From the NCBI RefSeq assembly GCF_000711225.1, contig NZ_JOMG01000002.1, forward strand, positions 1,004,501-1,068,500: a DNA stretch of 64,000 nucleotides. The letters run 5' to 3'. The translations under genes and the position numbers were made by a program. The notes under the pieces were generated by a model. That model did not search any database. It was not told the DNA's origin and saw nothing but the letters and a program-made list of their open reading frames with translations. Of the stretch, positions 1-64,000 are shown piece after piece. Numbering within the stretch: position 1 is the first letter of the stretch; the number at the start of each line of letters is the position of its first letter. Source of the DNA: Pelobacter seleniigenes DSM 18267. GTDB taxonomy: Bacteria; Desulfobacterota; Desulfuromonadia; Desulfuromonadales; Geopsychrobacteraceae.

Positions 1-360
1 CACATTGCCGTCGGTATCCTGATAACGCATGGTCACTTCGCTGTAGCGTTTGACGCTGGCGTAGTAACCGGGCACGGACAGGCAACCCTCTTCTTCGAGG
101 GAATCCCCCGAGCCGGAGATAACCTCCGGATTCACAGCGATAATCAGATCGTTTTCCGCGTCTTTGGGGGAACAGTCGAGCACGATGAGCCGTTGCAGTA
201 CCCCGACCTGGGGGGCGGCCAAACCGACCCCGGGAGCAGCGTACATGGTTTCTGCCATGTCGTCTGCCAGTTGCTTGAGTTCATCGTTGAACTCCGTCAC
301 CGGAGCCGACTTCTGTTTCAGCAAGGGTTCCGGATAATGTACTATTTTTCGTAATGCCAT
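1..360 (-). CDS. def: Peptide deformylase, N-terminal 120 residues (cut by window edge)
   Basis: Removes the formyl group from the N-terminal methionine of nascent proteins. The reading frame starts at the ATG at 360 and runs off the left edge without a stop, so only the N-terminal 120 residues are seen. Motif 1 (GVGLAAPQ, residues 44-51) and motif 2 (EGCLS, residues 91-95, with the metal-ligand Cys93) are both intact; the HExxH motif lies beyond the window. The start MALRKIVHYPEP is typical of the family. Its operon partner (often fmt) would lie to the left and cannot be seen. Confidence 0.96.
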   Translation of the reverse strand, partial: MALRKIVHYPEPLLKQKSAPVTEFNDELKQLADDMAETMYAAPGVGLAAPQVGVLQRLIVLDCSPKDAENDLIIAVNPEVISGSGDSLEEEGCLSVPGYYASVKRYSEVTMRYQDTDGNV

Positions 361-524
361 TCTCAACTCTCCGACAGTCGTCCTGTCATGGTTTATTGAT
401 ATAGAAAAGGCCTTCAGGAGAAGGCTCTTTTCATATTAACCCGTGATTCATTGTACCGTCAACCAATGGCCGAAACTCGGACCGGGTTCGTGTTTCGGCA
501 AACACCGCAAACGCTATCGGCCGC

Positions 525-1280
525 TTACGGGAACAGCAACAGCTTGAGGGCGAACACGAACACCGTGACCGTCACCATCTTCTTGATCCAGTCATGCCCC
601 TTGGCCACCGCCAGTTTCGGTCCGAGCATGCCCCCGATGGAGTTGCCGACCGCCAGGGCGATCCCCAGCACATAATCGATCTGGCCATGGTAGATGAATA
701 CGGCCAAAGCGATGATGGTATAGGAAAAAATAACAAAGACTTTGACCGCATTGATCCGCACCAGATCCAGTCCATGAACCAGCAACGCGGTGATAACGAT
801 AAAACCGATCCCGGCCTGCACAAAACCACCGTAAATGCCGACCCCGAAAAAGGTGATCACCAGCACCACCTTGCGCCAGAAACCGAACACGACATTATCC
901 CGGCGAAAATGCTTCATCGGATCAAGAGCGGTAAAAACCATGACTCCCAACATGATGATTGCCAGTAACCGGTTAAAGACCTGATCATCCAGGTTAACGG
1001 CCAGGCTCGCCCCCAGCCAGCTGCCCAATAATGCCGGCGGGGTACAAAGCAGCGCCAGATCCAGGGGCATCACTCCGCGTTTACGAAAGCCACGGACGGC
1101 AAACAGGTTTTGGCAGAAAATGGCAATCCGGTTGGTCCCATTGGCAACGGCACTGGGCAAGCCCATGAAGATGAGCAACGGCAGGGTCATCAGTGAGCCG
1201 CCGCCGGCAAGCACGTTAAGAATACCCGCGAGAATACCGACGGCGAAAAGAAGCGGAAGTTGCCATACATAAGCGTCCAT
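525..1280 (-). CDS. TSUP (TauE/SafE) family membrane transporter
   Basis: A 251-residue hydrophobic protein with about eight membrane segments. The N-terminal repeat carries the family pattern AGILNVLAGGGSLMTLPLL followed by NGTNRIA, as in TSUP/TauE/SafE exporters of sulfite, sulfoacetate or other small organosulfur anions. The family is broad and nothing adjacent identifies the substrate. It stands alone between def and the histidine kinase, on the same strand as both. Length is normal for the family (about 250). The family call is firm; the substrate is unknown. Confidence 0.88.
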   Translation of the reverse strand: MDAYVWQLPLLFAVGILAGILNVLAGGGSLMTLPLLIFMGLPSAVANGTNRIAIFCQNLFAVRGFRKRGVMPLDLALLCTPPALLGSWLGASLAVNLDDQVFNRLLAIIMLGVMVFTALDPMKHFRRDNVVFGFWRKVVLVITFFGVGIYGGFVQAGIGFIVITALLVHGLDLVRINAVKVFVIFSYTIIALAVFIYHGQIDYVLGIALAVGNSIGGMLGPKLAVAKGHDWIKKMVTVTVFVFALKLLLFP

Positions 1281-1598
1281 GAAAAACCTCTCAGCGACTC
1301 TCTGGTCAATGAAAAATTAACGATTAAAGGCGCTAATATGCCTTATCCGCAACCGGCCGTCCAGACCAATAATGTTGTCGAAGAGCCCCTTGTAACGCTT
1401 TACGCCAAGAGCCGTTTTCTCCAATTGCGGCACACCGGGCTGCACTACGGAAACGACAAAGCTGGCAGCCCGTTGAGGCCATGGATGGGCGATCAAAATC
1501 TATGACGCCTTTCTAACTCATTGATTTTGCAAGGGGGGGGAGGGGAGGACATCGCTCTTTTCTCCATCGGGCGTGGAAAAGGCCGGAGATGGACTTTT
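1281..1598. other. 318-bp intergenic stretch with a short inverted repeat
   Basis: No convincing gene. An open frame of about 55 codons from 1338 has no family resemblance I recognise. ATCAAAATC at 1492-1500 and ATTGATTTTGCAAGG at 1520-1534 contain the inverted pair CAAAATC/GATTTTG. A similar pair lies at 43270-43312 behind the MFS transporter, so this may be a dispersed repeat. A run of G residues follows at about 1533-1547. Confidence 0.4.
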
Positions 1599-3710
1599 TC
1601 AACAAGTTGCCTGAGCTAGGGGCAAGTGGATGGTAAAACTGGTCCCTTTGCCCGGTTCGCTGGCAACGGCAATCTGCCCTTTATGCTGGGTGATGATATC
1701 ATAGGCAATGGACAATCCCAGGCCGGTCCCAGCCCCGACCTCTTTGGTGGTAAAGAACGGTTCGAAGATATGGCTGAGGTCAGCCGCTGGGATGCCGCAG
1801 CCGTTATCGGAAATTTCAATCAGAATCTCCTCTCCGTCGCAACGGGTGACGATACGGATTTCCCCCTGTCCCTCAATCGCTTGCGCCGCATTGATCAGCA
1901 GGTTCATAAACACCTGATTCAGTTGCCCGGCATTGCACGAGAGCAGGGGCAATTGTCCATAATCCTTGTGAACATCAGCCTTGTATTTGATTTCGTTCCA
2001 GACAATATTGAGAGTGCTCTCCAACCCCTCATTCAGGTCCGCCTCCTGCCACTGTTCTTCGTCAATCCGGGCAAAGCCTTTCAGGTTCTGGACAATTTTC
2101 CTGACCCGCTGGCCGCCATCGATGGATTCCTGGATTAAATCCGTGAGATCCTCGTGGATATAATCGATCTTCAAACGCTTGCGCAACTCGGCGACCTCGG
2201 CGCAGGCTGTCGCAAGGTCCATGCTCCCCCGGGCAGCCTGGTCCAAGGCCAGTTGCTGGCCCTGCTGGTACTCGTTCAATTTGGCAAAATACCGCTCCAG
2301 GCTCCTCAGGTTACTGAGAATAAACCCCAACGGATTATTGATCTCGTGCGCCACGCCGGCAGCGAGTTGGCCGATGGAAGCCATCTTCTCCTGCTGGAGC
2401 AGCTGCGACTGGGTCGCTTTCAGTTCGGTATAAGCCTGCTCAAGCTTGGCGTTGCTGCGCTCCAGTTCGCTGTTCCGCTGAACAATCTCTTCTTCCAGTT
2501 TTTTGCGTGCCGTGATATCGGCAAAAACGGCTATCGTACCGATAATCTCTCCCCCGGCATTCCGTCGTGGCCCGCCATAGATACTGTAATCGATCCGTGA
2601 CCCGTCGCGCCGCTGCCGCTGGACTTCAATCCCGTCCTGAACCACCCCGCTGCAAACCTGTTCGTGCAGGCCTCTGAATTCAGCCAGATTGTGTTCCGCC
2701 ACGGTGGGCAGGATTTTGCCCATGACCTCTTCGGCACGCCAGCCGAACATCTGCTCGGCTCCCCGGCTCCAAACCACCTCAACTTTCCCCTCCAGATCAA
2801 GACCAACGATGGCGATCGGTGCCGAATCAATCAGTGTGCGCAGCACCTCCTCGCTCTGCCGCAGGGAGTCCTTGGTTGATGCCAGCTGGCTGCGATTCTC
2901 AAGGAACTGTTCAACAACCCGCGCCATCTCGCCAATTTCATCATTGCCCCGAACCGGGATCTGCGGTGACAGCCCCTCACTTTTCCCGGAACGCAGATAA
3001 TGGCTGATCTGCAACAATCGCCTGACGACATGGTGACCGAAAAAAAACCTCGCAACCAGCCAGGCCAGCAGCAAGCTGCCGATCAGCAAAGCAAGAATGA
3101 CTCTCTGCTCTTTTTTTGAGGCGGCATTAAGCTCCTCAACGGTCTGATCAAAGCTGGCGGCAAAACGGACCGACAGGTGGTGCGCGGCCCCGACCATGTT
3201 GACGGCTTGCTCCTGTAATTGCTCATGCAGGCGGTGCAACTGGCTCTGCATGACGTTCCGACTCCCCGCAGGGGGGGCGGAACGCAGCGTCTTTTCCAAC
3301 AATTTGACTAATATATTCAAACTGTTGCGAAACAGTTGCCCGGACTCATGCAAGGCGAGAACCTGAACGTCGCTACTCGTTCGGCCGAGCTTTTCCACCA
3401 GCCCATCAAGCCGTTCAACCTGAGTCAGAGCTTCGGCATAGCCAGTATGCATTTCAGCAAGAGAACCTGCCTTGAGCAACCGGTAAGATTCACGCTCGAT
3501 CAGCAGGGTGGTTTCAACAAGCTCCTGGGCCATCTGCAACTGGCCCAGCCGCTCACCGGCCAACCGGCTACTGAGCTCAGCGGAAACGCGCAACGAATAA
3601 ACCGCGGTCAAAGCACCAGCGACAACCAGCAACGCCTGAAGCCACAAGGCAAGGGAATACTTTTGTCTGAGGGTTTTAGGCCTGGGCAGATGTTTCCAGA
3701 ACAGGAACAT
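1599..3710 (-). CDS. Membrane sensor histidine kinase (HAMP-PAS-HisKA-HATPase)
   Basis: 703-residue sensor kinase. Membrane segments lie at about 20-40 and 204-225 and bracket a periplasmic helical sensor region of about 160 residues. Then follow HAMP (about 226-278), PAS (about 287-400), a coiled linker, and HisKA with phospho-acceptor His455 in [11 protein letters not shown]. The ATPase domain has an N-box near 597-612, DNGCGIP at 635-641 and GAGTGLGLS at 659-667. The class is that of NtrB/ZraS-like kinases. Its start lies 15 bp downstream of the periplasmic binding protein gene stop, so the two are almost certainly co-transcribed. No response regulator is present nearby, so it is an orphan kinase in this window. 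Confidence 0.93.
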
Positions 3711-3725
3711 AGTTTATCCTTGCAC

Positions 3726-4853
3726 TCAGTGCTGCCAGATCTGCCGATAAATATCCCGGTAACCATTATCAGGGTCAAAATGGTACTGCGCTCCGCCATC
3801 GAATTCGACATTCTCGGGTGTCACCAGGTGAACTGGAAAGATGTAGCCGCTGACCGGCTGTCCTGCCAACAAGCGGTTCAATTCATCCACCAGTTGCCAA
3901 CCATGCATATTAAGGGGTTCTGCCACGGTGCCAACCTGGTAAATCCCGCTGGCAATGCGCATGAAGGCAGCGCTGCTGCCATCTCCGGCCGACAGAAAAC
4001 GCAGATTATCCGCAAGTTCCCCGGCGGTAATCAGTTCCGGGGTCGCGTAGTCAAAATAAATATCATTGATGGCCAGGGCATAGGTCCAGCGCGGCCCATA
4101 GGCTTTCAGCAATTGGCTGGTTGCCCTCGGCATCTGTTCGGCACAGTCGGAAATCGCCAGGTCGCGGATCTCCAGCAAGGAACAATCCGGACAGTCACGA
4201 ATCACTGCCGCCATGGCATCAGCCTTGGCCGTGGCAATGGCAAAGTTCGAGTCGGTAAAGATCACCACTCCGGCTCGTCCCTGGGCAGCAACCACCGCAG
4301 CGGCTGCGGTCACCCGCGCAACCGCCAGGGGATCGGTCGAAACATTCATGGCCACCGGGGTTCCGGGGAGCGGACCGGCTTCGGCAGCAACATGCCAGCC
4401 GACCACCGGAATCTTCCGCTGCTCAAAAAGCCGCAGTTGCTTTGTCAAGGCCGCCGCATCGGTGCCGATCAGAAGCAAACCATCGGGGGTTGCCGCCAAG
4501 GCCGCGGCAACAGCTTGATTGCGGCCGGACGGGCTGCCGCCGGCATCATAAATCTTAACCTGCCAGCGCAGTTCCCTGGCCGCTTCCTCGATCCCCCTGG
4601 CGACGCCTAAAATTCCCCCATTACGCAGGTCCTCGCACAGGACGGCAATCCTTTTGTCCCGCTGCCCGGACGGACCGTTGCGGGGACCGCCCCAAGGCGG
4701 ATTTATCCTGCCGGCCTCAGCGACCTCTTGTTGCAACGCAGCCAACGACCGGTCAGCTGCCGCAAACCCAGCCTCTGCGCTACACAATGACAGGATCAAT
4801 CCCACAAAAATGATCCCCGTTAAACGTCGCAAGTGACTATTGCTGCGCATCAC
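3726..4853 (-). CDS. Periplasmic sugar-binding-like protein (Peripla_BP_4 type)
   Basis: 375 residues with a basic N-terminus and hydrophobic signal segment (about 12-31, ending near AEAGFAAA), hence exported. The fold is that of ribose/galactose-type binding proteins: RIAVLCEDLRNGGILGVARGIEEAA, then DGLLLIGTDAAAL, PVVGWHVAA and a late AINDIYFDYATPE segment. There are no ABC permease or ATPase genes next to it. Instead it directly precedes a histidine kinase (15 bp gap), which suggests a ligand receptor presenting signals to the kinase, as LuxP does for LuxQ. That role is inference; the binding-protein fold is well supported. The ligand is unknown. Confidence 0.85.
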   Translation of the reverse strand: MMRSNSHLRRLTGIIFVGLILSLCSAEAGFAAADRSLAALQQEVAEAGRINPPWGGPRNGPSGQRDKRIAVLCEDLRNGGILGVARGIEEAARELRWQVKIYDAGGSPSGRNQAVAAALAATPDGLLLIGTDAAALTKQLRLFEQRKIPVVGWHVAAEAGPLPGTPVAMNVSTDPLAVARVTAAAAVVAAQGRAGVVIFTDSNFAIATAKADAMAAVIRDCPDCSLLEIRDLAISDCAEQMPRATSQLLKAYGPRWTYALAINDIYFDYATPELITAGELADNLRFLSAGDGSSAAFMRIASGIYQVGTVAEPLNMHGWQLVDELNRLLAGQPVSGYIFPVHLVTPENVEFDGGAQYHFDPDNGYRDIYRQIWQH

Positions 4854-5244
4854 AACTCTCCATTCTTACCCTTGAAGAAGGGAATTGTCGGGTCCGGCTC
4901 AGCCCGAAGGCCCCCCAAAAAACCGAAGCGGTAACTCGTTGCACTAAAATTTATAGTTTTTAATTATTTAATTCTATATCAACTAACGGCTTTTTGTAAA
5001 GAAACATGCGTAAAATAGTCGGTCTTTCTAGCACCAAAATAAGTCAGGGTGAACAGACTAGAGGAAATGCCCATCTTGGGGCATTTATCAATGCTTGGTG
5101 GAGAGGGATGAAATTTATAAAACCTCTAAAAATCAGTAGGCCAGAAGATCAACGCCGATTTTAATCGCTCATTCCTGGATTCAGCAGGCTTTTTTTTCAA
5201 CAGCCTGCGTCAGGCAGGATCTGGTTGAAGAATAGTGTGTGATT
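4854..5244. other. 391-bp intergenic region, AT-rich, no gene seen
   Basis: Holds the promoter of the binding protein-kinase pair (minus strand) and the 3' side of tcdA. The stretch 4945-5010 is very AT-rich. A short hairpin AAATGCCC-ATCTT-GGGGCATTT lies near 5064-5086. GCAGGC/GCCTGC arms at about 5186-5210 enclose a T-rich loop. No recognised riboswitch or RNA gene fits. Confidence 0.4.
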
Positions 5245-6000
5245 TCAGCAGCCGCTCAGCTGCCGGATGACCTCGCCGGCCATGGTCAGGCCGAAGATGG
5301 GGGGGAGATAGGAGGAGCTGCCCAGCACCGGTTTGCGCGCATCAGCGTCCGGACCGGTCAGGGGTCGAAATTCTTCGGTTGAATAAACCACCTTGACCCC
5401 TTTGCTGATGCCACGTTTGCGCAGTTCCCGGCGCATGGTCCTGGCCAGCCGGCATTTTTCGGTCTTGGCCAGGTCACTGACCAGCACCTGGGTCGGGTCA
5501 AGCTTGTTGGCTGCCCCCATGGAGGAAATAATCGGCAGGCCATGCTCATAACAATACTGGATCAGGTGGATCTTCGAGGTGATCTTGTCGATACAATCAA
5601 GCACATAGTCGAAGGGTTCGGCGAGCAGTTCCGCGGCGGTGTCTGCCTCATAGTAAGCATGCCTGGCGATCACTTCGATCTGCGGATTGATCTCGCGGCA
5701 GCGCTCGGCCATGACCTCGACCTTGACCCGACCGACGGTCTTCTCCAGGGCATGAATCTGACGGTTGATATTGGAGACGCAAACAGTGTCGAAATCGACC
5801 AGGGTCAAGCGGCCGACCCCGCCCCGGGCCAAGGCTTCGACAGCATAACTGCCGACCCCACCGACCCCGAACACCGCAACCGAGGCGTTGGCGAGTTTAG
5901 TGATTCCTGCGCTGCCAAGCAGCAGTTCCATGCGGGTCAATCTGTGTAATTCGGTCATACCTGATCCAAGGAGCTCGGCATTGGCTGCCAAGCTTTCCAT
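5245..6000 (-). CDS. tcdA: tRNA threonylcarbamoyladenosine dehydratase (ThiF/E1-like)
   Basis: ATP-dependent enzyme of the E1/ThiF superfamily that cyclises t6A37 to ct6A in ANN-decoding tRNAs. The nucleotide-binding glycine motif VFGVGGVGSYAVEALARGG is followed by LVDFDTVCVSNINRQ and later CIDKITSKI and SSMGAANKLDPT, all diagnostic of TcdA (formerly YgdL/CsdL). 251 residues from the ATG at 6000; a second ATG at 5958 (MTELHRLTRMELLLG) matches the usual family start better and would give 237 residues. Neither has a strong ribosome site, which fits translational coupling to the upstream TatD gene, 11 bp away. Confidence 0.94.
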   Translation of the reverse strand: MESLAANAELLGSGMTELHRLTRMELLLGSAGITKLANASVAVFGVGGVGSYAVEALARGGVGRLTLVDFDTVCVSNINRQIHALEKTVGRVKVEVMAERCREINPQIEVIARHAYYEADTAAELLAEPFDYVLDCIDKITSKIHLIQYCYEHGLPIISSMGAANKLDPTQVLVSDLAKTEKCRLARTMRRELRKRGISKGVKVVYSTEEFRPLTGPDADARKPVLGSSSYLPPIFGLTMAGEVIRQLSGC

Positions 6001-6011
6001 ATAAGTAAAAG

Positions 6012-6785
6012 TTATTGTCCAGCGCCCCCGGCAACGAGGACAACCCCCAACAATCGTCGGGCATTGGCGGTGGTCGCAGTCAAGACCATCTTCAATGGCT
6101 CTTCACGCAGCACGGCGATGCGTTCCGCCACTTGCAACAAAACTGCCGGATCGGCGGTCATATCCGGGTAATCCGTCTCCAGGACCAGCCCGCTCAAAGG
6201 CAACTCGGTGACAACCTGGGGCAATTTACGAGCATTCTCCCGCAGCAGAATCGGTCCGACACCGATCAAAAACCCCTCGCCAACCAGTTGCCGGGCAACC
6301 TGCAAACTGGCCGAAAAGCCGTGCCAGATGCCGCCGACCCGGGGACCCACCTGAAGTTCGCGGAGAATCTCCAGCAACCGCCCGGTGGCCTTGCGCGCGT
6401 GCAGCAGCACTGGCAAATTCATCTTCAAGGCGATGGCTAGCTGCTCCCGCAGGACCCGCTCCTGAATCTCAAAGGCAGGGCCGACAGCGCCGTCCAGGCC
6501 GATCTCACCGATGGCCACCACCCGTTCCTGTGCAGCCAATCGGGTCAACTCCATTGCCACCGTCCCATTCCACTGTTCAGCATAGGCCGGATGCAGCCCG
6601 GGCGCGGCATAAACATCGCTCTGTTGCTCGGCCAGCGCAACAATGCCAGCCCAGCCTGCGGGTTTGACGCCTGGGATGACAAAGCCCTCGACCCCGCCGG
6701 ACCTGGCCGCAGCCAGTCGGTCCGCCTCAGCAGCAGCCGGAGCCGGAAAATCAAGATGGATGTGAGTATCGATCAGCGGCAGCAT
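6012..6785 (-). CDS. TatD-family metal-dependent hydrolase
   Basis: 257-residue TIM-barrel hydrolase of the TatD DNase family. Metal-binding IDTHIHLDF is at the N-terminus, with GEIGLDG, PVLLHARKATG, HGFSASLQVA and VLETDYPDM in family order. TatD proteins are 3'-5' exonucleases acting on DNA/RNA, but the family is broad. Upstream of tcdA (11 bp gap), probably one transcript. The lower similarity to classical TatD (RxxxG rather than the full ATP-like motif) makes YcfH/YjjV-like naming unsafe, so no symbol is given. Confidence 0.92.
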   Translation of the reverse strand: MLPLIDTHIHLDFPAPAAAEADRLAAARSGGVEGFVIPGVKPAGWAGIVALAEQQSDVYAAPGLHPAYAEQWNGTVAMELTRLAAQERVVAIGEIGLDGAVGPAFEIQERVLREQLAIALKMNLPVLLHARKATGRLLEILRELQVGPRVGGIWHGFSASLQVARQLVGEGFLIGVGPILLRENARKLPQVVTELPLSGLVLETDYPDMTADPAVLLQVAERIAVLREEPLKMVLTATTANARRLLGVVLVAGGAGQ

Positions 6786-6878
6786 CGCCGCATGGTAGCA
6801 AAAGTTTCCAGGCGGGGGATAGCAAAATAGGACGGAGAGGGGCAGGGTGGGGGTTGGCTCTTTTCACCCCCATGCCGA

Positions 6879-6902
6879 CCTTCCCCCATCGAAGGGGGAA
6901 GG
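6879..6902. repeat. Intergenic hairpin
   Basis: CCTTCCCCC (6879-6887) pairs with GGGGGAAGG (6894-6902) across a six-base loop. It lies between tatD start and the YhdH-like gene stop, so it may end the YhdH-like transcript. No clear T-run follows, so it may instead be a dispersed intergenic repeat. Confidence 0.45.
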
Positions 6903-6955
6903 AGAGCAACCTGTTAGTGAAAGTCAAGACGGAGATGATTAAGAACCGGAGTTTC

Positions 6956-7957
6956 TCAGCTCTCCAGCAGGTTGACCAGGGCGCGGCGTTTGAGCTGGCC
7001 CTTGAGGATCAGCTGAATCTTCTCTTCCAGCCCGGCCAGGGTGACCTCTTCAACCATTTCCGTCAGACCGGCAACTTTCCAATCTCCGGCCAGATGATCC
7101 CAGGCGCGGGTTCTACGCTCCAGGGAACACTGGGCGGAATCGATCCCGATGAGCCGGACACCGCGCAGAATAAAGGGGAAAACATTGATATTCAGATCCG
7201 CTGAAGCGACCAGCCCGCAGCAGGTGGCCACGCCGTCATATTTGGTCGATTTGAGGGCCGCGGCAAGCAGGTCACCGCCGACACAATCGACCACCCCGGC
7301 CCAGGTGGTTTTCAGCAGGGGCCGTTCATTGCCGGTCAGCAGGGTTTCCCGACTGATCACCCGCTTGGCACCGAGCTTTTCCAGGTAGGGGGTTTCCTGC
7401 TCTTTGCCGGTAACTGCTGTAACCTCAAAACCGATGGTCGCCAGAATCGCCACGGCCAGGCTGCCAACGCCACCGGTGGCGCCGGTCACCAGCACCGGTC
7501 CGTCCGCCGGTTTGACCCCGCTTTCGACCAGTTCCTGCACCGACAGAGCTGCGGTTAGCCCGGCGGTTCCGAACATCATACTCTCTTTGAGACTGAGTCC
7601 GGCCGGCAGCCGCACCGCCCACTGACTCGGCACCCGGATCAGCTGGCCAAAACCGCCGTCGGTCTCCATGCCCAGATCATAGCTGGTGACAATGACCTGA
7701 TCGCCGGGCGCAAAGCTGCCGTCGCTGCAGGAGACCACCTCGCCGGCGGCATCGATCCCGGGGGTATGGGGGAAATTCCGGGTCACCCCCGGATTGCCGG
7801 TCGCGGACAGGGCATCTTTGTAATTGAGGGACGAATAATGCACCTTGACAACCAGTTCGCCAGCCGGCAGATCATCCAGGCTGCGCGTCACAATGGAACG
7901 GGTGAAGGTTTTTTTCTCGGGCTGTTCAACCAGCAGAGCCTTGAATTCTGTTGCCAT
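6956..7957 (-). CDS. YhdH/AcuI-family NADPH-dependent quinone/acryloyl-CoA reductase
   Basis: 333-residue zinc-free medium-chain dehydrogenase. GroES-like N-terminal half (VKVHYSSLNYKDALSATGN, FPHTPGIDAAGEV), then nucleotide-binding TGATGGVGSLAV at about 160 and LEKLGAKRVISR. This matches the YhdH/YhfP (AcuI) subfamily, whose characterised members reduce acryloyl-CoA or quinones. Divergently transcribed from an HxlR regulator with about 150 bp between the starts; HxlR/YodB-type regulators commonly control quinone or electrophile-responsive reductases, which fits. The substrate here is not proven. Confidence 0.9.
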   Translation of the reverse strand: MATEFKALLVEQPEKKTFTRSIVTRSLDDLPAGELVVKVHYSSLNYKDALSATGNPGVTRNFPHTPGIDAAGEVVSCSDGSFAPGDQVIVTSYDLGMETDGGFGQLIRVPSQWAVRLPAGLSLKESMMFGTAGLTAALSVQELVESGVKPADGPVLVTGATGGVGSLAVAILATIGFEVTAVTGKEQETPYLEKLGAKRVISRETLLTGNERPLLKTTWAGVVDCVGGDLLAAALKSTKYDGVATCCGLVASADLNINVFPFILRGVRLIGIDSAQCSLERRTRAWDHLAGDWKVAGLTEMVEEVTLAGLEEKIQLILKGQLKRRALVNLLES

Positions 7958-8052
7958 TTACACCTCCGTTATTCCCGCAGCAAGCGGTCCGGGAATGGGA
8001 AAAGTTGACATTCACATGCAATGGACCTAAAACTAGCCATTACCATCGCAAA

Positions 8053-8098
8053 GTGCAAGTACCCACTTTTTTGTACTGTAGTATCTGAAAGGATACTA
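8053..8098. promoter_or_regulatory. Putative HxlR operator between the divergent reductase and regulator genes
   Basis: Two inverted repeats are visible. AGTAC (8058-8062)/GTACT (8073-8077) has a 10-base spacer. TAGTATC (8079-8085)/GATACTA (8092-8098) has a 6-base spacer and ends 10 bases before the regulator start. A weak minus-strand promoter for the reductase (TTGCAC at 8058-8053, TAGTTT at 8035-8030, 17-bp spacing) overlaps the first repeat. Binding by the HxlR protein is inferred from position. Confidence 0.5.
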
Positions 8099-8108
8099 TT
8101 GAAAGAAG

Positions 8109-8468
8109 ATGATGCAAATGAATGATCGGGAAAACTATCGGTGCACGGTTTCGGTAACTCTGGAGATTATCGGCGGTAAATGGAAATCGTTGATTCTCTG
8201 GCAGCTGAGTTTCAAGACCTTGCGCTTCAGCCAGCTCCAACGCCGCCTGGCCAAAATCACCCAGAAGATGCTCACCCAGCAATTACGCGAACTGGAACGG
8301 GACGGCCTGATTCATCGCCAGGTCTATGCCGAAGTGCCGCCGCGGGTGGAGTATTCACTCACGGAGTTGGGCGAGAGCGTGGTGCCGATCCTGCAATTGA
8401 TGTGTCAGTGGGGGAAGGACTTCCTGCAAACCAGCCCGGCTCCGCCAGAGGATCAACAAGCCGGATGA
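8109..8468 (+). CDS. HxlR-family winged-helix transcriptional regulator
   Basis: 119 residues. The signature CTVSVTLEIIGGKWKSLILWQL, SFKTLRFSQLQRRLAKITQKMLTQQLRELERDGLIHR and PPRVEYSLTELG is the classical HxlR fold. The Cys near residue 11 is the conserved redox-reactive Cys of YodB-type members, so thiol or quinone sensing is plausible. An in-frame ATG at 8118 is an alternative start. It is divergent from the YhdH-like reductase and followed by a terminator. Confidence 0.93.
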   Translation: MMQMNDRENYRCTVSVTLEIIGGKWKSLILWQLSFKTLRFSQLQRRLAKITQKMLTQQLRELERDGLIHRQVYAEVPPRVEYSLTELGESVVPILQLMCQWGKDFLQTSPAPPEDQQAG

Positions 8469-8475
8469 GATGAGG

Positions 8476-8510
8476 AATGCCGCTCCCCCCCTCCCTCCGA
8501 GCGGCATTTT
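8476..8510 (+). terminator. Intrinsic terminator after the HxlR gene
   Basis: Ten-base stem AATGCCGCTC (8476-8485) / GAGCGGCATT (8499-8508) followed by TT on the plus strand, with A/T bases on the other side. It separates the HxlR gene from the convergent rpsD and may serve both. Confidence 0.7.
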
Positions 8511-8568
8511 GTATGCAATGACTTGCCGGGGTTTTCCCGTCGGGTGTTCGGGTGGCGATTGCGACAGC

Positions 8569-9189
8569 CTACTTCGAATACAGCTCGATAATCAGCTGCT
8601 CGTTGATTTCAGACCTGATTTCATCCCGCTCAGGCAGATGCTGCACACTGAAGCTCAAAGCCTGGGTATCGACGGCGAGCCAGCCGGCATGCTGAAAACG
8701 CGGACTTTCCGCCAGGTTCTTTTCCACCATGCTGCGTGAGCGCTCCGTCTCCTTGACACTGACCAGATCGCCACTACGCACCTGATATGACGGGATATCC
8801 ACCCGTTTCCCGTTCACCCGGATATGGCCATGATTGACCAACTGGCGAGCCTGCATCCTGGAAATACTGAAGCCGGCCCGAAACACCGCGTTGTCGAGGC
8901 GCGCTTCGAGCAGGGCCATCAGGTTGTCGCCGGTGACCCCTTTTTTCTGCGCGGCTTTTTTAAAGGTGTTGCGGAACTGCTTTTCCAGCAGCCCGTAACT
9001 GTTTTTCAGCTTCTGTTTCTCGATCAGCTGCAAACCGTAATCGGATATTTTCCGGCGCTGCTGCTTTTCACCATGCTGGCCCGGAGGATTGCTGCGCCTT
9101 TCCAATAAACGGTCATATTTGGGATTCTCAAAAATATTGATTCCGAAGCGGCGTACCAATTTTCCCTTCGGTCCGGTATATTTTGCCAT
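8569..9189 (-). CDS. rpsD: Ribosomal protein S4, zinc-free (C-minus) form
   Basis: 206-residue S4 with the S4 RNA-binding domain in the middle (LMALLEARLDNAVFRAGFS, ARQLVNHGHIRVNGKRVDIPSY). The N-terminus reads YTGPKGKLVRRFG, where zinc-binding S4 proteins have CxxC, and the later two cysteines are also absent, so this is the C-minus type. It stands alone rather than in the alpha operon (rpsM-rpsK-rpsD-rpoA). A strong ribosome site (AAGGAGAG) precedes the start. Together with the upstream Fur/Zur-like operator this suggests a zinc-independent paralogue. That there is a second S4 in this genome is inference. Confidence 0.95.
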   Translation of the reverse strand: MAKYTGPKGKLVRRFGINIFENPKYDRLLERRSNPPGQHGEKQQRRKISDYGLQLIEKQKLKNSYGLLEKQFRNTFKKAAQKKGVTGDNLMALLEARLDNAVFRAGFSISRMQARQLVNHGHIRVNGKRVDIPSYQVRSGDLVSVKETERSRSMVEKNLAESPRFQHAGWLAVDTQALSFSVQHLPERDEIRSEINEQLIIELYSK

Positions 9190-9216
9190 CTGTTGACACT
9201 CTCCTTTTTAATATTG

Positions 9217-9260
9217 TGAAAACGATTTTCAATACTAATCATCAGAAGATCTTGTGTCAA
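9217..9260 (-). promoter_or_regulatory. rpsD promoter with Fur/Zur-like operator
   Basis: On the minus strand TTGACA (9260-9255), a 17-bp spacer and TAGTAT (9237-9232) form a good sigma-70 promoter. Immediately downstream, at 9217-9231, lies TGAAAATCGTTTTCA with perfect six-base arms, matching 12 of 15 positions of the classical Fur 7-1-7 core TGATAATCATTATCA. Its position over the transcription start would allow repression by a Fur-family metalloregulator (Fur or Zur). Confidence 0.65.
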
Positions 9261-9306
9261 CTGGATCCGGCTGAAAAATAAAAGTTTTCAGCCGGATCTG
9301 ACAAAA

Positions 9307-10173
9307 TTACTTTTTATCGCCGCCCAGAATTCCTTTCATCAGCTCGCCAGCCTTTTCACCGAGAGCTTTTTCGGCATCCGGCGGCAGATTGACCTTGTCC
9401 TGCAGCTGCTTAACCGCTTTTTCAACCTCGGCTTTGGCCTTGCCGACCACCTCGGTCTTCACCCCTTCCAGACCATTGAGCTGGCCGGACAGCAGCTGTG
9501 CCAACGCTGGTGAAAACTGGCCAGAACTGTTTTGCGCAGCGCTGAGCACGGCCTGCACCACCTTCTGAATCAACTCCGGCATGGGTAGGCCGCCTTCGGC
9601 ACTCCCCAGGTTGCGCAACTCGATCTGCGGCAGCACCATGTTGACCTTGGAGGTTTCCCCGAGCAACTTGAGATCCGCATTGACCTGCACATCATTCAGG
9701 GAAAAATATTCAATAATGAATTTCTTGCCGCTCTCCGAACCTGCAACGGGCTGCGCCTCTTTCCCCTGGCCCTGACCGGACATGCTCTTGGCCCGGGCCA
9801 GAAGCGGCTGGATATTGTTCTTCTGACCGTTCTGCTCCAGGTTGACCTGGATATTGCTCAACCGCACCCGGGGTACAACGATGGTATCGCTCAGCAGGGA
9901 ATTCAGGGATACTGCGGCATCCCCCTGGCCCAGCCCCATGAAGGTCTGGGCGGAAAATCCGGCCGGGTTGGCGATTCGCAGACCACTCAAGGAGGCCTCG
10001 CCGCCCAACAGTGAAATATGGATGTTGTCCAGCGTGGTCGGAACCCCGAGGGCCATCTCGCCACCGCGCTCGACGGCTTTTTTAGCAATCGAATCAAGAT
10101 AAAAATAGGCCCCACCAACCGCGATGACAACAACGACCAGCAGGCCGATTATCAGCTTCAACAATGCTTTCAT
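9307..10173 (-). CDS. AsmA/DUF748-like envelope protein
   Basis: 288 residues from the ATG at 10173, which has GGAGGAG just upstream; an upstream in-frame extension to 10323 lacks support. One N-terminal membrane anchor (LLKLIIGLLVVVVIAVGGAYFYLDSIAKK), then a segment typical of AsmA/TamB-like proteins (TLDNIHISLLGGEASLSGLRIANP; VPRVRLSNIQVNLEQNG; LPQIELRNLG). The C-terminal third is helical and charged. AsmA-like proteins sit in the inner membrane facing the periplasm and act in envelope lipid homeostasis. The exact role is unknown; the family call is by pattern only. Confidence 0.7.
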   Translation of the reverse strand: MKALLKLIIGLLVVVVIAVGGAYFYLDSIAKKAVERGGEMALGVPTTLDNIHISLLGGEASLSGLRIANPAGFSAQTFMGLGQGDAAVSLNSLLSDTIVVPRVRLSNIQVNLEQNGQKNNIQPLLARAKSMSGQGQGKEAQPVAGSESGKKFIIEYFSLNDVQVNADLKLLGETSKVNMVLPQIELRNLGSAEGGLPMPELIQKVVQAVLSAAQNSSGQFSPALAQLLSGQLNGLEGVKTEVVGKAKAEVEKAVKQLQDKVNLPPDAEKALGEKAGELMKGILGGDKK

Positions 10174-10431
10174 GCTCTCCTCCGCTGTCAGGTGCTGAGA
10201 AAGTTCGGAACGTGATGTCACAATCTGCTGCAACTCAACTGTCTGTGAATAAGCATATCCTGTTGTCAGCGCTCTGCAACCGCCCTTAGCGCCGGGAAAA
10301 TACCAGCTGCACGCATCCGACAATTGACAAGCCGAGGGAATATCCCTAGGTTGGAGCTATAGAAAAAATACCGAAAACTCAATATCACCGGGCGGTAACG
10401 CCCCTGGCACCGCCATCTTCCGAAGAGATTT

Positions 10432-11658
10432 ATGAGACAACTGACCAACCTGTTTCTGGCCCTGTTCCTGCTCCTGGCCCTGGCCACGATTCTGCTCGGC
10501 CTGGGCGATCTGGCCCTCCCGCTGCCCGGCCTGCTGTCGTTCTGGCCCATGCTGCACGGCATTTGCCTGATCCTCGGCGTAGTGCTGTACTGTTCCCTCG
10601 CCTTCAACCGGCATCTGCCCAAACGGGTGTTGCTGCCCCTGCTGCTCTGGCTGTTCTGGGACCTGCTCGGTTACTGGCCAGTGCCGGACCTGCTCGGGAG
10701 TTCTGCCCGGTTGCTCATCGGCCTGGTTCAGTTGCTGTTGATTCTGGCTCTGCTTCGCCACATCCGCCGGGACAACGAGGTCAGCCCCTGGCTGGTTCCG
10801 AGCCAGTTCACCGGACCGTCCTTCAGCGCCCGCAACCTGCTGATCTTCATCGCGTTGAATATCTTCATCATGCCGGTCGCCCTGCTTCTGCTCGGCTATT
10901 CCGCGGCCGACCGCTTTGTGACGCAGGCCACGGCGGGTTTTGTAGATCTGCAACCGCGGGGGATCTACATGAGTGAAAAGATTTACCGGCGGGGGGACAA
11001 AGAGATTCGGCTGGCAGCCATGGTGCATCTGGCCAGCCAGGATTACTATACGGAGTTGGTCGATTCCATCCCCCGCAGCGGGACGCTGATCCTGGCCGAG
11101 GGGGTCACCGACAAGCAGGGCTTATTGAAAAACAGATTTGACTATGGAAACCTGGCCGAGTTTCTCGGGCTCTCTTCGCAATCCGCGCTGCAGTTGCCGG
11201 GGCGGGTCATCGACCCGACCGAGTTGGCCGAGCCGGCCCCGGCGGTACAAAGCGGACCGGATATCATGCGCGCGGATATCGATCTGAGTGAATTCGATCC
11301 CCGGACCATTGAAGTCCTTGATACCCTGGCCGAGAAAGTTCTGAACGCTCCATCTCCGGTGCAGGGGTATTTCGCCTTCAACCGCTGGGCCAGTGAAAAC
11401 GCCTCGGCCAATATCGATAAAATCATCATGAACGACCTCCTCGACAAGCGGAACCGGGCTCTGCTCAGTTACCTTCCACAGGCCCTTAAACGCTACGACA
11501 CTTTGCTGATCCCCTGGGGTGCCCTGCATATGAAAGGTCTGGAACAGGCCCTGCTGGAGCAAGGGTTTACCCTGCGCAAAACCCGCCAGCGGCTCAGTAT
11601 CGACTTCCAGCAGCTCCCCTATGAACGGATTCTGCACAGTCTGAGTTCCACGGAGTGA
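10432..11658 (+). CDS. Membrane-anchored TraB/TIKI (GumN-like) domain protein
   Basis: 408 residues. The first 160 hold about five membrane segments (leucine-rich runs at 5-40, 45-62, 64-85, 95-112, 135-160). The soluble C-terminal half carries weak hallmarks of the TraB/PrgY/GumN/TIKI (EX3GH-like) superfamily: RLAAMVHLASQDYYTEL, then TLILAEGVTD (conserved acidic residue) and finally LLIPWGALHMKGLEQAL near residue 365, matching the family's GxxHxxG ending. Known superfamily members are metal-dependent proteases or pheromone shut-off factors. Fusion to a multi-span membrane domain is unusual. Function is unknown. Confidence 0.65.
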   Translation: MRQLTNLFLALFLLLALATILLGLGDLALPLPGLLSFWPMLHGICLILGVVLYCSLAFNRHLPKRVLLPLLLWLFWDLLGYWPVPDLLGSSARLLIGLVQLLLILALLRHIRRDNEVSPWLVPSQFTGPSFSARNLLIFIALNIFIMPVALLLLGYSAADRFVTQATAGFVDLQPRGIYMSEKIYRRGDKEIRLAAMVHLASQDYYTELVDSIPRSGTLILAEGVTDKQGLLKNRFDYGNLAEFLGLSSQSALQLPGRVIDPTELAEPAPAVQSGPDIMRADIDLSEFDPRTIEVLDTLAEKVLNAPSPVQGYFAFNRWASENASANIDKIIMNDLLDKRNRALLSYLPQALKRYDTLLIPWGALHMKGLEQALLEQGFTLRKTRQRLSIDFQQLPYERILHSLSSTE

Positions 11659-11810
11659 TTCTTTTACCCCACCACTGATATGCCTTTTCCCAGGCGCTAA
11701 GGTAAAAAATCTTTTTTTTGCGGAAAGGAAAAACTTTACTTGTCGAAGGTGCTTCCTTAAGCTGAAATTCCTATTCATCAAAACTCCGTTCAACTAGACA
11801 GGACAACCTC

Positions 11811-12716
11811 ATGACTGATTTTCTTTCCATCTTCCTCAATGTCGTGCTGCCGGTCTTTGGCATTGTCATCATCGGTTACCTGATTGGCGGACGGCTCGAA
11901 CTGCAAGCGCGGACCCTGAGTCGCGCCGCTTACTATGTGTTTGTCCCGGCTTACATTTTCCAGGCGGTCGGCAGCTCAAATATTGCCCTCGACGACACCC
12001 TGAAAATGATCGGTTTTATCATTTTGGCGCAGACTCTGGCTGCTGTTACTGCAGGCCTTGTCGGTCGACTGCTGGGACGAACCAGGGAGATGATCGCCGC
12101 CTACATCATGGTCGCTGTTTTTGCCAATGTCGGGAATTACGGAATCGCCGTGATTCATTTCAGATTCGGCGATCCGGCTCTCGCTCCGGCCACCATCTAT
12201 TATGTCGTCATGTCCATCGTCCAGTTTGTTATCGGCATTGGAGCTGCGGGATGGGCCCGTGGTGGCGGGCGCGGGGCACTGGGCAACCTATTCAAAACAC
12301 CGGCAATTCTGGCGGTCATTCCGGCGATTCTGGTTTCGAGTAGTGGGGTGACAGTTCCCCTGGTGCTATCACGCATGATCGGGCTACTGGCCGGGGCCAT
12401 GATTCCGACCATGCTCTTCACACTGGGGTTACAATTGCTTGAACAGAAGAAAATCCACTTTTCAAGTGATGTGCTGCTGGCCTCCAGCATCCGGCTGCTG
12501 GCGGCGCCGGCTTTGGCTTTTATCGTTGCGATCCCGTTCAGTCTGCCACATTACCAATATGCGGCAGGAATTCTTCAAATCGCCATGCCAACGGCTATTA
12601 TGGCAACCATTGTTGCCAAGGAGAACAATATCGCGCCCGATTTCATAAATGCCTCGGTCCTCTTCTCCATCCTGACCAGTCTGGTCACGTTACCGTTCAT
12701 TATGATGTTGTTTTGA
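11811..12716 (+). CDS. AEC-family (auxin efflux carrier-like) transporter
   Basis: 301 residues with about ten membrane segments in two inverted five-helix halves, as in AEC/BART transporters. FLNVVLPVFGIVIIGYLIGGRL opens the protein; NYGIAVIHFRFGDPAL near 105-120 is the conserved crossover region, and YQYAAGILQIAMPTAIMATIVAKENN the second. Bacterial members move malonate, malate or other carboxylates. It lies 210 bp before the first catabolic cluster and could serve it, but is on the opposite strand from the adjacent lyase gene. Confidence 0.88.
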   Translation: MTDFLSIFLNVVLPVFGIVIIGYLIGGRLELQARTLSRAAYYVFVPAYIFQAVGSSNIALDDTLKMIGFIILAQTLAAVTAGLVGRLLGRTREMIAAYIMVAVFANVGNYGIAVIHFRFGDPALAPATIYYVVMSIVQFVIGIGAAGWARGGGRGALGNLFKTPAILAVIPAILVSSSGVTVPLVLSRMIGLLAGAMIPTMLFTLGLQLLEQKKIHFSSDVLLASSIRLLAAPALAFIVAIPFSLPHYQYAAGILQIAMPTAIMATIVAKENNIAPDFINASVLFSILTSLVTLPFIMMLF

Positions 12717-12926
12717 GCCAACGCCATACCGAGGTTACCCAACGCAAGAAAAATCCTTGCCACCGCCGTCCACTCCCCTGAACCATGGATTCGCGTGTGA
12801 CTTGTGATTTGAAACAGTCTGCCTTGCAGCAAAAAAATCGCCGCCATCCTTCCTTTTGGAACAAAAAAGACAGCGGCGACACCTTCCCGACCGGACAAAC
12901 AAACAGCCGGAACTTTCAGAAATTTC

Positions 12927-13826
12927 TTACACCGTCAGCTCATACCCTTTCCGGTTCAGGTATTCGACAATCTGCAGCATCTGCTCCACGGTTTTGGCAT
13001 CGGCATTCATCCCCGGATGGCGCACTTTGGTGGTGCTGAACACGCCCATCCGTTTGAGCAGGTGCTTGCGCAGGGAAATGCCGATCCCCGGCTGGAACTC
13101 CCAGCGGGTCAGGGGCAGGAAATCGTAGAACAACTCCTTGGCCGCCTCCCATTCCCCGGCCTGGGCATACTGATAAAGGCGCACCAGCAGTTCGGCATAG
13201 ACGAACCCGGTCATGATTCCGACTGCGCCGAGCTGCAGCTCTTCCAGGGCATAGTTGCCACCCAGCGCCCCGAACACCTTGAGGGGCTCACCGACGCTCT
13301 GCTGCAGGGCCTGCATTTTGGCGCCGGTCGGCGGATCTTCCAGCTTGATGTACTGAACATATTCGGCACTGGCAAACATCTGCGTGATCAGCTCCACGGA
13401 CATGGTGATGCCGGTCACCGCCGGGTAGTCGTGGATGATGCAGGGGATTTTCGCCGCATCGGAGACCTGCTGGTAGTATTCCAGCAGCGGTTTGTCCTTC
13501 TGAATACCGTGGGGGCCGAGGAGCAGGGCGTCCGCCCCCAGATCGCGGGCTTTGGCGGCCTGCAGCTTGGCCGGATCGGTGGCCGGAGCGCGGGTGCCGA
13601 CCACCAGGTGCATCGCGGCGGGCATTCGTTTCCGGTAGAGTTTGATGATTTCGGTGCGTTCGTCGTCGGTCATTTTCGGCCCTTCGCCGAGGGCGCCCAT
13701 GATGGCCAGGCCGTGGACCTTTTTTTCGGCCATGCAGTCGATCAAACGTTCGATACTGGCGTAATCGACCGCACCGTCATCCAGAAACGGGGTCGGGACG
13801 ATCGGATAGATTCCTTTGAGTTCCAT
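12927..13826 (-). CDS. DapA/NAL-superfamily lyase, copy 1
   Basis: 299 residues from the ATG at 13826 (AAGGAG upstream). Class I aldolase fold of the dihydrodipicolinate synthase/N-acetylneuraminate lyase superfamily: GALGEGPKMT (the pyruvate carboxylate loop), IIHDYPAVTGI with the catalytic Tyr, and YIKLEDPPTG with the Schiff-base Lys. The likely reaction is retro-aldol cleavage of a 2-oxo acid to pyruvate plus an aldehyde, or a related decarboxylation. It is not the biosynthetic DapA, judging by sequence and context. Nearly identical to the gene at 27194-28093; the two proteins differ at few positions, including residues near 123-126 (VSDAAK versus VSAAAQ) and the last residue. Confidence 0.88.
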   Translation of the reverse strand: MELKGIYPIVPTPFLDDGAVDYASIERLIDCMAEKKVHGLAIMGALGEGPKMTDDERTEIIKLYRKRMPAAMHLVVGTRAPATDPAKLQAAKARDLGADALLLGPHGIQKDKPLLEYYQQVSDAAKIPCIIHDYPAVTGITMSVELITQMFASAEYVQYIKLEDPPTGAKMQALQQSVGEPLKVFGALGGNYALEELQLGAVGIMTGFVYAELLVRLYQYAQAGEWEAAKELFYDFLPLTRWEFQPGIGISLRKHLLKRMGVFSTTKVRHPGMNADAKTVEQMLQIVEYLNRKGYELTV

Positions 13827-14013
13827 GGGGAAATTGCTCCTTGAATGATGACAGAAAAACAACGATAAGGTGACCAGGACGACCGCAAGTCACCAGCGTG
13901 ATGCTGGGTAGCTTAACAGGCAGCAGCAAGGCGCCGGGTCCTGGAATGGGATACGGCCAGATATATGCGGAACAGCGGTCACAGCAAAAAGAATTGTCCG
14001 GGTGGTTAGTTTT

Positions 14014-14721
14014 TCACAGTTTATTTAGCAGATAGTACGTCTCTCGGGCCGGTTTGAGGTGCTCCAACATAAGATTTTTCAAGAGCTTTAGATCCCCGTT
14101 GACCAGCGCTTCAATCATGGCTAAATGCTCCGTTGCCATCTGATCGACCAACTGTGGATTGATAAATGTGTAAGAACGAATCGCGTGAGACTTCATCATA
14201 TACAATTCAATAGCTTCAAACAGGGCGGGGTTATTGCAGGCCCGGTAGATTGTTTTGTGGAAGGCGATGTTTTTCCTGAAAACGACCGACAAAACCCCTT
14301 TTTTCTTGGCGTCCATGTATTCCCGATGGATCACCTTCAGCTCTTCGATCATGGCTTTTGAAACCGGCAGAGGAATCAACTCGATGGCTTTGGTTTCGAG
14401 CAACTCCCGGACAACATAGATATCTTCCACTTCCCGCGGCTCAAAATATTTGACAAAAGCCCCCTTGTTTTTGGCTCGGACCACCAGCCCTAACTTCTCC
14501 AGTTCAAACAGCACCTGGCGGACCACATTGCGTTTGGCGTCGAACCGTACCATCAGTTCATCTTCAATCAGTCGCTCCCGTGGCTTGAGCCGGCCAAGAG
14601 CGATATCCTCTTCCAACTGGCTGGTCAATTGTTCAACCCGGGTCACCTTTTCTTCTGCAACGGATGGTTCAGATTTTTGAGCCGCAAACGTCATACTGTG
14701 AACTCCCCTCATAGTTTTCAT
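14014..14721 (-). CDS. GntR-family regulator (FadR/FCD subfamily) of cluster A
   Basis: 235 residues: N-terminal winged helix (ERLIEDELMVRFDAKRNVVRQVLFELEKLGLVVRAKNKGAFV) and C-terminal helical FCD ligand domain with metal-site residues in FRKNIAFHKTIYRACN and TEHLAMIEAL. FCD regulators bind carboxylic acids such as lactate or sugar acids. Possible starts are 14721 (GAAGGA upstream) and 14694 (AGGGGAG upstream, 8-bp spacing). It is divergent from the 2-hydroxyacid dehydrogenase and probably controls it and the tct operon through the repeats described at 14776-14827 and 15968-15989. Confidence 0.9.
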   Translation of the reverse strand: MKTMRGVHSMTFAAQKSEPSVAEEKVTRVEQLTSQLEEDIALGRLKPRERLIEDELMVRFDAKRNVVRQVLFELEKLGLVVRAKNKGAFVKYFEPREVEDIYVVRELLETKAIELIPLPVSKAMIEELKVIHREYMDAKKKGVLSVVFRKNIAFHKTIYRACNNPALFEAIELYMMKSHAIRSYTFINPQLVDQMATEHLAMIEALVNGDLKLLKNLMLEHLKPARETYYLLNKL

Positions 14722-14775
14722 TTTCCTTCTTAATTAACATGATCCCTCCGTCAGGTAAATAAAACAGGGGCACTG

Positions 14776-14827
14776 ATATTATTGATAATATAATTGACAA
14801 TATTAAATTTAGCTGAAATATTGTCAA
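14776..14827. promoter_or_regulatory. Divergent promoter/operator of GntR and 2-hydroxyacid dehydrogenase genes
   Basis: TTGACAATATT (14794-14804) and AATATTGTCAA (14817-14827) form a perfect 11-base inverted repeat. Upstream, ATATTAT (14776-14782)/ATAATAT (14785-14791) is another palindrome. TTGACA at 14794-14799, 17 bp and AATATT at 14817-14822 read as a plus-strand promoter inside the repeat. ATTATTGATAAT-N4-TTGACA (14778-14799) recurs at 15968-15989. Confidence 0.6.
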
Positions 14828-14875
14828 GCAGAAAGATCAGCACCCCGGCAGAATGTTTCACCGCAAGGAGTCACG

Positions 14876-15799
14876 ATGCTGACAAACATCCTTCAAGTAG
14901 GCACTTTCCCAGCGCTGATGCAGCGCGAGGTCACCGAGCGGGTCATCCCCTGGACAGAACAGGACCTTGCCGCCAGGCCTGAGTTGAAACAGCAGGTACA
15001 AGGGCTGATTACCCGCAGTAACATCCGGATCAGCGAAGAATTAATCAGGTCTTTACCCAACCTGCGCATCATCGCTTCCTGCGGTGTCGGCTATGATCTC
15101 ATTCCGGTCTCCTTTGCACGCGACCGGGGAATTGTGGTGAGCAATACGCCCGAGGTTCTGAATGCCGCGGTGGCAGAACTCTGTATTGGCATGCTGATCG
15201 GCTTGCTGCGGCAGCTTCACACAGCGGATCAATTTGTGCGCAAATCCCTGTGGTTAAAGCAGGCCTATCCGCTGACCAGAGGCTTGGCCGGCAAACGGGT
15301 TGGCATTATCGGCATGGGCAGGATCGGCAAAGAAATCGGGCTCAGGCTGGAGCCGTTCGGAACCACCATCGCTTATTTCTCCCGCCAGCGGAAACCGCTG
15401 CCCTGGCACTATGCCCCATCGCTGACCGAACTCGCCAATGCTTCTGACATTCTCATCGCAGTGGTTCCCGGTGGAGCAGAGACCAGGCATATGATTGATG
15501 CCAAAATTTTGAGAGCCCTTGGCCCGCAAGGTTATTTTGTCAATATCGCGCGTGGCTCAGTCGTTGACGAAGAGGCCTTGCTCACTGCACTTGAAACAGG
15601 TGAAATCGCTGGAGCGGCTCTGGATGTCTATGCCAGTGAACCAGCCATCAATCAGCGTTTTCTGAACCTCGACAATGTCCTGCTCTCCCCCCACGCCGGC
15701 AGCGCAACAACAGAAACCCGTCAAACCATGATTCAGCTGGCTATCACCAATCTGGAAGCCTTTTTCGCAACCGGGAAAATTCTCACTCCCGTTTATTGA
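14876..15799 (+). CDS. D-isomer-specific 2-hydroxyacid dehydrogenase
   Basis: 307 residues, NAD(P)-dependent, of the glyoxylate/hydroxypyruvate reductase branch. Substrate-domain motif SCGVGYDLI, nucleotide-binding VGIIGMGRIGKEI, then NIARGSVVDEEAL (catalytic Arg), ALDVYASEP (Glu) and LSPHAGSATTE (His). Likely interconverts a 2-oxo acid and D-2-hydroxy acid. Preceded by AAGGAG. Divergent from the GntR regulator, and about 540 bp upstream of the tct operon; it belongs to cluster A. Confidence 0.93.
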   Translation: MLTNILQVGTFPALMQREVTERVIPWTEQDLAARPELKQQVQGLITRSNIRISEELIRSLPNLRIIASCGVGYDLIPVSFARDRGIVVSNTPEVLNAAVAELCIGMLIGLLRQLHTADQFVRKSLWLKQAYPLTRGLAGKRVGIIGMGRIGKEIGLRLEPFGTTIAYFSRQRKPLPWHYAPSLTELANASDILIAVVPGGAETRHMIDAKILRALGPQGYFVNIARGSVVDEEALLTALETGEIAGAALDVYASEPAINQRFLNLDNVLLSPHAGSATTETRQTMIQLAITNLEAFFATGKILTPVY

Positions 15800-16336
15800 A
15801 TGTCTAAAAGACCGAGATGTTGAGGTGCACGGCGGAGAAAAATACGCCTTCCTCATCTCTGAAAATCAATAAGTTAAAGAGTCTCGATTGGTTTTTATCG
15901 CCCGTCCCAGATTTCATCAAACAGGCGGTAAAGGTCTGAGAATTCCGTCGACATTCTTATCAAGAAGATTATTGATAATTTCATTGACATGATTTCAACC
16001 CCATGTTAGTTAGGGTTCAATCATCATAGTCATGCAAGGAGTGTTCGCAGCATCAATCGAAAACCATCGCACAGATTATCCCGTTGTTCAGGAAGAGAGC
16101 GCTCGTCTTGAGCCTTTGAAAACTTTTGCAAGCAGATAAAGCCGAATTCAATTTTTCCATCCTGCCATGAAAGGAAAAGTAAAAATTCGGAGCTGCTGTT
16201 CTTTTTAAAGGATTAGTTCAGGAAAGCTTCAAATTCAATCCTCTGCCCTGCGACAAATTCTGCCTCGCCAGCGTTTCGCAGCAAAGGAATCAACCCGATC
16301 TTCATGACGAAGATCTACAAACGAGGAGGTTTTTCG
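15800..16336 (+). other. 537-bp leader/intergenic region before tctC
   Basis: No gene is apparent. It contains the operator-like block at 15968-15989, after which about 350 bases precede the tctC start. If transcription starts near 16018, the leader would be over 300 nt long, unusual for a transporter operon. I could not fit a known riboswitch. The ribosome site GAGGAGG is at about 16322-16328. Confidence 0.4.
15968..15989 (+). promoter_or_regulatory. Second copy of the cluster A operator/promoter block
   Basis: ATTATTGATAAT (15968-15979), four bases and TTGACA (15984-15989) repeat the arrangement at 14778-14799 exactly in sequence and spacing. TTGACA can serve as a -35 element with a poor -10 (TAGTTA at 16007-16012). 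Shared binding by the FadR-type regulator is inferred. Confidence 0.55.
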
Positions 16337-17320
16337 ATGAGTCGAGTTAAACGGATCCTGGCAACAATCTTGGTCGTCATGGTGAGTGTCGGGCTGTTGG
16401 CGACAACGGCCATGGCAGCAAGTTATCCCAAAAAACCGATTAATGTCATGCAGGGATTCAAGCCTGGTGGCGGCAGCGATGCGCTGGCCCAGTTGACCCA
16501 GCCCTTCCTGGAAAAAGCGATCGGGACGACCTTCGTCAATCAGTATATTCCCGGTGCCACCGGCGCCATTGCCTGGACCCAGTTGGCAAAAACAACCCGC
16601 AACGACGGCTATACCATCTCCATCACCAACACCCCCATGCTCATGACCAACTACATCATGAACAAGGAAATTTCCTATAACATCAACGAATTGACCCCGA
16701 TCGCCAATGTTGTCACCGACCCCGGCATCGTCGTCGTCAGCAAAGACAGCCCCTACAAAACCGCCCAGGAATTTTTTGACGCTGCGCGCAAGAATCCCGG
16801 CAAGATCACCGTCGGCAACTCCGGCATCGGCGGCGACGACTTTTTTACCACCCTGATCGTTGAAAAAGCCAGCGGTCTGAAATTCCAGATGATCCCATTC
16901 CAGGGGGATGGCCCCTCCTGGCAAGCCGCCATGGGCGGAAAGATCGACGCCAGCTTCAACAACCTGGGCATCACTTTCCCGCAGATCAAAGCCGGCAACC
17001 TGCGCCCGCTAGTCCTGTTCGCCGAAGAGCGCAACCCGAATATCCCCGACGTCCCGACGCTGAAAGAGCTTGGCTACGATGTCGTATCCGGTTCCTCGCG
17101 CGGCTACAGCGCTCCCAAGGGGATTCCCGCAGAAGCCCAGGAAGCTCTCATCAAGGCCTTTAAAGCCATGGGCGACAACCCGGATTTCCACAAGACAGCA
17201 GAAGAAAGAGCGTTGACCCTGGACCTGAAATACGGCCCCGACTACGAAGCCTATTTGCAAAAGCAGGAAAAAATGTTTGGCGAAATCTGGAACGAAGTCA
17301 AAGACCAATATACGCACTAA
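16337..17320 (+). CDS. tctC: TctC/Bug-type periplasmic solute-binding protein
   Basis: 327 residues from the ATG at 16337, 8 bases behind AGGAGG. A signal peptide spans about residues 1-27 (ILVVMVSVGLLATTAMAA). The mature part has the family's YPKKPINVMQGFKPGGGSDALAQL, then YIPGATGAIAWTQLAK and NSGIGGDDFFTTL. Bug-family proteins deliver carboxylates to TctAB permeases. The three genes tctC-tctB-tctA are in order, with a strong hairpin between the first two. Substrate presumably the hydroxy/sugar acid of cluster A. Confidence 0.94.
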   Translation: MSRVKRILATILVVMVSVGLLATTAMAASYPKKPINVMQGFKPGGGSDALAQLTQPFLEKAIGTTFVNQYIPGATGAIAWTQLAKTTRNDGYTISITNTPMLMTNYIMNKEISYNINELTPIANVVTDPGIVVVSKDSPYKTAQEFFDAARKNPGKITVGNSGIGGDDFFTTLIVEKASGLKFQMIPFQGDGPSWQAAMGGKIDASFNNLGITFPQIKAGNLRPLVLFAEERNPNIPDVPTLKELGYDVVSGSSRGYSAPKGIPAEAQEALIKAFKAMGDNPDFHKTAEERALTLDLKYGPDYEAYLQKQEKMFGEIWNEVKDQYTH

Positions 17321-17329
17321 TCATGTCTT

Positions 17330-17354
17330 CCCGATGCGGGAATCCCGCATCGGG
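17330..17354 (+). terminator. Strong hairpin between tctC and tctB
   Basis: CCCGATGCGGGA (17330-17341) and TCCCGCATCGGG (17343-17354) form a 12-base perfect stem with no following T-run. Such hairpins between a binding-protein gene and permease genes stabilise or partly terminate the message, giving more binding protein than permease. Confidence 0.65.
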
Positions 17355-17375
17355 ACTCTTTCGGGAGAAACCTGA

Positions 17376-17885
17376 ATGAAAAAGCTGTATCCGTACGTTG
17401 CCTTTGCAGGACTGATTGATGTGATGATTGTGGCCTTTTTCATCCAAACCCTGCATATGCCCAAAGCGGCTTATCAGATGCCGCGCCTGCTGCTCCTGGC
17501 CCTGGCCATTTTATCGACGTTGATGATCCTGGAACAGCTCTGGAAATTGCGAAAAGGGGAGCCGGTAAAAGCAAAACCAGATGAACTCGAAACAATTATG
17601 GCCGAAGTCGCCAAAGCAGAACAACTTACCCCTGAAGAACAACGTAACAGCAAAATCAGAAGGGCATTTTTTGTCGGCGTCCTGACCGCCTATATCCTCA
17701 CGATCAAGCCGCTGGGATATTTTATTGCCACCCCGCTGTATTTGTTCGGCACTTTGGTTTACCTCAAATCGACCAAAGCCTATTGGGCCATGGCAATTGC
17801 CGTCGGTTTCACCATTTTTGTCTATCTGCTGTTCGTGCTGTTTCTGAACCTGCCGGTCCCCATGGGACTGCTTGAGTTCGAGTAA
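17376..17885 (+). CDS. tctB: TctB-type small permease subunit
   Basis: 169 residues with four membrane segments (about 8-25, 33-50, 98-120 and 130-160) and a charged cytoplasmic loop at about 55-92. It sits between the binding protein and the large permease, as in all tripartite tricarboxylate transporters. Weakly conserved family, identified mainly by topology and position. Stop codon 11 bp before tctA. Confidence 0.9.
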   Translation: MKKLYPYVAFAGLIDVMIVAFFIQTLHMPKAAYQMPRLLLLALAILSTLMILEQLWKLRKGEPVKAKPDELETIMAEVAKAEQLTPEEQRNSKIRRAFFVGVLTAYILTIKPLGYFIATPLYLFGTLVYLKSTKAYWAMAIAVGFTIFVYLLFVLFLNLPVPMGLLEFE

Positions 17886-17896
17886 GGAGTTCTGTC

Positions 17897-19432
17897 ATGA
17901 TTTATGATGCCGTCCTGACAGGTTTCATGGATGTCATTCACCCCCTCAATCTGCTGCTGGTGGTGGTTGGGACAATGATCGGTGTTTTTGTCGGGGCCAT
18001 GCCGGGGCTCTCTGCCACCATGGCCATTGCCCTGCTGCTGCCGCTGACCTTTCCACTGCCACCCGCTTCGGGCTTGAGCATGCTGGCCTCCCTCTATATG
18101 GGCGCCATGTACGGCGGCTCCATCGCCGCGATACTGTTACGTACTCCGGGCACTCCGGCCGCTGCAGCAACCGTTCTTGACGGCTATCCGATGGCCCAGA
18201 ACGGGCAGGCGGGCAAGGCACTGGGAGTGTCGCTGACCGCTTCACTGGTCGGCGGGGTCATCAGCAGTATCGCCCTGCTGACCATCGCCCCGATCCTGGG
18301 GCAGGTCGCCCTGCAATTCGGTCCGGTTGAACTCTTTGCTGTCGCCGTTTTGGGGCTGACAATTATTGCTTCGCTGTCCCGCGGCTCAACGATCCTCGGG
18401 CTGCTTTCCGGCAGTATGGGCGCTCTGCTCGCCATGGTCGGCATGGATAACATCACCGGAGTACCACGCTTTACTTTCGGCAACATCAACCTGTTCGGCG
18501 GGATATCTTTCGTTGTCGCTCTGATCGGGCTGTTCTCTATCCCGCAGGCGATCCGCCTGATCGAGAAAAAAGATGATCCGAATCGCAAGGCGGTGGTCAA
18601 CAGTATCAGCGACAAGATGCTGCCGACCTGGAAAGAATTTAAAAGCATGATCGTAACAATGGTGCGCGGTGGGTTCATCGGCATCTTTACCGGGCTGATT
18701 CCCGGCACCGGTGGAGATACCGCTTGCTGGTTTTCTTATAACGAAGCCAAGCGTTTTTCCAAGCATAAGGAAAAATTCGGCACTGGCTATATGGAGGGCG
18801 TTGCGGCCGCCGAGTCCGCCAACAACGCGGTGGTCGGGGGAGCGCTGATTCCGACAATCTCGTTGGGTATTCCCGGCAGTTCCTCTGCGGCGGTGTTGAT
18901 GGGTGGATTGATGGTCCATGGCATCATGCCCGGACCGACCCTGATGACCGACTATGCCGATGTCACCTATACCCTGATCTGGGCCATCATGTTGTCGAAT
19001 ATCGCCATGTTCGTTGTCGGCCTGCTGATGACCCGCATGAGTATTTTTGTGACCAAGGTCAAAGATACCATCATGGCGCCGATGATCATCGTCATGTGCG
19101 TTATCGGGTCGTTTTCCATCAACAATAATATTTTTGACGTCATGCTGATGTTCGCGTTCGGCCTGCTCGGGTATGCCATGGACAAACTCAAAATTCCGGC
19201 CGCCCCCATGGTTGTCGGTTTGATCCTGGGGAATCTGCTCAATGTCAGTCTGCATCAGTCGCTGCTGATCAGCGGTGGCAGTTGGATGGTTTTCATGCAG
19301 AGCCCGATTGCGGCAACCCTGTTGGCCATTGCCCTGCTTTCGATTCTGCAATGTACGCCGTTTTTTTCCTGGATCCCCAGGCTGCTGAAGTTTCGTCCCA
19401 GTAAACAAAGAATCAAGGATGTCAGTGAGTAA
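17897..19432 (+). CDS. tctA: TctA-type large permease subunit
   Basis: 511 residues, about 12 membrane segments. The signature FVGAMPGLSATMAIALLLPL near the N-terminus and GLIPGTGGDTACWFSYNEAKR in the middle are the two inverted TctA motifs; IPTISLGIPGSSSAAVLMGGL follows. Forms the sodium- or proton-driven transport channel with TctB, fed by TctC. AAGGAG precedes the ATG. Confidence 0.96.
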   Translation: MIYDAVLTGFMDVIHPLNLLLVVVGTMIGVFVGAMPGLSATMAIALLLPLTFPLPPASGLSMLASLYMGAMYGGSIAAILLRTPGTPAAAATVLDGYPMAQNGQAGKALGVSLTASLVGGVISSIALLTIAPILGQVALQFGPVELFAVAVLGLTIIASLSRGSTILGLLSGSMGALLAMVGMDNITGVPRFTFGNINLFGGISFVVALIGLFSIPQAIRLIEKKDDPNRKAVVNSISDKMLPTWKEFKSMIVTMVRGGFIGIFTGLIPGTGGDTACWFSYNEAKRFSKHKEKFGTGYMEGVAAAESANNAVVGGALIPTISLGIPGSSSAAVLMGGLMVHGIMPGPTLMTDYADVTYTLIWAIMLSNIAMFVVGLLMTRMSIFVTKVKDTIMAPMIIVMCVIGSFSINNNIFDVMLMFAFGLLGYAMDKLKIPAAPMVVGLILGNLLNVSLHQSLLISGGSWMVFMQSPIAATLLAIALLSILQCTPFFSWIPRLLKFRPSKQRIKDVSE

Positions 19433-19439
19433 CCCGAAT

Positions 19440-19537
19440 TCCAGCGGGGCAAATTCCTTCCCCCCGCTGGATGAATAGCACCTGTGGTGATGCCATCAGG
19501 CATCTCTCGCCCCGCTGCGTGCGGCGGGGTACTTTTT
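19440..19537 (+). terminator. Tandem hairpins ending the tct operon
   Basis: First stem TCCAGCGGGG (19440-19449)/CCCCGCTGGA (19462-19471). The second stem CCCCGC (19510-19515)/GCGGGG (19524-19529) is followed within two bases by CTTTTT, a proper intrinsic terminator. The downstream FAH gene therefore probably has its own promoter or depends on read-through. Confidence 0.7.
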
Positions 19538-19634
19538 AGCAAACAATGAATTGAAATCCCGGCCAGCCTTAACCCTGACCAGGATCCGGAATTGCATTTA
19601 TTCAAAGCTTATTTGACGGTAAGGACGTGAGCTT

Positions 19635-20291
19635 ATGTATCAAGTTCAACCTGAAGGATCGACAGATACTTATACGCTGGGCAAAGTCGTGTGCATCGGC
19701 AGAAACTATTTTGACCACATCAAAGAACTGGACAACGAGATCCCGGAGCAGCCGGTCCTGTTTATCAAACCGGCGACAAGTATCATTGGCGAAGGCGGCC
19801 GGATCGAGATACCCCCTGGGTCCGCAGACTGCCACCATGAACTCGAGCTGGCGGTCCTGATTGGCAAGACCGCAAAAAAAATTGCCGAGCAAGATGCCAT
19901 GAGCTGTGTCGCAGGATACGGCATTGGGATCGATCTGACCTTGCGCGACATCCAAAGCAACCAGAAGAAAAAGGGCCTCCCCTGGGAGATCGCCAAAGGC
20001 TTCGACACCTCCTGCCCCCTGTCCCATTTTGTCGCAGCCTCCAGAATCGACGATCCCCATGACCTGCAAATGACCTTGACCGTTAACGGAGAGGTTCGTC
20101 AGGACGGCTCTTCCGCACTGATGATGCGCAAAATCCCCCAGATTATCTCTGCCGCATCTGAGTATTTCACCTTGCTGCCCGGAGATATCGTGCTGACCGG
20201 AACCCCGGCAGGGGTCAGCCAGATCAAAAGCGGTGATGTCATTAACGCAAAAATCGACCAGATCGGAGAGCTGAATGTCTCGGTTCTGTGA
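19635..20291 (+). CDS. FAH-family acylpyruvate hydrolase-like protein (FAHD1/YcgM type)
   Basis: 218 residues, the short form of the fumarylacetoacetate hydrolase family. GKVVCIGRNYFDHIKEL, QPVLFIKPATSII, HHELELAVLIGKTAKKI (metal-binding Glu residues), IGIDLTLRDIQ and PGDIVLTGTPAGVSQI are all in family order. Short members hydrolyse acylpyruvates or decarboxylate oxaloacetate. Different in sequence from the longer FAH protein at 25155. Likely acts on a diketo acid in cluster A. Confidence 0.9.
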   Translation: MYQVQPEGSTDTYTLGKVVCIGRNYFDHIKELDNEIPEQPVLFIKPATSIIGEGGRIEIPPGSADCHHELELAVLIGKTAKKIAEQDAMSCVAGYGIGIDLTLRDIQSNQKKKGLPWEIAKGFDTSCPLSHFVAASRIDDPHDLQMTLTVNGEVRQDGSSALMMRKIPQIISAASEYFTLLPGDIVLTGTPAGVSQIKSGDVINAKIDQIGELNVSVL

Positions 20292-20523
20292 GCTGGTCCA
20301 GAGCTCTTCACCCGAGCTTGCAATGCAATCCAGGGCGAATCATCCATGGCTTTACGCGCAAGAGCTGGTGGTCAGTGTCATGGCTTTCAGCGCGAAACAG
20401 GCCAAGATGATTCAACCACGATAACTGTCAGCTCTCCTGCATCACTTCTGCCCGTCGGTCGACATCCCGTTGCCCCTGATGCAGAAGAGCGGCACCCAAT
20501 GATGTTGTTTTTGAGGAGTTTTC

Positions 20524-22185
20524 ATGTCCAGTAAGCGCGGCGACATTAACAATATTACCGAGGCCTATTACTCAGGCCTGATGAGTTCTTGCGGGTTCAG
20601 GCGCAAGGACATCGACAAACCCATTATCGGCATTGTCAATTCCTGGACCGATGTCAATCCGGGACACGAGCCATTGGCCAAACTGGCCGGCCACGTTCGC
20701 GAAGGAGTCTGGGCCAACGGCGGCACCCCGGTCGAGTTCAATGTTCCGGCGCCCTGTGACGGAATGGCTCAAGGTATCGGCATGCATTACATTCTGGTCC
20801 AACGTGATCTGATTGCCGCGTCCATTGAATCCATGGTCAAAGCGCACGGCTTTGATGGGCTGGTGTTCCTTTGCTCCTGCGACAAAATCGTCCCCGGCAT
20901 GCTCATGGCCGCGGCCCACATCGATCTGCCTGCCCTGTTTCTGACCGCCGGCGCCATGCAGCCCTACAAAGAGCAGGGCCAAGTCTATGTGACCTGCGAC
21001 CTGAAAGAAGCCATGGGCAAGCATCGCGTCGGTGATATCGACGACGCGACCATGGAACGTTGGATCACCGGGATGTGCAGCTCCTCGGGAACCTGTTCCA
21101 TGTTCGGCACCGCCAACACCATGGGCTCCTTTCTGGAGAGCACCGGAATCGCCCCGCTGCGCTCATCAACCATGCTGTTCAGCTCTTCCGCCAAGGTCTG
21201 GCAGGCACGCGGGGTTGGGGAACGGATTGTCGATCTGGTCAAGGAAAAGAAAAATTTCCGCTCCTACTTTACCGATGATGCCCTGCAAAACGGCATCAAG
21301 TACATTTCCGCCACGGGCGGTTCCACCAACGCCATCCTGCACCTGATTGCGGTTGCAAAAGCGCTGGAAACCTCTTTGCCGCTGCATAAATTTGACGAGG
21401 TTCAGGCCTCGGTCCCGGTCATCGCCAAATTCAAGCCATCGTCCCAATACAATATCAATGACTATGACGAAGCCGGCGGGGTTGCCGCAGTCCTGAAGAC
21501 GATTCAGGGCTTTTTAAACCTCGCTACCGACATGGCCTTTTACGGCACCACCCTGAAAGAGGTTGTCGATAGTGTCCAGGGCCCCGTCAATCGGGAGATC
21601 ATCCGCGACATCAGCGATCCTCTCGCTGAAGGGGGCTGTTTTTCCATCATCTTCGGCAACCTCGCTCCGCTGGGCGCAGTGGTCAAGAAAACCGGGGTTG
21701 ATCCCAAGATGTATCATCACCGGGGGCCGGCCGTGGTCTTCAATTCGGAGGAAGATGTCCGGGATTTCATGCTGACCAAACCAGTGGAGCCGGGATCGGT
21801 GCTGGTGATCAAGTATGAAGGCCCGAAAGGAGGACCCGGCATGCGGGAAATGTCGATTCCGGCCGCGATGCTGGTCGGGATGGGGCTGCATACCTCGGTG
21901 GCCATGATTACCGATGGCCGTTATTCAGGCGCATCAAAAGGCCCCTGCGTTGGACATATCGCTCCAGAGGCCTGGGACAACGGACCGATAGCTGCGGTCG
22001 AAGATGGCGATATTATTGAGATCGACCTCAACACGAACTCCATCACTCTGCATGTGCCGGAACAAGAAATTGCCGAACGGCTGAAAAAAGTCATTAAGCC
22101 GCAACGGGAGGTTAAAGGTTCGCTGCAGGCTTATCGCCAGGGAGTTGCCGGCTCGGAAGAAGGAGCCGCCTGGCTGTTCCGGTAA
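20524..22185 (+). CDS. IlvD/Edd-family Fe-S dehydratase
   Basis: 553 residues. Family features are NVPAPCDGMAQGI, FLCSCDKIVPGML (Cys119), GMCSSSGTCSMFGTANTM (Cys185/Cys191) and the C-terminal TDGRYSGASKGPCVGHIAPEA. It dehydrates a 2,3-dihydroxy or sugar acid to a 2-oxo-3-deoxy acid. At the place where dihydroxyacid and sugar-acid dehydratases have their first cluster cysteine (TPCN) this protein has NPGH, so the cluster ligation differs from IlvD. Context (racemase, UxaA pair, tct transporter) argues for a catabolic acid dehydratase rather than branched-chain amino acid synthesis. AGGAG precedes the start. Confidence 0.9.
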   Translation: MSSKRGDINNITEAYYSGLMSSCGFRRKDIDKPIIGIVNSWTDVNPGHEPLAKLAGHVREGVWANGGTPVEFNVPAPCDGMAQGIGMHYILVQRDLIAASIESMVKAHGFDGLVFLCSCDKIVPGMLMAAAHIDLPALFLTAGAMQPYKEQGQVYVTCDLKEAMGKHRVGDIDDATMERWITGMCSSSGTCSMFGTANTMGSFLESTGIAPLRSSTMLFSSSAKVWQARGVGERIVDLVKEKKNFRSYFTDDALQNGIKYISATGGSTNAILHLIAVAKALETSLPLHKFDEVQASVPVIAKFKPSSQYNINDYDEAGGVAAVLKTIQGFLNLATDMAFYGTTLKEVVDSVQGPVNREIIRDISDPLAEGGCFSIIFGNLAPLGAVVKKTGVDPKMYHHRGPAVVFNSEEDVRDFMLTKPVEPGSVLVIKYEGPKGGPGMREMSIPAAMLVGMGLHTSVAMITDGRYSGASKGPCVGHIAPEAWDNGPIAAVEDGDIIEIDLNTNSITLHVPEQEIAERLKKVIKPQREVKGSLQAYRQGVAGSEEGAAWLFR

Positions 22186-22214
22186 CGGCAGGTCAAGAGT
22201 GTGAGGAATCTGTC

Positions 22215-23483
22215 ATGAATATTTTCAATACCCTGCTCGATCCGATTCCCATTCCGAAGATGGTCAGGGCCAGACAAACCTATCCGCGACCGGTGTCCAG
22301 CGATCCCGAGGCGGAGTTTCTGGACAAGCTGCACCGTAGCGGGGTCCTCAGCCGTGTCAAAAGCGGAATGTCGATTGCCATTACGGTCGGCAGCCGGGGA
22401 GTCAGCAACCAGCCACTCTTGGTCAGAGCCCTGGTTGCCGAACTTAAAAAGCTCGGCGCCAGCCCCTTTATCATCCCCGCCATGGGCTCGCATGGCGGGG
22501 CCACCGCCCCTGGTCAGCAGGAGATGCTGGAAGGGATGGGGGTCTCCGCCGCAGCGATGGGCGCCCCGATCAGAGCAACGATGGAAACGGTTGTTCTGGG
22601 TGAAGCAGCTCCCGGATTGCCGGCGCAGATTGACAAATTCGCCCATGAAGCCGACGGCATCATCATTATCAATCGGATCAAACCGCACAGTTCATTTCGC
22701 GGTCCCTATGAAAGCGGCCTGGCCAAAATGATCACCATCGGCCTGGGCAAGCAGCGCGGAGCTGAAGCCTGCCATCGCCTGGGCTTCGGGAAAATGGCCG
22801 AAAATATCCCGCTTATCGCCAAAAAAGTCATTGCCGAAGCGAATATTCTGTTTGGCATCGGTCTGCTCGAAAATGCCTACCACGAAACCGCCCGGATCGA
22901 AGTGATCCCGACTGCGGATATACTGGACCGGGAGCCGGCCCTGCAGGAAGAATCCAAGCAGCTCTGTGCCAGATTGGCGTTCGACCAGTTGGATGTGCTG
23001 ATCATGGATGAAATCGGCAAGGATATCAGCGGAACCGGCTTCGATACCAATATCGTTGGCCGTTATCACACGCCGTTCATCAGCGGTGGCCCGCGGATCA
23101 CCAGGGTGGCGGTTCTCGATATCACGGCCCGGAGTCATGGCAATGGCAACGGACTGGGAATCGTCGATATGACCACCAGGCGGGCGTATAAAAAATTCAG
23201 CTTTGAGAAAACCTATCCTAACGCACTGACCTCCACCGTTCCCTTGAGCGTTATGATCCCCATGGTGCTGGAAAATGATCGTCATGCCATCCAGGCCGCA
23301 ATCAGGACCAGTAATGTTTTCGATCAAAGCCAGGTCAGACTGATGAGAATCAAAAACACCAATGAAATGGACGAGGTTGAAATCTCCACAAGCCTGATGA
23401 AGGAGGCCGCAGACAGCCCCTTCATCGAAATCATATCGGAGCCATATCCTCTGTCATTCGATACAAATGGCAATCTGTTCTAG
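22215..23483 (+). CDS. LarA-like (DUF2088) racemase/epimerase family protein
   Basis: 422 residues. The N-terminal half has IAITVGSRGVSNQPLLVRALV, IPAMGSHGGATAPGQQEML and RIKPHSSFRGPYESGLAKM, matching the lactate-racemase N-terminal domain with its conserved His and Lys regions. LarA enzymes use a nickel-pincer cofactor and racemise 2-hydroxy acids; the homologues act on varied hydroxy acids. The cofactor genes larB/larC/larE are not in the window. 29 bp downstream of the dehydratase and probably cotranscribed. May supply the correct epimer to a dehydratase or dehydrogenase. Family fair, reaction inferred. Confidence 0.75.
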   Translation: MNIFNTLLDPIPIPKMVRARQTYPRPVSSDPEAEFLDKLHRSGVLSRVKSGMSIAITVGSRGVSNQPLLVRALVAELKKLGASPFIIPAMGSHGGATAPGQQEMLEGMGVSAAAMGAPIRATMETVVLGEAAPGLPAQIDKFAHEADGIIIINRIKPHSSFRGPYESGLAKMITIGLGKQRGAEACHRLGFGKMAENIPLIAKKVIAEANILFGIGLLENAYHETARIEVIPTADILDREPALQEESKQLCARLAFDQLDVLIMDEIGKDISGTGFDTNIVGRYHTPFISGGPRITRVAVLDITARSHGNGNGLGIVDMTTRRAYKKFSFEKTYPNALTSTVPLSVMIPMVLENDRHAIQAAIRTSNVFDQSQVRLMRIKNTNEMDEVEISTSLMKEAADSPFIEIISEPYPLSFDTNGNLF

Positions 23484-23627
23484 CGCCCCGCCTTTTCGAA
23501 ACCATGCCAGCGGTTTTCGTTTGCAAGGGAGTCAGCGCCGGGACACGGAGCAGTTAACGAAGAACACAAGAATTGACTTATTGAGCGTTCTTGTCTTCTC
23601 CATAAAGTGAACAGGAGTATTCATCCA

Positions 23628-23921
23628 ATGGGAAAATTACTAAGGTCCCTTGTCCTCAATCCGGAAGATTCCGTCGCCGTTCTTTTGGAAAAAGGGAGTA
23701 AGGGCGATAAAATCAGTGTGGCGGGCGAAGAGATTGAGCTTCGTGAAGATATTGATTTTGCACATAAAGTTCTGATTAAAGATACCGTAAAAAATGGTCC
23801 GGTCATGAAATACGGGGTACAGATCGGTTATATGCTGGCGGACACTGTTAAAGGCTACTGGATCCATGGCCACAATATGGGCTGCGACCGGGGAAAAGTC
23901 AGAAGGGAGCTGATCAAATGA
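23628..23921 (+). CDS. UxaA-type dehydratase small subunit (SAF domain)
   Basis: 97 residues from the ATG at 23628 (AGGAG ten bases upstream). A complete SAF domain: DSVAVLLEKGSKGDKISV and KVLIKDTVKNGPVMKYGVQIGYMLADTVKGYWIHGHNMG, the last being the family ending. In altronate and galactarate dehydratases this is the N-terminal domain; here, as in sulfolactate sulfo-lyase SuyA and some altronate dehydratases, it is a separate subunit. Its stop overlaps the next gene's start (ATGA). Confidence 0.9.
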   Translation: MGKLLRSLVLNPEDSVAVLLEKGSKGDKISVAGEEIELREDIDFAHKVLIKDTVKNGPVMKYGVQIGYMLADTVKGYWIHGHNMGCDRGKVRRELIK

Positions 23922-25105
23922 AATTCATGGGTTATCGCCGTGCTGATGGCAGAATCGGCATCAGAAACCATATCGCCATTATCCCTTCGGTCTTTTGCGC
24001 CAATAATGTGGCGGAAAACATTGCCCGCCAGGTCGAGGGAACCGTTGCTCTGCGCCACCCGGTGGGCTGTTCTCAAGTCGGTTTTGACTTAGAGTTAACC
24101 GCCCGTACCCTGATTGCCATGGGGAATCACCCCAATGTCGCGGCGGTTGTGGTCATCGGCCTGGGCTGTGAGCGCTTCAAACCGACGGAACTTTACGAGG
24201 CCGTCAAAAAAACCGGCAAACCGGTTGAAATGCTGGTGATTCAGGAGGAAGGCGGCTCGTCCAGGACCATCGCCAAAGGGGTCGAGATCGCACGCCGTTT
24301 TGTGCAGCAGGAGACCGATCGCCCGCGCGTCGAATGCGATATCTCAGAGCTGACGATTGCCGTGAAATGCGGTGGAACAGACGCCACCAGCGGCCTGGCC
24401 GCCAATCCGGTGGTGGGCGCCATGTCCGACCTGCTGGTCGCTCAGGGCGGCAGCACCATCTTGTCCGAGCTCAATGAGCTGATCGGCACTGAAGACATGT
24501 TGGCGGGCAGGGCCATAACCCCGGAAATCTCCGCCAAAGTCTACGCCGCTATCTATGGAATCGAAGACAAGCTGCGGTCCGGTTGCGATGAACGCTATGC
24601 TGGCCGCAATGAACTGATCTCCCCGGGCAACTACGATGGTGGGGTCAGCAATATTGTCGAAAAGGCCCTTGGTGGCGTCTACAAGGGAGGCACTGCCCCG
24701 GTGACGGATGTCCTCGAATACGCCATTCCACCAGTCCCGGACCAGAAAGGCCTGTTTCTCATGAATTATGAGAGCCATGATGGCGAGGTGGTCACCGGAA
24801 TGATCGGTTGCGGCGCTCAACTGGTGGCCTTTACTTCCGGCCGTGGCACCCCGGCCGGCTTTCCCCTGGCCCCGGTGATCAAACTGACCGGCAACAGTTT
24901 CATGTTTGAAAAGATGAACGAAAACTTCGATTTTAATACCGGGGATGTCATCAGCGGTGAAGCCACCATCAAAGAGAAGGGGCAACAGCTTTTTGAGATG
25001 GTCATGGCGGTCGCCAATGGCCGGCTCACCGCAGCGGAAAAGTTGTCCTCATACGAACTCTTCTGCGTGGCACGAGCCCTGGGCAATACCAATAACGCGG
25101 CATGA
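23918..25105 (+). CDS. UxaA-type dehydratase large subunit
   Basis: 395 residues, the catalytic part of the altronate/galactarate dehydratase or sulfolactate sulfo-lyase (SuyB) family: YRRADGRIGIRNHIAIIPSVFCANNVA, LRHPVGCSQ, VVVIGLGCERFKP, AVKCGGTDATSGLAANP and FTSGRGTPAGFPLAPVIKLTGN. Conserved Cys/His residues are those that hold the Fe2+ or other metal. With the 97-residue subunit it forms one enzyme eliminating water (or sulfite) from a hydroxy acid. Altronate, galactarate and sulfolactate cannot be told apart from sequence alone. Confidence 0.9.
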   Translation: MKFMGYRRADGRIGIRNHIAIIPSVFCANNVAENIARQVEGTVALRHPVGCSQVGFDLELTARTLIAMGNHPNVAAVVVIGLGCERFKPTELYEAVKKTGKPVEMLVIQEEGGSSRTIAKGVEIARRFVQQETDRPRVECDISELTIAVKCGGTDATSGLAANPVVGAMSDLLVAQGGSTILSELNELIGTEDMLAGRAITPEISAKVYAAIYGIEDKLRSGCDERYAGRNELISPGNYDGGVSNIVEKALGGVYKGGTAPVTDVLEYAIPPVPDQKGLFLMNYESHDGEVVTGMIGCGAQLVAFTSGRGTPAGFPLAPVIKLTGNSFMFEKMNENFDFNTGDVISGEATIKEKGQQLFEMVMAVANGRLTAAEKLSSYELFCVARALGNTNNAA

Positions 25106-25154
25106 AGCCGACTGCCCTTCCGGTATCATAGCGTATTAGCAACAAGGAGAACCG

Positions 25155-26042
25155 ATGAGATTAGCTACCATCAGAATCAAAGGCCTGGAGACCGCGGCCA
25201 TCGTCCAGGACGAGCTGGTCACCACCCTGGCCAGCATCAATGAACAGCTCGGCTCAGACTGGCCCACCGACATCCTCGCCCTGCTCCAGCAGGACCGCCT
25301 TGCACCCCTGAACGCCTGGTATCGTGCCGGCGGCCGGGACCAGGTCGCCGCCCTGTCCGGGCACGCCATTCCCCTGGCCGAGGCCAGCTTCGCTCCGCTC
25401 TACCGTACCCCCAGAAAGATCTTCGGCATCGGCCTGAACTATGTCGACCATGCCGCCGACCTGGCGGAGAAGGCCCCGAGCACTGAGCCGGCCAGCTTCT
25501 TCAAGCCGGATACCACCATCATCGGGCCGGGCGATGCCATCAAAATCCCGCTGCAGTCCGAAGGCACCACGGCCGAGGCGGAACTGGGCGTGATCTTCGG
25601 CAAGGAATGTGTCGATGTCGAACGCGCCGACTGGCTGAGCGTGGTTGCGGGTTTCACCACCATCATCGATATGACCGCCGAGGATATCCTCCGCCGCAAC
25701 CCGCGCTACCTGACTCTGTCGAAAAGCTTCGAGAGCTTCTTCAGCTTCGGGCCCCAGCTGGTCACCCCGGATGAGATCGAGGACGTCATGCAGCTCAAGG
25801 TGGCGACCATCCATAACGGCCGGGTCCATGCCGAGAATGTGGTGGCCAACATGACTTTCCCGCCGGATTTCCTGGTCTCGTTCCATTCCCAGGTCATGAA
25901 GATGTACCCCGGCGATATCATCTCCACCGGCACCCCGCGGGCGGTCCATATCAGTCATGGCGATCAGGTCGCCTGCCGCATCGACGGCTTCGCACCGCTG
26001 GAGTGCCCGGTCATCGATAAGAAAACCCTCCGGGACAGTTAG
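25155..26042 (+). CDS. FAH-family hydrolase, copy 1 (diketo-acid hydrolase or ureidoglycolate-lyase-like)
   Basis: 295 residues, long FAH form: variable N-terminus, then KIFGIGLNYVDHAADLAEK, SFFKPDTTIIGPGDAI, EAELGVIFGKECVDV, GFTTIIDMTAEDI and PGDIISTGTPRAVHISHGD. Relatives hydrolyse 2,4-diketo-3-deoxy acids (the L-rhamnose/L-fucose non-phosphorylated routes) or are annotated as ureidoglycolate lyase. The protein is identical to the one at 38758; I see three silent base differences between the genes (for example near 25165, 25214 and 25324). AAGGAG precedes it and belongs to the duplicated segment. Confidence 0.9.
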   Translation: MRLATIRIKGLETAAIVQDELVTTLASINEQLGSDWPTDILALLQQDRLAPLNAWYRAGGRDQVAALSGHAIPLAEASFAPLYRTPRKIFGIGLNYVDHAADLAEKAPSTEPASFFKPDTTIIGPGDAIKIPLQSEGTTAEAELGVIFGKECVDVERADWLSVVAGFTTIIDMTAEDILRRNPRYLTLSKSFESFFSFGPQLVTPDEIEDVMQLKVATIHNGRVHAENVVANMTFPPDFLVSFHSQVMKMYPGDIISTGTPRAVHISHGDQVACRIDGFAPLECPVIDKKTLRDS

Positions 26043-26046
26043 CCCC

Positions 26047-26174
26047 CGGACATCACTCGAATGGCGCTCGTTTAAGAGTCGCTGGCAGCAAAACCGGGAC
26101 TGTCCCCGCACGGGGGCTGTCCCGAGTTTATTACTGCAAAGTTATTTAAACGAGGGCCATTCCGGACATCACTC
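26047..26174. mobile_element. MITE-like hairpin element between FAH and SDR, short form
   Basis: A 104-bp element (26059-26162) with 17-base terminal inverted repeats GAATGGCGCTCGTTTAA / TTAAACGAGGGCCATTC (one mismatch). It is flanked by a 12-bp direct repeat CGGACATCACTC (26047-26058 and 26163-26174) that looks like a target duplication. The centre carries the imperfect palindrome GGGACTGTCCCCG-CAC-GGGGGCTGTCCC arms at 26096-26123. No coding capacity. A 182-bp version occupies the same place at 39662-39843. Confidence 0.7.
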
Positions 26175-26193
26175 AATAAAAGGAGAAAAACTC

Positions 26194-26982
26194 ATGGATT
26201 TAGGATTGAAAGACAAGGGAGTCATTGTTATGGCCTCCAGTTCGGGACTGGGCAAGGCGGTCGCCTGCGAATTCGCCCGCGAACAGGCCAAGGTCATGTT
26301 GTTCAGCCCCTTTGAGGATCAGCTCAAAGAAGCCCAGGCCGAGATCAAGGCGGAAACCGGCAACGCCCCGGAATACTTTGTCGGGGATATCACCAAAGCC
26401 GAGGACATCAAACAGCTGGTCGCCACCACCGTGGCCAAATTCGGCGGGGTCTATGCCCTGGTCAACAACACCGGCGGTCCGCCGGCCGGCACCTTTGATG
26501 CCTTTGACGACGAAACCTGGCAGAAAGCCTATGAGCTGACCCTGCTCTCCTATGTCCGCGCGGTCCGCGAAGTGCTGCCGCACATGCGCGCCGCGGGCAC
26601 GGGGCGGATTCTCTGCTCGACCTCGTCATCGATCAAGGCGGTGCTCGACAACCTGATCCTGTCCAACACCTTCCGCAGCGGCGTCGTCGGCCTGGCCAAG
26701 ACCCTCTCCCAGGAACTGGGCAAGGACGGCATCCTGGTCAATGTCATCGCCCCGGGGCGGATCGGCACCGCGCGCATCGACCAGCTCGACCAGATCCGCG
26801 CCGACAAGGCGGGAATTTCGGTGGAGCAGCTGCAGCAAAACACCTTCAAGACCATTCCGCTGGGACGCTACGGCGAACCGGCCGAGTACGGCAAGCTCTC
26901 GGCGTTCCTCTGCTCCGAAGCCAACACTTACATCACCGGCCAGTCGGTCCTGGTCGACGGGGGGCTGGTCAAGGCCTTGTAA
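26194..26982 (+). CDS. Atypical short-chain dehydrogenase, copy 1
   Basis: 262 residues from the ATG at 26194 (AAAAGGAG upstream). Rossmann motif ASSSGLG (residues 14-20) and NNTGG (91-95) are present, and the C-terminus ends YITGQSVLVDGGLVKAL as in classical SDRs. The catalytic YxxxK is absent: the aligned stretch is SNTFR at 157-161, so Tyr and Lys are replaced by Ser and Arg. This fits the SDR subgroup known for a poor catalytic tetrad (BKR-like SDR-like). The protein is identical to that at 39875. Paired with FAH copy 1. Confidence 0.88.
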   Translation: MDLGLKDKGVIVMASSSGLGKAVACEFAREQAKVMLFSPFEDQLKEAQAEIKAETGNAPEYFVGDITKAEDIKQLVATTVAKFGGVYALVNNTGGPPAGTFDAFDDETWQKAYELTLLSYVRAVREVLPHMRAAGTGRILCSTSSSIKAVLDNLILSNTFRSGVVGLAKTLSQELGKDGILVNVIAPGRIGTARIDQLDQIRADKAGISVEQLQQNTFKTIPLGRYGEPAEYGKLSAFLCSEANTYITGQSVLVDGGLVKAL

Positions 26983-27058
26983 AATTCTGCTTTTGTCGGA
27001 ACTGGATTATGGTGAGCAGATCGCAAAGAGCAATCATTTAGTCAGGATGGAAATTAAA

Positions 27059-27109
27059 AACCGAGCTGAATGCTGAAATTTTCCGTTTCAGCGTTCAGCT
27101 CGGTTTCTT
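27059..27109. terminator. Strong bidirectional terminator between SDR copy 1 and lyase copy 2
   Basis: A 20-base stem, 27059-27078 with 27086-27105 (one G-T wobble), a seven-base loop, T-rich sequence to the right and an A-run to the left. It sits between convergent genes and marks the border between cluster A and cluster B. Confidence 0.85.
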
Positions 27110-27193
27110 TTGAGGGGGAAAGGACGGCCTCAGAGCCGCATGGTTTGGGACCAACCGGTCTGCAACCTGCAGTTACAGATAGTCGCTCCCCGC

Positions 27194-28093
27194 TTACAGG
27201 GTCAGCTCATACCCTTTCCGGTTCAGGTATTCGACAATCTGCAGCATCTGCTCCACGGTTTTGGCATCGGCATTCATCCCCGGATGGCGCACTTTGGTGG
27301 TGCTGAACACGCCCATCCGTTTGAGCAGGTGCTTGCGCAGGGAAATGCCGATCCCCGGCTGGAACTCCCAGCGGGTCAGGGGCAGGAAATCGTAGAACAA
27401 CTCCTTGGCCGCCTCCCATTCCCCGGCCTGGGCATACTGATAAAGGCGCACCAGCAGTTCGGCATAGACGAACCCGGTCATGATTCCGACTGCGCCGAGT
27501 TGCAGTTCTTCCAGGGCATAGTTGCCACCCAGCGCCCCGAACACCTTGAGGGGCTCACCGACGCTCTGCTGCAGGGCCTGCATTTTGGCGCCGGTCGGCG
27601 GATCTTCCAGCTTGATGTACTGAACATATTCGGCACTGGCAAACATCTGCGTGATCAGCTCCACGGACATGGTGATGCCGGTCACCGCCGGGTAGTCGTG
27701 GATGATGCAGGGGATTTGTGCGGCTGCCGAGACCTGCTGGTAGTATTCCAGCAGCGGCTTGTCCTTCTGAATACCGTGGGGTCCGAGGAGCAGGGCGTCC
27801 GCCCCCAGATCACGGGCTTTGGCGGCCTGCAGCTTGGCCGGATCGGTGGCCGGAGCGCGGGTGCCGACCACCAGGTGCATCGCGGCGGGCATCCGTTTCC
27901 GGTAGAGTTTGATGATTTCGGTGCGTTCGTCGTCGGTCATTTTCGGCCCTTCGCCGAGGGCGCCCATGATGGCCAGGCCGTGGACCTTTTTTTCGGCCAT
28001 GCAGTCGATCAAACGTTCGATACTGGCGTAATCGACCGCCCCGTCATCCAGAAACGGGGTCGGGACAATCGGATAGATTCCTTTGAGTTCCAT
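27194..28093 (-). CDS. DapA/NAL-superfamily lyase, copy 2
   Basis: 299 residues, the second copy of the lyase at 12927-13826 with the same catalytic Tyr (HDYPAVTGI) and Lys (YIKLED) regions. DNA identity is about 98% within the coding region and stops abruptly at both ends. Differences include a small block near 27715-27730 (residues VSAAAQ here, VSDAAK in copy 1), and mostly silent changes elsewhere. It is the last gene of the minus-strand TRAP/ureide operon of cluster B. Probably cleaves a 2-oxo acid to pyruvate plus aldehyde. Confidence 0.88.
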   Translation of the reverse strand: MELKGIYPIVPTPFLDDGAVDYASIERLIDCMAEKKVHGLAIMGALGEGPKMTDDERTEIIKLYRKRMPAAMHLVVGTRAPATDPAKLQAAKARDLGADALLLGPHGIQKDKPLLEYYQQVSAAAQIPCIIHDYPAVTGITMSVELITQMFASAEYVQYIKLEDPPTGAKMQALQQSVGEPLKVFGALGGNYALEELQLGAVGIMTGFVYAELLVRLYQYAQAGEWEAAKELFYDFLPLTRWEFQPGIGISLRKHLLKRMGVFSTTKVRHPGMNADAKTVEQMLQIVEYLNRKGYELTL

Positions 28094-28155
28094 GTTCAGC
28101 TCCTTAACAACCGGCGGTCCATGACCGCCGAAAAAATATCATCAGCAAGCCAGCG

Positions 28156-28821
28156 TCAGCAGCCCACCATTTCTGCCGTCATCCGGGCGACCAGTCGCTG
28201 CGGACAGATCACCGGCAGGTTGCAGACACTTTTGAACACCTCGACCGCAGCCGGTTTAAAGCCCATACAATCGAGCACCACCAGCTCGACGCCAGTGTCC
28301 TTGAACGCAGCGGCAGCGCGTTGCAACGCTTCCATATCGATGGGGGCTGCCACCTGCCCGACCACGCTGAAACCTTTTTCCCGCCAGTGTCGGCAAGCCG
28401 GTTCCAGCTGCCCGGTATTGGGCGAGACAATGCCGATATTTTTCCGGGCACTGAGCCCCGTGACCACTGCCGGGACCACTCGCCCCGGATAGATGACCGG
28501 CAGCGGAGAGTTGAGGTCCGGAAAATTCCCGGCGCACATCAACACAATCACTTCGGCTCCGGCCGCGGCCAGTTCAGCGGCTTTTTGTTCCAGCAGGGGA
28601 ATCAGCCGAAGCATTGAGATTTCCCGCGTGCTGCCATCCGCCAGGATCACAAACAGCGGGTACTCCGGTGTTGTTTCAACCAGCGCATCGATCTGCGCGG
28701 TGCTCATGCCATCAAGCCCTCCCCCAGTCAGCAGCTCTGCCGCCGGGAGATGATGCCGATAGATCCCTTCAATATCCGGCCGTGGGGTCTGCCCCAGCAC
28801 CAGAATTCCTAACTTTGCCAT
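28156..28821 (-). CDS. AroM-family protein
   Basis: 221 residues from the ATG at 28821, behind AAAGGA. LGILVLGQTPRPDIEG opens the protein, followed by LADGSTREIS, VIVLMCAGNFPDL, NIGIVSPNTGQL and VELVVLDCMGF. This is the AroM pattern, related in fold to the Asp/Glu/hydantoin racemase superfamily, with the two cysteines (MCAG and DCMG) in the positions of the racemase catalytic pair. Function of AroM is unknown. Next to an allantoinase-like enzyme and a carbamoylase-like enzyme, a racemase role is attractive but inferred. Confidence 0.85.
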   Translation of the reverse strand: MAKLGILVLGQTPRPDIEGIYRHHLPAAELLTGGGLDGMSTAQIDALVETTPEYPLFVILADGSTREISMLRLIPLLEQKAAELAAAGAEVIVLMCAGNFPDLNSPLPVIYPGRVVPAVVTGLSARKNIGIVSPNTGQLEPACRHWREKGFSVVGQVAAPIDMEALQRAAAAFKDTGVELVVLDCMGFKPAAVEVFKSVCNLPVICPQRLVARMTAEMVGC

Positions 28822-28841
28822 GCTCAATCCTTTGCTGTTGG

Positions 28842-29735
28842 TTATTCTGCCACGCCAACCCTGAACCCGACCAGCCCTTCCAGCGCCTTGATCAGGGCAT
28901 GATGCCCCTCTTCACCCAACCCCTGGGCCTGCAGCGCCCGATAATACTGATACAGCTGGGCGGTGGTCGGAACCGGCACACCGTGATCGGCGGCAGCACT
29001 TAACACCGCGCTGAGGCTTTTCAGCTGCAGGTCGATGGTGAACCCCGGTGTCCAGTCGCGGCGGATCACTTGTGGCCCGCGATTGGAGAGCATCCAGCTG
29101 CCAGCCGCCCCGGCGCTGACCGCGGCCAGGGTCTTTTCCAGATCGACTCCGCCGGCCTGGGCAAACAGCAACGCTTCACTCATGATCAGGGTATGCCCGG
29201 AGGCCAGCAGCTGGTTGACCAGCTTGACGGTCTGGCCATCACCGCAACGCTCGCCAACATGAACCAGGGTCGTGCCCATGGCGGAAAAAATGGCCCGGCA
29301 TTCTTCAAAGGTGGCGGGGTCGCCGCCGACCATGATCGACAGGGTTCCCTGTTCGGCTCCTTCGCGGCTGCCGCTGACCGGGGCATCGAGCATGCGCAGC
29401 CCCTGAGCGGTCAGTCGTTCGGCGTGAGCGCGACTGTCACGCGGGCTGATGGTACTCATGTCGATGACCAGCAAGCCCGGCTGCGCTCCGCTGACCACCC
29501 CTTGCTCGGCAAACAGCAGCTGAGCAACGGCTGCGGCATCGCTGACACAAAGGATGACGACATCCGAGTCCGCGGCCAACGCCGCGGGGGTTGCCGCCGG
29601 GACCGCCCCCTGGCTCAACAGGGCGGTTGTTTTTTCGGCGCTGCGGTTCCAGACCCGCACATCAAACCCACCCTTGAGCAGGTTGGCGGCCATTCCCGCC
29701 CCCATAATACCAAGGCCGATAAAGCCGATTTTCAT
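28842..29735 (-). CDS. 3-hydroxyisobutyrate/tartronate-semialdehyde reductase-like dehydrogenase
   Basis: 297 residues of the beta-hydroxyacid dehydrogenase family. NAD(P)-binding GFIGLGIMGAGMAANL, substrate-binding DAPVSGSREGAEQGTLSIMVGG, catalytic Lys in VKLVNQLLASGHTL, and WTPGFTIDLQLKSL. Relatives reduce tartronate or succinate semialdehyde, or oxidise 3-hydroxyisobutyrate. Its start overlaps the RpiR gene stop by four bases. In allantoin pathways a tartronate-semialdehyde reductase (GlxR) is a normal partner, which fits cluster B; not proven. Confidence 0.9.
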   Translation of the reverse strand: MKIGFIGLGIMGAGMAANLLKGGFDVRVWNRSAEKTTALLSQGAVPAATPAALAADSDVVILCVSDAAAVAQLLFAEQGVVSGAQPGLLVIDMSTISPRDSRAHAERLTAQGLRMLDAPVSGSREGAEQGTLSIMVGGDPATFEECRAIFSAMGTTLVHVGERCGDGQTVKLVNQLLASGHTLIMSEALLFAQAGGVDLEKTLAAVSAGAAGSWMLSNRGPQVIRRDWTPGFTIDLQLKSLSAVLSAAADHGVPVPTTAQLYQYYRALQAQGLGEEGHHALIKALEGLVGFRVGVAE

Positions 29736-30643
29736 CCGTCGCTCTCCTCGCGGCCGGAACCCTGGGCCCCGTCACTGTTCTGATAGATAAAGGTGTCGAA
29801 GCGTTTATAAAGCAGTTCAAGGCGATCGTACTTGGCTGCCAGGGCCGCCTCCTTGCGCTCGACCATGATGGTAAGCAGGGCGTTAATCAGGGAGATGCCG
29901 GCGGTATAGGAGTCAAAAGCCGACAGCCCCGTGGTGTTGACCAGGAACAGGCAATCGGCCCAGGTTCCGGTCGGCACGATGGGCGAGTCAGCGAACACCA
30001 CCACCCTGGCCCCGACATCGCGGGCATACTGACAGGCCTTGAGATGATTGCGGGAATAGCGGCGGAAATCGAACACCACCAACACATCGTCAGGCTGCAG
30101 GTTGGCCAGCTGATCGACCAGATTGGACGGTTCGATGCGGCGTGTATCATGCCGGAAGCTGGCGATCTGGTAGCTGAAATAATGGGCCAGCGAAACTTCC
30201 TTGCGGGTTCCCAGCACGTACACCACCCGTCGCGGATCGTCGAACAGCTCGAAAAATCGCTCCACGGTCTCGGTTCCCACCGAACACATGGTATCCTGGA
30301 TATTGGCCAGATCCTGTTCCAGGGTTTTCGAGAAGACATTGTTGTTGTCCGCCTGACTGGAATGGGCATGGACGCGGTCCATGGGCGAATTGATCAAAAA
30401 ACGGATGTCTTCACGAAAATCGGCGCGCGCTTCCTTGATGTTGTCATAACCGATCTTCGGAAAGAACCGGGTCACCGTGGACGCGGTAATCTTGAGTTCC
30501 TCGGCGATCTCGGCCGCATTCTGCAGCAATCCCAACGGATAGACCCGCAGCAGATAATCGGCAATCATCCGGTCACTGGGGGTAAAACTGTCGGAATTTC
30601 TGCTGATCTTTTCGGCGAAACGATTCTTGGGATGATCCATCAT
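29732..30643 (-). CDS. MurR/RpiR-family regulator
   Basis: 303 residues from the ATG at 30643; ATG 30640 is also possible. N-terminal HTH_6 domain (SDRMIADYLLRVYPLGLLQNAAEIAEEL, ITASTVTRFFPKIGY) and C-terminal SIS sugar-phosphate-like domain (VVYVLGTRKEVSLAHYFSYQ, DDVLVVFDFRRYSR, VVVFADSPI). It lies inside the operon, between the amidase and the reductase, so probably regulates cluster B in response to a pathway intermediate. RpiR proteins regulate allantoin genes (AllR-like HpxU types) in some bacteria. Confidence 0.92.
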   Translation of the reverse strand: MMDHPKNRFAEKISRNSDSFTPSDRMIADYLLRVYPLGLLQNAAEIAEELKITASTVTRFFPKIGYDNIKEARADFREDIRFLINSPMDRVHAHSSQADNNNVFSKTLEQDLANIQDTMCSVGTETVERFFELFDDPRRVVYVLGTRKEVSLAHYFSYQIASFRHDTRRIEPSNLVDQLANLQPDDVLVVFDFRRYSRNHLKACQYARDVGARVVVFADSPIVPTGTWADCLFLVNTTGLSAFDSYTAGISLINALLTIMVERKEAALAAKYDRLELLYKRFDTFIYQNSDGAQGSGREESDG

Positions 30644-30650
30644 CGGTGGT

Positions 30651-31913
30651 TTACCCTTCGGTCTGCGCCGCGGCAATCCGCAGCAGGCTGGTTAACAGCA
30701 CCTGGCAGCCTTCGGTGGCCGCCGCCGGCGTAATTTCTTCAGCCGGATTATGACTGACTCCGTTACGGCAGGGGATAAAAATCATTCCGGTAGGGACAAA
30801 AGGCGCCAGCGATTGGGCATCATGCCCGGCGCCACTGGGCATCAAGGTCGCGGACAGCTGTTCCTGGTCGGCCGCGGCGGCGATCTGCTCGATCAGTTCG
30901 GGAGCCAACCGGACACTATCCTTTTCATAGATCGTTTCGATGTTCCAACCCTGTCGCTCGGCGGCATAGGCGAGCAAGCGATCACGAACCCGCTGCATAT
31001 CTTCGGGCTGCTGGGAACGCAATTCAACCAGAAAACGACATTGAGCCGGAACAACATTGCTGGCGCCCGGCGCGACCGTAACCTGGCCGATGGTCCCGAC
31101 CATTTCCGGGTTCTGCTCGGCAACCCACTGCGGCAACAGGGTGAACACCGGCGCGGCCTCGACCAACGCATCCTTGCGCAGCGCCATCGGCGTGGTCCCG
31201 GCGTGGGCCGCCTCACCACTGACCGTGACGATATAGCGATAAACTCCGACAATAGCGGTGACCACCCCAATATGCAGTTGTTCGCTCTCCAGCCGCCGCC
31301 CCTGCTCGATATGGAGTTCCAGGAAAGCGGCCAGTTCGGCCGGATCGCGCCGGGCTGAAGCGATCTGCTCCGGGTCCTGGCCGAGCTTGAGCAGATGCTG
31401 GATAAAGGGTTCGGCCCCTTCATTTTTGGCTTTACAGAGCTCTCCGCCCTTGAGCTGCCCCATCATCGCCCGGCTTCCCACGGTGCCGGCATTATGGGCG
31501 GCTTCTTCGTCACAGAAACTGATTACCTCGAGATCACAGGGCAGGGAGAAACCACTCTCGCGGAGACTGCGCGCGCACTCCAGGGCCGCGATGACCCCGT
31601 AGGCGCCATCAAATCGGCCCCCTTCCGGAACGGTATCAAGGTGGGAGCCCAAGGCTATTTTTTTCCTCTCGGGATGCCCTGATTGCAGAGTGCCGATGAC
31701 ATTCATGATGCCGTCCACACGCACCTCGAGCCCGGCCTCGGTCATTTTATCGATGAGCCAGAGGCGGGCCTGCTGGTCCACTGCGGACAGCGCGGGGCGG
31801 GTCACCCCGCCGTTCGGCAGGCCACCGATCCGGCCCAGTTCCAGCAGATCGGCCCAGAGCCGCTCCCCATTGATTGTTATTCTTTGCATAAGCCTTTGCA
31901 TCCTTGTGAACAC
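30651..31913 (-). CDS. M20-family amidohydrolase (N-carbamoyl-amino-acid or allantoate amidohydrolase-like)
   Basis: 420 residues from a GTG at 31913; internal ATGs at 31901 and 31889 are possible starts (INGERLW, the usual family opening, follows closely). Dizinc site: LGSHLDTVPEGGRFDGAYG, FCDEEAAHNAGTVGSR, ELHIEQG, and SGAGHDAQSLA with a C-terminal His in NGVSHNPAEE. This is the HyuC/AllC/beta-ureidopropionase family, releasing ammonia and CO2 from carbamoylated amino acids or allantoate. Stop lies 7 bp before the RpiR start. Together with the allantoinase-like gene upstream it makes a two-step ring opening and decarbamoylation. Confidence 0.9.
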   Translation of the reverse strand: MFTRMQRLMQRITINGERLWADLLELGRIGGLPNGGVTRPALSAVDQQARLWLIDKMTEAGLEVRVDGIMNVIGTLQSGHPERKKIALGSHLDTVPEGGRFDGAYGVIAALECARSLRESGFSLPCDLEVISFCDEEAAHNAGTVGSRAMMGQLKGGELCKAKNEGAEPFIQHLLKLGQDPEQIASARRDPAELAAFLELHIEQGRRLESEQLHIGVVTAIVGVYRYIVTVSGEAAHAGTTPMALRKDALVEAAPVFTLLPQWVAEQNPEMVGTIGQVTVAPGASNVVPAQCRFLVELRSQQPEDMQRVRDRLLAYAAERQGWNIETIYEKDSVRLAPELIEQIAAAADQEQLSATLMPSGAGHDAQSLAPFVPTGMIFIPCRNGVSHNPAEEITPAAATEGCQVLLTSLLRIAAAQTEG

Positions 31914-31946
31914 CCCCGCTGCCAGAGCGGGAATGGCGGGTTAAAC

Positions 31947-31975
31947 CGGTCGCCGGAAGCACCTCCCGGCGACCG
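31947..31975. repeat. Hairpin between amidohydrolase genes
   Basis: CGGTCGCCGG (31947-31956) pairs with CCGGCGACCG (31966-31975). It lies in the 71-bp gap inside the cluster B operon and has no T-run; it may adjust mRNA stability. Confidence 0.5.
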
Positions 31976-31984
31976 CTGAAGCCA

Positions 31985-33343
31985 TCAGACCGCCGGGACG
32001 TAGCAACCGTCGCCGCCCTTGGCCAGGACCTTGCCGTCGGCAAAAATGGTTTTGCCGCGCAATACGGTCCGCACCACTTTGCCCTGCACGCGCATGCCGT
32101 CATAGGGGGACCATTTGGCCGATGACTGGGTAGCGGCGGCATCAAAAACCCATTCCGCTGTCGGATCGAGAATCGCGAAATCAGCATCGGCACCAACGCT
32201 GATCGCCCCTTTACGCGGTGCCAGTTTGAAGCGCTCGGCCGGGCGTAGGGCCAGCAGCTGGGCCAGCCTCACCACACCCAGACCACGCTTGACCACACCT
32301 TCGCTGAAGAGCAGCGGCAGAATCGATTCCACTCCCGGCGCTCCGGAACCGTTGCTGAAAATATCCGGGTTGTTCTTTTTCTCCAGCGGCCAGGGGGCAT
32401 GATCTGAAGCAACCCAGTCAATCCGGCCGTCGAGCAACGCCTGCCACATCCCGGCGACCGCTTCGGCACTGCGCATCGGTGGATTGATCTTGGCAAAAGC
32501 CTTTTTCTCTGCCATATCGTCTTCGGTCAGGATCAGGTAATGGGGGCAGGTCTCCACGCTGACATTGACGCCCTGCTGCCGATACCAGTCGATCATGTCG
32601 ATGCAACGCGGGTGCGAGGCGTGATAGATATGCAGAGCCGCCCCGGTCCAATAGGCGAATTCGAGGAGCTTGCCGACCGCCAGGGTTTCGGAAATCGGCG
32701 GGCGGGTTTCGCAATGGGCTTTGGGGAAGGTCTTACCCTGCTCCCGGTAACGGCTGATCAAAGCTTCAATGATAACATCATTTTCCGCGTGAAACCCAAC
32801 GGTGAGACCGGTTTTGGCCAACTCCGGCAGAACCTCAAGGAGGACATTATCGTCGATCCGCGGAAAGCGGTAGGGGTCGGTCTCAAACGCGCTCAATTTG
32901 AACCCGCAGGCACCCAATTCCGCCAGCGGCGCAATCGCCTCGACATTCCCTTCTTTCTTCAGGGTGGCCAGCAGGGCAACATCAACTTTGGCTTTCTCAG
33001 CGATCCAGCCGATCTTCTCCCGATAGATCTCCGGAGTAAACACCGGCGCCCCCTGGTCGTAGGGCATCTCGATGATCGTCGTGACCCCGCCTGCCGCAGC
33101 CGCAGCCGTGGAATTTTCAAATTGTTCGTGGAGGTTGCTGTAGGAATGGACATGGGCATCGACCATCCCCGGAAACACCAGCTTCCCGGTCGCATCGATG
33201 GTTTCCGTCGCGGCCGGAGCTTGCTCCACGGCATAGATGCCGACAATCTTTCCGGCAACCACCCCGACACAGGACTCTTTCAGGACCCGGTCGGACAGGA
33301 CCAGATCCCCTTTAATCAATAAATCCACTGAGGATGAAGACAT
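31985..33343 (-). CDS. Allantoinase/dihydropyrimidinase-like cyclic amidohydrolase
   Basis: 452 residues from the ATG at 33343, 7 bases behind AAGGAG; an N-terminal extension to 33466 is unsupported. Metal-binding FPGMVDAHVHSY, GGVTTIIEMPYDQG, Lys in CGFKLSAFETD (position of the carbamylated bridge), HAEND, HIYHASHP, VETCPHYLILTEDDM and WVASDHAPWP follow the allantoinase order, and SPYDGMRVQGKVVRTVLRG resembles the allantoinase C-terminus. It should hydrolyse a cyclic amide such as allantoin or a hydantoin. 29 bp after dctM. Confidence 0.88.
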   Translation of the reverse strand: MSSSSVDLLIKGDLVLSDRVLKESCVGVVAGKIVGIYAVEQAPAATETIDATGKLVFPGMVDAHVHSYSNLHEQFENSTAAAAAGGVTTIIEMPYDQGAPVFTPEIYREKIGWIAEKAKVDVALLATLKKEGNVEAIAPLAELGACGFKLSAFETDPYRFPRIDDNVLLEVLPELAKTGLTVGFHAENDVIIEALISRYREQGKTFPKAHCETRPPISETLAVGKLLEFAYWTGAALHIYHASHPRCIDMIDWYRQQGVNVSVETCPHYLILTEDDMAEKKAFAKINPPMRSAEAVAGMWQALLDGRIDWVASDHAPWPLEKKNNPDIFSNGSGAPGVESILPLLFSEGVVKRGLGVVRLAQLLALRPAERFKLAPRKGAISVGADADFAILDPTAEWVFDAAATQSSAKWSPYDGMRVQGKVVRTVLRGKTIFADGKVLAKGGDGCYVPAV

Positions 33344-33372
33344 AAACAAACTCCTTCTGGTTCTTGGTACGG

Positions 33373-34695
33373 CTACCCTAACAGCAGGTTGGGCAGCCAG
33401 AGCGAAATACGGGGGAAAATGATCAGCAACGTCAAAACAATCAGGTCGCAGATACAAAACGGCCACACCCCTTTGAAGATATCTTCGATGGAAATCTTCA
33501 TCTCTTTCGGGATGACCCCCTTCATGGCAAAAACATTCAGCCCTACCGGCGGGGTGATCGAACCGATTTCAGTCAATTTCAGGGCGATGACGCCGAACCA
33601 GATGGGATCGTAGCCCAGCGCAACCAGCATCGGGAACACAATCGGCAGGGTCAGGGCATAAATCCCCACCGGCACCATGATCATGCCGAGCAGGAACATC
33701 ACCGCGAGGATGCCAAGGAGAATGACGACGCGCGGCACTTCCAGCCCCTGCAACATCATCGTCAACTCGGTGGGCAGCCGGGTCACAGCCAGAATCCGGC
33801 TGTAAAACAGCGCGCCGATATTGATCAAAAACAGCATGGCCGTGGTATTCGCCGACTCTTTCATGGCCAGGGTCACTTCACTGAACTTGCGAAAGGAGCC
33901 GAGCATCCAGCCGAACACCAGGGTGATCAGCGAGCCAGCCGCAGCCGCTTCAGTCGGCGTAAACCAGCCGGAATAGATTCCGCCCAGGACAACACCGGCA
34001 ATAATCGCCACCGGCCAGATCTGCCCGGCGTCTTTCCAGCGTTCGGCAGAGCTCCGGTAGCGCTCGGCCGCCGCCGGGGCGATCTTCGGATTGCGCTTGA
34101 CCAGAAACAGAATCATGGCCACATAGGTGAAAGCGGTCATCAGCCCGGGGACCACGCCGGCGGCAAACAGCTTGCCGACCGACTGCTGGGTAAACAGAGC
34201 GTAGATGATCATCATCATGCTCGGCGGAATCATCGACGCGAATGTCCCGGCCGAAGCGATGCACCCGGCGGAAAAAGACTTGTCATAATTCAACCGGTTC
34301 ATTTCCGGCAGGGCCATCTTGCCAAAAATGGCGGTTGTGGCGATGGAGGAACCGGACACCGCGCCGAACACCGCACAGCTGAAACAGGTGGCAATCCCCA
34401 ACGAGCCCTTCAGTCCCTGGCTCATGGCGTAGACCCCGGTATAGGCCCGCCGGGCCAGACCGCCGCCAGCGGCGAAGGCGCCCATGAGAACAAACAGGGG
34501 AATTGACGCCCAGGTCGGAGTCGCAATCGAAAAATAGGCCGCCTGGCCGAGCAAGGACAGCGAACTGTCAAAGCCGAGGAGCAGAGTGCTGACGACAATG
34601 CCGCTGAGCACAAAGGACAAGCCGATCTGCAGACCGAGGCCCATCAGCAGCAGCAATAAAAAGATACAGAGTATTCCGGCAGTTATAAAATCCAT
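33373..34695 (-). CDS. dctM: TRAP transporter large permease (DctM type)
   Basis: 440 residues, about 12 membrane segments. Family motifs: PLFVLMGAFAAGGGLARRAY, CFSCAVFGAVSGSSIATTAIFGKMALPEM, GVVPGLMTAF, YSGWFTPTEAAAAG and the late GSITPPVGLNVFAMKG. Drives sodium-coupled uptake together with DctQ and DctP. The operon order P-Q-M and the position before the allantoinase-like gene indicate that it imports the cluster B substrate. Confidence 0.96.
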   Translation of the reverse strand: MDFITAGILCIFLLLLLMGLGLQIGLSFVLSGIVVSTLLLGFDSSLSLLGQAAYFSIATPTWASIPLFVLMGAFAAGGGLARRAYTGVYAMSQGLKGSLGIATCFSCAVFGAVSGSSIATTAIFGKMALPEMNRLNYDKSFSAGCIASAGTFASMIPPSMMMIIYALFTQQSVGKLFAAGVVPGLMTAFTYVAMILFLVKRNPKIAPAAAERYRSSAERWKDAGQIWPVAIIAGVVLGGIYSGWFTPTEAAAAGSLITLVFGWMLGSFRKFSEVTLAMKESANTTAMLFLINIGALFYSRILAVTRLPTELTMMLQGLEVPRVVILLGILAVMFLLGMIMVPVGIYALTLPIVFPMLVALGYDPIWFGVIALKLTEIGSITPPVGLNVFAMKGVIPKEMKISIEDIFKGVWPFCICDLIVLTLLIIFPRISLWLPNLLLG

Positions 34696-34754
34696 AGCAA
34701 CGACCTAAGCTGAGATTTGATGAATTCCGTGGTGGTTCAGGTGGTTTCGATTGT

Positions 34755-34819
34755 GGCGCTGCACAGCGCCGTCGGCAGGTCAGCCCTGCGCAGCAGCCGG
34801 TGCCAACGGCACCGGCTGC
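34755..34819. repeat. Two hairpins between dctQ and dctM
   Basis: GGCGCTG (34755-34761)/CAGCGCC (34764-34770) and the 12-base stem 34793-34804/34808-34819 (GCAGCCGGTGCC with its complement, loop AAC). Both occupy the 132-bp gap between dctQ and dctM and may limit permease expression. Confidence 0.6.
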
Positions 34820-34827
34820 CCGGGCCT

Positions 34828-35307
34828 TCAGGCCGCGCTGTTGTTCTTCAGGAGCTTGACCAGATTACTGCCCGCCTGAAGCAGAAAGCAGACCAGGCCG
34901 CACACCATCAGTGCTTTGACCGGCCAAATCCGCAACCCCAGGGTTCCTTCCAGCGATTCGTTATTGGCATAGGAATCGAGGGTGTTCTCAAATACGGCAT
35001 AGAGCAGAATGGCGATGGTCACGATGGCCAACAGTTGGGCAATGATCATCACGACATGGCGGATCCGCCTGGGCAGGGCATTGCTGACCAGTTCCAGGCT
35101 GACGTGCTCGCCATGTTGTTCACAGCGGGCCAGGCCAAGATAGATCACAATGATCATGACAAAAACCGACAGTTCTGCCATGCCCTGCAACGGAATACCA
35201 CAGGCCCGGAAAACAATATCCGCCATCAGTAGCAGCATCATCCCCAGCATCAGAAAACCACAGAACCCGGACAGAAACTGGTTCACTTTTTCAATAATCG
35301 CCGTCAT
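34828..35307 (-). CDS. dctQ: TRAP transporter small permease (DctQ type)
   Basis: 159 residues with four membrane segments (about 12-30, 45-65, 85-107, 128-150). FRACGIPLQGMAELSVFVMIIVIYLGLARCEQHGEHVSLELV is the typical DctQ core. Lies 30 bp downstream of dctP. Confidence 0.93.
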   Translation of the reverse strand: MTAIIEKVNQFLSGFCGFLMLGMMLLLMADIVFRACGIPLQGMAELSVFVMIIVIYLGLARCEQHGEHVSLELVSNALPRRIRHVVMIIAQLLAIVTIAILLYAVFENTLDSYANNESLEGTLGLRIWPVKALMVCGLVCFLLQAGSNLVKLLKNNSAA

Positions 35308-35337
35308 ACGCTTCCCCTGCTCTGCTGTCTGCCTTGA

Positions 35338-36408
35338 TTAAAGCTCTCTCGCCATGGCCCGCTGATGAATCGCCTTGACCTTTTCCAGCACGGTCGCTGC
35401 GGTTTTCAGACCGGCGTCCTCGGCTTCCTTGACCCAGACAGCCTGCAGTTTGGCCAGATTGTCAGCATCGGCCCATTGGTCAATATCGGCTGTGGACAAT
35501 TCCGTCACCTGCGCCCCGGCCGCGATTTCCTCGGCTTTGATCTGATCGAACGCTTCGTCGTAAACCTTGGCGAATTTCTGTTCGGCAATCTCCGAAGCTT
35601 TCAGCAGCCCGGCCTGAACATCCTGCGGCAGTTTTTCAAAAGTGCTGCGATTGATCATGTGCAGAAACGGCATTCCGTACCAGAGGGATTTGGACACCAG
35701 CAGATGAGGAGCGACCTCGTCAAATTTCATCAGGTGCAGGCCGTCATAGTTGGTGAAACATCCGTCGATCGTCCCGGTCTGCAGAGACATATAGACATCG
35801 CCCCAGGGCACGGAAACCGGAGAAGCACCGACATTTTCCAGAAAACGCAGACTCCATTTATCTCCGGCACGCCACTTTTCCCCTTTGATGTCGGCCAGGC
35901 TGTTAAGCGGGTTCTTGCCGACAAAGGCGCCCGGCAGACCGGCGGTAAAGACCATGGTCATGACGTTGGCTTTTTTCAGCTCGGCCTCAAATTCGGGAAC
36001 TTCCTTGTAAACCGTGCGGTAAAACCAAATCATATCCTCAAATTTGACCGGCCCCCTTGGAAACAGCTTGAAAATGGTATGGGCCGGCATCTGACCAGGA
36101 TAGTGACCTGGGTAAACAAAACCCATCTGCGTAACGCCATCGCCGACCCCTTTCAGGATCTCTTTGGCTCCAAGCAGGGTGCCACCCCAGAAATCCTGGA
36201 TCTTCACTTTATCGCCCAGCTGGTTTTGAATTTCCTGCAACCAGACCTTTTCAACAAAACCCGTACGCATGCCATTGGGCGGATCATGATCGGAATATTT
36301 TAATTTAATGCTGCCCGCCTCAACACTGGCAACATTCAGCACCACCAGGCAGGCCATAAGAAGGGAAAAAATCAGAAACTTTCGCGATGAAGCTTGTAGG
36401 CAATTCAT
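35338..36408 (-). CDS. dctP: TRAP transporter substrate-binding protein (DctP type)
   Basis: 356 residues from the ATG at 36408, 7 bases behind GGAGG. A signal peptide covers about residues 1-31 (FLIFSLLMACLVVLNVASVEA). The mature part has IKLKYSDHDPPNGMRTGF, FWGGTLLGAKEILKGVGDG and EKWRAGDKWSLRFLENVGASPVS with the family's conserved Arg. First gene of the minus-strand cluster B operon. Its ligand, presumably a ureide or hydantoin acid, is inferred only from neighbouring enzymes. Confidence 0.93.
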   Translation of the reverse strand: MNCLQASSRKFLIFSLLMACLVVLNVASVEAGSIKLKYSDHDPPNGMRTGFVEKVWLQEIQNQLGDKVKIQDFWGGTLLGAKEILKGVGDGVTQMGFVYPGHYPGQMPAHTIFKLFPRGPVKFEDMIWFYRTVYKEVPEFEAELKKANVMTMVFTAGLPGAFVGKNPLNSLADIKGEKWRAGDKWSLRFLENVGASPVSVPWGDVYMSLQTGTIDGCFTNYDGLHLMKFDEVAPHLLVSKSLWYGMPFLHMINRSTFEKLPQDVQAGLLKASEIAEQKFAKVYDEAFDQIKAEEIAAGAQVTELSTADIDQWADADNLAKLQAVWVKEAEDAGLKTAATVLEKVKAIHQRAMAREL

Positions 36409-36813
36409 TGTCGGTCCTCCAGAACCAAAGTTGACGGGTCGTTGCTTCGGCAAGGCAAAATACCTGACCGAAGATTCCTGCAAGGCCTCTTTGCCTGAAT
36501 CCTGTTTGCGAATTCGCCTCATCGCGATTGCAATAAAAAAATCAATTTATTTTGTATCTGCAATTTTTCTATCATTCACGCAAGATACCTGTCAATGACT
36601 TTTTTAACTTTGTCAGAAAATAAAAATCAACGAATAATCATATAGATATAAGTATTTTAAAACCCTTGTGGATGCTCATTACTTGAGCAAAAACAGCTTC
36701 CCTGCTTATTTTATATGCAGAATAAAAGAGAAAAGAAACTTGACAATTCTAAGATTGTCGACAATCTTTTAACTATTGTACACAGCAAAAGAGACCCATC
36801 AGGGAGAGCCCAC
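36409..36813. promoter_or_regulatory. Divergent control region of cluster B with an 18-bp palindrome
   Basis: This AT-rich 405-bp gap separates dctP (minus) from the GntR gene (plus). AAGATTGTCGACAATCTT at 36751-36768 is a perfect 18-bp palindrome with the TTGTCGACAA-type core seen in FadR/FCD operators. TTGACA at 36740-36745 just upstream may be a -35 element. On the minus strand TTGACA at 36595-36590 with TAGAAA 18 bp further could drive dctP. No gene fits the rest. Confidence 0.6.
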
Positions 36814-37470
36814 GTGACTGAAAACAACAATCGCCCGTCTCCTTTACGAGCCGGAGATGTTCAGAAAATTATCGAAGAGCGGATCTTTTCCGGGGCACTG
36901 CAACCAGGGGATAAGGTCAATGAAAAAGCCCTGGCCGATGAGTTACAGATCAGTCGGGGACCGATCAGGGAAGCACTGAATGCTCTGCGCCACGAGGGAC
37001 TGATTGAGAGTATTCCGAACCGAGGTGGTTTTGTCAGCAGCCTGTCTGTCAAGGAGGCTCTTGATTGCTATGATGTGCGCGGCGGGCTGGCTTATACCGC
37101 GGGCAAACTGCTCCCCTTTCGGATCAGCCTTGCCCAGCTTCAGGAGCTGCGCCAGCTGCACGGGCAAATGGAAAAACTCCTCACGGCAGAGGATGTCCGC
37201 GGTTTTTACCGCATCAATGCAAGTTTTCATGCCCTGCTTTTTGAGATCACCGGAAATCAACCGCTGATCACCATGAATCATACGATCGAACGCAAACTCA
37301 GCCTCTATCTGCATCAGGAGATGTGCAATCTGGTCATTCTCAGGCGTTCCAACACTCGGCATCTGGAGATCATCAACCTGATCGCCGAAGGGCGTCCCGA
37401 AGAGACCGCCAGGGTGTTCGAAAATCACATTCTGGAAGGGAAGGAGCGGCTGCTCGAAAGCGGTCGTTAG
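36814..37470 (+). CDS. GntR-family regulator (FadR/FCD subfamily) of cluster B
   Basis: 218 residues if started at GTG 36814, which has AGGGAG seven bases upstream; an ATG at 36715 would add 33 residues but lacks a ribosome site and would swallow the palindromic operator. Winged helix: VNEKALADELQISRGPIREALNALRHEGLIESIPNRGGFV. FCD domain: YRINASFHALLFEITGNQPL. Followed by the aminotransferase gene, and divergent from the TRAP operon it probably controls. Distinct from the cluster A regulator. Confidence 0.9.
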   Translation: MTENNNRPSPLRAGDVQKIIEERIFSGALQPGDKVNEKALADELQISRGPIREALNALRHEGLIESIPNRGGFVSSLSVKEALDCYDVRGGLAYTAGKLLPFRISLAQLQELRQLHGQMEKLLTAEDVRGFYRINASFHALLFEITGNQPLITMNHTIERKLSLYLHQEMCNLVILRRSNTRHLEIINLIAEGRPEETARVFENHILEGKERLLESGR

Positions 37471-37575
37471 CAGACAATTCCGAGACCGGCCAAAGACGTC
37501 CGGCCTGACTGAATCAGCAGCCGTCCGGCGCGCGCCATGCCCGCCGCAATATCATCGTACAAAGGAAAACAAGCA

Positions 37576-38745
37576 ATGCAGATCGCAGACAGAATGGCCG
37601 AAATCCGCTTTTCCGGAATCCGGAAAATCCTTGAGCAAGTTAACCTTTTGGAAAAACAGGGGCGTCACATTATTCGCCTGGAAATCGGCCGCCCCGACTT
37701 CGACACCCCGCAGCATATTAAAGATGCCGCTATTCAAGCGCTGAACAACGGACAGGTTCATTACAGCTCTAATTACGGCATCAGCCAACTGAGTGAGGCG
37801 ATCTGCAACAAGTTGGAGACCGAGAACCGGGTGACCTATGCACCACAGGAAGTTATCGTCACCGCCGGCGCCAACGAAGCGGTGTTCATCGCCATGATGG
37901 CCCTGCTCAACCCCGGTGACGAAGTGCTGATTCCGGATCCCTGCTGGGTGGCCTATCATCCCTGCGCTACAATGGCCGGGGCCACCCCGGTTTCGGTTCC
38001 ACTTCATTTTGCCAAGGGTTTTGTCCCCCAGGTCGAAGATATCGCCGCACAGATTACCCCGAAGACCCGCATGCTGGTCATCAACACTCCGCAAAACCCG
38101 ACCGGCGTGGTCTATGGCCCCGAAACCTTGCAAAAGTTGGCGCAGCTGGCCGTCGAACACAATCTTTATGTGCTCTCCGACGAAATCTACGAGCGGATCA
38201 TCTACGACGGTGCCCGTCATGTCAGTATCGCCACCTTTCCGGGCATGCGCGAACGGACCGTCATCATCAACGGCATGTCGAAAATCTTTTCCATGACCGG
38301 CTGGCGGCTGGGCTACGCCGCTGCGGACCGGCCCTTGACCGATGCCATGATCCGCATCCATCAGAACACCATGGCCTGCGCCACCAGCTTTGCCCAGTGG
38401 GGAGGGGTCGCTGCCCTGAACGGCCCCCAGCAACCAGCCGAAGAGATGGTGGCCGAGTTCAAACGCCGGCGCAATTTCCTCTACCAGGCGCTGCAGGAGA
38501 TGCCGGGAGTGCGCCCGGTCCACCCCAGCGGGGCGTTCTACCTGTTTGTCAACATCGAGGAACTGGGTCGCAGTTCCGAAGAGGTTGCCATGCACCTGTT
38601 GGAGAAAGCCGGGGTCGCTGTGGTTCCCGGATCCTCCTTCGGCCGCTTTGGCGAGGGCTGCCTGCGCATCTCCTACGCCAACTCTTATGAAAATCTCGAA
38701 ATTGCTGTCGACCGAATGAGTCGGGCACTGCGAGAACTGAACTGA
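37576..38745 (+). CDS. Class I/II PLP-dependent aminotransferase
   Basis: 389 residues from the ATG at 37576 (AAGGA nine bases upstream). Aspartate-aminotransferase fold: IRLEIGRPDFDTPQHIKDAA, VTAGANEAVFIAMMALLNPGDEVLIPDPCW, NTPQNPTGVVY, LSDEIYERIIYDG, and the PLP lysine in INGMSKIFSMTGWRLGY. Converts an amino acid into its 2-oxo acid. Stop lies 12 bp before FAH copy 2, so the amino acid released by the carbamoylase-like enzyme could pass through this step into the shared lower pathway. Confidence 0.93.
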   Translation: MQIADRMAEIRFSGIRKILEQVNLLEKQGRHIIRLEIGRPDFDTPQHIKDAAIQALNNGQVHYSSNYGISQLSEAICNKLETENRVTYAPQEVIVTAGANEAVFIAMMALLNPGDEVLIPDPCWVAYHPCATMAGATPVSVPLHFAKGFVPQVEDIAAQITPKTRMLVINTPQNPTGVVYGPETLQKLAQLAVEHNLYVLSDEIYERIIYDGARHVSIATFPGMRERTVIINGMSKIFSMTGWRLGYAAADRPLTDAMIRIHQNTMACATSFAQWGGVAALNGPQQPAEEMVAEFKRRRNFLYQALQEMPGVRPVHPSGAFYLFVNIEELGRSSEEVAMHLLEKAGVAVVPGSSFGRFGEGCLRISYANSYENLEIAVDRMSRALRELN

Positions 38746-38757
38746 CAAGGAGAACCG

Positions 38758-39645
38758 ATGAGATTAGCCACCATCAGAATCAAAGGCCTGGAGACCGCGG
38801 CCATCGTCCAGGACGAGTTGGTCACCACCCTGGCCAGCATCAATGAACAGCTCGGCTCAGACTGGCCCACCGACATCCTCGCCCTGCTCCAGCAGGACCG
38901 CCTTGCACCCCTGAACGCCTGGTATCGCGCCGGCGGCCGGGACCAGGTCGCCGCCCTGTCCGGGCACGCCATTCCCCTGGCCGAGGCCAGCTTCGCTCCG
39001 CTCTACCGTACCCCCAGAAAGATCTTCGGCATCGGCCTGAACTATGTCGACCATGCCGCCGACCTGGCGGAGAAGGCCCCGAGCACTGAGCCGGCCAGCT
39101 TCTTCAAGCCGGATACCACCATCATCGGGCCGGGCGATGCCATCAAAATCCCGCTGCAGTCCGAAGGCACCACGGCCGAGGCGGAACTGGGCGTGATCTT
39201 CGGCAAGGAATGTGTCGATGTCGAACGCGCCGACTGGCTGAGCGTGGTTGCGGGTTTCACCACCATCATCGATATGACCGCCGAGGATATCCTCCGCCGC
39301 AACCCGCGCTACCTGACTCTGTCGAAAAGCTTCGAGAGCTTCTTCAGCTTCGGGCCCCAGCTGGTCACCCCGGATGAGATCGAGGACGTCATGCAGCTCA
39401 AGGTGGCGACCATCCATAACGGCCGGGTCCATGCCGAGAATGTGGTGGCCAACATGACTTTCCCGCCGGATTTCCTGGTCTCGTTCCATTCCCAGGTCAT
39501 GAAGATGTACCCCGGCGATATCATCTCCACCGGCACCCCGCGGGCGGTCCATATCAGTCATGGCGATCAGGTCGCCTGCCGCATCGACGGCTTCGCACCG
39601 CTGGAGTGCCCGGTCATCGATAAGAAAACCCTCCGGGACAGTTAG
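38758..39645 (+). CDS. FAH-family hydrolase, copy 2
   Basis: 295 residues, identical in protein sequence to the gene at 25155-26042. Sequence identity begins just before the ribosome site (CAAGGAGAACCG) and does not include the sequence further upstream. Same motifs: FGIGLNYVDHAAD, EAELGVIFGKE, PGDIISTGTPRAV. Here it is preceded by an aminotransferase rather than the UxaA pair, meaning both upper pathways feed the same enzyme. Candidate reactions: diketo-acid hydrolysis or ureidoglycolate lysis. Confidence 0.9.
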   Translation: MRLATIRIKGLETAAIVQDELVTTLASINEQLGSDWPTDILALLQQDRLAPLNAWYRAGGRDQVAALSGHAIPLAEASFAPLYRTPRKIFGIGLNYVDHAADLAEKAPSTEPASFFKPDTTIIGPGDAIKIPLQSEGTTAEAELGVIFGKECVDVERADWLSVVAGFTTIIDMTAEDILRRNPRYLTLSKSFESFFSFGPQLVTPDEIEDVMQLKVATIHNGRVHAENVVANMTFPPDFLVSFHSQVMKMYPGDIISTGTPRAVHISHGDQVACRIDGFAPLECPVIDKKTLRDS

Positions 39646-39649
39646 CCCC

Positions 39650-39855
39650 CGGACATCACTCGAATGGCGCTCGTTTAAGAGTCGCTGGCAGCAAAACCGG
39701 GACTGTCCCCGCACGGGGGCTGTCCCAGGTCTTTGCGGTGCGAACCGCACCAGTTTCATGGCTCGCAAACTCTTGGGACAGCCCCCGAGAACCCTGCGGA
39801 CAGTCCCGAGTTTACTGCAAAGTTATTTAAACGAGGGCCATTCCGGACATCACTC
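39650..39855. mobile_element. MITE-like hairpin element between FAH and SDR, long form
   Basis: A 182-bp element (39662-39843) with the same 17-base terminal inverted repeats and the same 12-bp flanking repeats (39650-39661 and 39844-39855) as at 26059. Inside, GGGACTGTCCCCGCA pairs with TGCGGACAGTCCC and GGGGGCTGTCCCA with TGGGACAGCCCCC, giving a long hairpin around a loop that carries its own GGTGCG/CGCACC stem. The shorter copy 1 looks like this form with most of one arm and the loop deleted between CTGTCCC/CAGTCCC repeats. Confidence 0.7.
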
Positions 39856-39874
39856 AATAAAAGGAGAAAAACTC

Positions 39875-40663
39875 ATGGATTTAGGATTGAAAGACAAGGG
39901 GGTCATTGTTATGGCCTCCAGTTCGGGACTGGGCAAGGCGGTCGCCTGCGAATTCGCCCGCGAACAGGCCAAGGTCATGCTGTTCAGCCCCTTTGAGGAT
40001 CAGCTCAAAGAAGCCCAGGCCGAGATCAAGGCGGAAACCGGCAACGCCCCGGAATACTTTGTCGGGGATATCACCAAAGCCGAGGACATCAAACAGCTGG
40101 TCGCCACCACCGTGGCCAAATTCGGCGGGGTCTATGCCCTGGTCAACAACACCGGTGGTCCGCCGGCCGGCACCTTTGATGCCTTTGACGACGAAACCTG
40201 GCAGAAAGCCTATGAGCTGACCCTGCTCTCCTATGTCCGCGCGGTCCGCGAAGTGCTGCCGCACATGCGCGCCGCGGGCACGGGGCGGATTCTCTGCTCG
40301 ACCTCGTCATCGATCAAGGCGGTGCTCGACAACCTGATCCTGTCCAACACCTTCCGCAGCGGCGTCGTCGGCCTGGCCAAGACCCTCTCCCAGGAACTGG
40401 GCAAGGACGGCATCCTGGTCAATGTCATCGCCCCGGGGCGGATCGGCACCGCGCGGATCGACCAGCTCGACCAGATCCGCGCCGACAAGGCGGGAATTTC
40501 GGTGGAGCAGCTGCAACAGAACACCTTCAAGACCATTCCGCTGGGACGCTACGGTGAACCGGCCGAGTACGGCAAGCTGTCGGCGTTCCTCTGTTCCGAA
40601 GCCAACACCTACATCACCGGCCAGTCGGTCCTGGTCGACGGGGGGCTGGTCAAGGCCCTGTAA
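39875..40663 (+). CDS. Atypical short-chain dehydrogenase, copy 2
   Basis: 262 residues, identical in protein to the gene at 26194-26982 with scattered silent differences (for example near 39979, 40155 and 40456). Cofactor motif ASSSGLG and NNTGG present; the YxxxK site again reads SNTFR, so both copies keep the altered active site. Sequence identity ends at the stop codon. Last gene of cluster B. Confidence 0.88.
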   Translation: MDLGLKDKGVIVMASSSGLGKAVACEFAREQAKVMLFSPFEDQLKEAQAEIKAETGNAPEYFVGDITKAEDIKQLVATTVAKFGGVYALVNNTGGPPAGTFDAFDDETWQKAYELTLLSYVRAVREVLPHMRAAGTGRILCSTSSSIKAVLDNLILSNTFRSGVVGLAKTLSQELGKDGILVNVIAPGRIGTARIDQLDQIRADKAGISVEQLQQNTFKTIPLGRYGEPAEYGKLSAFLCSEANTYITGQSVLVDGGLVKAL

Positions 40664-40675
40664 TCGGTCAATAAG

Positions 40676-40709
40676 CATCCGCACATGAAAGCCAAGTCAT
40701 GTGCGGATG
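40676..40709 (+). terminator. Hairpin after SDR copy 2
   Basis: CATCCGCACATGA (40676-40688) and TCATGTGCGGATG (40697-40709) form a perfect 13-base stem with an eight-base loop. No strong T-run follows, but the position 12 bases past the stop suggests transcript end or mRNA stabilisation. Confidence 0.6.
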
Positions 40710-40872
40710 TGCCCTTCGGTTTGATGTCCCCTCGACCAGCATAACCTAGCAAATCGACCGATGCTCACCCCGAGCTTAAACAATGTTTTAATTTGACAGA
40801 AGACAAACACCAATGTATCCTTTTCTACAATAAATATAGCCTATCCTATAGGACATAATTAAGGATGAGCCG

Positions 40873-41757
40873 ATGAATACCAAAAGGGTACATTTAGGGA
40901 GTCATTGTCCATCAATATTAGGCTCAGATGGCCTTCCAGTACTCCGCATGCCAGACAACTGGAAGGGTATCTCCATTGAAGAAACAATCGTTCCCAAAAT
41001 AGCAGAATGCGGCCCTCAGTACACAGGTATGCCGGTATTGGTATTCGGCCTGAAAGGATCAGCCAAGCGCTGGTATCGTTGTGGCAGCAGAAAACTTACC
41101 CTGCATACCGGGGTTCCTGAATTCGATATTTACGGGGCAACCTACGAGCGGGACTACGCTAGGTGGGAGAATGAGCCCGGGTCATGCCTTCGCCTCAGCT
41201 TAACGCCGTCAGTTCTGCAGCGCTATCTGCCAGAACAATCCTTCCAATTTGATCTGGAAACAAGCTACCTGAATATTGACAAACCATTAAGAGACACTGT
41301 TCTTTTACTGGCTAACGAATTTAAATCAGGGCACCGTAATGGCAGCCTTTATGCTGAAGGATTGTCCTTGTCGATTCTTGGCTGGCTGAACAAGCACTAC
41401 GCCATCAAGAAAAATATTTCTAAGGTTCCTCAAAAACTCACTCCCAGACAACAGATGCAAATAAGGGATTTCATCGAGATGGCCATGGAATCTGATTTGA
41501 CCATTGAGAGAATGGCGTCGGAGCTAAACATCAGCCCCAGTCATTTTTCCGTACTTTTCCGCTCATCATTCGGCGTTCCACCCCATCAGTATGTGATGAA
41601 AAGACGCCTTGACAGGGCAGCCTATTTATTGCGTGCAGAACCAGAGCGCTCAATTATGGACATCGCCATAGCAACAGGTTTTTCGAGTCAAGCCCATATG
41701 ACTTTTGCGTTCAAGCGTTACATGAAGCAGACACCTGCTTGTTGGAAGACCGGCTAA
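40873..41757 (+). CDS. AraC-family transcriptional regulator
   Basis: 294 residues. N-terminal sensing part of about 190 residues without a recognised domain, then two helix-turn-helix units: LTIERMASELNISPSHFSVLFRSSFGVPPHQYVM and RSIMDIAIATGFSSQAHMTFAFKRYMKQTP. About 100 bp upstream of the MFS transporter on the same strand, and likely its activator. The gene looks richer in A/T than the catabolic clusters to the left. Confidence 0.92.
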   Translation: MNTKRVHLGSHCPSILGSDGLPVLRMPDNWKGISIEETIVPKIAECGPQYTGMPVLVFGLKGSAKRWYRCGSRKLTLHTGVPEFDIYGATYERDYARWENEPGSCLRLSLTPSVLQRYLPEQSFQFDLETSYLNIDKPLRDTVLLLANEFKSGHRNGSLYAEGLSLSILGWLNKHYAIKKNISKVPQKLTPRQQMQIRDFIEMAMESDLTIERMASELNISPSHFSVLFRSSFGVPPHQYVMKRRLDRAAYLLRAEPERSIMDIAIATGFSSQAHMTFAFKRYMKQTPACWKTG

Positions 41758-41858
41758 GTCAGCATGATGACTTTTTCTTTTGCTTTGTTTGTCTCCGCTA
41801 AAAAGGATTCTCCTGCTGAGGGATTTCTTCTTTTCGAGCATTCTCCCGACAGGCATCA

Positions 41859-43193
41859 ATGAAACACATATATTTTACGACTAAAACCAGTCCCCATTTT
41901 ACGCCCGCCAGTCGCTGCCTCCCTTGCCGAGTTGGCATATTGGTCCTGATGACTTTCGGAACGATGATCAACTATCTTCACCGGATTGTTCTGGGTATTG
42001 CGGCACCGGCAATTGCCCAGGATTTTCAAATTGATGAAACCATGATGGGAGTTGTTTTTGCCGCTTTTTCATGGACCTATGCAATGGCACAAATCCCTGG
42101 CGGAGCCTGCCTCGATCGCTTTGGCACCAAGTTCACTTACTTTATCTCTGTCACGATCTGGTCGCTTTTTACGACCTTGCACGCCAGCGCTGTCGGTCTG
42201 AAATCATTACTGTTCTACCGGTTTGGATTAGGTCTGGCTCAAGCCCCCTGTTTCCCAGCCAATGCACGTATTCTCAGCGCCTGGTTTCCCAGGCACGAAC
42301 GGGCACGTGCCACAGCGATTTTCACAGTCGGTGAATTTATCTCGATTGCCTGTTTTTCGCCCTTACTTTTTTGGATTCTCATTGAAATGGGGTGGCGCTC
42401 ACTGTTTTTTATTGTTGGTGTTGCGGGGTTATTGTTCAGCATTCTCTGGCATCGAGTTTACTCTGATCCTTGCCCGGTCATAAGCGAGGTCAAAACCGAA
42501 GACCACGGCCTTCATTTAGAAAAAAAAATCTCTTCGCAGAACTATTCGACCAAGCCGTTTTCAAGAGCTGAGGTTCTGAAGTTGCTGCAATGTCGTCAAG
42601 TTTTAGGCATGAGTCTGGGAGGCTTTTCAGGGAATACGGTTCTCATATTCTTTTTGACCTGGTTCCCAACCTACCTGGCAACAGAACACCATATGGAATG
42701 GATTCAAACCGGTTTTTTTGCAATTTTCCCTTTTCTGGCGGCAGCAGTCGGAGTCATGGTTGGTGGCAGTCTGTCGGACTATCTCCTGGCTCGCAATAAA
42801 CCTGCCAATGTTGCTCGCAAACTTCCGATCCTGCTGGGCCTACTCCTTGCGTCCAACATCATGTGGGCCAACTATACTGAAAACAATAGCTTGGTGATCG
42901 TTATCCTCTCCATCGCTTTTTTCGGCCAGGGAATGTCTGCATTAGGCTGGACGCTGGTCGCCGATATCGCCCCCAGAAACCTGGTCGGCTTAACCGGGGG
43001 AATCTGTAATTTTTCATCGAATATCGCTGGCATAGCCACGCCGATTGTGATCGGTGTTATCTTTTCCAAAACGGGGTCATTTCATTATGCTCTGATGTAT
43101 GTAAGCATCATGGCCATTCTGGGCCTATGCTCCTACTTGTTTATCATCGGAGACATCAAACGGGTTGAACTAGGGTCCCATGCCGAACAGTGA
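41859..43193 (+). CDS. MFS transporter, anion:cation symporter (ACS) type
   Basis: 444 residues, 12 membrane segments. INYLHRIVLGIAAPAIAQDF matches the ACS signature NYLDR with His in place of Asp; IPGGACLDRFGTKFTYF is the cytoplasmic loop motif; YRFGLGLAQAPCFPANARILSAWFP and RARATAIFTVGEF follow. Relatives carry hexuronates, glucarate, galactonate or phthalate-type anions. A later ATG (41949) would shorten the N-terminus. Preceded by the AraC regulator. Confidence 0.9.
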   Translation: MKHIYFTTKTSPHFTPASRCLPCRVGILVLMTFGTMINYLHRIVLGIAAPAIAQDFQIDETMMGVVFAAFSWTYAMAQIPGGACLDRFGTKFTYFISVTIWSLFTTLHASAVGLKSLLFYRFGLGLAQAPCFPANARILSAWFPRHERARATAIFTVGEFISIACFSPLLFWILIEMGWRSLFFIVGVAGLLFSILWHRVYSDPCPVISEVKTEDHGLHLEKKISSQNYSTKPFSRAEVLKLLQCRQVLGMSLGGFSGNTVLIFFLTWFPTYLATEHHMEWIQTGFFAIFPFLAAAVGVMVGGSLSDYLLARNKPANVARKLPILLGLLLASNIMWANYTENNSLVIVILSIAFFGQGMSALGWTLVADIAPRNLVGLTGGICNFSSNIAGIATPIVIGVIFSKTGSFHYALMYVSIMAILGLCSYLFIIGDIKRVELGSHAEQ

Positions 43194-44328
43194 AACCATT
43201 TCAAATATATCCGCGCCACCGGTCCAGCAAGCTGTTAAAAAACAGCCCCCCTGAAACCATGAATAGTCAATCAAAATCAAAAGAGACTCTCTCACTTATT
43301 GATTTTGTAAGGTGAGGGGAATCATATTTTCCAACAACCTGTTAACGGCATAACCTATCTATCTGCAAGCCTGTAATTTTTGCTACCTAAAATTTATCGC
43401 ACCAGCAATCGATTCAGTTTCTGTCCGTCGTACAACCCAAGGAGTTGGATCAAGGGATGGACAGGCACCTGTTTCGCCAGCACAACAAACAGGGCGTCCA
43501 TCAGGAGGCTGAAACCACTGCCGGGAACTGGCACGCTTGGCCTTTCCGCATTTGAACCCCGGGACTGCATGCATAAAGGCCTGATACTGAAAAAGGTCAG
43601 ATGTCGCCATGTGGTTGAGCGAGGACCATGAACACTCTGATTAGCATTGGTTAGCATAGCGTTTTCAGACGTAAACCCTCACTCAAGACAAAGATCATTA
43701 CTCAAAATCGGAAAAAAATTGATTCAACAGAATGAAACTGCCGTCAGAAATCATCTGGAACAATATTGTCCGCAGTACCGTAGAGCAAACGCTGAATGGG
43801 ATGCTTGATGCTGAAGCTGGTGTCAATGATACAACGCCGAGAAATGTCAGCATCATGCACAGAAAAAAAAGCAGGCCCCTTACGCGAAAAAATCAACAGC
43901 CAGTTTGTTTTTGCCCTCGTTTGGGATCGACACCCAAAAGATAATCCATGGTTTTTGATAAAAAATCATTGTTTTATGAAAGAAGTAAATCCGTTAGAAA
44001 GCTATTCTCTTCTATACTGACAAGCAACAAGCCATCCTTCCAAATAGAACAAAATTGGCCTATTTTTTCATTTAATGTCCTCAAGACAACCGCTAAAAGA
44101 AAGGAGCTTTGACACCTGGAAAGAACTTCAACAATACCTTATTTCACTATTTTCCAAGGAGAGGAAACAAGACAGAAAGGTAAATGAAAAAGGTTGAAAA
44201 AATTTAAAGTTTCCAAAATTACTGATTCCACGTTCAAGCACAAAAGATGATTTTTAAATTTTTTTAGGGATCCCACTAATGGATCCTGACTTGCCATACG
44301 GCTCTTCATTCGAACTAGGGAGGAAAAC
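43194..44328. other. 1.1-kb accessory intergenic region
   Basis: No intact gene. It has an inverted CAAAATC/GATTTTG pair near 43270-43312 resembling that at 1492-1534. A minus-strand open stretch at about 43383-43657 reads in two frames like a decayed protein (MDALFVVLAKQVPVHPLIQLL) that I cannot place. The IS256-like remnant lies at 43732. The last 300 bases are AT-rich and presumably carry the promoter of the next gene. Confidence 0.4.
43732..43925 (+). pseudogene. Remnant of an IS256-family transposase N-terminus
   Basis: In one frame WNNIVRSTVEQTLNGMLDAEA resembles the start of IS256 (Mutator) transposases. After a frameshift near 43830 another frame reads RREMSASCTEKKAGPLREKI, aligning with the family's RYERSEARxDTRAGxYERKL. 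No DDE residues or terminal repeats remain. A decayed fragment; homology judged by eye. Confidence 0.45.
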
Positions 44329-46413
44329 GTGCATCGAGGAAAATTTGGATTAACTCTACTAATGTTTTCATTATGTCTGTTCATCTGGTCATGCGGAGAT
44401 AGTGATAATAACAAAACTTCAAACAATGATAAAATTTCTAAAGCCGAAGCCGTTGCAGAAATCTCGGATTATTTCCAATGGCCGCACCCTGATGATTACA
44501 ATGATGTCTGGAGAAATCCCCCGAAAAAATTCAATGATGTCAAAACAACCGATGAATATGGCAAGCTGATTGAAGCCGCCTATGAAGAAGGCATTATCAA
44601 TGCAGATGACAGTGGCAACTTCAACCCTGACAGCAATATCACCTACGGGGAAGCTATTGAGATTATGGCTGAAGCCTTCAAACAGCCGGAGGACACCATT
44701 GCTCCCTATATAGGCGGTGCAAACTACACCACTGCTGACAGTGAAAATACTTTATCAACAGCGGATTTCGAAGCGGCTTTCAGCACGATTAAAAACACTT
44801 TTGTTGCGCCACCCTACGCCCTGCCAAGGCAAGCCCACGCAGCTCCACGCCGCTATGTCAAAATGTACACCCCGACCCCGGGCGCCACCATCTATTATAC
44901 CTGGTGCCAAAGTTCCGATCCGACCAGTAATGATTGCACTGAACCGACCACTGACAGCGCTGTCTACACAGTTGCAACCAAGGGACATATCAACCATTCT
45001 CTTGGATTCTTCCTGTCCGAGGATACCGACAGCTACATTACCTACAAAGCCATGACTGTTAAAGAAGGATCGATCTCCAGCCCGATCCAGGCCTTTACCT
45101 GGCACCTTCACCGTCTCGGTTACTCTCCCTATAACGCCAAATTAATGGTGCAAGGGACCGAGAATCGCCCGACCGTATACCAGATTTACAATGACGCTGA
45201 ATCCTTACGCCCCATGGCTTATTATATCGAAGGGAGCCGCGAAGCCATTGTTTTCGATGCCCTTTTCACCCAGATTACGGATGATAACCCGAACCTGGCC
45301 CAGTATGTGAGAGACAACCTTCTTCCTGTTGGTAAAAAACTCAGTCTGGTTGTTGGGCATGCCCACCCCGATCACGATGCCCAGGCCCGCAATTTTGCAG
45401 AGGCCGGTTATGATATTTACGCCAATGAGCGAGGCTGGTCGAGTAGAGCAGGTTATTATACCGAAGCCCAACAGTCCGCGATTAAAAATGTCGACGAAGG
45501 TGATTCCTTTGACCTGGGTAACTGTACCCTGGACGTCTACGCCCTGCCCGGACACCAAGACAGCTTGGTTATCCTTCAGGATAAGGAGAACGGCCTGATT
45601 TTTGCCACGGATATCTACGGCTGTACCCGAGCTGGCTCCGCCGACAATGTCAATGTTGCTGGGCTGAAAGTCGATCGCCTGCTCTCATTTGCCCAGCAAA
45701 CCTACACCAATTATCTCAAAAACAACGGCAGAACGGATATGGTCTTTACCGGTCATGATGAGACGGCCTTAGCCGATATCAACCTGCATATCTTTGAAGA
45801 AGCCTTGCAACAAGTGATTGACAACGGTGAAGCCGCCTGCTCACCAACGCTGCGCGGAACCACCAATGCCGACGTCACCGCCCGGACCACCCTGATTGGC
45901 GACATGTGGCATGATGGCACCAACTGGATCGCCCTGATAATCGGTGGGAACATGGGGGATGATTACGAATATTTGACCAACACGCCGGTCAATGCCGACG
46001 GTGCCACTACGGCCGTCAATTACAACGGAGCTGACGGATTCACCCATTATTCGGTCCTCTCCAACATCGAAATCGAAGGGGGCGAACTTGAAGGAGTCGA
46101 CGTCGCCTGGGCCGATCCGGCAACCTTCACTTGGGCCGGAGAGGAAATTACTGTAGAAAACTCCCTGCCAAACAAGTTCGATCCATGGACTTACAGCTAC
46201 ACCATCAAAGTTCCACAAGAGAACAGCACTCTTACAGTTATTCCGACAACCATGTCGACCAAGGTCCAATCTATTAAGCTGAATGGTGAAGAGGTCGGCT
46301 ACCGCTCACACAACACAGTGAACGTCAACGATGGGAGCATAATCACCATCGATGTAGTTGCTCCGGATAATGAAACCACCAGCAGCTACACGTTTACAGT
46401 TGCTAAATATTAA
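44329..46413 (+). CDS. Lipoprotein with SLH-like and metallo-beta-lactamase domains
   Basis: 694 residues. Signal peptide ending in a lipobox with Cys22 (IWSCGD). An SLH-like segment at about 66-118 (FNDVKTTDEYGKLIEAAYEEGIIN), a chitobiase-like/Fn3-like beta domain at about 175-260, and a metallo-beta-lactamase domain at about 280-500 with HAHPDHD (His344, His346, Asp348, His349), GHQDS (His409), TDIYG (Asp428) and GHDE (His476), the complete dizinc set. A cadherin-like beta-sandwich ends the protein (about 600-694). A surface or periplasmic hydrolase of unknown substrate. Followed by a second large lipoprotein, probably functionally linked. Confidence 0.85.
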   Translation: MHRGKFGLTLLMFSLCLFIWSCGDSDNNKTSNNDKISKAEAVAEISDYFQWPHPDDYNDVWRNPPKKFNDVKTTDEYGKLIEAAYEEGIINADDSGNFNPDSNITYGEAIEIMAEAFKQPEDTIAPYIGGANYTTADSENTLSTADFEAAFSTIKNTFVAPPYALPRQAHAAPRRYVKMYTPTPGATIYYTWCQSSDPTSNDCTEPTTDSAVYTVATKGHINHSLGFFLSEDTDSYITYKAMTVKEGSISSPIQAFTWHLHRLGYSPYNAKLMVQGTENRPTVYQIYNDAESLRPMAYYIEGSREAIVFDALFTQITDDNPNLAQYVRDNLLPVGKKLSLVVGHAHPDHDAQARNFAEAGYDIYANERGWSSRAGYYTEAQQSAIKNVDEGDSFDLGNCTLDVYALPGHQDSLVILQDKENGLIFATDIYGCTRAGSADNVNVAGLKVDRLLSFAQQTYTNYLKNNGRTDMVFTGHDETALADINLHIFEEALQQVIDNGEAACSPTLRGTTNADVTARTTLIGDMWHDGTNWIALIIGGNMGDDYEYLTNTPVNADGATTAVNYNGADGFTHYSVLSNIEIEGGELEGVDVAWADPATFTWAGEEITVENSLPNKFDPWTYSYTIKVPQENSTLTVIPTTMSTKVQSIKLNGEEVGYRSHNTVNVNDGSIITIDVVAPDNETTSSYTFTVAKY

Positions 46414-46430
46414 TCGACCGTAACAATTTT

Positions 46431-46463
46431 CAGAGTTGTCTGCTCAATCAGCAGGCAACTCTG
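46431..46463 (+). terminator. Hairpin after the metallo-beta-lactamase lipoprotein gene
   Basis: CAGAGTTG (46431-46438)/CAACTCTG (46456-46463), extended inward by TCTGCT/AGCAGG. It begins 18 bases after the stop. T-run weak. Confidence 0.55.
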
Positions 46464-46623
46464 AAAGTATTTAACCTTGCTCTGCCCTATACAGAGTTGA
46501 GTTTTCCGTACAACCTTTGCCATTTACAATGAACTCATTGAAATAACTGAATGGGGATTCATAACGGTCAGTCATTTGTTTTCTGATTCTTTTGAGGTCT
46601 AATTTCCTATTTTGAGGAGAAAA

Positions 46624-48756
46624 ATGATGTTAATCCAGAACAGATTTAAGTATATCCCCCTATGGCTGGCCATCCTGGCTATGACAGCATTGCTTCTCAG
46701 CGCCTGTTCTTCAGATTCTGACAATCATCATTCATCATCTGAACCCGAGGTTGTCGTTCCTGAAGCGACCAACCTGAACGACTATACGGAGGCCCTTGAA
46801 ATCGACTACAGTCAAGCAGCACAGCTGCCCCTGACGGGTTACTTTTCCAAAGCAGTCGGCACGGACAGGACCTTAAAAGTGTACGTTTCTGAAAATGCGC
46901 CGCTACGTTCCAGATGGACCGTTGTCGCTGTTCCGGACGGTGTGGAAACCTACACATTCTTGCACAAAGAAGGCTGGATCTCTTTAGCCGATAAGCGGGG
47001 AGAAAGTATTCTGGCGCTTGAACCAAGTGCAAACGGGTGGGGAAGCGTTGCAGATGAAGAGGACTATGTCACCGAGGCGATGACGTTTTTAATGACGACA
47101 AATAATGATAACGGCATATCCGTCACTTCAACCTTCAGCACGTTTTACCTGGTCGGTTATGAAGCTGGCTGCTCTCCCCTGGAGGCATGGGCGGCGGAGT
47201 ATCCGATTTATGTCATCAGCCAGGCCTATATCGCTGGCTCTGGTGCTGGTCAGGCCTACTTGGACACTGTCGGCGCTCAAGAGTATGACGGCCACAACAC
47301 CGGCGGCTACAATCCCGGCCCTGATGATAATGTTTTTATGAACACTTTGATGCAGCTGGGCTACGACGGAACCTTTATTACCCACAGCGACGTTCCTGTG
47401 CCAACCTTGTTCGCTGGTTATGATCCGAATGACTACAGCCTCACTTATTGGAAAGCAGCTAACGATGTCTTAGCCGAGCCCGATGGCGATGTCTACCGAC
47501 AGTATGTTCATTCCAATGCATGGCAAACCCAATATGCCAATCATTGTATCCTGAACGATAACCCGTTGGCGCTGTATGGCATTTCCCAGGTCAAAGTCAG
47601 TAATTCAACCGCTATGACCGCCAGTGAAATTTACGATTTCCTTTCCATCTTTACTAGATATACCAACACCTTCGCCTACAGCAACAATCTGGAATACCGC
47701 CTCGACTATGCTGAAATGATGGTCGCAGCGCAAACCGAAGCTGCAACCGGTGTCAAAGAGACCAATCTGGTCACCAAAGTCGATGGCTCAACAGTCGGCT
47801 ATGAAGTATACGCGCAGGTTGCGACGCAGGTTCACGCATATAACGATCCCGACTCCGGGACCATGATCGCAGGCATTTTTGCACTTGACGATTACAACAT
47901 GGACGGCGTACTTGATCCACGTGATTACCTGATCTATATCCCGGATAGCGCCAAAGAAATCTGGGGCGACCAGGGAGCACCGATTGTCATTGTTCATCCA
48001 GGCAACACTCAAACCGCCAGCGTCTTCATGGACTGCGCTATGTGGTGGCAAGTGGCTGATGATGAAGGCTGTGTCATCGCGATTGTTGGCGAAATGTACG
48101 GATCAGCGACCAGCGCAACCTGGCCGAATGGTCTGCAAAGTGCAAATTTCGACTATGTGCTTGCCGACATTTTGAAGAATTCCATCGCGACAGATTATGT
48201 TCCGCTGGACTTCACCAGAGTCTACGGCGGCGGGCATTCACTGGGGTCAAAAACAGTCCAGACGCTTGCCCTGACTGATACTGATTTGTTCGCGGCGGTC
48301 GCCAGCACATCTTTCCCGTCGATGAATTTTGACGGTGCCCCGATTGCAGGGCAAACCGGCGAAATGATACCGATCTATCTGCAGCACGGCCAAAGCGACC
48401 TGCCTTTCGAGATGCCGGATCTGTGGGGCGCAGCTCCCATGCAAGCATGGGCACAGGATTTTTTTAATGCCAACGGCCTGGATACGGACATCAACAGTTT
48501 CAATCTTTCTAATACCATCGGTCGTTTTCAGGATTATATCTGGAGCAATAATCAGAATATTCCGCTGGTGAAATATACCTATACCCTGGCCCGCGAGCAC
48601 AACTGTATCCCTGAAGAACAGGTTCTGGCTTGGGAATACCTTAAACATTACAGCTTTGAGCGAAATGCAGGCGGCAATGTTACGGCACGCTATTTCAGCA
48701 ACTCGGGATTCTTCCTTGCTGATGAAATTCAAATAGTCAAAGACAGTACACCATAA
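46624..48756 (+). CDS. Lipoprotein with tandem alpha/beta-hydrolase-like domains (PHB-depolymerase-like esterase)
   Basis: 710 residues from ATG 46624 behind AGGAG (ATG 46627 equally possible). Signal peptide with lipobox LLLSACSS. The C-terminal domain has the nucleophile elbow GGGHSLGS (Ser about 539), LQHGQSD (Asp near 597) and REHNC (His near 658), a plausible triad. The N-terminal half shows a similar layout but with GYEAG where the elbow should be and FAGYDPND later, so it resembles a catalytically dead hydrolase domain. DYNMDGVLDPRDY in between is a dockerin/EF-hand-like calcium loop. Substrate unknown; polyester or aryl-ester cleavage is possible. Confidence 0.75.
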   Translation: MMLIQNRFKYIPLWLAILAMTALLLSACSSDSDNHHSSSEPEVVVPEATNLNDYTEALEIDYSQAAQLPLTGYFSKAVGTDRTLKVYVSENAPLRSRWTVVAVPDGVETYTFLHKEGWISLADKRGESILALEPSANGWGSVADEEDYVTEAMTFLMTTNNDNGISVTSTFSTFYLVGYEAGCSPLEAWAAEYPIYVISQAYIAGSGAGQAYLDTVGAQEYDGHNTGGYNPGPDDNVFMNTLMQLGYDGTFITHSDVPVPTLFAGYDPNDYSLTYWKAANDVLAEPDGDVYRQYVHSNAWQTQYANHCILNDNPLALYGISQVKVSNSTAMTASEIYDFLSIFTRYTNTFAYSNNLEYRLDYAEMMVAAQTEAATGVKETNLVTKVDGSTVGYEVYAQVATQVHAYNDPDSGTMIAGIFALDDYNMDGVLDPRDYLIYIPDSAKEIWGDQGAPIVIVHPGNTQTASVFMDCAMWWQVADDEGCVIAIVGEMYGSATSATWPNGLQSANFDYVLADILKNSIATDYVPLDFTRVYGGGHSLGSKTVQTLALTDTDLFAAVASTSFPSMNFDGAPIAGQTGEMIPIYLQHGQSDLPFEMPDLWGAAPMQAWAQDFFNANGLDTDINSFNLSNTIGRFQDYIWSNNQNIPLVKYTYTLAREHNCIPEEQVLAWEYLKHYSFERNAGGNVTARYFSNSGFFLADEIQIVKDSTP

Positions 48757-49072
48757 AAGATCGAGCTCGACAAAAAACTGACTGCCGGCGGCCAATATAC
48801 CCAAAGGGAAGCTGATAAGTACTGGTCGAGGGCGACAAGCTACCAACACTTCTTTGCACCGAGATCCGCGCCAAAGCCGGGTTAAATCCTTAGCAAGAAG
48901 TCCCTTCGGTGGCGATCTGAAAGTAGCAATGCCGGCTTTCAGATCGCCACTGCCTGGCCAAAAAACCACAGCAACTTTCTGCACCGACCGGACCAGTCTT
49001 AAAAAATCTGCTAAACTGACCGAATATTTTCAGCAATGTTTCCCGTTAACCTATTGCATCCGGGAGGATCCC
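48757..49072. other. 316-bp intergenic region with a 15-base perfect hairpin
   Basis: GTGGCGATCTGAAAG (48909-48923) and CTTTCAGATCGCCAC (48936-48950) form a perfect stem around 12 bases. No T-run, so it is more like a REP or MITE-type palindrome than a terminator. Nothing else coding is evident. Confidence 0.55.
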
Positions 49073-49249
49073 ATGGAAGTGACAGACAAAGTTCTGGCAG
49101 TTATGCAGACCGCCGGCGAACCGCTCAACGCCGGCAAGATCGCCGAACTCGGCAGCATCGACCGCAAGGAAGTCGATAAAGCGATGAAAAAATTAAAAGC
49201 GGATGGGAAGATTGTTTCGCCCAAACGCTGCTACTGGAGTCCGGCGTAA
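49073..49249 (+). CDS. Small winged-helix DNA-binding-like protein
   Basis: 58 residues, start ATG 49073 six bases behind GGGAGG. The sequence [21 protein letters not shown], then [31 protein letters not shown], reads as three helices plus wing, similar to a minimal winged-helix domain. Small stand-alone proteins of this kind occur in anaerobic bacteria and archaea without assigned function. Convergent with the EmrB gene. Confidence 0.75.
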
Positions 49250-49312
49250 CGCTACAGATAACTCCCCGGGCAGCTCTCCGGATGCGGCGGGCTGCCGCAT
49301 TATCCCTCTGTG

Positions 49313-50887
49313 CTACTTCAACCTCTGCTCACCAAGCGTCTGCCGCATGAGCAGCGCCGGCAGCAACGCCAGCATAAAAATCGCCGCCACCAGCATGAAA
49401 CTGTCACGATAGCTCAGCAGGTTGCCCTGGGCATAGATCATCCGGCCAAGATAGTTCAGCTCTCCGCCGCGCAACTGGCTGGTGGGCAACCCGGCTTTGC
49501 TGAGCAGCTGGCCAACCCCCTGCAGCAGACTCCGAGTTGCCGCGCCGCTGCCATCCTGGGTGGCGGTCAAAGCAGCCACATACAGCTGGGTCCGCCGCTC
49601 CAGCAAAACCGCCAGCAGATTCACCCCGAAGGCTCCGCCCAACTGGCGGACAAAATTGATCGTTCCCGAGCCCTGGCCGATCCAAGCAGCGGGCAAAGCC
49701 CTTAACGCTCCCGCGTTCAGACTTGGAATCATGGTTCCCAAGCCGATCCGGCCGATCATGATCCAGCCGGCCAGAGCCCAGAAAGTACTCTGCACATCGA
49801 CCCCGGTGAGCAGAAAGGAGGACAGGGCAAACAGGCCCAGTCCGACCATGATCATGAGATAAGCCGGGATTTTATCCGCCAGTCGTCCGGAGATGGGAAA
49901 CACCAATCCGAGGATCAGTCCGGCCGGCATCAGCAGCAGGCCGGAACGGGTCGGGGTATAGCCCTGAATAGTCTGGACAAACAGGGGCACCAGGTAGGCG
50001 GTGCCGTAATTGCCGGCGCCGAAAATCAGCGCCACCAGACAGGCCCCGGCAAACCCCCGCGAGCGAAACAGGCGCAAATTGAGCATCGGCGCGGGGTGGC
50101 ACAGTTCCCAGAGCAGAAAAGCGCAGGCCGAGACCAGGGCCAGCACCAACAGGCCGACGATCCAGTCAGAGTGCCAGCCGTAACGCTGACCGTTGGACAG
50201 GCCGTTGAGCAGGCTCATCAAAAACAAGGACATCAGCCCGAAACCGATCCAGTCGAACGGCTTGATGCGGGCTCCGGCAGCCCGACCGGGCATGAACAAC
50301 GTCGCCAGCAGCAGTCCGAGCAGGGCGGGCGGGACACAGAGGAAAAATACGTAGCGCCAGCTGAAGCCATCCACCATAACCCCACCCAGGGTCGGCCCGA
50401 AGGCCGGCGCCAGGACCACCCCAAGGGCATAGATCCCCATGGCTGAGCCGCGTTTTTCCGGTGGAAAGACCTGAAAGATCACCTGCATGGAGAGGGGCTG
50501 CAGAATGCCGGCCGCAGCCCCCTGCAGCAGCCGGGACAGGATCAGCAGTTCCTGCCCCGGGGCCAGTCCGCCCATGATCGATGCCAGCAGGAACAAGCTC
50601 ATGGCCGAGATGAAGGTGGCGCGCTGGCCGAAGGACTCGACCATCCAGGCATTGAGCAACATGGTTCCGGTCATGGCGGCCAGAAACCCGGTCGAGAGCA
50701 GCGAAGCGACATCCTGCCCCATCCCGAAGGTCCCCATGATATCGGGGAGGGCGACATTGACAATGGTCGCGGTCAGCACCGTGGAAATGGTGCCCAGCAT
50801 GACCGTGCCGGAGACATACCAGCGGTACGCTGGCCCAAAACGCTCAAACAGCCGGTCGGTGTGACTGACTGCCGCCGGCTCAGTCAT
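49313..50887 (-). CDS. emrB: EmrB/QacA-type multidrug MFS transporter (DHA2)
   Basis: 524 residues with 14 membrane segments. VTVLTATIVNVALPDI-like opening (residues about 35-50), LSRLLQGAAAGILQPLSMQVI and motif C GVVLAPAFGPTLGG mark a drug:H+ antiporter of the 14-TMS family. The start overlaps the 3' end of the EmrA-like gene by 8 bases. Works with EmrA and an outer-membrane channel to expel hydrophobic compounds. Controlled by the MarR regulator at the head of the operon. Confidence 0.94.
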   Translation of the reverse strand: MTEPAAVSHTDRLFERFGPAYRWYVSGTVMLGTISTVLTATIVNVALPDIMGTFGMGQDVASLLSTGFLAAMTGTMLLNAWMVESFGQRATFISAMSLFLLASIMGGLAPGQELLILSRLLQGAAAGILQPLSMQVIFQVFPPEKRGSAMGIYALGVVLAPAFGPTLGGVMVDGFSWRYVFFLCVPPALLGLLLATLFMPGRAAGARIKPFDWIGFGLMSLFLMSLLNGLSNGQRYGWHSDWIVGLLVLALVSACAFLLWELCHPAPMLNLRLFRSRGFAGACLVALIFGAGNYGTAYLVPLFVQTIQGYTPTRSGLLLMPAGLILGLVFPISGRLADKIPAYLMIMVGLGLFALSSFLLTGVDVQSTFWALAGWIMIGRIGLGTMIPSLNAGALRALPAAWIGQGSGTINFVRQLGGAFGVNLLAVLLERRTQLYVAALTATQDGSGAATRSLLQGVGQLLSKAGLPTSQLRGGELNYLGRMIYAQGNLLSYRDSFMLVAAIFMLALLPALLMRQTLGEQRLK

Positions 50888-52046
50888 AGGCGCTGACTTC
50901 CAGTTCCGCCATCATACCGGGCTTGAGCTGGCCGTTGTGCTGTTCCACGCTCACCCGCACCGGCAGGCGCTGGGCGATCTTGGTGAAATTGCCGCTCGGA
51001 TTGGGATTGGGCAACAGGGCAAATTCACTGGTCGCGGCCTGACCGACGCTCTCGACCAGACCACTAAAAGTTTTCCCCGGCAAGGAATCAATGGTGATCG
51101 TTACCGCCCTGCCAAGCTTGAAATAACGGATATCGGTCTCTTTGACATTGGCCTCGACCCTGACCCGGTTCGGATTATGAACCATCATCAGCCGCTGGCC
51201 GGGCGTGACATACTCGCCCTCTTCGACAAACACCCGGTCGATGACGCCGGCGAAGGGCATGGTCAGCACCCGGTCCTGTACATCGAGGCGGGCGCTGGCG
51301 AGTTCGGCCTGCAGCTGGTCTTGCTCAGGACCCAGCTCAGCCTGCTGCTGGTTAAGGACCTGGATTTCTTCTCGCTCGGATTCAGCCTGGGCCAACGCCG
51401 CCCGGCTCTCATCAAGAGCGGCTGCGGCTCTTTCTATTTTGTGGTCCAGCGCCCTCAGGCTGGTCCTGGTCTGATCAAGCCGTGAGCGGTCGATGCCGCC
51501 GATGGGCGCCAGCTCTTCGGCGCGGCGGTTTTCCCGTTGGGCAAAGTCCTGCTGCGCAGCAATGACGGCAAGGTCGGCTTCGGCCTCCTTCACGGCCGCG
51601 CGCCGCGCCGTAATCCTGCTGGCCGTCTGGCGGTCGATCATGTGGCTGCGGGCCAACAGCTCCTCCTTCCGCGCCGCAATCCCCGCCAGGCGGGCTTCCA
51701 GCTGCTGAACCTTGAGCTGACTGTCACGACTGTCGATGGTCACCAGCTCGGCTCCTTTTGGTTCGCTGTTCCCTTCATCGACCGGAAGTCCGGTAATCCA
51801 GCCGGGAACCCGACTGCTGATCACCAACATGTCCGCCGCGATGCGTGCGTCATTGACATAGACATGAGTGAATTGCTGGACCAGCCACCAGCCGCCGGCG
51901 CACAGAATCAGCGCCCCTGCCACGGCCAGCAGCACAGAACGCTTTACCCGCAGCAGACGCCCTTTGTTCCCATCTCGGCGCTGCGAAGTCCGCCCCGGTT
52001 GCTCCCGGTTCGGAGGCGTGTTTTTAAAATCGGTTTCCTGATGCAA
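50880..52046 (-). CDS. emrA: HlyD/EmrA-family membrane fusion protein
   Basis: 388 residues. One N-terminal membrane anchor (VLLAVAGALILCAGGWWLVQQF), the biotinyl-lipoyl half-motif VYVNDARIAADMLVISSRVPGWI, a long alpha-helical hairpin (about 110-260), then PFAGVIDRVFVEEGEYVTPGQRLMMV and a beta-barrel end. Bridges EmrB to the outer membrane. 15 bp downstream of the MarR gene. Confidence 0.94.
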   Translation of the reverse strand: MHQETDFKNTPPNREQPGRTSQRRDGNKGRLLRVKRSVLLAVAGALILCAGGWWLVQQFTHVYVNDARIAADMLVISSRVPGWITGLPVDEGNSEPKGAELVTIDSRDSQLKVQQLEARLAGIAARKEELLARSHMIDRQTASRITARRAAVKEAEADLAVIAAQQDFAQRENRRAEELAPIGGIDRSRLDQTRTSLRALDHKIERAAAALDESRAALAQAESEREEIQVLNQQQAELGPEQDQLQAELASARLDVQDRVLTMPFAGVIDRVFVEEGEYVTPGQRLMMVHNPNRVRVEANVKETDIRYFKLGRAVTITIDSLPGKTFSGLVESVGQAATSEFALLPNPNPSGNFTKIAQRLPVRVSVEQHNGQLKPGMMAELEVSAYD

Positions 52047-52061
52047 ATTAATAATCCTCGC

Positions 52062-52514
52062 TTATTGAAAGCCGTGCAGGGTATTTAATTTTTTATTGAT
52101 CTTGGCAAAAACCTGGAGACAGACCTCCAACTCCGCATCATCGATATCGGCGAATATTTCAGCCCGCAGACCTTTGACCGCATCTTTGATCTGACTGAGG
52201 TTGCAGGCCGCTTTATCCTGCAAATGAATGGATTTGGCGCGGCGGTCGGCAGCCAGCGCCCGCCGCTCTATCAACCCTTCGCCCTCCAGCCAGTCAAGAG
52301 TCTTGACCAGGGTCGGCCCCTGGACTCCGACGGAGCAGGCCAGCTCTGTCTGGGTCACGGGATCGGGCAGCCGGGAGAGGTGCAAGAGGGTCATCCAGCG
52401 CGATTCCGTCAGCCCATGGGGGGCCAAGCGGCGATTGATTTCTGCACGCCAATGGCGCACGATCCGCCCCATCAAAAAACCGAACCGTTCCTGTTCTGTC
52501 TTGGGAATAGTCAT
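52062..52514 (-). CDS. MarR/SlyA-family regulator of the efflux operon
   Basis: 150 residues from ATG 52514 (AAGGA eight bases upstream). Winged helix: LTESRWMTLLHLSRLPDPVTQTELACSVGVQGPTLVKTLDWLEGEGLIERR, wing AADRRAKSIHL. It is the first gene of the operon and is preceded by a 20-bp palindrome, so autoregulation with release by drugs is likely. Confidence 0.93.
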   Translation of the reverse strand: MTIPKTEQERFGFLMGRIVRHWRAEINRRLAPHGLTESRWMTLLHLSRLPDPVTQTELACSVGVQGPTLVKTLDWLEGEGLIERRALAADRRAKSIHLQDKAACNLSQIKDAVKGLRAEIFADIDDAELEVCLQVFAKINKKLNTLHGFQ

Positions 52515-52547
52515 GATCAATATCCTTCGTAGATTTAGATAGCCAAC

Positions 52548-52567
52548 TATTAGATAGCTATCTAATA
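52548..52567. promoter_or_regulatory. 20-bp palindromic operator of the marR-emrAB operon
   Basis: TATTAGATAGCTATCTAATA is a perfect palindrome 34-53 bases upstream of the MarR start, with a further half-site TTTAGATAGC at 52534-52543. Typical size and symmetry for a MarR dimer site. Confidence 0.75.
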
Positions 52568-52737
52568 AAATAATCCATCAGCTGTCAAGAGGCAATGGCG
52601 GGGAACTTTTGCTACGGTCGGGTTTAAAAACGGGTGGGAGGAACCTCAGCAGAACTGAGGAGGACTCTAGGGCGCTGGCTCCTTGAATGCACGCAGGTCG
52701 AAAGCCATTCCGGTCACGGAAAGCGGAGTCAGCTGAA

Positions 52738-52765
52738 ACAAAAAAAAGCACCCAAGGGTGCTTTT
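52738..52765 (-). terminator. Intrinsic terminator of the tRNA-Val gene
   Basis: On the minus strand, AAAAGCACCC and GGGTGCTTTT (52765-52756 and 52753-52744) form a stem followed by a run of T. It begins 28 bases after the tRNA 3' end. Confidence 0.85.
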
Positions 52766-52792
52766 AATGGTGGTCTTATCCAGCTTATCAGC

Positions 52793-52867
<75 letters not shown>

Positions 52868-52979
52868 GCAATCAACTGCGGCGCTTCTTCTATCAAACTG
52901 GCGCGCCAACTGTCAAGTTATTTACTGAAAAATCCTCAAAAATTGCCCTACCGATGCTGCAAACAATCCTCTCGGCAGC

Positions 52980-54230
52980 TCACCCAAAGGAGGCCTGGGC
53001 GGCTGAGGTGCCGGCCAGATAGCCGGTTGACCAGCACAGCTGCAGGTTGTAGCCACCGGTCGGGGCGTCCAGGTCAATCATCTCCCCGGCAAAAAACAGA
53101 TTGGCCACTTTTTTGGACCGCATGGTCCGCATATCGATATCCCCCAGGGCGACCCCACCGGCGGTGACGATGGCTTTTTTGAAATCGCCGATACCGGTCA
53201 CCGTCATCGCCAACTCCTTGAACAGCTTCAGCAACTGGCCGCGTTCCTGCCGTGACACGGAATGGCATTTTTTTGCCGGATCGATTCCGGACAGCCGGAT
53301 AAAAACCGGGATCATATCCTTGGGCAGCAGCCCGCCCAGGGCATTGGCGAAAGCACGGTTGTTATGCGCGGCCAGCTCCCGCTGCAGGCGTTTATCAAAC
53401 AGCTCCCGGTCCACGGCGGGCTTGAGATCGAGCACCAAAGTGACCGGCCCCTGCTCCAGGGCGGCACCGATGGCGGCACTCATGTCCAGGACGATGGGGC
53501 CGCCGATCCCGTTGCGGGTAAAAAAAGCCTCCCCGAAACGCTCGTCGAGCTTACGCCCCTGCTGGCGGACCTCAAGCCGGACATTCTTCAGGTTGAAATG
53601 AACCATCTCCGCAGTCCAGTCTTCGGCCAGGAACACCGGCACCAGGGCCGGTTGCGGTTTGACCAGCTGGTGTCCGCTGGCCGCAGCCCAAGCGTAACCG
53701 TCACCGGTACAACCGGTTTCCGGGTAGGACAGACCACCGGTGGCAATGACAAAGGTTGTGGCGCTGAACTCCCCCTGGCTGGTGACCAGGCTCTGCAGTT
53801 GGCCGTCGTGATGGGTTAAGGAGAGAACCCGACAGCCGCTCCGCAGTTCCACGCCGCTGTCGGCGAGAAACTGTTCCAGGACCTTCTGCACCGCAGCAGC
53901 GTCACCTCCAGCCGGGAAAACCCGGCCGCCGCGTTCCACCCTGGTCGGCAGACCATGCCGTTCAAAAAAAGCAATGGTATCCTCAACCCCGAAGGCGTAG
54001 AGCGCGGTCAGCAGGCTCTTGCCCGCAGCGCCGAACTGCTCACTGAGTTTGCGTGGATCGGTTTCCCCGCAGGTCAAATTGCAGCGCCCTTTGCCGGTGA
54101 TCAACAGCTTAGCTCCGCAACGCCGGTTCTTTTCCAGCAGCAGCACCCGTGCGCCCTGCAACGCCGCAAAACCGGCAGCAAACATCCCGGCCGGTCCGCC
54201 GCCCACAACAATGACATCAAAGTGTTTCAT
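52980..54230 (-). CDS. RdsA/BaiN (HI0933)-family flavoprotein
   Basis: 416 residues. FAD-binding VIVVGGGPAGMFAAGFAALQGARVLLLEKN, then GAKLLITGKGRCNLT and IATGGLSYPETGCTGDGY, GDIDMRTMRSKKVANLFFAGEMIDLDAPTGGYNLQLCWSTG. This is the HI0933/YhiN family, now linked to rRNA dihydrouridine synthesis (RdsA) or to bile-acid reduction (BaiN). Starts at the same base where pncB ends (54230), indicating tight coupling. Confidence 0.92.
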   Translation of the reverse strand: MKHFDVIVVGGGPAGMFAAGFAALQGARVLLLEKNRRCGAKLLITGKGRCNLTCGETDPRKLSEQFGAAGKSLLTALYAFGVEDTIAFFERHGLPTRVERGGRVFPAGGDAAAVQKVLEQFLADSGVELRSGCRVLSLTHHDGQLQSLVTSQGEFSATTFVIATGGLSYPETGCTGDGYAWAAASGHQLVKPQPALVPVFLAEDWTAEMVHFNLKNVRLEVRQQGRKLDERFGEAFFTRNGIGGPIVLDMSAAIGAALEQGPVTLVLDLKPAVDRELFDKRLQRELAAHNNRAFANALGGLLPKDMIPVFIRLSGIDPAKKCHSVSRQERGQLLKLFKELAMTVTGIGDFKKAIVTAGGVALGDIDMRTMRSKKVANLFFAGEMIDLDAPTGGYNLQLCWSTGYLAGTSAAQASFG

Positions 54231-55438
54231 CAGACAGTCGCCGGCAGATCAATATCGTAAACCGAGGCCAGATATTTCAAGTAACTCGGATCTTCACACA
54301 TGCTCTTGCCCGGTTCATCGGAGATCTTGGCCACCGGCTTGCCGTTGGCCGAGACCAGCTTGATCACCATATCCAGAGACCTGTTCCCGACATCGTTGGT
54401 GAGGTTGGTGCCGATGCCGAAAGAAATTTTAGTCCGCCCCTTGAAATAGCGGTAAATCTCGATCATCCGCGGAAAGGTCAGGCTGTCGCTGAAAATCAGG
54501 GTCTTGGTGGCCGGGTCGATCCCCATCTGCTCATACAGGGTAATGGCCTTCTCGCCCCACTCGAAAGGGGAGCCGCTGTCGTGCCGCAGCCCGTCGTAGA
54601 GTTTGCCAAAATAGGGATCGGAAAAATCGCGGCAGAAGGAATCCATGGAATAACAATCGGTCAGGGCAATCCCCAGCCGGCCACGGTATTCCCGCACCCA
54701 GCCTTCCAAAGCCGCTTTCTGAGCCTCGCTCAACCGAGTCACGGCCTGCCAGGTTTGGAACCATTCATGGGCCATGGTCCCGATGGGCATCAGCTTATGG
54801 CGCCGGGCCAGATCAAGATTGCTGGTCCCGAAAAGGTATTGGGGAATTTCCCGGACCAGGGTTGTCAGTACCTCTTCCTGCCAGGCCTGGCTGGCTCTGC
54901 GCCTGGTGCCGAAATCGGTAAACCGGAAACCGGGCAGGTCGCCTTCATTGCGCAGAAACTCGATCTTTTCCTGCAACCGGCCGCGAGCGACATTCAAATC
55001 GATGCCACCACAGTTGATCCGGGTATGCAGCTCACTGATAATGGCCAGAGCGTAGATCTCCAACAGGGTGACATGAATCAGCGGCCCGCGAAAACGCAGA
55101 TCGATATCATCCCCGTCGGCCTGCAGATGAACAAACCGCATGTCGAGCCGAAAAATTCTTAAAAACTCAATAAAATCCGGCTTAAAAAAAGAAAATCGCG
55201 CCAGGTAGAGCAGCTCTTCATCATTGAAAGAGAGGGTGCAAATATGCTCAAGCTGCTCCAGAATGGCCGGAATCAGGGCGGCCAGATTGAAACCGTTGCG
55301 ATTGCGGCAGGCAAACTTCCACTCCACGTGGACAGACCGGAACTCGGGGGCATGGTAATAGGCCTGCAGCATGGTGATCTTGTAAAGATCGGTGTCGAGC
55401 AGGCTGCTGATAAGAGGATGTTCAAGAGCTGAGTGCAT
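54230..55438 (-). CDS. pncB: Nicotinate phosphoribosyltransferase
   Basis: 402 residues. Opening SLLDTDLYKITMLQAYYHAPE, then TDFGTRRRASQAW, GTSNLDLARRHKLMPIGTMAHEWFQ (with the phosphorylated His region), DCYSMDSF and GLRHDSGSPFEWGEKAI. First enzyme of the Preiss-Handler NAD salvage route. Full length for the PncB type. Confidence 0.96.
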   Translation of the reverse strand: MHSALEHPLISSLLDTDLYKITMLQAYYHAPEFRSVHVEWKFACRNRNGFNLAALIPAILEQLEHICTLSFNDEELLYLARFSFFKPDFIEFLRIFRLDMRFVHLQADGDDIDLRFRGPLIHVTLLEIYALAIISELHTRINCGGIDLNVARGRLQEKIEFLRNEGDLPGFRFTDFGTRRRASQAWQEEVLTTLVREIPQYLFGTSNLDLARRHKLMPIGTMAHEWFQTWQAVTRLSEAQKAALEGWVREYRGRLGIALTDCYSMDSFCRDFSDPYFGKLYDGLRHDSGSPFEWGEKAITLYEQMGIDPATKTLIFSDSLTFPRMIEIYRYFKGRTKISFGIGTNLTNDVGNRSLDMVIKLVSANGKPVAKISDEPGKSMCEDPSYLKYLASVYDIDLPATV

Positions 55439-55492
55439 GTTGCCCCGCTTGCGTCCGACTATGCTTGTCTTTCATTGCTGAAATATCCTTTG

Positions 55493-56245
55493 TCATTGTG
55501 CTGGCTGAGCATTCTGCAGCCGGTAAATTGCCGTCACCGCGGCCTGGATGTCGACCTTGCCGGTGGCAACCGGAACCGTATCGGCAACGGCGGTCCGGGC
55601 TTCGGCGAACATCATTTTAGGGGCCGCAAACGCGGTGGAATTATCGAGGGATAAGGAGAGCAGTTCACCCAAGCGTACCCCGGCGGCCGTGGCCAGGGTG
55701 TGGGCCTTGTTGCGAGCCTTGGTCGTCGCCAGATCAATCGCCTTGAGCTGCGCAGTCTCCGGATCGGCCAGAGAGAACTGCAGGTTGCCGATCTGGTTGG
55801 CACCAGCCTGTTGCGCTATCCCGAGCAGTTCCCCGGCCAGGTCGATGCGGGTGGTGGTGATCTGCAGCTCGTTACTGACCTGATAGGCGACGATCCGCCG
55901 CTGCCAGTTGGCCGGAGTCGGTCGCGGTGGGACACTCCATTCCGGCCGAATCTGGAACTGCCCGGTCTGCATCTCGTTGACGGCGATCCCCATCTCTGCC
56001 AATTGTTTCATGACCGCCCTCATCCGCTCGTTATTATCCTGCAACGCCTGTCCGGCAGTCTCCTGTTGCGTCACCACCCCCAGCCGCAGTTCCAGCTGAT
56101 CGGGAATCACTTCGACGACGGCATCGGCCTGCACCACCAGTTGCGGAACGGGTTGCGGATTGCCGGTCCCATAGAAAACGGGCTGTGGGACGCAGGCGGT
56201 CAGCGTAAAGAGGACGAACAAAGCACACAGATAGTTGTATTTCAT
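55493..56245 (-). CDS. SIMPL (DUF541) domain lipoprotein
   Basis: 250 residues. Lipobox LFTLTACVPQP gives an outer-membrane or periplasmic lipoprotein. The SIMPL core is seen in VVQADAVVEVIPDQLELRLGVVTQ, IRPEWS, VAYQVSNELQITTT and KARNKAHTLATAAGVRLGELLSLS. SIMPL proteins are periplasmic, sometimes linked to stress. Overlaps folA by four bases. Confidence 0.88.
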   Translation of the reverse strand: MKYNYLCALFVLFTLTACVPQPVFYGTGNPQPVPQLVVQADAVVEVIPDQLELRLGVVTQQETAGQALQDNNERMRAVMKQLAEMGIAVNEMQTGQFQIRPEWSVPPRPTPANWQRRIVAYQVSNELQITTTRIDLAGELLGIAQQAGANQIGNLQFSLADPETAQLKAIDLATTKARNKAHTLATAAGVRLGELLSLSLDNSTAFAAPKMMFAEARTAVADTVPVATGKVDIQAAVTAIYRLQNAQPAQ

Positions 56246-56757
56246 AGCTTATCCTTTACCATTTGAGTCAACGCCAAAGGGTTTTCCGGCCGTTGCAGAA
56301 TTGAGAAGCGATAATCAATTTCGGCTCGGAAATCCTCTTGCCAAAGCACTTGAAAGGCTCCCTCCGGCAATTCCGGGAAGAAACTGTCCCCGGCAACGGC
56401 CAGGTTCAGTTCGGTCAAATAAATGCGCTCGGCCCAAGCCAGGGTCTGGCGAAACACTTCCGCGCCACCGCAGATAAACAGCTCCTCGGCCGGTTCCGCC
56501 AGGGTCAAGGCCTGCCTGAGAGTGTTGGCGACGGTGCAGCCGGGCAACCTCAGCCCCGCTTGCCGACTGACCACGATAGTCCGCCGCCCGGGCAAGGGGC
56601 GGCCGATGGACTGGTAAGTCTTCCGCCCCATCAGCAGACAATGCCCCATGGTCAGTCGTTTGAAACGCTGCAAATCTTCCGGCACCTGCCAGGGCAGCTG
56701 CCCGTTCCGCCCAATGACCCGGTTGCGGGCCATCGCCACGATGAACGAGATCAGCAA
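56242..56757 (-). CDS. folA: Dihydrofolate reductase
   Basis: 171 residues. ISFIVAMARNRVIGRNGQLPWQVPEDLQRFKRLTMG carries the catalytic acidic residue after LPW; LLMGRKTYQSIGRPLPGRRTIVVSR binds NADPH, and LFICGGAEVFRQTLAWAERIYLTEL is the glycine loop region. Makes tetrahydrofolate. Overlaps the neighbours on both sides (4 and 7 bases). Confidence 0.96.
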   Translation of the reverse strand: MLISFIVAMARNRVIGRNGQLPWQVPEDLQRFKRLTMGHCLLMGRKTYQSIGRPLPGRRTIVVSRQAGLRLPGCTVANTLRQALTLAEPAEELFICGGAEVFRQTLAWAERIYLTELNLAVAGDSFFPELPEGAFQVLWQEDFRAEIDYRFSILQRPENPLALTQMVKDKL

Positions 56758-57776
56758 CAGGAGACCCCTTTCGGATCACTATTCCTGGGAGCAATGTTCC
56801 GCACCAGATAGCGATCAAAAACAACCTGCGGAACCCACCGGATCAGACGGGCCAACAGGAACACCACCAGCAGGGTGAACGCCAAACGGCCCCAGAGAAT
56901 GCCCGAGAGATGGGCGCCAAACACCAGCATGACCAGGGTGTCCTCAATGACACTGTGGCAGAGTCCCATCAGCGCCAGGGAAATGAAAATATCCTTTTTG
57001 GACAGATAGCCCGCTTCCGCTTCGCGGATCAGTAAACCGCCGCCGTAGCTGATCCCCAGAGTCATGCCGATAATGGCCAGGGGGGCGACTTCGCGGCTCA
57101 TGCCGAGAAAGGTCAGCAGCGGCTCCAGCAGACGGGTCATCAGATCGCTGAAACCGCATTTTTTCAGGATCGCCAGCAGCATCACCAGGGAAAAAATGAT
57201 CACAAAGATCACCACCAGGCTCTGCCCCTGGGCGAGCAGCCATGAGCCCCAGGATGGTCCGGCGGCGGGCGGGCTCCAGAGTGCCTGACTCGGTTGCTGC
57301 AGGGTGCCGGACGCCTGATAAAGCACATGCAGCAGCCAGCCGAGCAGGAAAGCGCCGCCAACCCGCAACAGCAACATGGCTCGGAAACGAGTGCCGACCT
57401 TTTGGGCAATGCGCAACTCAACGGGCAGAGCATGAGCAATCAGGATCATAGTGGTGATAATCGTCACCTGAGCCATGGTCAGACCAAGCCCCGGCGCCAG
57501 GGAGGCAAAAACAATCAGGGCCGAATAAATATTGATCACCATGGCCGTCGCCCAGACCAGCCCCATTTCGCCCGGCAAGCCAACCAGATGCATCAGCGGG
57601 CCGATAAAATGGCCGATATGATCGATCACTCCGGCCTGCTGAAGCAGACGGGTCAGAATACTGATGGGGATAATGATCCGGAACAGTTCCCAGGCAATGG
57701 CCAGGGCATCTTTAAAGGAATGGCGCAATCCAGTGAAGATAAGGCCGAAAAACGTCTCCGGCGAACTTTCGGTCAT
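56751..57776 (-). CDS. Nucleoside-recognition (Gate) domain membrane protein
   Basis: 341 residues, about eight membrane segments, with two Gate-type repeats: LRHSFKDALAIAWELFRIIIPISILTRLLQQAGVIDHIG in the first half and KKCGFSDLMTRLLEPLLTFLGMSREVAPLAIIGMTLGISYGGGLL in the second. Related to SpmA/SpmB and YjiH-like proteins; substrate unknown. Overlaps folA and the PNPOx-like gene (4 bases). Confidence 0.85.
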   Translation of the reverse strand: MTESSPETFFGLIFTGLRHSFKDALAIAWELFRIIIPISILTRLLQQAGVIDHIGHFIGPLMHLVGLPGEMGLVWATAMVINIYSALIVFASLAPGLGLTMAQVTIITTMILIAHALPVELRIAQKVGTRFRAMLLLRVGGAFLLGWLLHVLYQASGTLQQPSQALWSPPAAGPSWGSWLLAQGQSLVVIFVIIFSLVMLLAILKKCGFSDLMTRLLEPLLTFLGMSREVAPLAIIGMTLGISYGGGLLIREAEAGYLSKKDIFISLALMGLCHSVIEDTLVMLVFGAHLSGILWGRLAFTLLVVFLLARLIRWVPQVVFDRYLVRNIAPRNSDPKGVSCC

Positions 57777-58237
57777 GCTTCTACCCGCGACTGCTTGGCC
57801 GTCATGCTGAGGATTTCCAGCTTATAGACCTCGGTGGCAGCCACTGAGTCGGGCAAAAAACTGAACGGTTGATCGCTGTACTGGGCCATGATCCGGTCCA
57901 GGCCTTGGCGTTTCTCCACATCGGTCTTCAGAAAATGAATTCGCCCGTGACCAACCACGGACTGAAACCGGTTGCTCCAGTTGCAGGCCAGTTTGCCGGT
58001 CACGATCCCCAGATCTATGGCCACGGTAAAGGCCACCATGGGATTGGCTGTCATCAACTCCATTTTGCGCCCGGTCGCGGCGGAATGAAAATAAAGCGCA
58101 CCGCCATGGTACCCGTAGTTGAGGGTGACAATATAAGGTGCGGGCTCGGCATTGAATGCCAGCTGACAGACCTTGCCTGCACGGAGGATCTCCTCAATCT
58201 GCCGCTTATCCGTAATTTGTTTTTCTGAACGTCGCAC
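57773..58237 (-). CDS. Pyridoxamine 5'-phosphate oxidase-like flavin-binding protein
   Basis: 154 residues of the split-barrel FMN-binding fold. ILRAGKVCQLAFNAEPAPYIVTLNYGYHGGALYFHSAATGRKMELMTANPMVAFTV is the NimA/PNPOx-like opening, and YQ/SVVGHGRIHFL-type strand follows. Probably not the vitamin B6 enzyme itself, but a heme or flavin-binding relative (nitroimidazole-reductase group). Confidence 0.88.
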   Translation of the reverse strand: MRRSEKQITDKRQIEEILRAGKVCQLAFNAEPAPYIVTLNYGYHGGALYFHSAATGRKMELMTANPMVAFTVAIDLGIVTGKLACNWSNRFQSVVGHGRIHFLKTDVEKRQGLDRIMAQYSDQPFSFLPDSVAATEVYKLEILSMTAKQSRVEA

Positions 58238-58244
58238 GCTTCAC

Positions 58245-58445
58245 CTACTTTTTAAAGAGCCACAGGATTAATGAAATCAAGCCGCTGACCAGCAGCATAC
58301 TGGTAATGGGGAAAAACAGTTTAAAGCCGGGTTTGTCAATCATGATATCGCCCGGCAGCCGGCCGAAAGGAAGTTTGCCCAGCCACGGCCAGAGCACTCC
58401 GGCCAGAACGATGAGCAACCCGGTAACGAGCAAAGTCTTCTGCAT
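58245..58445 (-). CDS. DUF2905 small membrane protein
   Basis: 66 residues from ATG 58445, matching the family's usual length. TLLVTGLLIVLAGVLWPWLGKL, then PFGRLPGDIMIDKPGFKLFFPITSMLL and a second membrane segment; RLPGDI is the family hallmark. Function unknown. Seven bp upstream of the PNPOx-like gene. Confidence 0.88.
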   Translation of the reverse strand: MQKTLLVTGLLIVLAGVLWPWLGKLPFGRLPGDIMIDKPGFKLFFPITSMLLVSGLISLILWLFKK

Positions 58446-58483
58446 AATTGCGAACTGGCACCTTTCTTTAACAAGCACCCCGG

Positions 58484-59002
58484 TTAGCTGCCGAGGCCGG
58501 TTTTCCAGGTCAGTCTGATCCGCGGATATTCCGGCAAATCGCTGCGCAGGCATTGTTGCATGTCCTGAATCAATGCGGCGACATCGATGCCGAGATAATC
58601 ATCCTCAGCGCTTTGCAGTTTATCGAGTCCCAGCTGGGCCAGGACCGCTGCGCTTTCGGGTTCCGCCAAGTAATAGTTGAGCATTGCCGCGGCAATCAGC
58701 ACCAACCCCAAAATAAACCGGCCCGCCTGGGAATTCTGCCCGGCGGCAAGGCACAGCTGTTTGAAATACACATGCGCCTCCCACCAGAACCCGTTGTTGA
58801 ACAGATCGACACTGTATAGATAATCATCGCAATCCCACCAGGTTTCAACATTAAACGACTGCGGTGGCGAAAGTTTTTCACCATAGGAATGTCCGTCCCG
58901 GTCATGAAACGGGTTCGGGTTCCAAAACGGCAGATGTCGATATGCCGGCAAATCTCTTTTACTATAGCGGGGAACGCCCAAGTCAGCAAATACAGGCTCC
59001 AT
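58484..59002 (-). CDS. DUF309 family protein
   Basis: 172 residues from ATG 59002 behind GGAG. The DUF309 core is LFNNGFWWEAHVYFKQLCLAAG, followed by RFILGLVLIAAAMLNYYLAEPESA. Function unknown. Appears to head the compact minus-strand run that ends with the RdsA-like gene. Confidence 0.8.
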   Translation of the reverse strand: MEPVFADLGVPRYSKRDLPAYRHLPFWNPNPFHDRDGHSYGEKLSPPQSFNVETWWDCDDYLYSVDLFNNGFWWEAHVYFKQLCLAAGQNSQAGRFILGLVLIAAAMLNYYLAEPESAAVLAQLGLDKLQSAEDDYLGIDVAALIQDMQQCLRSDLPEYPRIRLTWKTGLGS

Positions 59003-59318
59003 CAGCAACTCCGTTGATCAAGTCCCACCCTGTCTTCCGGCGTAAAACCTAACTCACTCAGCCGGAAAGCATGCTTTTCCTGAGGTTTCTGTTCGGCAAT
59101 TTTTTCTGTAAAAGTTCACAATACAGTGAGCGGCAAGGAAAGTCGAGAGACCGGCGGCAGGCGGTTTTGCGGATGAATGATCGATCTGGGCAAAGCTTGC
59201 GGAATCAGCAGCGGTTTCCAGCTGCCAGGGAAGATGGTATCCTTTTTTGAATATTCTGCCTCATCGTCCATGGAAATTTACGACCTTCAAACAAACTTCA
59301 TCCAAAGGAACGCGCACA
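59003..59318. other. 316-bp divergent promoter region
   Basis: Separates the DUF309 operon (minus) and the aldo/keto reductase (plus). No gene, clear operator or RNA is seen; AAAGGA at 59304-59309 is the ribosome site of the reductase. Confidence 0.4.
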
Positions 59319-60263
59319 ATGAACACAGCAGTCCGTATCGGCAAAACCGACCTGTTCGTTAATCCCATCGGCCTGGGGGCCAATGCCGTCGGCGGGCATA
59401 ATCTTTATCCGGATCTGGATGAAGAGGTTGGCCGCGAGCTGGTCCGGCAGGCCTTGGCTGGCGGCATCAACTTCATCGACACCGCTTTTATTTATGGGCC
59501 GCGCCGTTCCGAAGAACTGATCGGGGAGGTCATCAAAACACAGCACCGCCGGGCCGATGTCGTCATCGCCACCAAAGGCGCCCACGATCTGTCCAGCGGC
59601 GAAGTCAAATTCAACAACCGGCCGGAATTTCTCAAACAGTCTGTTGACAGCAGCCTGCAGCGGCTGCAGACCGACTATATCGACCTCTACTATATCCACT
59701 ATCCGGACGAGGACACGCCCAAGGACGAAGCGGTCGGCATGCTCAAAGAACTCAAACAGGCCGGAAAAATCAGGGCTATCGGGGTGTCCAACTTCTCTCT
59801 CGGCCAACTGGAGCAGGGGAATAAGTACGGCGGGATCGATGTTTTCCAGGGGCACTACAACCTGCTGACCCGCGGCGTTGAGCAGGATATTCTCCCTTAC
59901 TGCGAGGAGCAGGAGATCTCCTTTGTGCCATACTTCCCGCTGGCCATGGGCATCCTGGCCGGGAAATACCATAAGGACACGGTCCTGCCCGCCGGCGACC
60001 ACCGCAACAAGCGCCCCCTGTTTCAGCCGGAGGTCTTCCCCGCCATCATCGCCAAGGTCGACCAGCTCAGGGAACTGGCCGAGCGCTATGCCACCGACGT
60101 TCCATACCTGGTCCTCGCCTGGTATCTGACCCGACCCGCCATCGACGTGCTGATTCCGGGTGCCAAGCGGGCCGAGCAGGCTTTGCAAAATCTGCAGACT
60201 CTCGAGTTGCAGCTGGCCGAGGAGGATATTGCGGCCATCGATAAGATGTTCCAAGATGAATAA
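59319..60263 (+). CDS. Aldo/keto reductase
   Basis: 314 residues from ATG 59319 (AAGGA ten bases upstream). TIM-barrel reductase with the tetrad in order: INFIDTAFIYGPRRSEELIG (Asp, Tyr), VVIATKGAH (Lys), DLYYIHYPDEDTP (His). IRAIGVSNFSLGQLEQ follows. Related to YajO/IolS-type reductases; substrate not predictable. Convergent with the MocR gene. Confidence 0.93.
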   Translation: MNTAVRIGKTDLFVNPIGLGANAVGGHNLYPDLDEEVGRELVRQALAGGINFIDTAFIYGPRRSEELIGEVIKTQHRRADVVIATKGAHDLSSGEVKFNNRPEFLKQSVDSSLQRLQTDYIDLYYIHYPDEDTPKDEAVGMLKELKQAGKIRAIGVSNFSLGQLEQGNKYGGIDVFQGHYNLLTRGVEQDILPYCEEQEISFVPYFPLAMGILAGKYHKDTVLPAGDHRNKRPLFQPEVFPAIIAKVDQLRELAERYATDVPYLVLAWYLTRPAIDVLIPGAKRAEQALQNLQTLELQLAEEDIAAIDKMFQDE

Positions 60264-60383
60264 CCCCTGAGCAAAGCTTCAGCAGGAACAAGAATAACCC
60301 AGCCTGGCAGGCTGTCTTCAACAGTCTGCCGGGCCCATGGCTGGGCAGCCGGGGCTGACGCCTGCGTGAGGTCAAGGGGACCT

Positions 60384-61847
60384 TCAACGCAAAAGCTGCT
60401 CGTCCCCGCCGGCGGTTTTTTCCTGGCCCAACCGCTCCGCCAACCAGCCCCCCATGTGGCGGAGTGCCTGTTCCCGTTGCGGAGTCCAGCGGGGCGCAAA
60501 ATTCAACCGGAAACAGTTCTTGAATTGCTGGCTAAAGGAGAACATCTCTCCCGGGGCAATGAATATCTCGTGCTCGCGGCAATAATGATAGAACTCTGTC
60601 GAATCGATACTTCGCGGCAGTTCCAGCCAGGCGACCAGCCCGCCTTGGGGACGGCTGATCCGGGTCTGGGGAGGAAAATGTTCCGTGACCAGATCGACCA
60701 GGCGCAGATAACGCTGGCGATACGCTTGCCGGGCCTGGCGCAGGTGCCGCTCATAGATCCCCTGGCCGAGAATCTCCGCCGCGACCAGTTGCGGCAAAAG
60801 CGGCGTCGCCAGCATATTCACGTATTTACGATGCAGCAGCTGATCGTAATAACGACCGGCCAGAATCCAGCCGACCCGGAGCAGCGGGTCGATGGTTTTC
60901 GACAGCGAGGAACAGAGCAGCACCAGCCCCTGGGTGTCAAACGCTTTGATCGCTTTGCCGCGTCTCTCGCCAAAGTAAAGATCGCCATAGATATCATCTT
61001 CGACCAGCGGCACCTGGTACTGTTCCAGCATGGCCACCAGCTCTTTTTTCCGCTCATCCGGGATGCTGCAGCCCAGCGGATTGGAAAAGCTTGATACGGT
61101 TAGCACTGCCCGCAGCGGCCATTGCTCCAGGGCCAGCCGCAGGGCTTCCAGGCTCAGGCCGGTTTCCGGGTGAACCGGAATTTCAATCGCTTTCAGGCCA
61201 TAGGCTTCGATCAACTGGAGGATGCCGTAATAGCAGGGAGACTCGATCGCCACCACATCGCCGGGGCGGGTCAGCACCTGCAGGCACAGGCCCATGGCAT
61301 TCAGACAACCGGCGGTGGTGACAATACTGTCCGGCGAAACCGCCACCCCGGCATCCACGGCATGATGGGCAATCTGCTGGCGCAGCTCATATGGCCCTTC
61401 CGGGTTGGTATGGCCGAGCCCCAGGTGTTTCCGGGTCCGGGAAAGGCGGGTATAGGTCTGTTCGACATGCCTGATGATGGGAAAATCCGTCGCTGGCACA
61501 GCCCGGCAGAAACTGACCGCCTGGGGATTGGTTCCCTCCTGCTGCACCTCCATGACCAGTTGCGAGGTTTGGGCCAGGACCGGCCGGGATTGCGAATCAG
61601 GGGGGTTGGGCACAGCCAGGGATTCGCGAACCCGTCGGCGCACGTAGTAGCCCGACTTCGGCCGCACCGCCACCCAGCCCTGCTCCTCGAGCAGGTTGTA
61701 GGCAGCCAGCACTGTTGAAACACTGACCTTCTCCCGTTTGGACAGCTGCCGGACCGAGGGCAGTCGTTCGTTGACGGCGATCGCCCCGGCCCGGATCTGC
61801 TCGGTCATTTTATCGGCAAGTTGCGTATACAACAGGTTTTCCATCAT
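60384..61847 (-). CDS. MocR-type regulator (GntR domain fused to aminotransferase)
   Basis: 487 residues from ATG 61847 (ATG 61844 also possible; GTG 61853 is further out). GntR domain: AIAVNERLPSVRQLSKREKVSVSTVLAAYNLLEEQGWVAVRPKSGYYV. Aminotransferase-like domain: VTTAGCLNAMGLCLQVLTRPGD, VEDDIYGDLYFGE and the PLP lysine in CSSLSKTIDPLLRVGWI. MocR proteins bind direct repeats and often control adjacent exporter or PLP genes; here DUF1127 and LysE-type genes are divergent. Confidence 0.93.
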   Translation of the reverse strand: MMENLLYTQLADKMTEQIRAGAIAVNERLPSVRQLSKREKVSVSTVLAAYNLLEEQGWVAVRPKSGYYVRRRVRESLAVPNPPDSQSRPVLAQTSQLVMEVQQEGTNPQAVSFCRAVPATDFPIIRHVEQTYTRLSRTRKHLGLGHTNPEGPYELRQQIAHHAVDAGVAVSPDSIVTTAGCLNAMGLCLQVLTRPGDVVAIESPCYYGILQLIEAYGLKAIEIPVHPETGLSLEALRLALEQWPLRAVLTVSSFSNPLGCSIPDERKKELVAMLEQYQVPLVEDDIYGDLYFGERRGKAIKAFDTQGLVLLCSSLSKTIDPLLRVGWILAGRYYDQLLHRKYVNMLATPLLPQLVAAEILGQGIYERHLRQARQAYRQRYLRLVDLVTEHFPPQTRISRPQGGLVAWLELPRSIDSTEFYHYCREHEIFIAPGEMFSFSQQFKNCFRLNFAPRWTPQREQALRHMGGWLAERLGQEKTAGGDEQLLR

Positions 61848-61849
61848 GT

Positions 61850-61885
61850 CCACCAGTACAGATTTTTAAAAAACCACCAGTACAG
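61850..61885. promoter_or_regulatory. Direct-repeat operator for the MocR regulator
   Basis: CCACCAGTACAG occurs at 61850-61861 and again at 61874-61885, exactly 24 bp apart. The first copy touches the regulator's start codons, so autorepression is likely. Direct repeats of this spacing are typical of MocR-type binding. Confidence 0.7.
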
Positions 61886-61999
61886 TTCAATAGTTTCTCA
61901 ATCTGTTCCTATCAAGAAAGTAATATTCTGAATCTGTTTCGGTCCAGATAAAAGATGTAGCATAAGCACTATCAGAATGCCAAGCACTGGAGCGCAACG

Positions 62000-62227
62000 A
62001 TGATGAGAAAAACCCAACTGATTGGTCAATGGAGCGATGCTGCCCGGGGCAGCCGCAGCCTGAACATCCGCCTTTATGTCGTGGGTCTACTGTTCTGGAT
62101 CCAGAAATGGCGCCACAATGCCAAGACCAGAAAACAGCTGGCGGCGCTACCGGAATACCTGCTGCGGGATATCGGCCTGAGCGAGTATCAGGTCCGCGAA
62201 GAAGTTAAAAAGAAATTCTGGCAGTAA
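62000..62227 (+). CDS. DUF1127 (YjiS-like) small protein
   Basis: 75 residues ending RKQLAALPEYLLRDIGLSEYQVREEVKKKFW, the DUF1127 signature (LxxLxDxxLxDIGLxxxxxxxE). Arginine-rich short proteins of this family bind RNA and influence phosphate or carbon metabolism in alphaproteobacteria. Divergent from the MocR gene and upstream of the LysE-type exporter. Confidence 0.9.
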   Translation: MMRKTQLIGQWSDAARGSRSLNIRLYVVGLLFWIQKWRHNAKTRKQLAALPEYLLRDIGLSEYQVREEVKKKFWQ

Positions 62228-62281
62228 ATCGTTCGATTCAACTAACGTGGATCAGTTATCCCGAAAGGTCGCCCCCCTGAC

Positions 62282-62923
62282 ATGAAACATGAAACGTTAC
62301 TGATTTATGCCGTCGTTGCATTTTTCTACATCACCAGTCCTGGGCCTGCCATTGTACTGGCCATTCTAAACGGCATCAGAGCAGATATGAAAACTGTTGC
62401 CATTGCTTCGCTGGGAAACATTATTGGGTTACTTCTCCTGTCGACAGCATCTATTTCCGGGCTTGGCGTTTTGCTGACCACCTCCGCACTGATCTTCATG
62501 GTCGTCAAATCAGTTGGCGCCCTGTATTTGATATACATTGGCATCAAATGTATCTTGAACGGTCGAGGGCTGAGTCTTGGAAAATCACTTCACACTGAGA
62601 ACTTGGGAAAAAGCAGAACTTCGTATTTTTACGAAGCATTTTTTCTTGCTGTAACCAACCCCAAACCAATCTTGTTTTTTACGGCAATATTTCCCCAGTT
62701 TTTAGACCTGCAGGCCGATATTCTGCCGCAATTCGTTATCATGACGAGCATATTCTTAACGATATCTTTCAGTTCATTATGCACCTATGGATTTACTGCA
62801 AAGAAATCTAAAACTTGGCTAACAGGTCACAATAGGATGCTCTGGTTTCATCGTATGACCGGAGGGGTATTCATCGCGCTGGGAGTCGGGCTTCTTCGGT
62901 TGTCCTCACGACAAGCAATCTGA
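62282..62923 (+). CDS. LysE/RhtB-family amino acid exporter
   Basis: 213 residues, six membrane segments. YITSPGPAIVLAILNGIRADMK is the N-terminal RhtB motif, LGNIIGLLLLSTASISGLGVLL and KSVGALYLIYIGIKCI follow, and TNPKPILFFTAIFPQFLD is the central family motif. Exports an amino acid such as homoserine or threonine. Codon/base use looks more AT-rich than that of its neighbours. Confidence 0.92.
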   Translation: MKHETLLIYAVVAFFYITSPGPAIVLAILNGIRADMKTVAIASLGNIIGLLLLSTASISGLGVLLTTSALIFMVVKSVGALYLIYIGIKCILNGRGLSLGKSLHTENLGKSRTSYFYEAFFLAVTNPKPILFFTAIFPQFLDLQADILPQFVIMTSIFLTISFSSLCTYGFTAKKSKTWLTGHNRMLWFHRMTGGVFIALGVGLLRLSSRQAI

Positions 62924-63019
62924 AAACATGATCCCGCTCCGCTGGTGAGAGCATGGCAGGAAAGACCAAAGCCGTTTCAAAGGCTGCGCTCCCGCAAGAC
63001 GATTCCGACTTAAGTCCCC

Positions 63020-64000
63020 TCAAACCGCCTGGACCTTCCACCTGACCTCTTTTCCGGCAAAAAACGGCACAATCGGTCGCCCGTTGGGCAAAATGATCTG
63101 CTCCGGCACGGTCCAATGTTCACGGCGCAGCGTGACCGTTCCCGGATTACGCGGCAAACCGTAGAAATCCGCCCCGTTTTCACTGGCAAAGGCTTCCAGC
63201 TTGTCCAGGCATTCCAGTTCATCGAACACCTGCGCATAAAGCTCCAAAGCGGACCAGGCGCTGTAACAACCGGCACAGCCGCAGGCCGACTCTTTGCGGG
63301 ACCGTTCGTGGGGAGCGGAATCACTGCCGAGGAAAAATTTACGCGAGCCGCTCTTCACCACCTGACGCAGGGCCTGTTGATGGGTGTTGCGCTTGAGCAC
63401 CGGCAGGCAATAGTTGTGCGGGTGCAGGCCGCCAACCAGCAAGTCATTACGGTTGAGCAGCAGATGCTGGGGGGTGATGGTTGCCGCAATGCGCGCGTTG
63501 CCGGCTAACACAAACTGGGCGGCATCCGCCGTGGTAATATGTTCCATCACCACCTTCAGCTCGGGATAGCGCTTAACCAAGGGGCCAAGGACGCCCTCGA
63601 TAAACACCTTTTCGCGATCAAAAACATCCACCTCGGCAGCGGTCACTTCACCATGGACCAGTAGCGGCATGGCCAGCAGAGCCATTTCCTCCAGGGCCGG
63701 ATAGATCTTTTCCAGAGCGGTCACCCCGGAGTTCGAGTTGGTCGTTGCCCCGGCCGGGTAAAGCTTGGCTGCGACAACCCCGGCCTGCTGTGCAAGCCGA
63801 ACCGTCTCCGCCGAAGTCTGATCGGTAAGATACAGGGTCAGCAATGGTTCAAAAGAGCTCCCCTGCGGGCGGGAGCCACGCAGCCGTTTGCGGTAGGAGA
63901 GAACAGCCTCTGCCGTGGTGAGGGGCGGTACCAGGTTGGGCATGGCCACGGCCCGGCCAAAACAGCGGGCGCTGGCTGCAACGGTTTCCGGCAGCATCTC
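63020..64000 (-). CDS. pyrC: Dihydroorotase, C-terminal part (cut by window edge)
   Basis: Open to the right edge; at least 326 residues. Carbamylated-lysine motif VVAAKLYPAGATTNSNSGV, VHGEVT, VMEHITTADAAQF, PQHLLLNRND and GSDSAPHERSRKESACGCAGCYS are those of class II PyrC. The Met near the edge (63997) is internal: the N-terminal DDWHLHLR segment lies outside. Third step of pyrimidine synthesis. Confidence 0.95.
   Translation of the reverse strand, partial: EMLPETVAASARCFGRAVAMPNLVPPLTTAEAVLSYRKRLRGSRPQGSSFEPLLTLYLTDQTSAETVRLAQQAGVVAAKLYPAGATTNSNSGVTALEKIYPALEEMALLAMPLLVHGEVTAAEVDVFDREKVFIEGVLGPLVKRYPELKVVMEHITTADAAQFVLAGNARIAATITPQHLLLNRNDLLVGGLHPHNYCLPVLKRNTHQQALRQVVKSGSRKFFLGSDSAPHERSRKESACGCAGCYSAWSALELYAQVFDELECLDKLEAFASENGADFYGLPRNPGTVTLRREHWTVPEQIILPNGRPIVPFFAGKEVRWKVQAV

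Follow-up and report, generated by a model that had tools for sequence, protein, structure and literature searches.

The window, the whole stretch of 64,000 nucleotides that was analysed, carries a TRAP-type importer together with two amidohydrolases, two regulators and several putative metabolic enzymes. The relevant features are the following:

27059-27105: terminator-like stem of 20 pairs, T-rich tail on the plus strand, in the gap separating SDR_1 from DapA_2
27194-28093, minus strand: DapA_2, Schiff-base lyase family, final operon gene (PF00701, 107 bits)
28156-28821, minus strand: AroM, proposed hydantoin racemase/epimerase (PF07302, 167 bits, cut-off 23.8)
28842-29735, minus strand: GarR-like beta-hydroxyacid dehydrogenase (TIGR01505, 284 bits, below the cut-off of 340.75)
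29732-30643, minus strand: RpiR/SIS-domain regulator (PF01380 and PF01418); start at a chosen ATG, the longest open reading frame reaching 30676
30651-31913, minus strand: Carb, M20 L-carbamoylase-type amidohydrolase (TIGR01879, 362 bits, cut-off 204; NF006771, 414 bits, above cut-off)
31985-33343, minus strand: Hyd, ErtD-like cyclic amidohydrolase, predicted to open the ring (NF058539, 526 bits, cut-off 650)
33373-34695, minus strand: DctM, TRAP large permease (PF06808, 281 bits; TIGR00786, 285 bits, above cut-off)
34828-35307, minus strand: DctQ, TRAP small permease (PF04290, 87 bits)
35338-36408, minus strand: DctP, TRAP solute-binding protein (PF03480, 115 bits); start at the ATG ahead of the signal peptide, the longest open reading frame reaching 36522
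36715-37470, plus strand: GntR/FCD regulator of the divergent unit (PF00392 and PF07729)
37537-38745, plus strand: AT, aspartate-type aminotransferase (NF041091, 388 bits, below the cut-off of 550)
38758-39645, plus strand: FAH-family hydrolase, copy 2; protein identical to that encoded by 25155-26042
39875-40663, plus strand: SDR dehydrogenase, copy 2; protein identical to that encoded by 26194-26982, the two genes having 11 silent differences

All genes that the first-pass annotation had named between positions 28156 and 38745 are present there as open reading frames with clear family matches. Its description of one regulated unit holds for the gene set and order, but the genes are split into two divergently oriented units, and there are two regulators, RpiR and GntR. 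The minus-strand run extends beyond 28156 into DapA_2 across a gap of 62 bp; the stem at 27059-27105, a strong terminator-like element, lies past the DapA_2 end of this run. On the plus strand, FAH and SDR (38758-40663) start 12 bp after AT and are near-identical copies of 25155-26982.

Among the curated models, Hyd matches best that of ErtD, the hydantoin-5-propionate amidohydrolase (NF058539), with a profile score of 526 bits versus 344.4 bits for AllB, whose cut-off of 357.85 is narrowly missed. The ErtD equivalog cut-off of 650 is missed by Hyd, and also by the ErtD proteins of the ergothioneine (Ert) clusters L033 (534) and L037 (513); Hyd is thus as close to the model as the ErtD of L033, a cluster that also encodes a thiourocanate hydratase (1037, cut-off 930), a desulfurase (628, cut-off 440) and ErtE (570, cut-off 520). 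In a tree whose outgroup forms a single clade (100/100), and in which some long rows join doubtfully, Hyd groups with its counterparts from the loci L023 (100/99), L024 and L025 (100/97) and L078 (100/98), and Ert-linked lineages lie on either side. A thiourocanate hydratase or desulfurase gene was found in the flank of 46 of the 80 loci compared (the best 80 of 500 confirmed), where flank labels derive from at most 10 kb and the 21 loci labelled 'none' comprise, among others, short contigs as well as L071-L074, where a HAL-type gene is all that was found. The gate-loop motif RFP[RKQ] is found in 79 of 81 Hyd relatives and Arg158 in 80 of 81, counts that are valid for this sample of the best 80 confirmed loci, since the search patterns, including GACGFKLS directly ahead of the gate loop, are biased to close kin. 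The motif occurs in none of six other cyclic amidohydrolases from the same genome and its relatives, and the gate loop of Hyd differs from those of both allantoinases aligned. Hyd keeps H63, H65, K148, H184, H240, D313 and R158 (numbered without the initiator Met), the metal ligands among them corresponding to those of the superfamily. As judged from its sequence, Hyd is a member of the ErtD family, nested among ergothioneine-linked relatives; this membership and the retained gate-loop arginine make an acidic side chain on its substrate probable.

The second hydrolase, Carb, exceeds the cut-off of the hydantoinase/carbamoylase amidase model TIGR01879 and keeps the ten active-site residues that were checked. 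It scores below the ErtE cut-off (405 versus 520 bits) and falls into a clade separate from ErtE, in a tree in which some long rows join doubtfully; by these sequence comparisons, Carb is not ErtE. Its best PDB match is the N-carbamoyl-L-amino acid hydrolase 3n5f (264 bits), ahead of the N-carbamoyl-beta-alanine amidohydrolase 8c46 (214 bits) and a yeast-type beta-alanine synthase (162 bits). The match to 8c46, together with the 280 bits that Hyd attains against the D-hydantoinase/dihydropyrimidinase model (cut-off 393), could be taken to indicate a pathway for dihydropyrimidines or another nucleobase-derived ureide; we consider this highly improbable, given that Carb is nearer to the L-carbamoylase than to either beta-alanine-type enzyme and that Hyd is much nearer to ErtD.

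The core of the operon, TRAP (DctPQM)-hydantoinase-carbamoylase-RpiR-(GarR-like)-AroM, also occurs in a Photobacterium genome (L023) and a Calditrichota MAG (L024), and is partly kept in four deltaproteobacterial MAGs, with identities between 47 and 80% (matches with less than 45% query coverage were dropped). The order DctP-DctQ-DctM-Hyd-Carb-RpiR-AroM is the same in L023, and in L024 as well, where GarR is placed between RpiR and AroM; RpiR is found in L023, L024, L025 and L078. Recurrence in other phyla rules out a chance neighbourhood. The gene set is rare. At E<=1e-60, five of 60 genomes of close relatives gave a match, namely the genome itself and four others at 33-35% identity, and the positives among Vibrionaceae (1 of 247) and Calditrichota (1 of 40) are the copies already known. 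Since AroM is present in four and GarR in three of the eight loci with this type of TRAP genes, neither is a fixed part of the module. Locus L027 has a HyuE-type protein (PF01177, 196 bits) encoded after Carb, which places a racemase beside Hyd-Carb. In L078, TRAP, Hyd, RpiR and AroM genes of the type studied here are found together with an ErtE (536) and a desulfurase (583) that are both above cut-off.

All three TRAP subunits score above their Pfam cut-offs. Across six further core loci DctM shows 74-80% identity, and DctP shows 62-67% in five core loci (40% in L069); the arginine in the WRA stretch of KWRAGDKW is invariant in seven DctP proteins. The structures nearest to DctP are Desulfovibrio TRAP proteins, followed by binders of aromatic acids, with sialic-acid binders close behind; in the fold search the latter two score alike, so that these matches carry little weight. 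A ligand of Dde_0634 was looked for, and none was found.

The predicted structure of AroM (pLDDT 93) has the fold of the Asp/Glu/hydantoin-racemase superfamily and bears out the racemase-like fold proposed at the outset. Decarboxylases and isomerases score equally in the fold search, and allantoin racemases share the fold. A catalytic pair of cysteines is a feature of the hydantoin racemases with this fold; C96 and C185 are invariant in five aligned AroM proteins, and two cysteines are present in seven of the eight examined. According to the accessible text of PMC11055893, AroM genes adjoin hydantoin racemase and DUF917 genes in cyclodipeptide-oxidase-like clusters, the protein has a racemase-like predicted structure, and the family is termed uncharacterised.

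The upstream genes of ergothioneine degradation were searched for in the whole genome. There were no matches to the hutU family (TIGR01228, a model that also scores a thiourocanate hydratase, at 744 bits) or to the thiohydantoin desulfurase (NF058529), and a complete ergothioneine pathway was consequently rejected. As the genome lacks a urocanase-family gene, the desulfurase and AllA (PF04115, no matches), the ring is probably imported. The genome of L078 has lower-scoring urocanase-family matches (627 and 431 bits).

A related arrangement is present in seven Bacillales loci (L042, L049, L050, L052, L059, L062, L068), in which another TRAP permease is paired with ErtD/ErtE-like genes; no description of such loci was found at the level of titles and abstracts. 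All four carbamoylases scanned from these seven loci pass the ErtE cut-off. None of eight TRAP-bearing Bacillales genomes contains the two upstream Ert genes above cut-off, with both positive controls positive, and seven of the eight have lower-scoring urocanase-family matches (250-710 bits). Their DctM is only 29-32% identical and represents another TRAP subfamily, and AroM has no match in these loci. If these genes work as proposed below, the coupling to TRAP import probably arose at least twice, since two TRAP subfamilies take part.

The absence of AllA, anticipated for the window by the first-pass annotation, extends to the entire genome. Together with the missed AllB cut-off and the score of Carb against AllC (257 bits, far short of 597.75), it sustains the earlier preference for a substituted hydantoin over allantoin. 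A variant of the allantoin pathway is, in our view, distinctly improbable: the near-threshold AllB score and the fold that AroM has in common with allantoin racemases speak for it, whereas the AllC score, the lack of AllA and a gate loop unlike those of the two aligned allantoinases speak against it. A ureide nearer to allantoin nevertheless retains some support from a PuuE-like gene in L068 (339 bits, cut-off 424.6), a similar polysaccharide-deacetylase-family gene among the TRAP genes of L042, and AllA homologues in two of seven genomes (those of L023 and L025). Judged by the cut-offs of the curated models, the nearest PDB entries and the searches of genomes, the allantoin and dihydropyrimidine readings both fared worse.

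Our best explanation, which we hold to be reasonably probable, is that the core serves the TRAP-fed catabolism of a 5-substituted hydantoin whose side chain is short and acidic; the simplest candidate is hydantoin-5-propionate, or else a near relative of it. Each reaction and the substrate are inferred; what is observed is which genes are present, their homology and conserved residues, their recurrence in distant taxa, and the lack of those upstream Ert genes that were searched for. DctPQM would import the acid hydantoin, as the conserved DctP arginine and the gene order suggest; AroM may racemise the C5 centre, in line with its fold, its cysteine pair and the HyuE-type racemase of L027. Hyd would then open the ring in the manner of ErtD to yield an N-carbamoyl-L-amino acid, which would be N-carbamoyl-L-glutamate with hydantoin-5-propionate as the substrate, and Carb would release the carbamoyl group in the form of NH3 and CO2. 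Here, AT may subsequently yield a 2-oxo acid that could enter a lower pathway of DapA, FAH and SDR, which is shared with cluster A, the adjacent cluster for hydroxy acids. According to the accessible text of PMC13405746, gut bacteria cross-feed one another with thiourocanic acid, an indication that ring intermediates of ergothioneine chemistry circulate. Of the pathway order proposed initially, import, ring opening, decarbamoylation and perhaps racemisation stand in kind; that transamination and reduction belong to the same route is less well supported, as the AT of the window was found in none of the other core loci and GarR occurs in three of the eight loci with this type of TRAP genes.

Glutamate as the product would make DapA, FAH, SDR, GarR and a dedicated aminotransferase unnecessary, which counts against this explanation, as do the score of Hyd below the ErtD cut-off and the fact that Carb is not ErtE; the AT, GarR and DapA genes make any assignment of the substrate tentative. 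In a narrower form of the explanation given above, the module would simply scavenge hydantoin-5-propionate released by other microbes from histidine or ergothioneine and convert it to L-glutamate, NH3 and CO2, with DapA, FAH, SDR, GarR and AT serving cluster A or other purposes. We regard this as plausible without favouring it. The ErtD-like Hyd with its gate-loop arginine, the L023 operon, which is devoid of DapA, FAH, SDR and GarR, and the above-cut-off ErtE proteins in L078 and four Bacillales TRAP loci fit it well; the position of Carb outside the ErtE clade, the placement of GarR within the operon (window, L024, L025; 68% identical in the latter two) and DapA as the last gene of the window's operon do not. 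The best PDB match of AT is the archaeal aspartate aminotransferase 1gd9; no counterpart of AT was found among the other core loci, and an aminotransferase of another subfamily (25% identical) lies beside the L023 operon.

The lower-pathway genes admit a further interpretation. DapA_2, which has Lys161 and Tyr134, duplicates the gene at 12927-13826 with 98.2% identity at the DNA level, and between the near-identical DapA, FAH and SDR genes of cluster A and those found with the operon studied here (cluster B) there are 26 silent and 4 non-silent nucleotide differences; copy 1 of FAH (25155-26042) matches PF01557. Cluster C contains a third DapA (87%), accompanied by a nickel-pincer-type isomerase gene and by genes resembling RraA and GlcD. 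A DapA-type gene adjoins Hyd in L061, L063 and L065, and in L079 an SDR encoded 6 kb away from Hyd shares 63% identity with the SDR described here. From the DapA duplications, the shared FAH and SDR and the three adjoining DapA-type genes, one might argue that a hydroxylated acid hydantoin such as hydantoin-5-lactate is converted to 4-hydroxyglutamate, which AT would turn into 4-hydroxy-2-oxoglutarate for cleavage by DapA to pyruvate and glyoxylate, the latter being reduced by GarR, while clusters A and C supply a like skeleton from hydroxy acids. We deem this unlikely, because beyond dihydrodipicolinate synthase the nearest PDB relatives of DapA with a named reaction are L-2-keto-3-deoxyarabonate dehydratases, with no hydroxyoxoglutarate aldolase among the matches listed, and because a search of six other core genomes at E<=1e-50 gave no copy of this DapA. 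Quite unlikely, too, is its elaboration into a new route, in which the TRAP importer would take up hydantoin-5-lactate, a ring-oxidised imidazolelactate, AroM would racemise it, and an ErtD-like enzyme would open its ring; decarbamoylation would give 4-hydroxyglutamate, to be processed by AT and a DapA-type aldolase to pyruvate and glyoxylate, the aldolase set being fed by hydroxy acids of clusters A and C as well.

If the TRAP-fed acid-hydantoin module is real, ErtD/ErtE chemistry is untied from ergothioneine and coupled to TRAP import in bacteria of several phyla, an indication that acid-bearing hydantoins may constitute a common nutrient pool. AroM, termed uncharacterised in the accessible text of PMC11055893, would gain a concrete substrate class for testing. 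As to the claim that the pathway is undescribed, no description of the operon was found at the level of titles and abstracts, in a search that covered a minor part of the subscription literature, and none of the biochemistry of the Hyd clade; yet the chemistry of Hyd and Carb corresponds to the two final steps of ergothioneine breakdown, and a link between AroM and hydantoin-type gene clusters is already made in the accessible part of PMC11055893.

Allantoin utilisation (AllB, AllC, AllA) draws on the same enzyme superfamilies to open the ring and hydrolyse the ureide, but the genes described here miss the AllB and AllC cut-offs and AllA is absent from the genome. Hyu systems consist of a hydantoinase, an L-carbamoylase and the racemase HyuE, and resemble the operon in racemase, ring opening and decarbamoylation; the operon differs by AroM in place of HyuE, an ErtD-type gate loop and TRAP import. 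The cyclodipeptide-oxidase-like AroM clusters, as presented in the accessible text of PMC11055893, centre on the oxidase, whereas the present operon centres on TRAP, the ErtD-like enzyme and the M20 hydrolase. The Bacillales loci likewise have a TRAP permease together with genes resembling those for ErtD and ErtE, and lack the upstream Ert genes that the search covered, but have another TRAP subfamily, an above-cut-off ErtE in the four scanned and no AroM match. Compared with the Ert system (NF058538, NF058539, NF058540), the genome lacks the urocanase-type hydratase and the thiohydantoin desulfurase, and the operon adds a TRAP importer, AroM, RpiR and GarR and uses a carbamoylase of another clade. 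The last two Ert steps, catalysed by ErtD and ErtE, nevertheless follow the same order, an ErtD-family hydantoinase and then an M20 L-carbamoylase; the gate-loop motif is common to both systems, and L078 carries parts of both.

The genome of P. seleniigenes DSM 18267 (5.09 Mb in six contigs; estimated completeness 100%, contamination 2%) contains every gene of cluster B named in the first-pass annotation. The gene set proposed there was slightly too narrow, since the minus-strand run extends into a DapA-type gene, where it stops at a strong terminator-like stem, and the plus-strand run extends into FAH and SDR genes; cluster B therefore consists of two divergent units, each with one regulator.

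Genes of cluster B and the repeated segments around it
Cluster B, minus strand: DctP, DctQ, DctM, Hyd, Carb, RpiR/SIS regulator, GarR-like dehydrogenase, AroM
Cluster B, plus strand: GntR/FCD regulator and aminotransferase
12926-13827 and 27193-28094: DapA repeat, 98.2% DNA identity (genes 12927-13826 and 27194-28093)
25142-26123 and 38745-39726: FAH repeat, 99.7% DNA identity
26119-26982 and 39803-40663: SDR repeat, 98.4% DNA identity
25155-26982 and 38758-40663: FAH plus SDR genes; with the DapA genes they flank two different cassettes

After the second SDR gene (at 40873-43193) come genes for an AraC-like regulator, as judged from its sequence, and for an MFS transporter of the galactonate type (352 bits; cut-off 395), with many acid-catabolism genes in the surroundings.

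The best curated model for the cyclic amidohydrolase Hyd is ErtD, the hydantoin-5-propionate amidohydrolase of ergothioneine catabolism (526 bits; cut-off 650), with the allantoinase AllB far behind (344 bits; cut-off 357.85). The original proposal of a substituted hydantoin rather than allantoin was right in kind, and it can be sharpened to a hydantoin with an acid side chain, processed by an ErtD-like enzyme. We consider the ErtD cut-off to be strict, since the ErtD protein of Aeribacillus (L033) scores only 534 bits, although its cluster also encodes thiourocanate hydratase, thiohydantoin desulfurase and ErtE above their cut-offs, and that of Cohnella (L037, 513 bits) likewise falls short. 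In a tree of 85 sequences, Hyd pairs with its counterpart from Photobacterium pectinilyticum (support 100/99), followed by those of a Calditrichota and a Desulfobacterales metagenome-assembled genome (MAG; 100/97) and of a deltaproteobacterial MAG (L078; 100/98); lineages from Ert clusters branch on either side of this group. Of the 80 best loci out of 500, 46 are flanked by genes for thiourocanate hydratase or the desulfurase. In most members, Lys148, which we take to be the carboxylated metal ligand known from D-hydantoinases, is directly followed by a loop with the sequence F[EN]TDxxRFP[RK]I that presumably lines the side-chain pocket. Within the sample of best-matching loci, the motif RFP[RKQ] is present in 79 and Arg158 in 80 of the 81 aligned Hyd proteins; the motif is absent from six other cyclic amidohydrolases of this genome and its relatives, and from the three further enzymes aligned, one an L-hydantoinase and two allantoinases. 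We infer that Arg158 binds the side-chain carboxylate. The position of the first metal-binding His is occupied by Gln in 20 of the 81 proteins. A further cyclic amidohydrolase homologue in the same genome (C5:433067-434320) contains one in-frame TAG, and a Mesorhizobium locus (L088:2746-6345) has consecutive DapA-like (31%), HyuE-like (36%) and second hydantoinase-like (30%) genes beside its Ert cluster.

The chief weakness of a plain hydantoin-5-propionate reading is that Carb is not ErtE, a candidate assignment rejected at 405 bits against a cut-off of 520. Carb passes the general family cut-off of TIGR01879, retains all ten active-site residues checked, and among solved structures matches N-carbamoyl-L-amino acid hydrolase best (3n5f, 264 bits), ahead of N-carbamoyl-beta-alanine amidohydrolase (8c46, 214), AllC (191) and beta-alanine synthase (162). 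Phylogenetically, it forms a strongly supported clade (100/99) with the proteins of L023, L024, L027 and L031, apart from ErtE.

Urocanase-family genes occur in five of seven genomes searched and an above-cut-off thiohydantoin desulfurase in one (that of L078); the genome studied here has neither, and that of L027 also lacks the former. Synthesis of the hydantoin in P. seleniigenes by these known routes is therefore unlikely, and import more probable. DctP contains an invariant Arg within KWRAGDKW, which we take to be where TRAP proteins usually bind a carboxylate. The structures closest to DctP are those of two TRAP proteins from Desulfovibrio, followed by binders of cinnamate, coumarate and aromatic acids, with sialic-acid binders scoring nearly equally. 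A precedent for the sharing of such intermediates comes from PMC13405746, which reports that gut bacteria cross-feed thiourocanic acid.

A search of the 80 top-ranking loci (out of 500) with the proteins of the window recovered the core as DctP-DctQ-DctM-Hyd-Carb-RpiR-AroM in P. pectinilyticum (L023), with GarR inserted between RpiR and AroM in the Calditrichota MAG (L024), and as DctQ-DctM-Hyd-RpiR-GarR, without Carb, in the Desulfobacterales MAG (L025). Two further loci (L027, L031) encode Hyd-Carb and DctPQM on opposite strands, and a Salinicoccus locus (L069) is more distant (DctM 54%, Hyd 41%). Locus L078, where an ErtE-type gene lies on the strand opposite to DctPQM-Hyd-RpiR-AroM, is a bridge between the TRAP-Hyd system and the Ert system; a thiohydantoin desulfurase gene and apparent TAXI-type TRAP genes are also present there. 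Across the eight TRAP loci of this type, including the window, RpiR occurs in five, AroM in four and GarR in three. The core is rare: Hyd (E<=1e-90) was found in 8 of the 395 genomes searched from the phylum, this one counted, in 1 of 247 of the family of Photobacterium and in 1 of 40 Calditrichota, and the 60 nearest genomes yielded distant homologues only. This patchy occurrence suggests lateral spread.

Seven Bacillales loci (L042, L049, L050, L052, L059, L062, L068) possess a different TRAP permease (DctM only 29-32% identical) shortly before ErtD-/ErtE-like genes, with no upstream Ert genes in their flanks; such coupling has thus probably arisen more than once. All four carbamoylases scanned from these loci pass the ErtE cut-off (542-577). 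None of these seven genomes, nor that of Salinicoccus, holds an above-cut-off thiourocanate hydratase or desulfurase, both positive controls (L033, L034) doing so; lower-scoring urocanase-family matches in seven of the eight (most at about 700 bits) are taken to be ordinary urocanases. A PuuE-like gene in L068 (339 bits; cut-off 424.6) and a similar one in L042 (Polysacc_deac_1) count against a simple reading.

We propose that AroM racemises or epimerises the imported hydantoin, on the basis of its predicted fold, a Cys pair, a HyuE-type gene in L027 and the company AroM keeps elsewhere. Its AlphaFold model (pLDDT 93) finds hydantoin racemase 2eq5 as the top Foldseek match (E 9.9e-8); VIA-align places arylmalonate decarboxylase 3dg9 (Z 17.4) and 2eq5 (Z 16.7) in a tie, with allantoin racemase at 15.6. 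C96 and C185 are invariant across five aligned proteins, down to 26% identity, and kept in two further intact genes; a broken copy (L122) lacks the first. In L027, a HyuE-type racemase gene (PF01177, 196 bits) follows Carb. AroM (E<=1e-15) occurs in 5 of 297 genomes of the phylum, this one counted, and two of three contexts opened contain DUF1177-like genes, named from their sequences, together with an Asp/Glu-racemase-like (L120) or a DUF917-like gene (L121). PMC11055893 describes similar neighbours and a similar fold for AroM in other clusters and calls the family uncharacterised. Apparent peptide ABC transporters also lie near AroM in L120 and L121. A possible further epimerase replacement is the MmgE/PrpD-family gene that separates Hyd from the carbamoylase gene at L069:11357-12682 (by Pfam) and L064:2060-3442 (by first residues).

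Of all the nucleotide changes between the copies of DapA, FAH and SDR, 26 are silent and 4 non-silent, against a random expectation of about three-quarters non-silent, so that both sets appear to be maintained. The repeat containing FAH begins at the ribosome-binding site, and that of DapA coincides almost exactly with the gene. These genes look like a common lower pathway that selection or gene conversion has preserved. Cluster A, which is bracketed by the first set, comprises genes for a 2-hydroxyacid dehydrogenase, for enzymes of the IlvD and galactarate-dehydratase types, for a nickel-pincer isomerase and for a Tct transporter (the last assigned by sequence and position). A third DapA (87%) is located far from the window in cluster C (C2:1974000-1993999), beside TctA-/TctC-like genes, an isomerase of the nickel-pincer type (40% to the one in cluster A) and, by first residues, RraA-, GlcD- and GlcF-like genes. 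Clusters A, B and C would accordingly supply one shared set of enzymes with related 2-oxo acids. The function-unassigned homologue 3dz1 set aside, the best solved relatives of the duplicated DapA are L-2-keto-3-deoxyarabonate dehydratases; Lys161 and Tyr134, presumably the Schiff-base pair, are present.

The aminotransferase, GntR, DapA, FAH and SDR genes lie outside the recurring core. Weak signs link some of them to Hyd: DapA (48-49%) adjoins it in three related Bacillota MAGs (L061, L063, L065), an SDR gene (63%) lies 6 kb from it in L079, and in L023 an aminotransferase of another subfamily and a RidA-type gene are divergent from DctP. If these genes take part in the route, its amino acid would be one other than plain glutamate; the enzymes would suit a 4-hydroxy form, a reading to which we assign a low probability. 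The chemistry proposed for cluster B is a variant of known chemistry and not new in kind.
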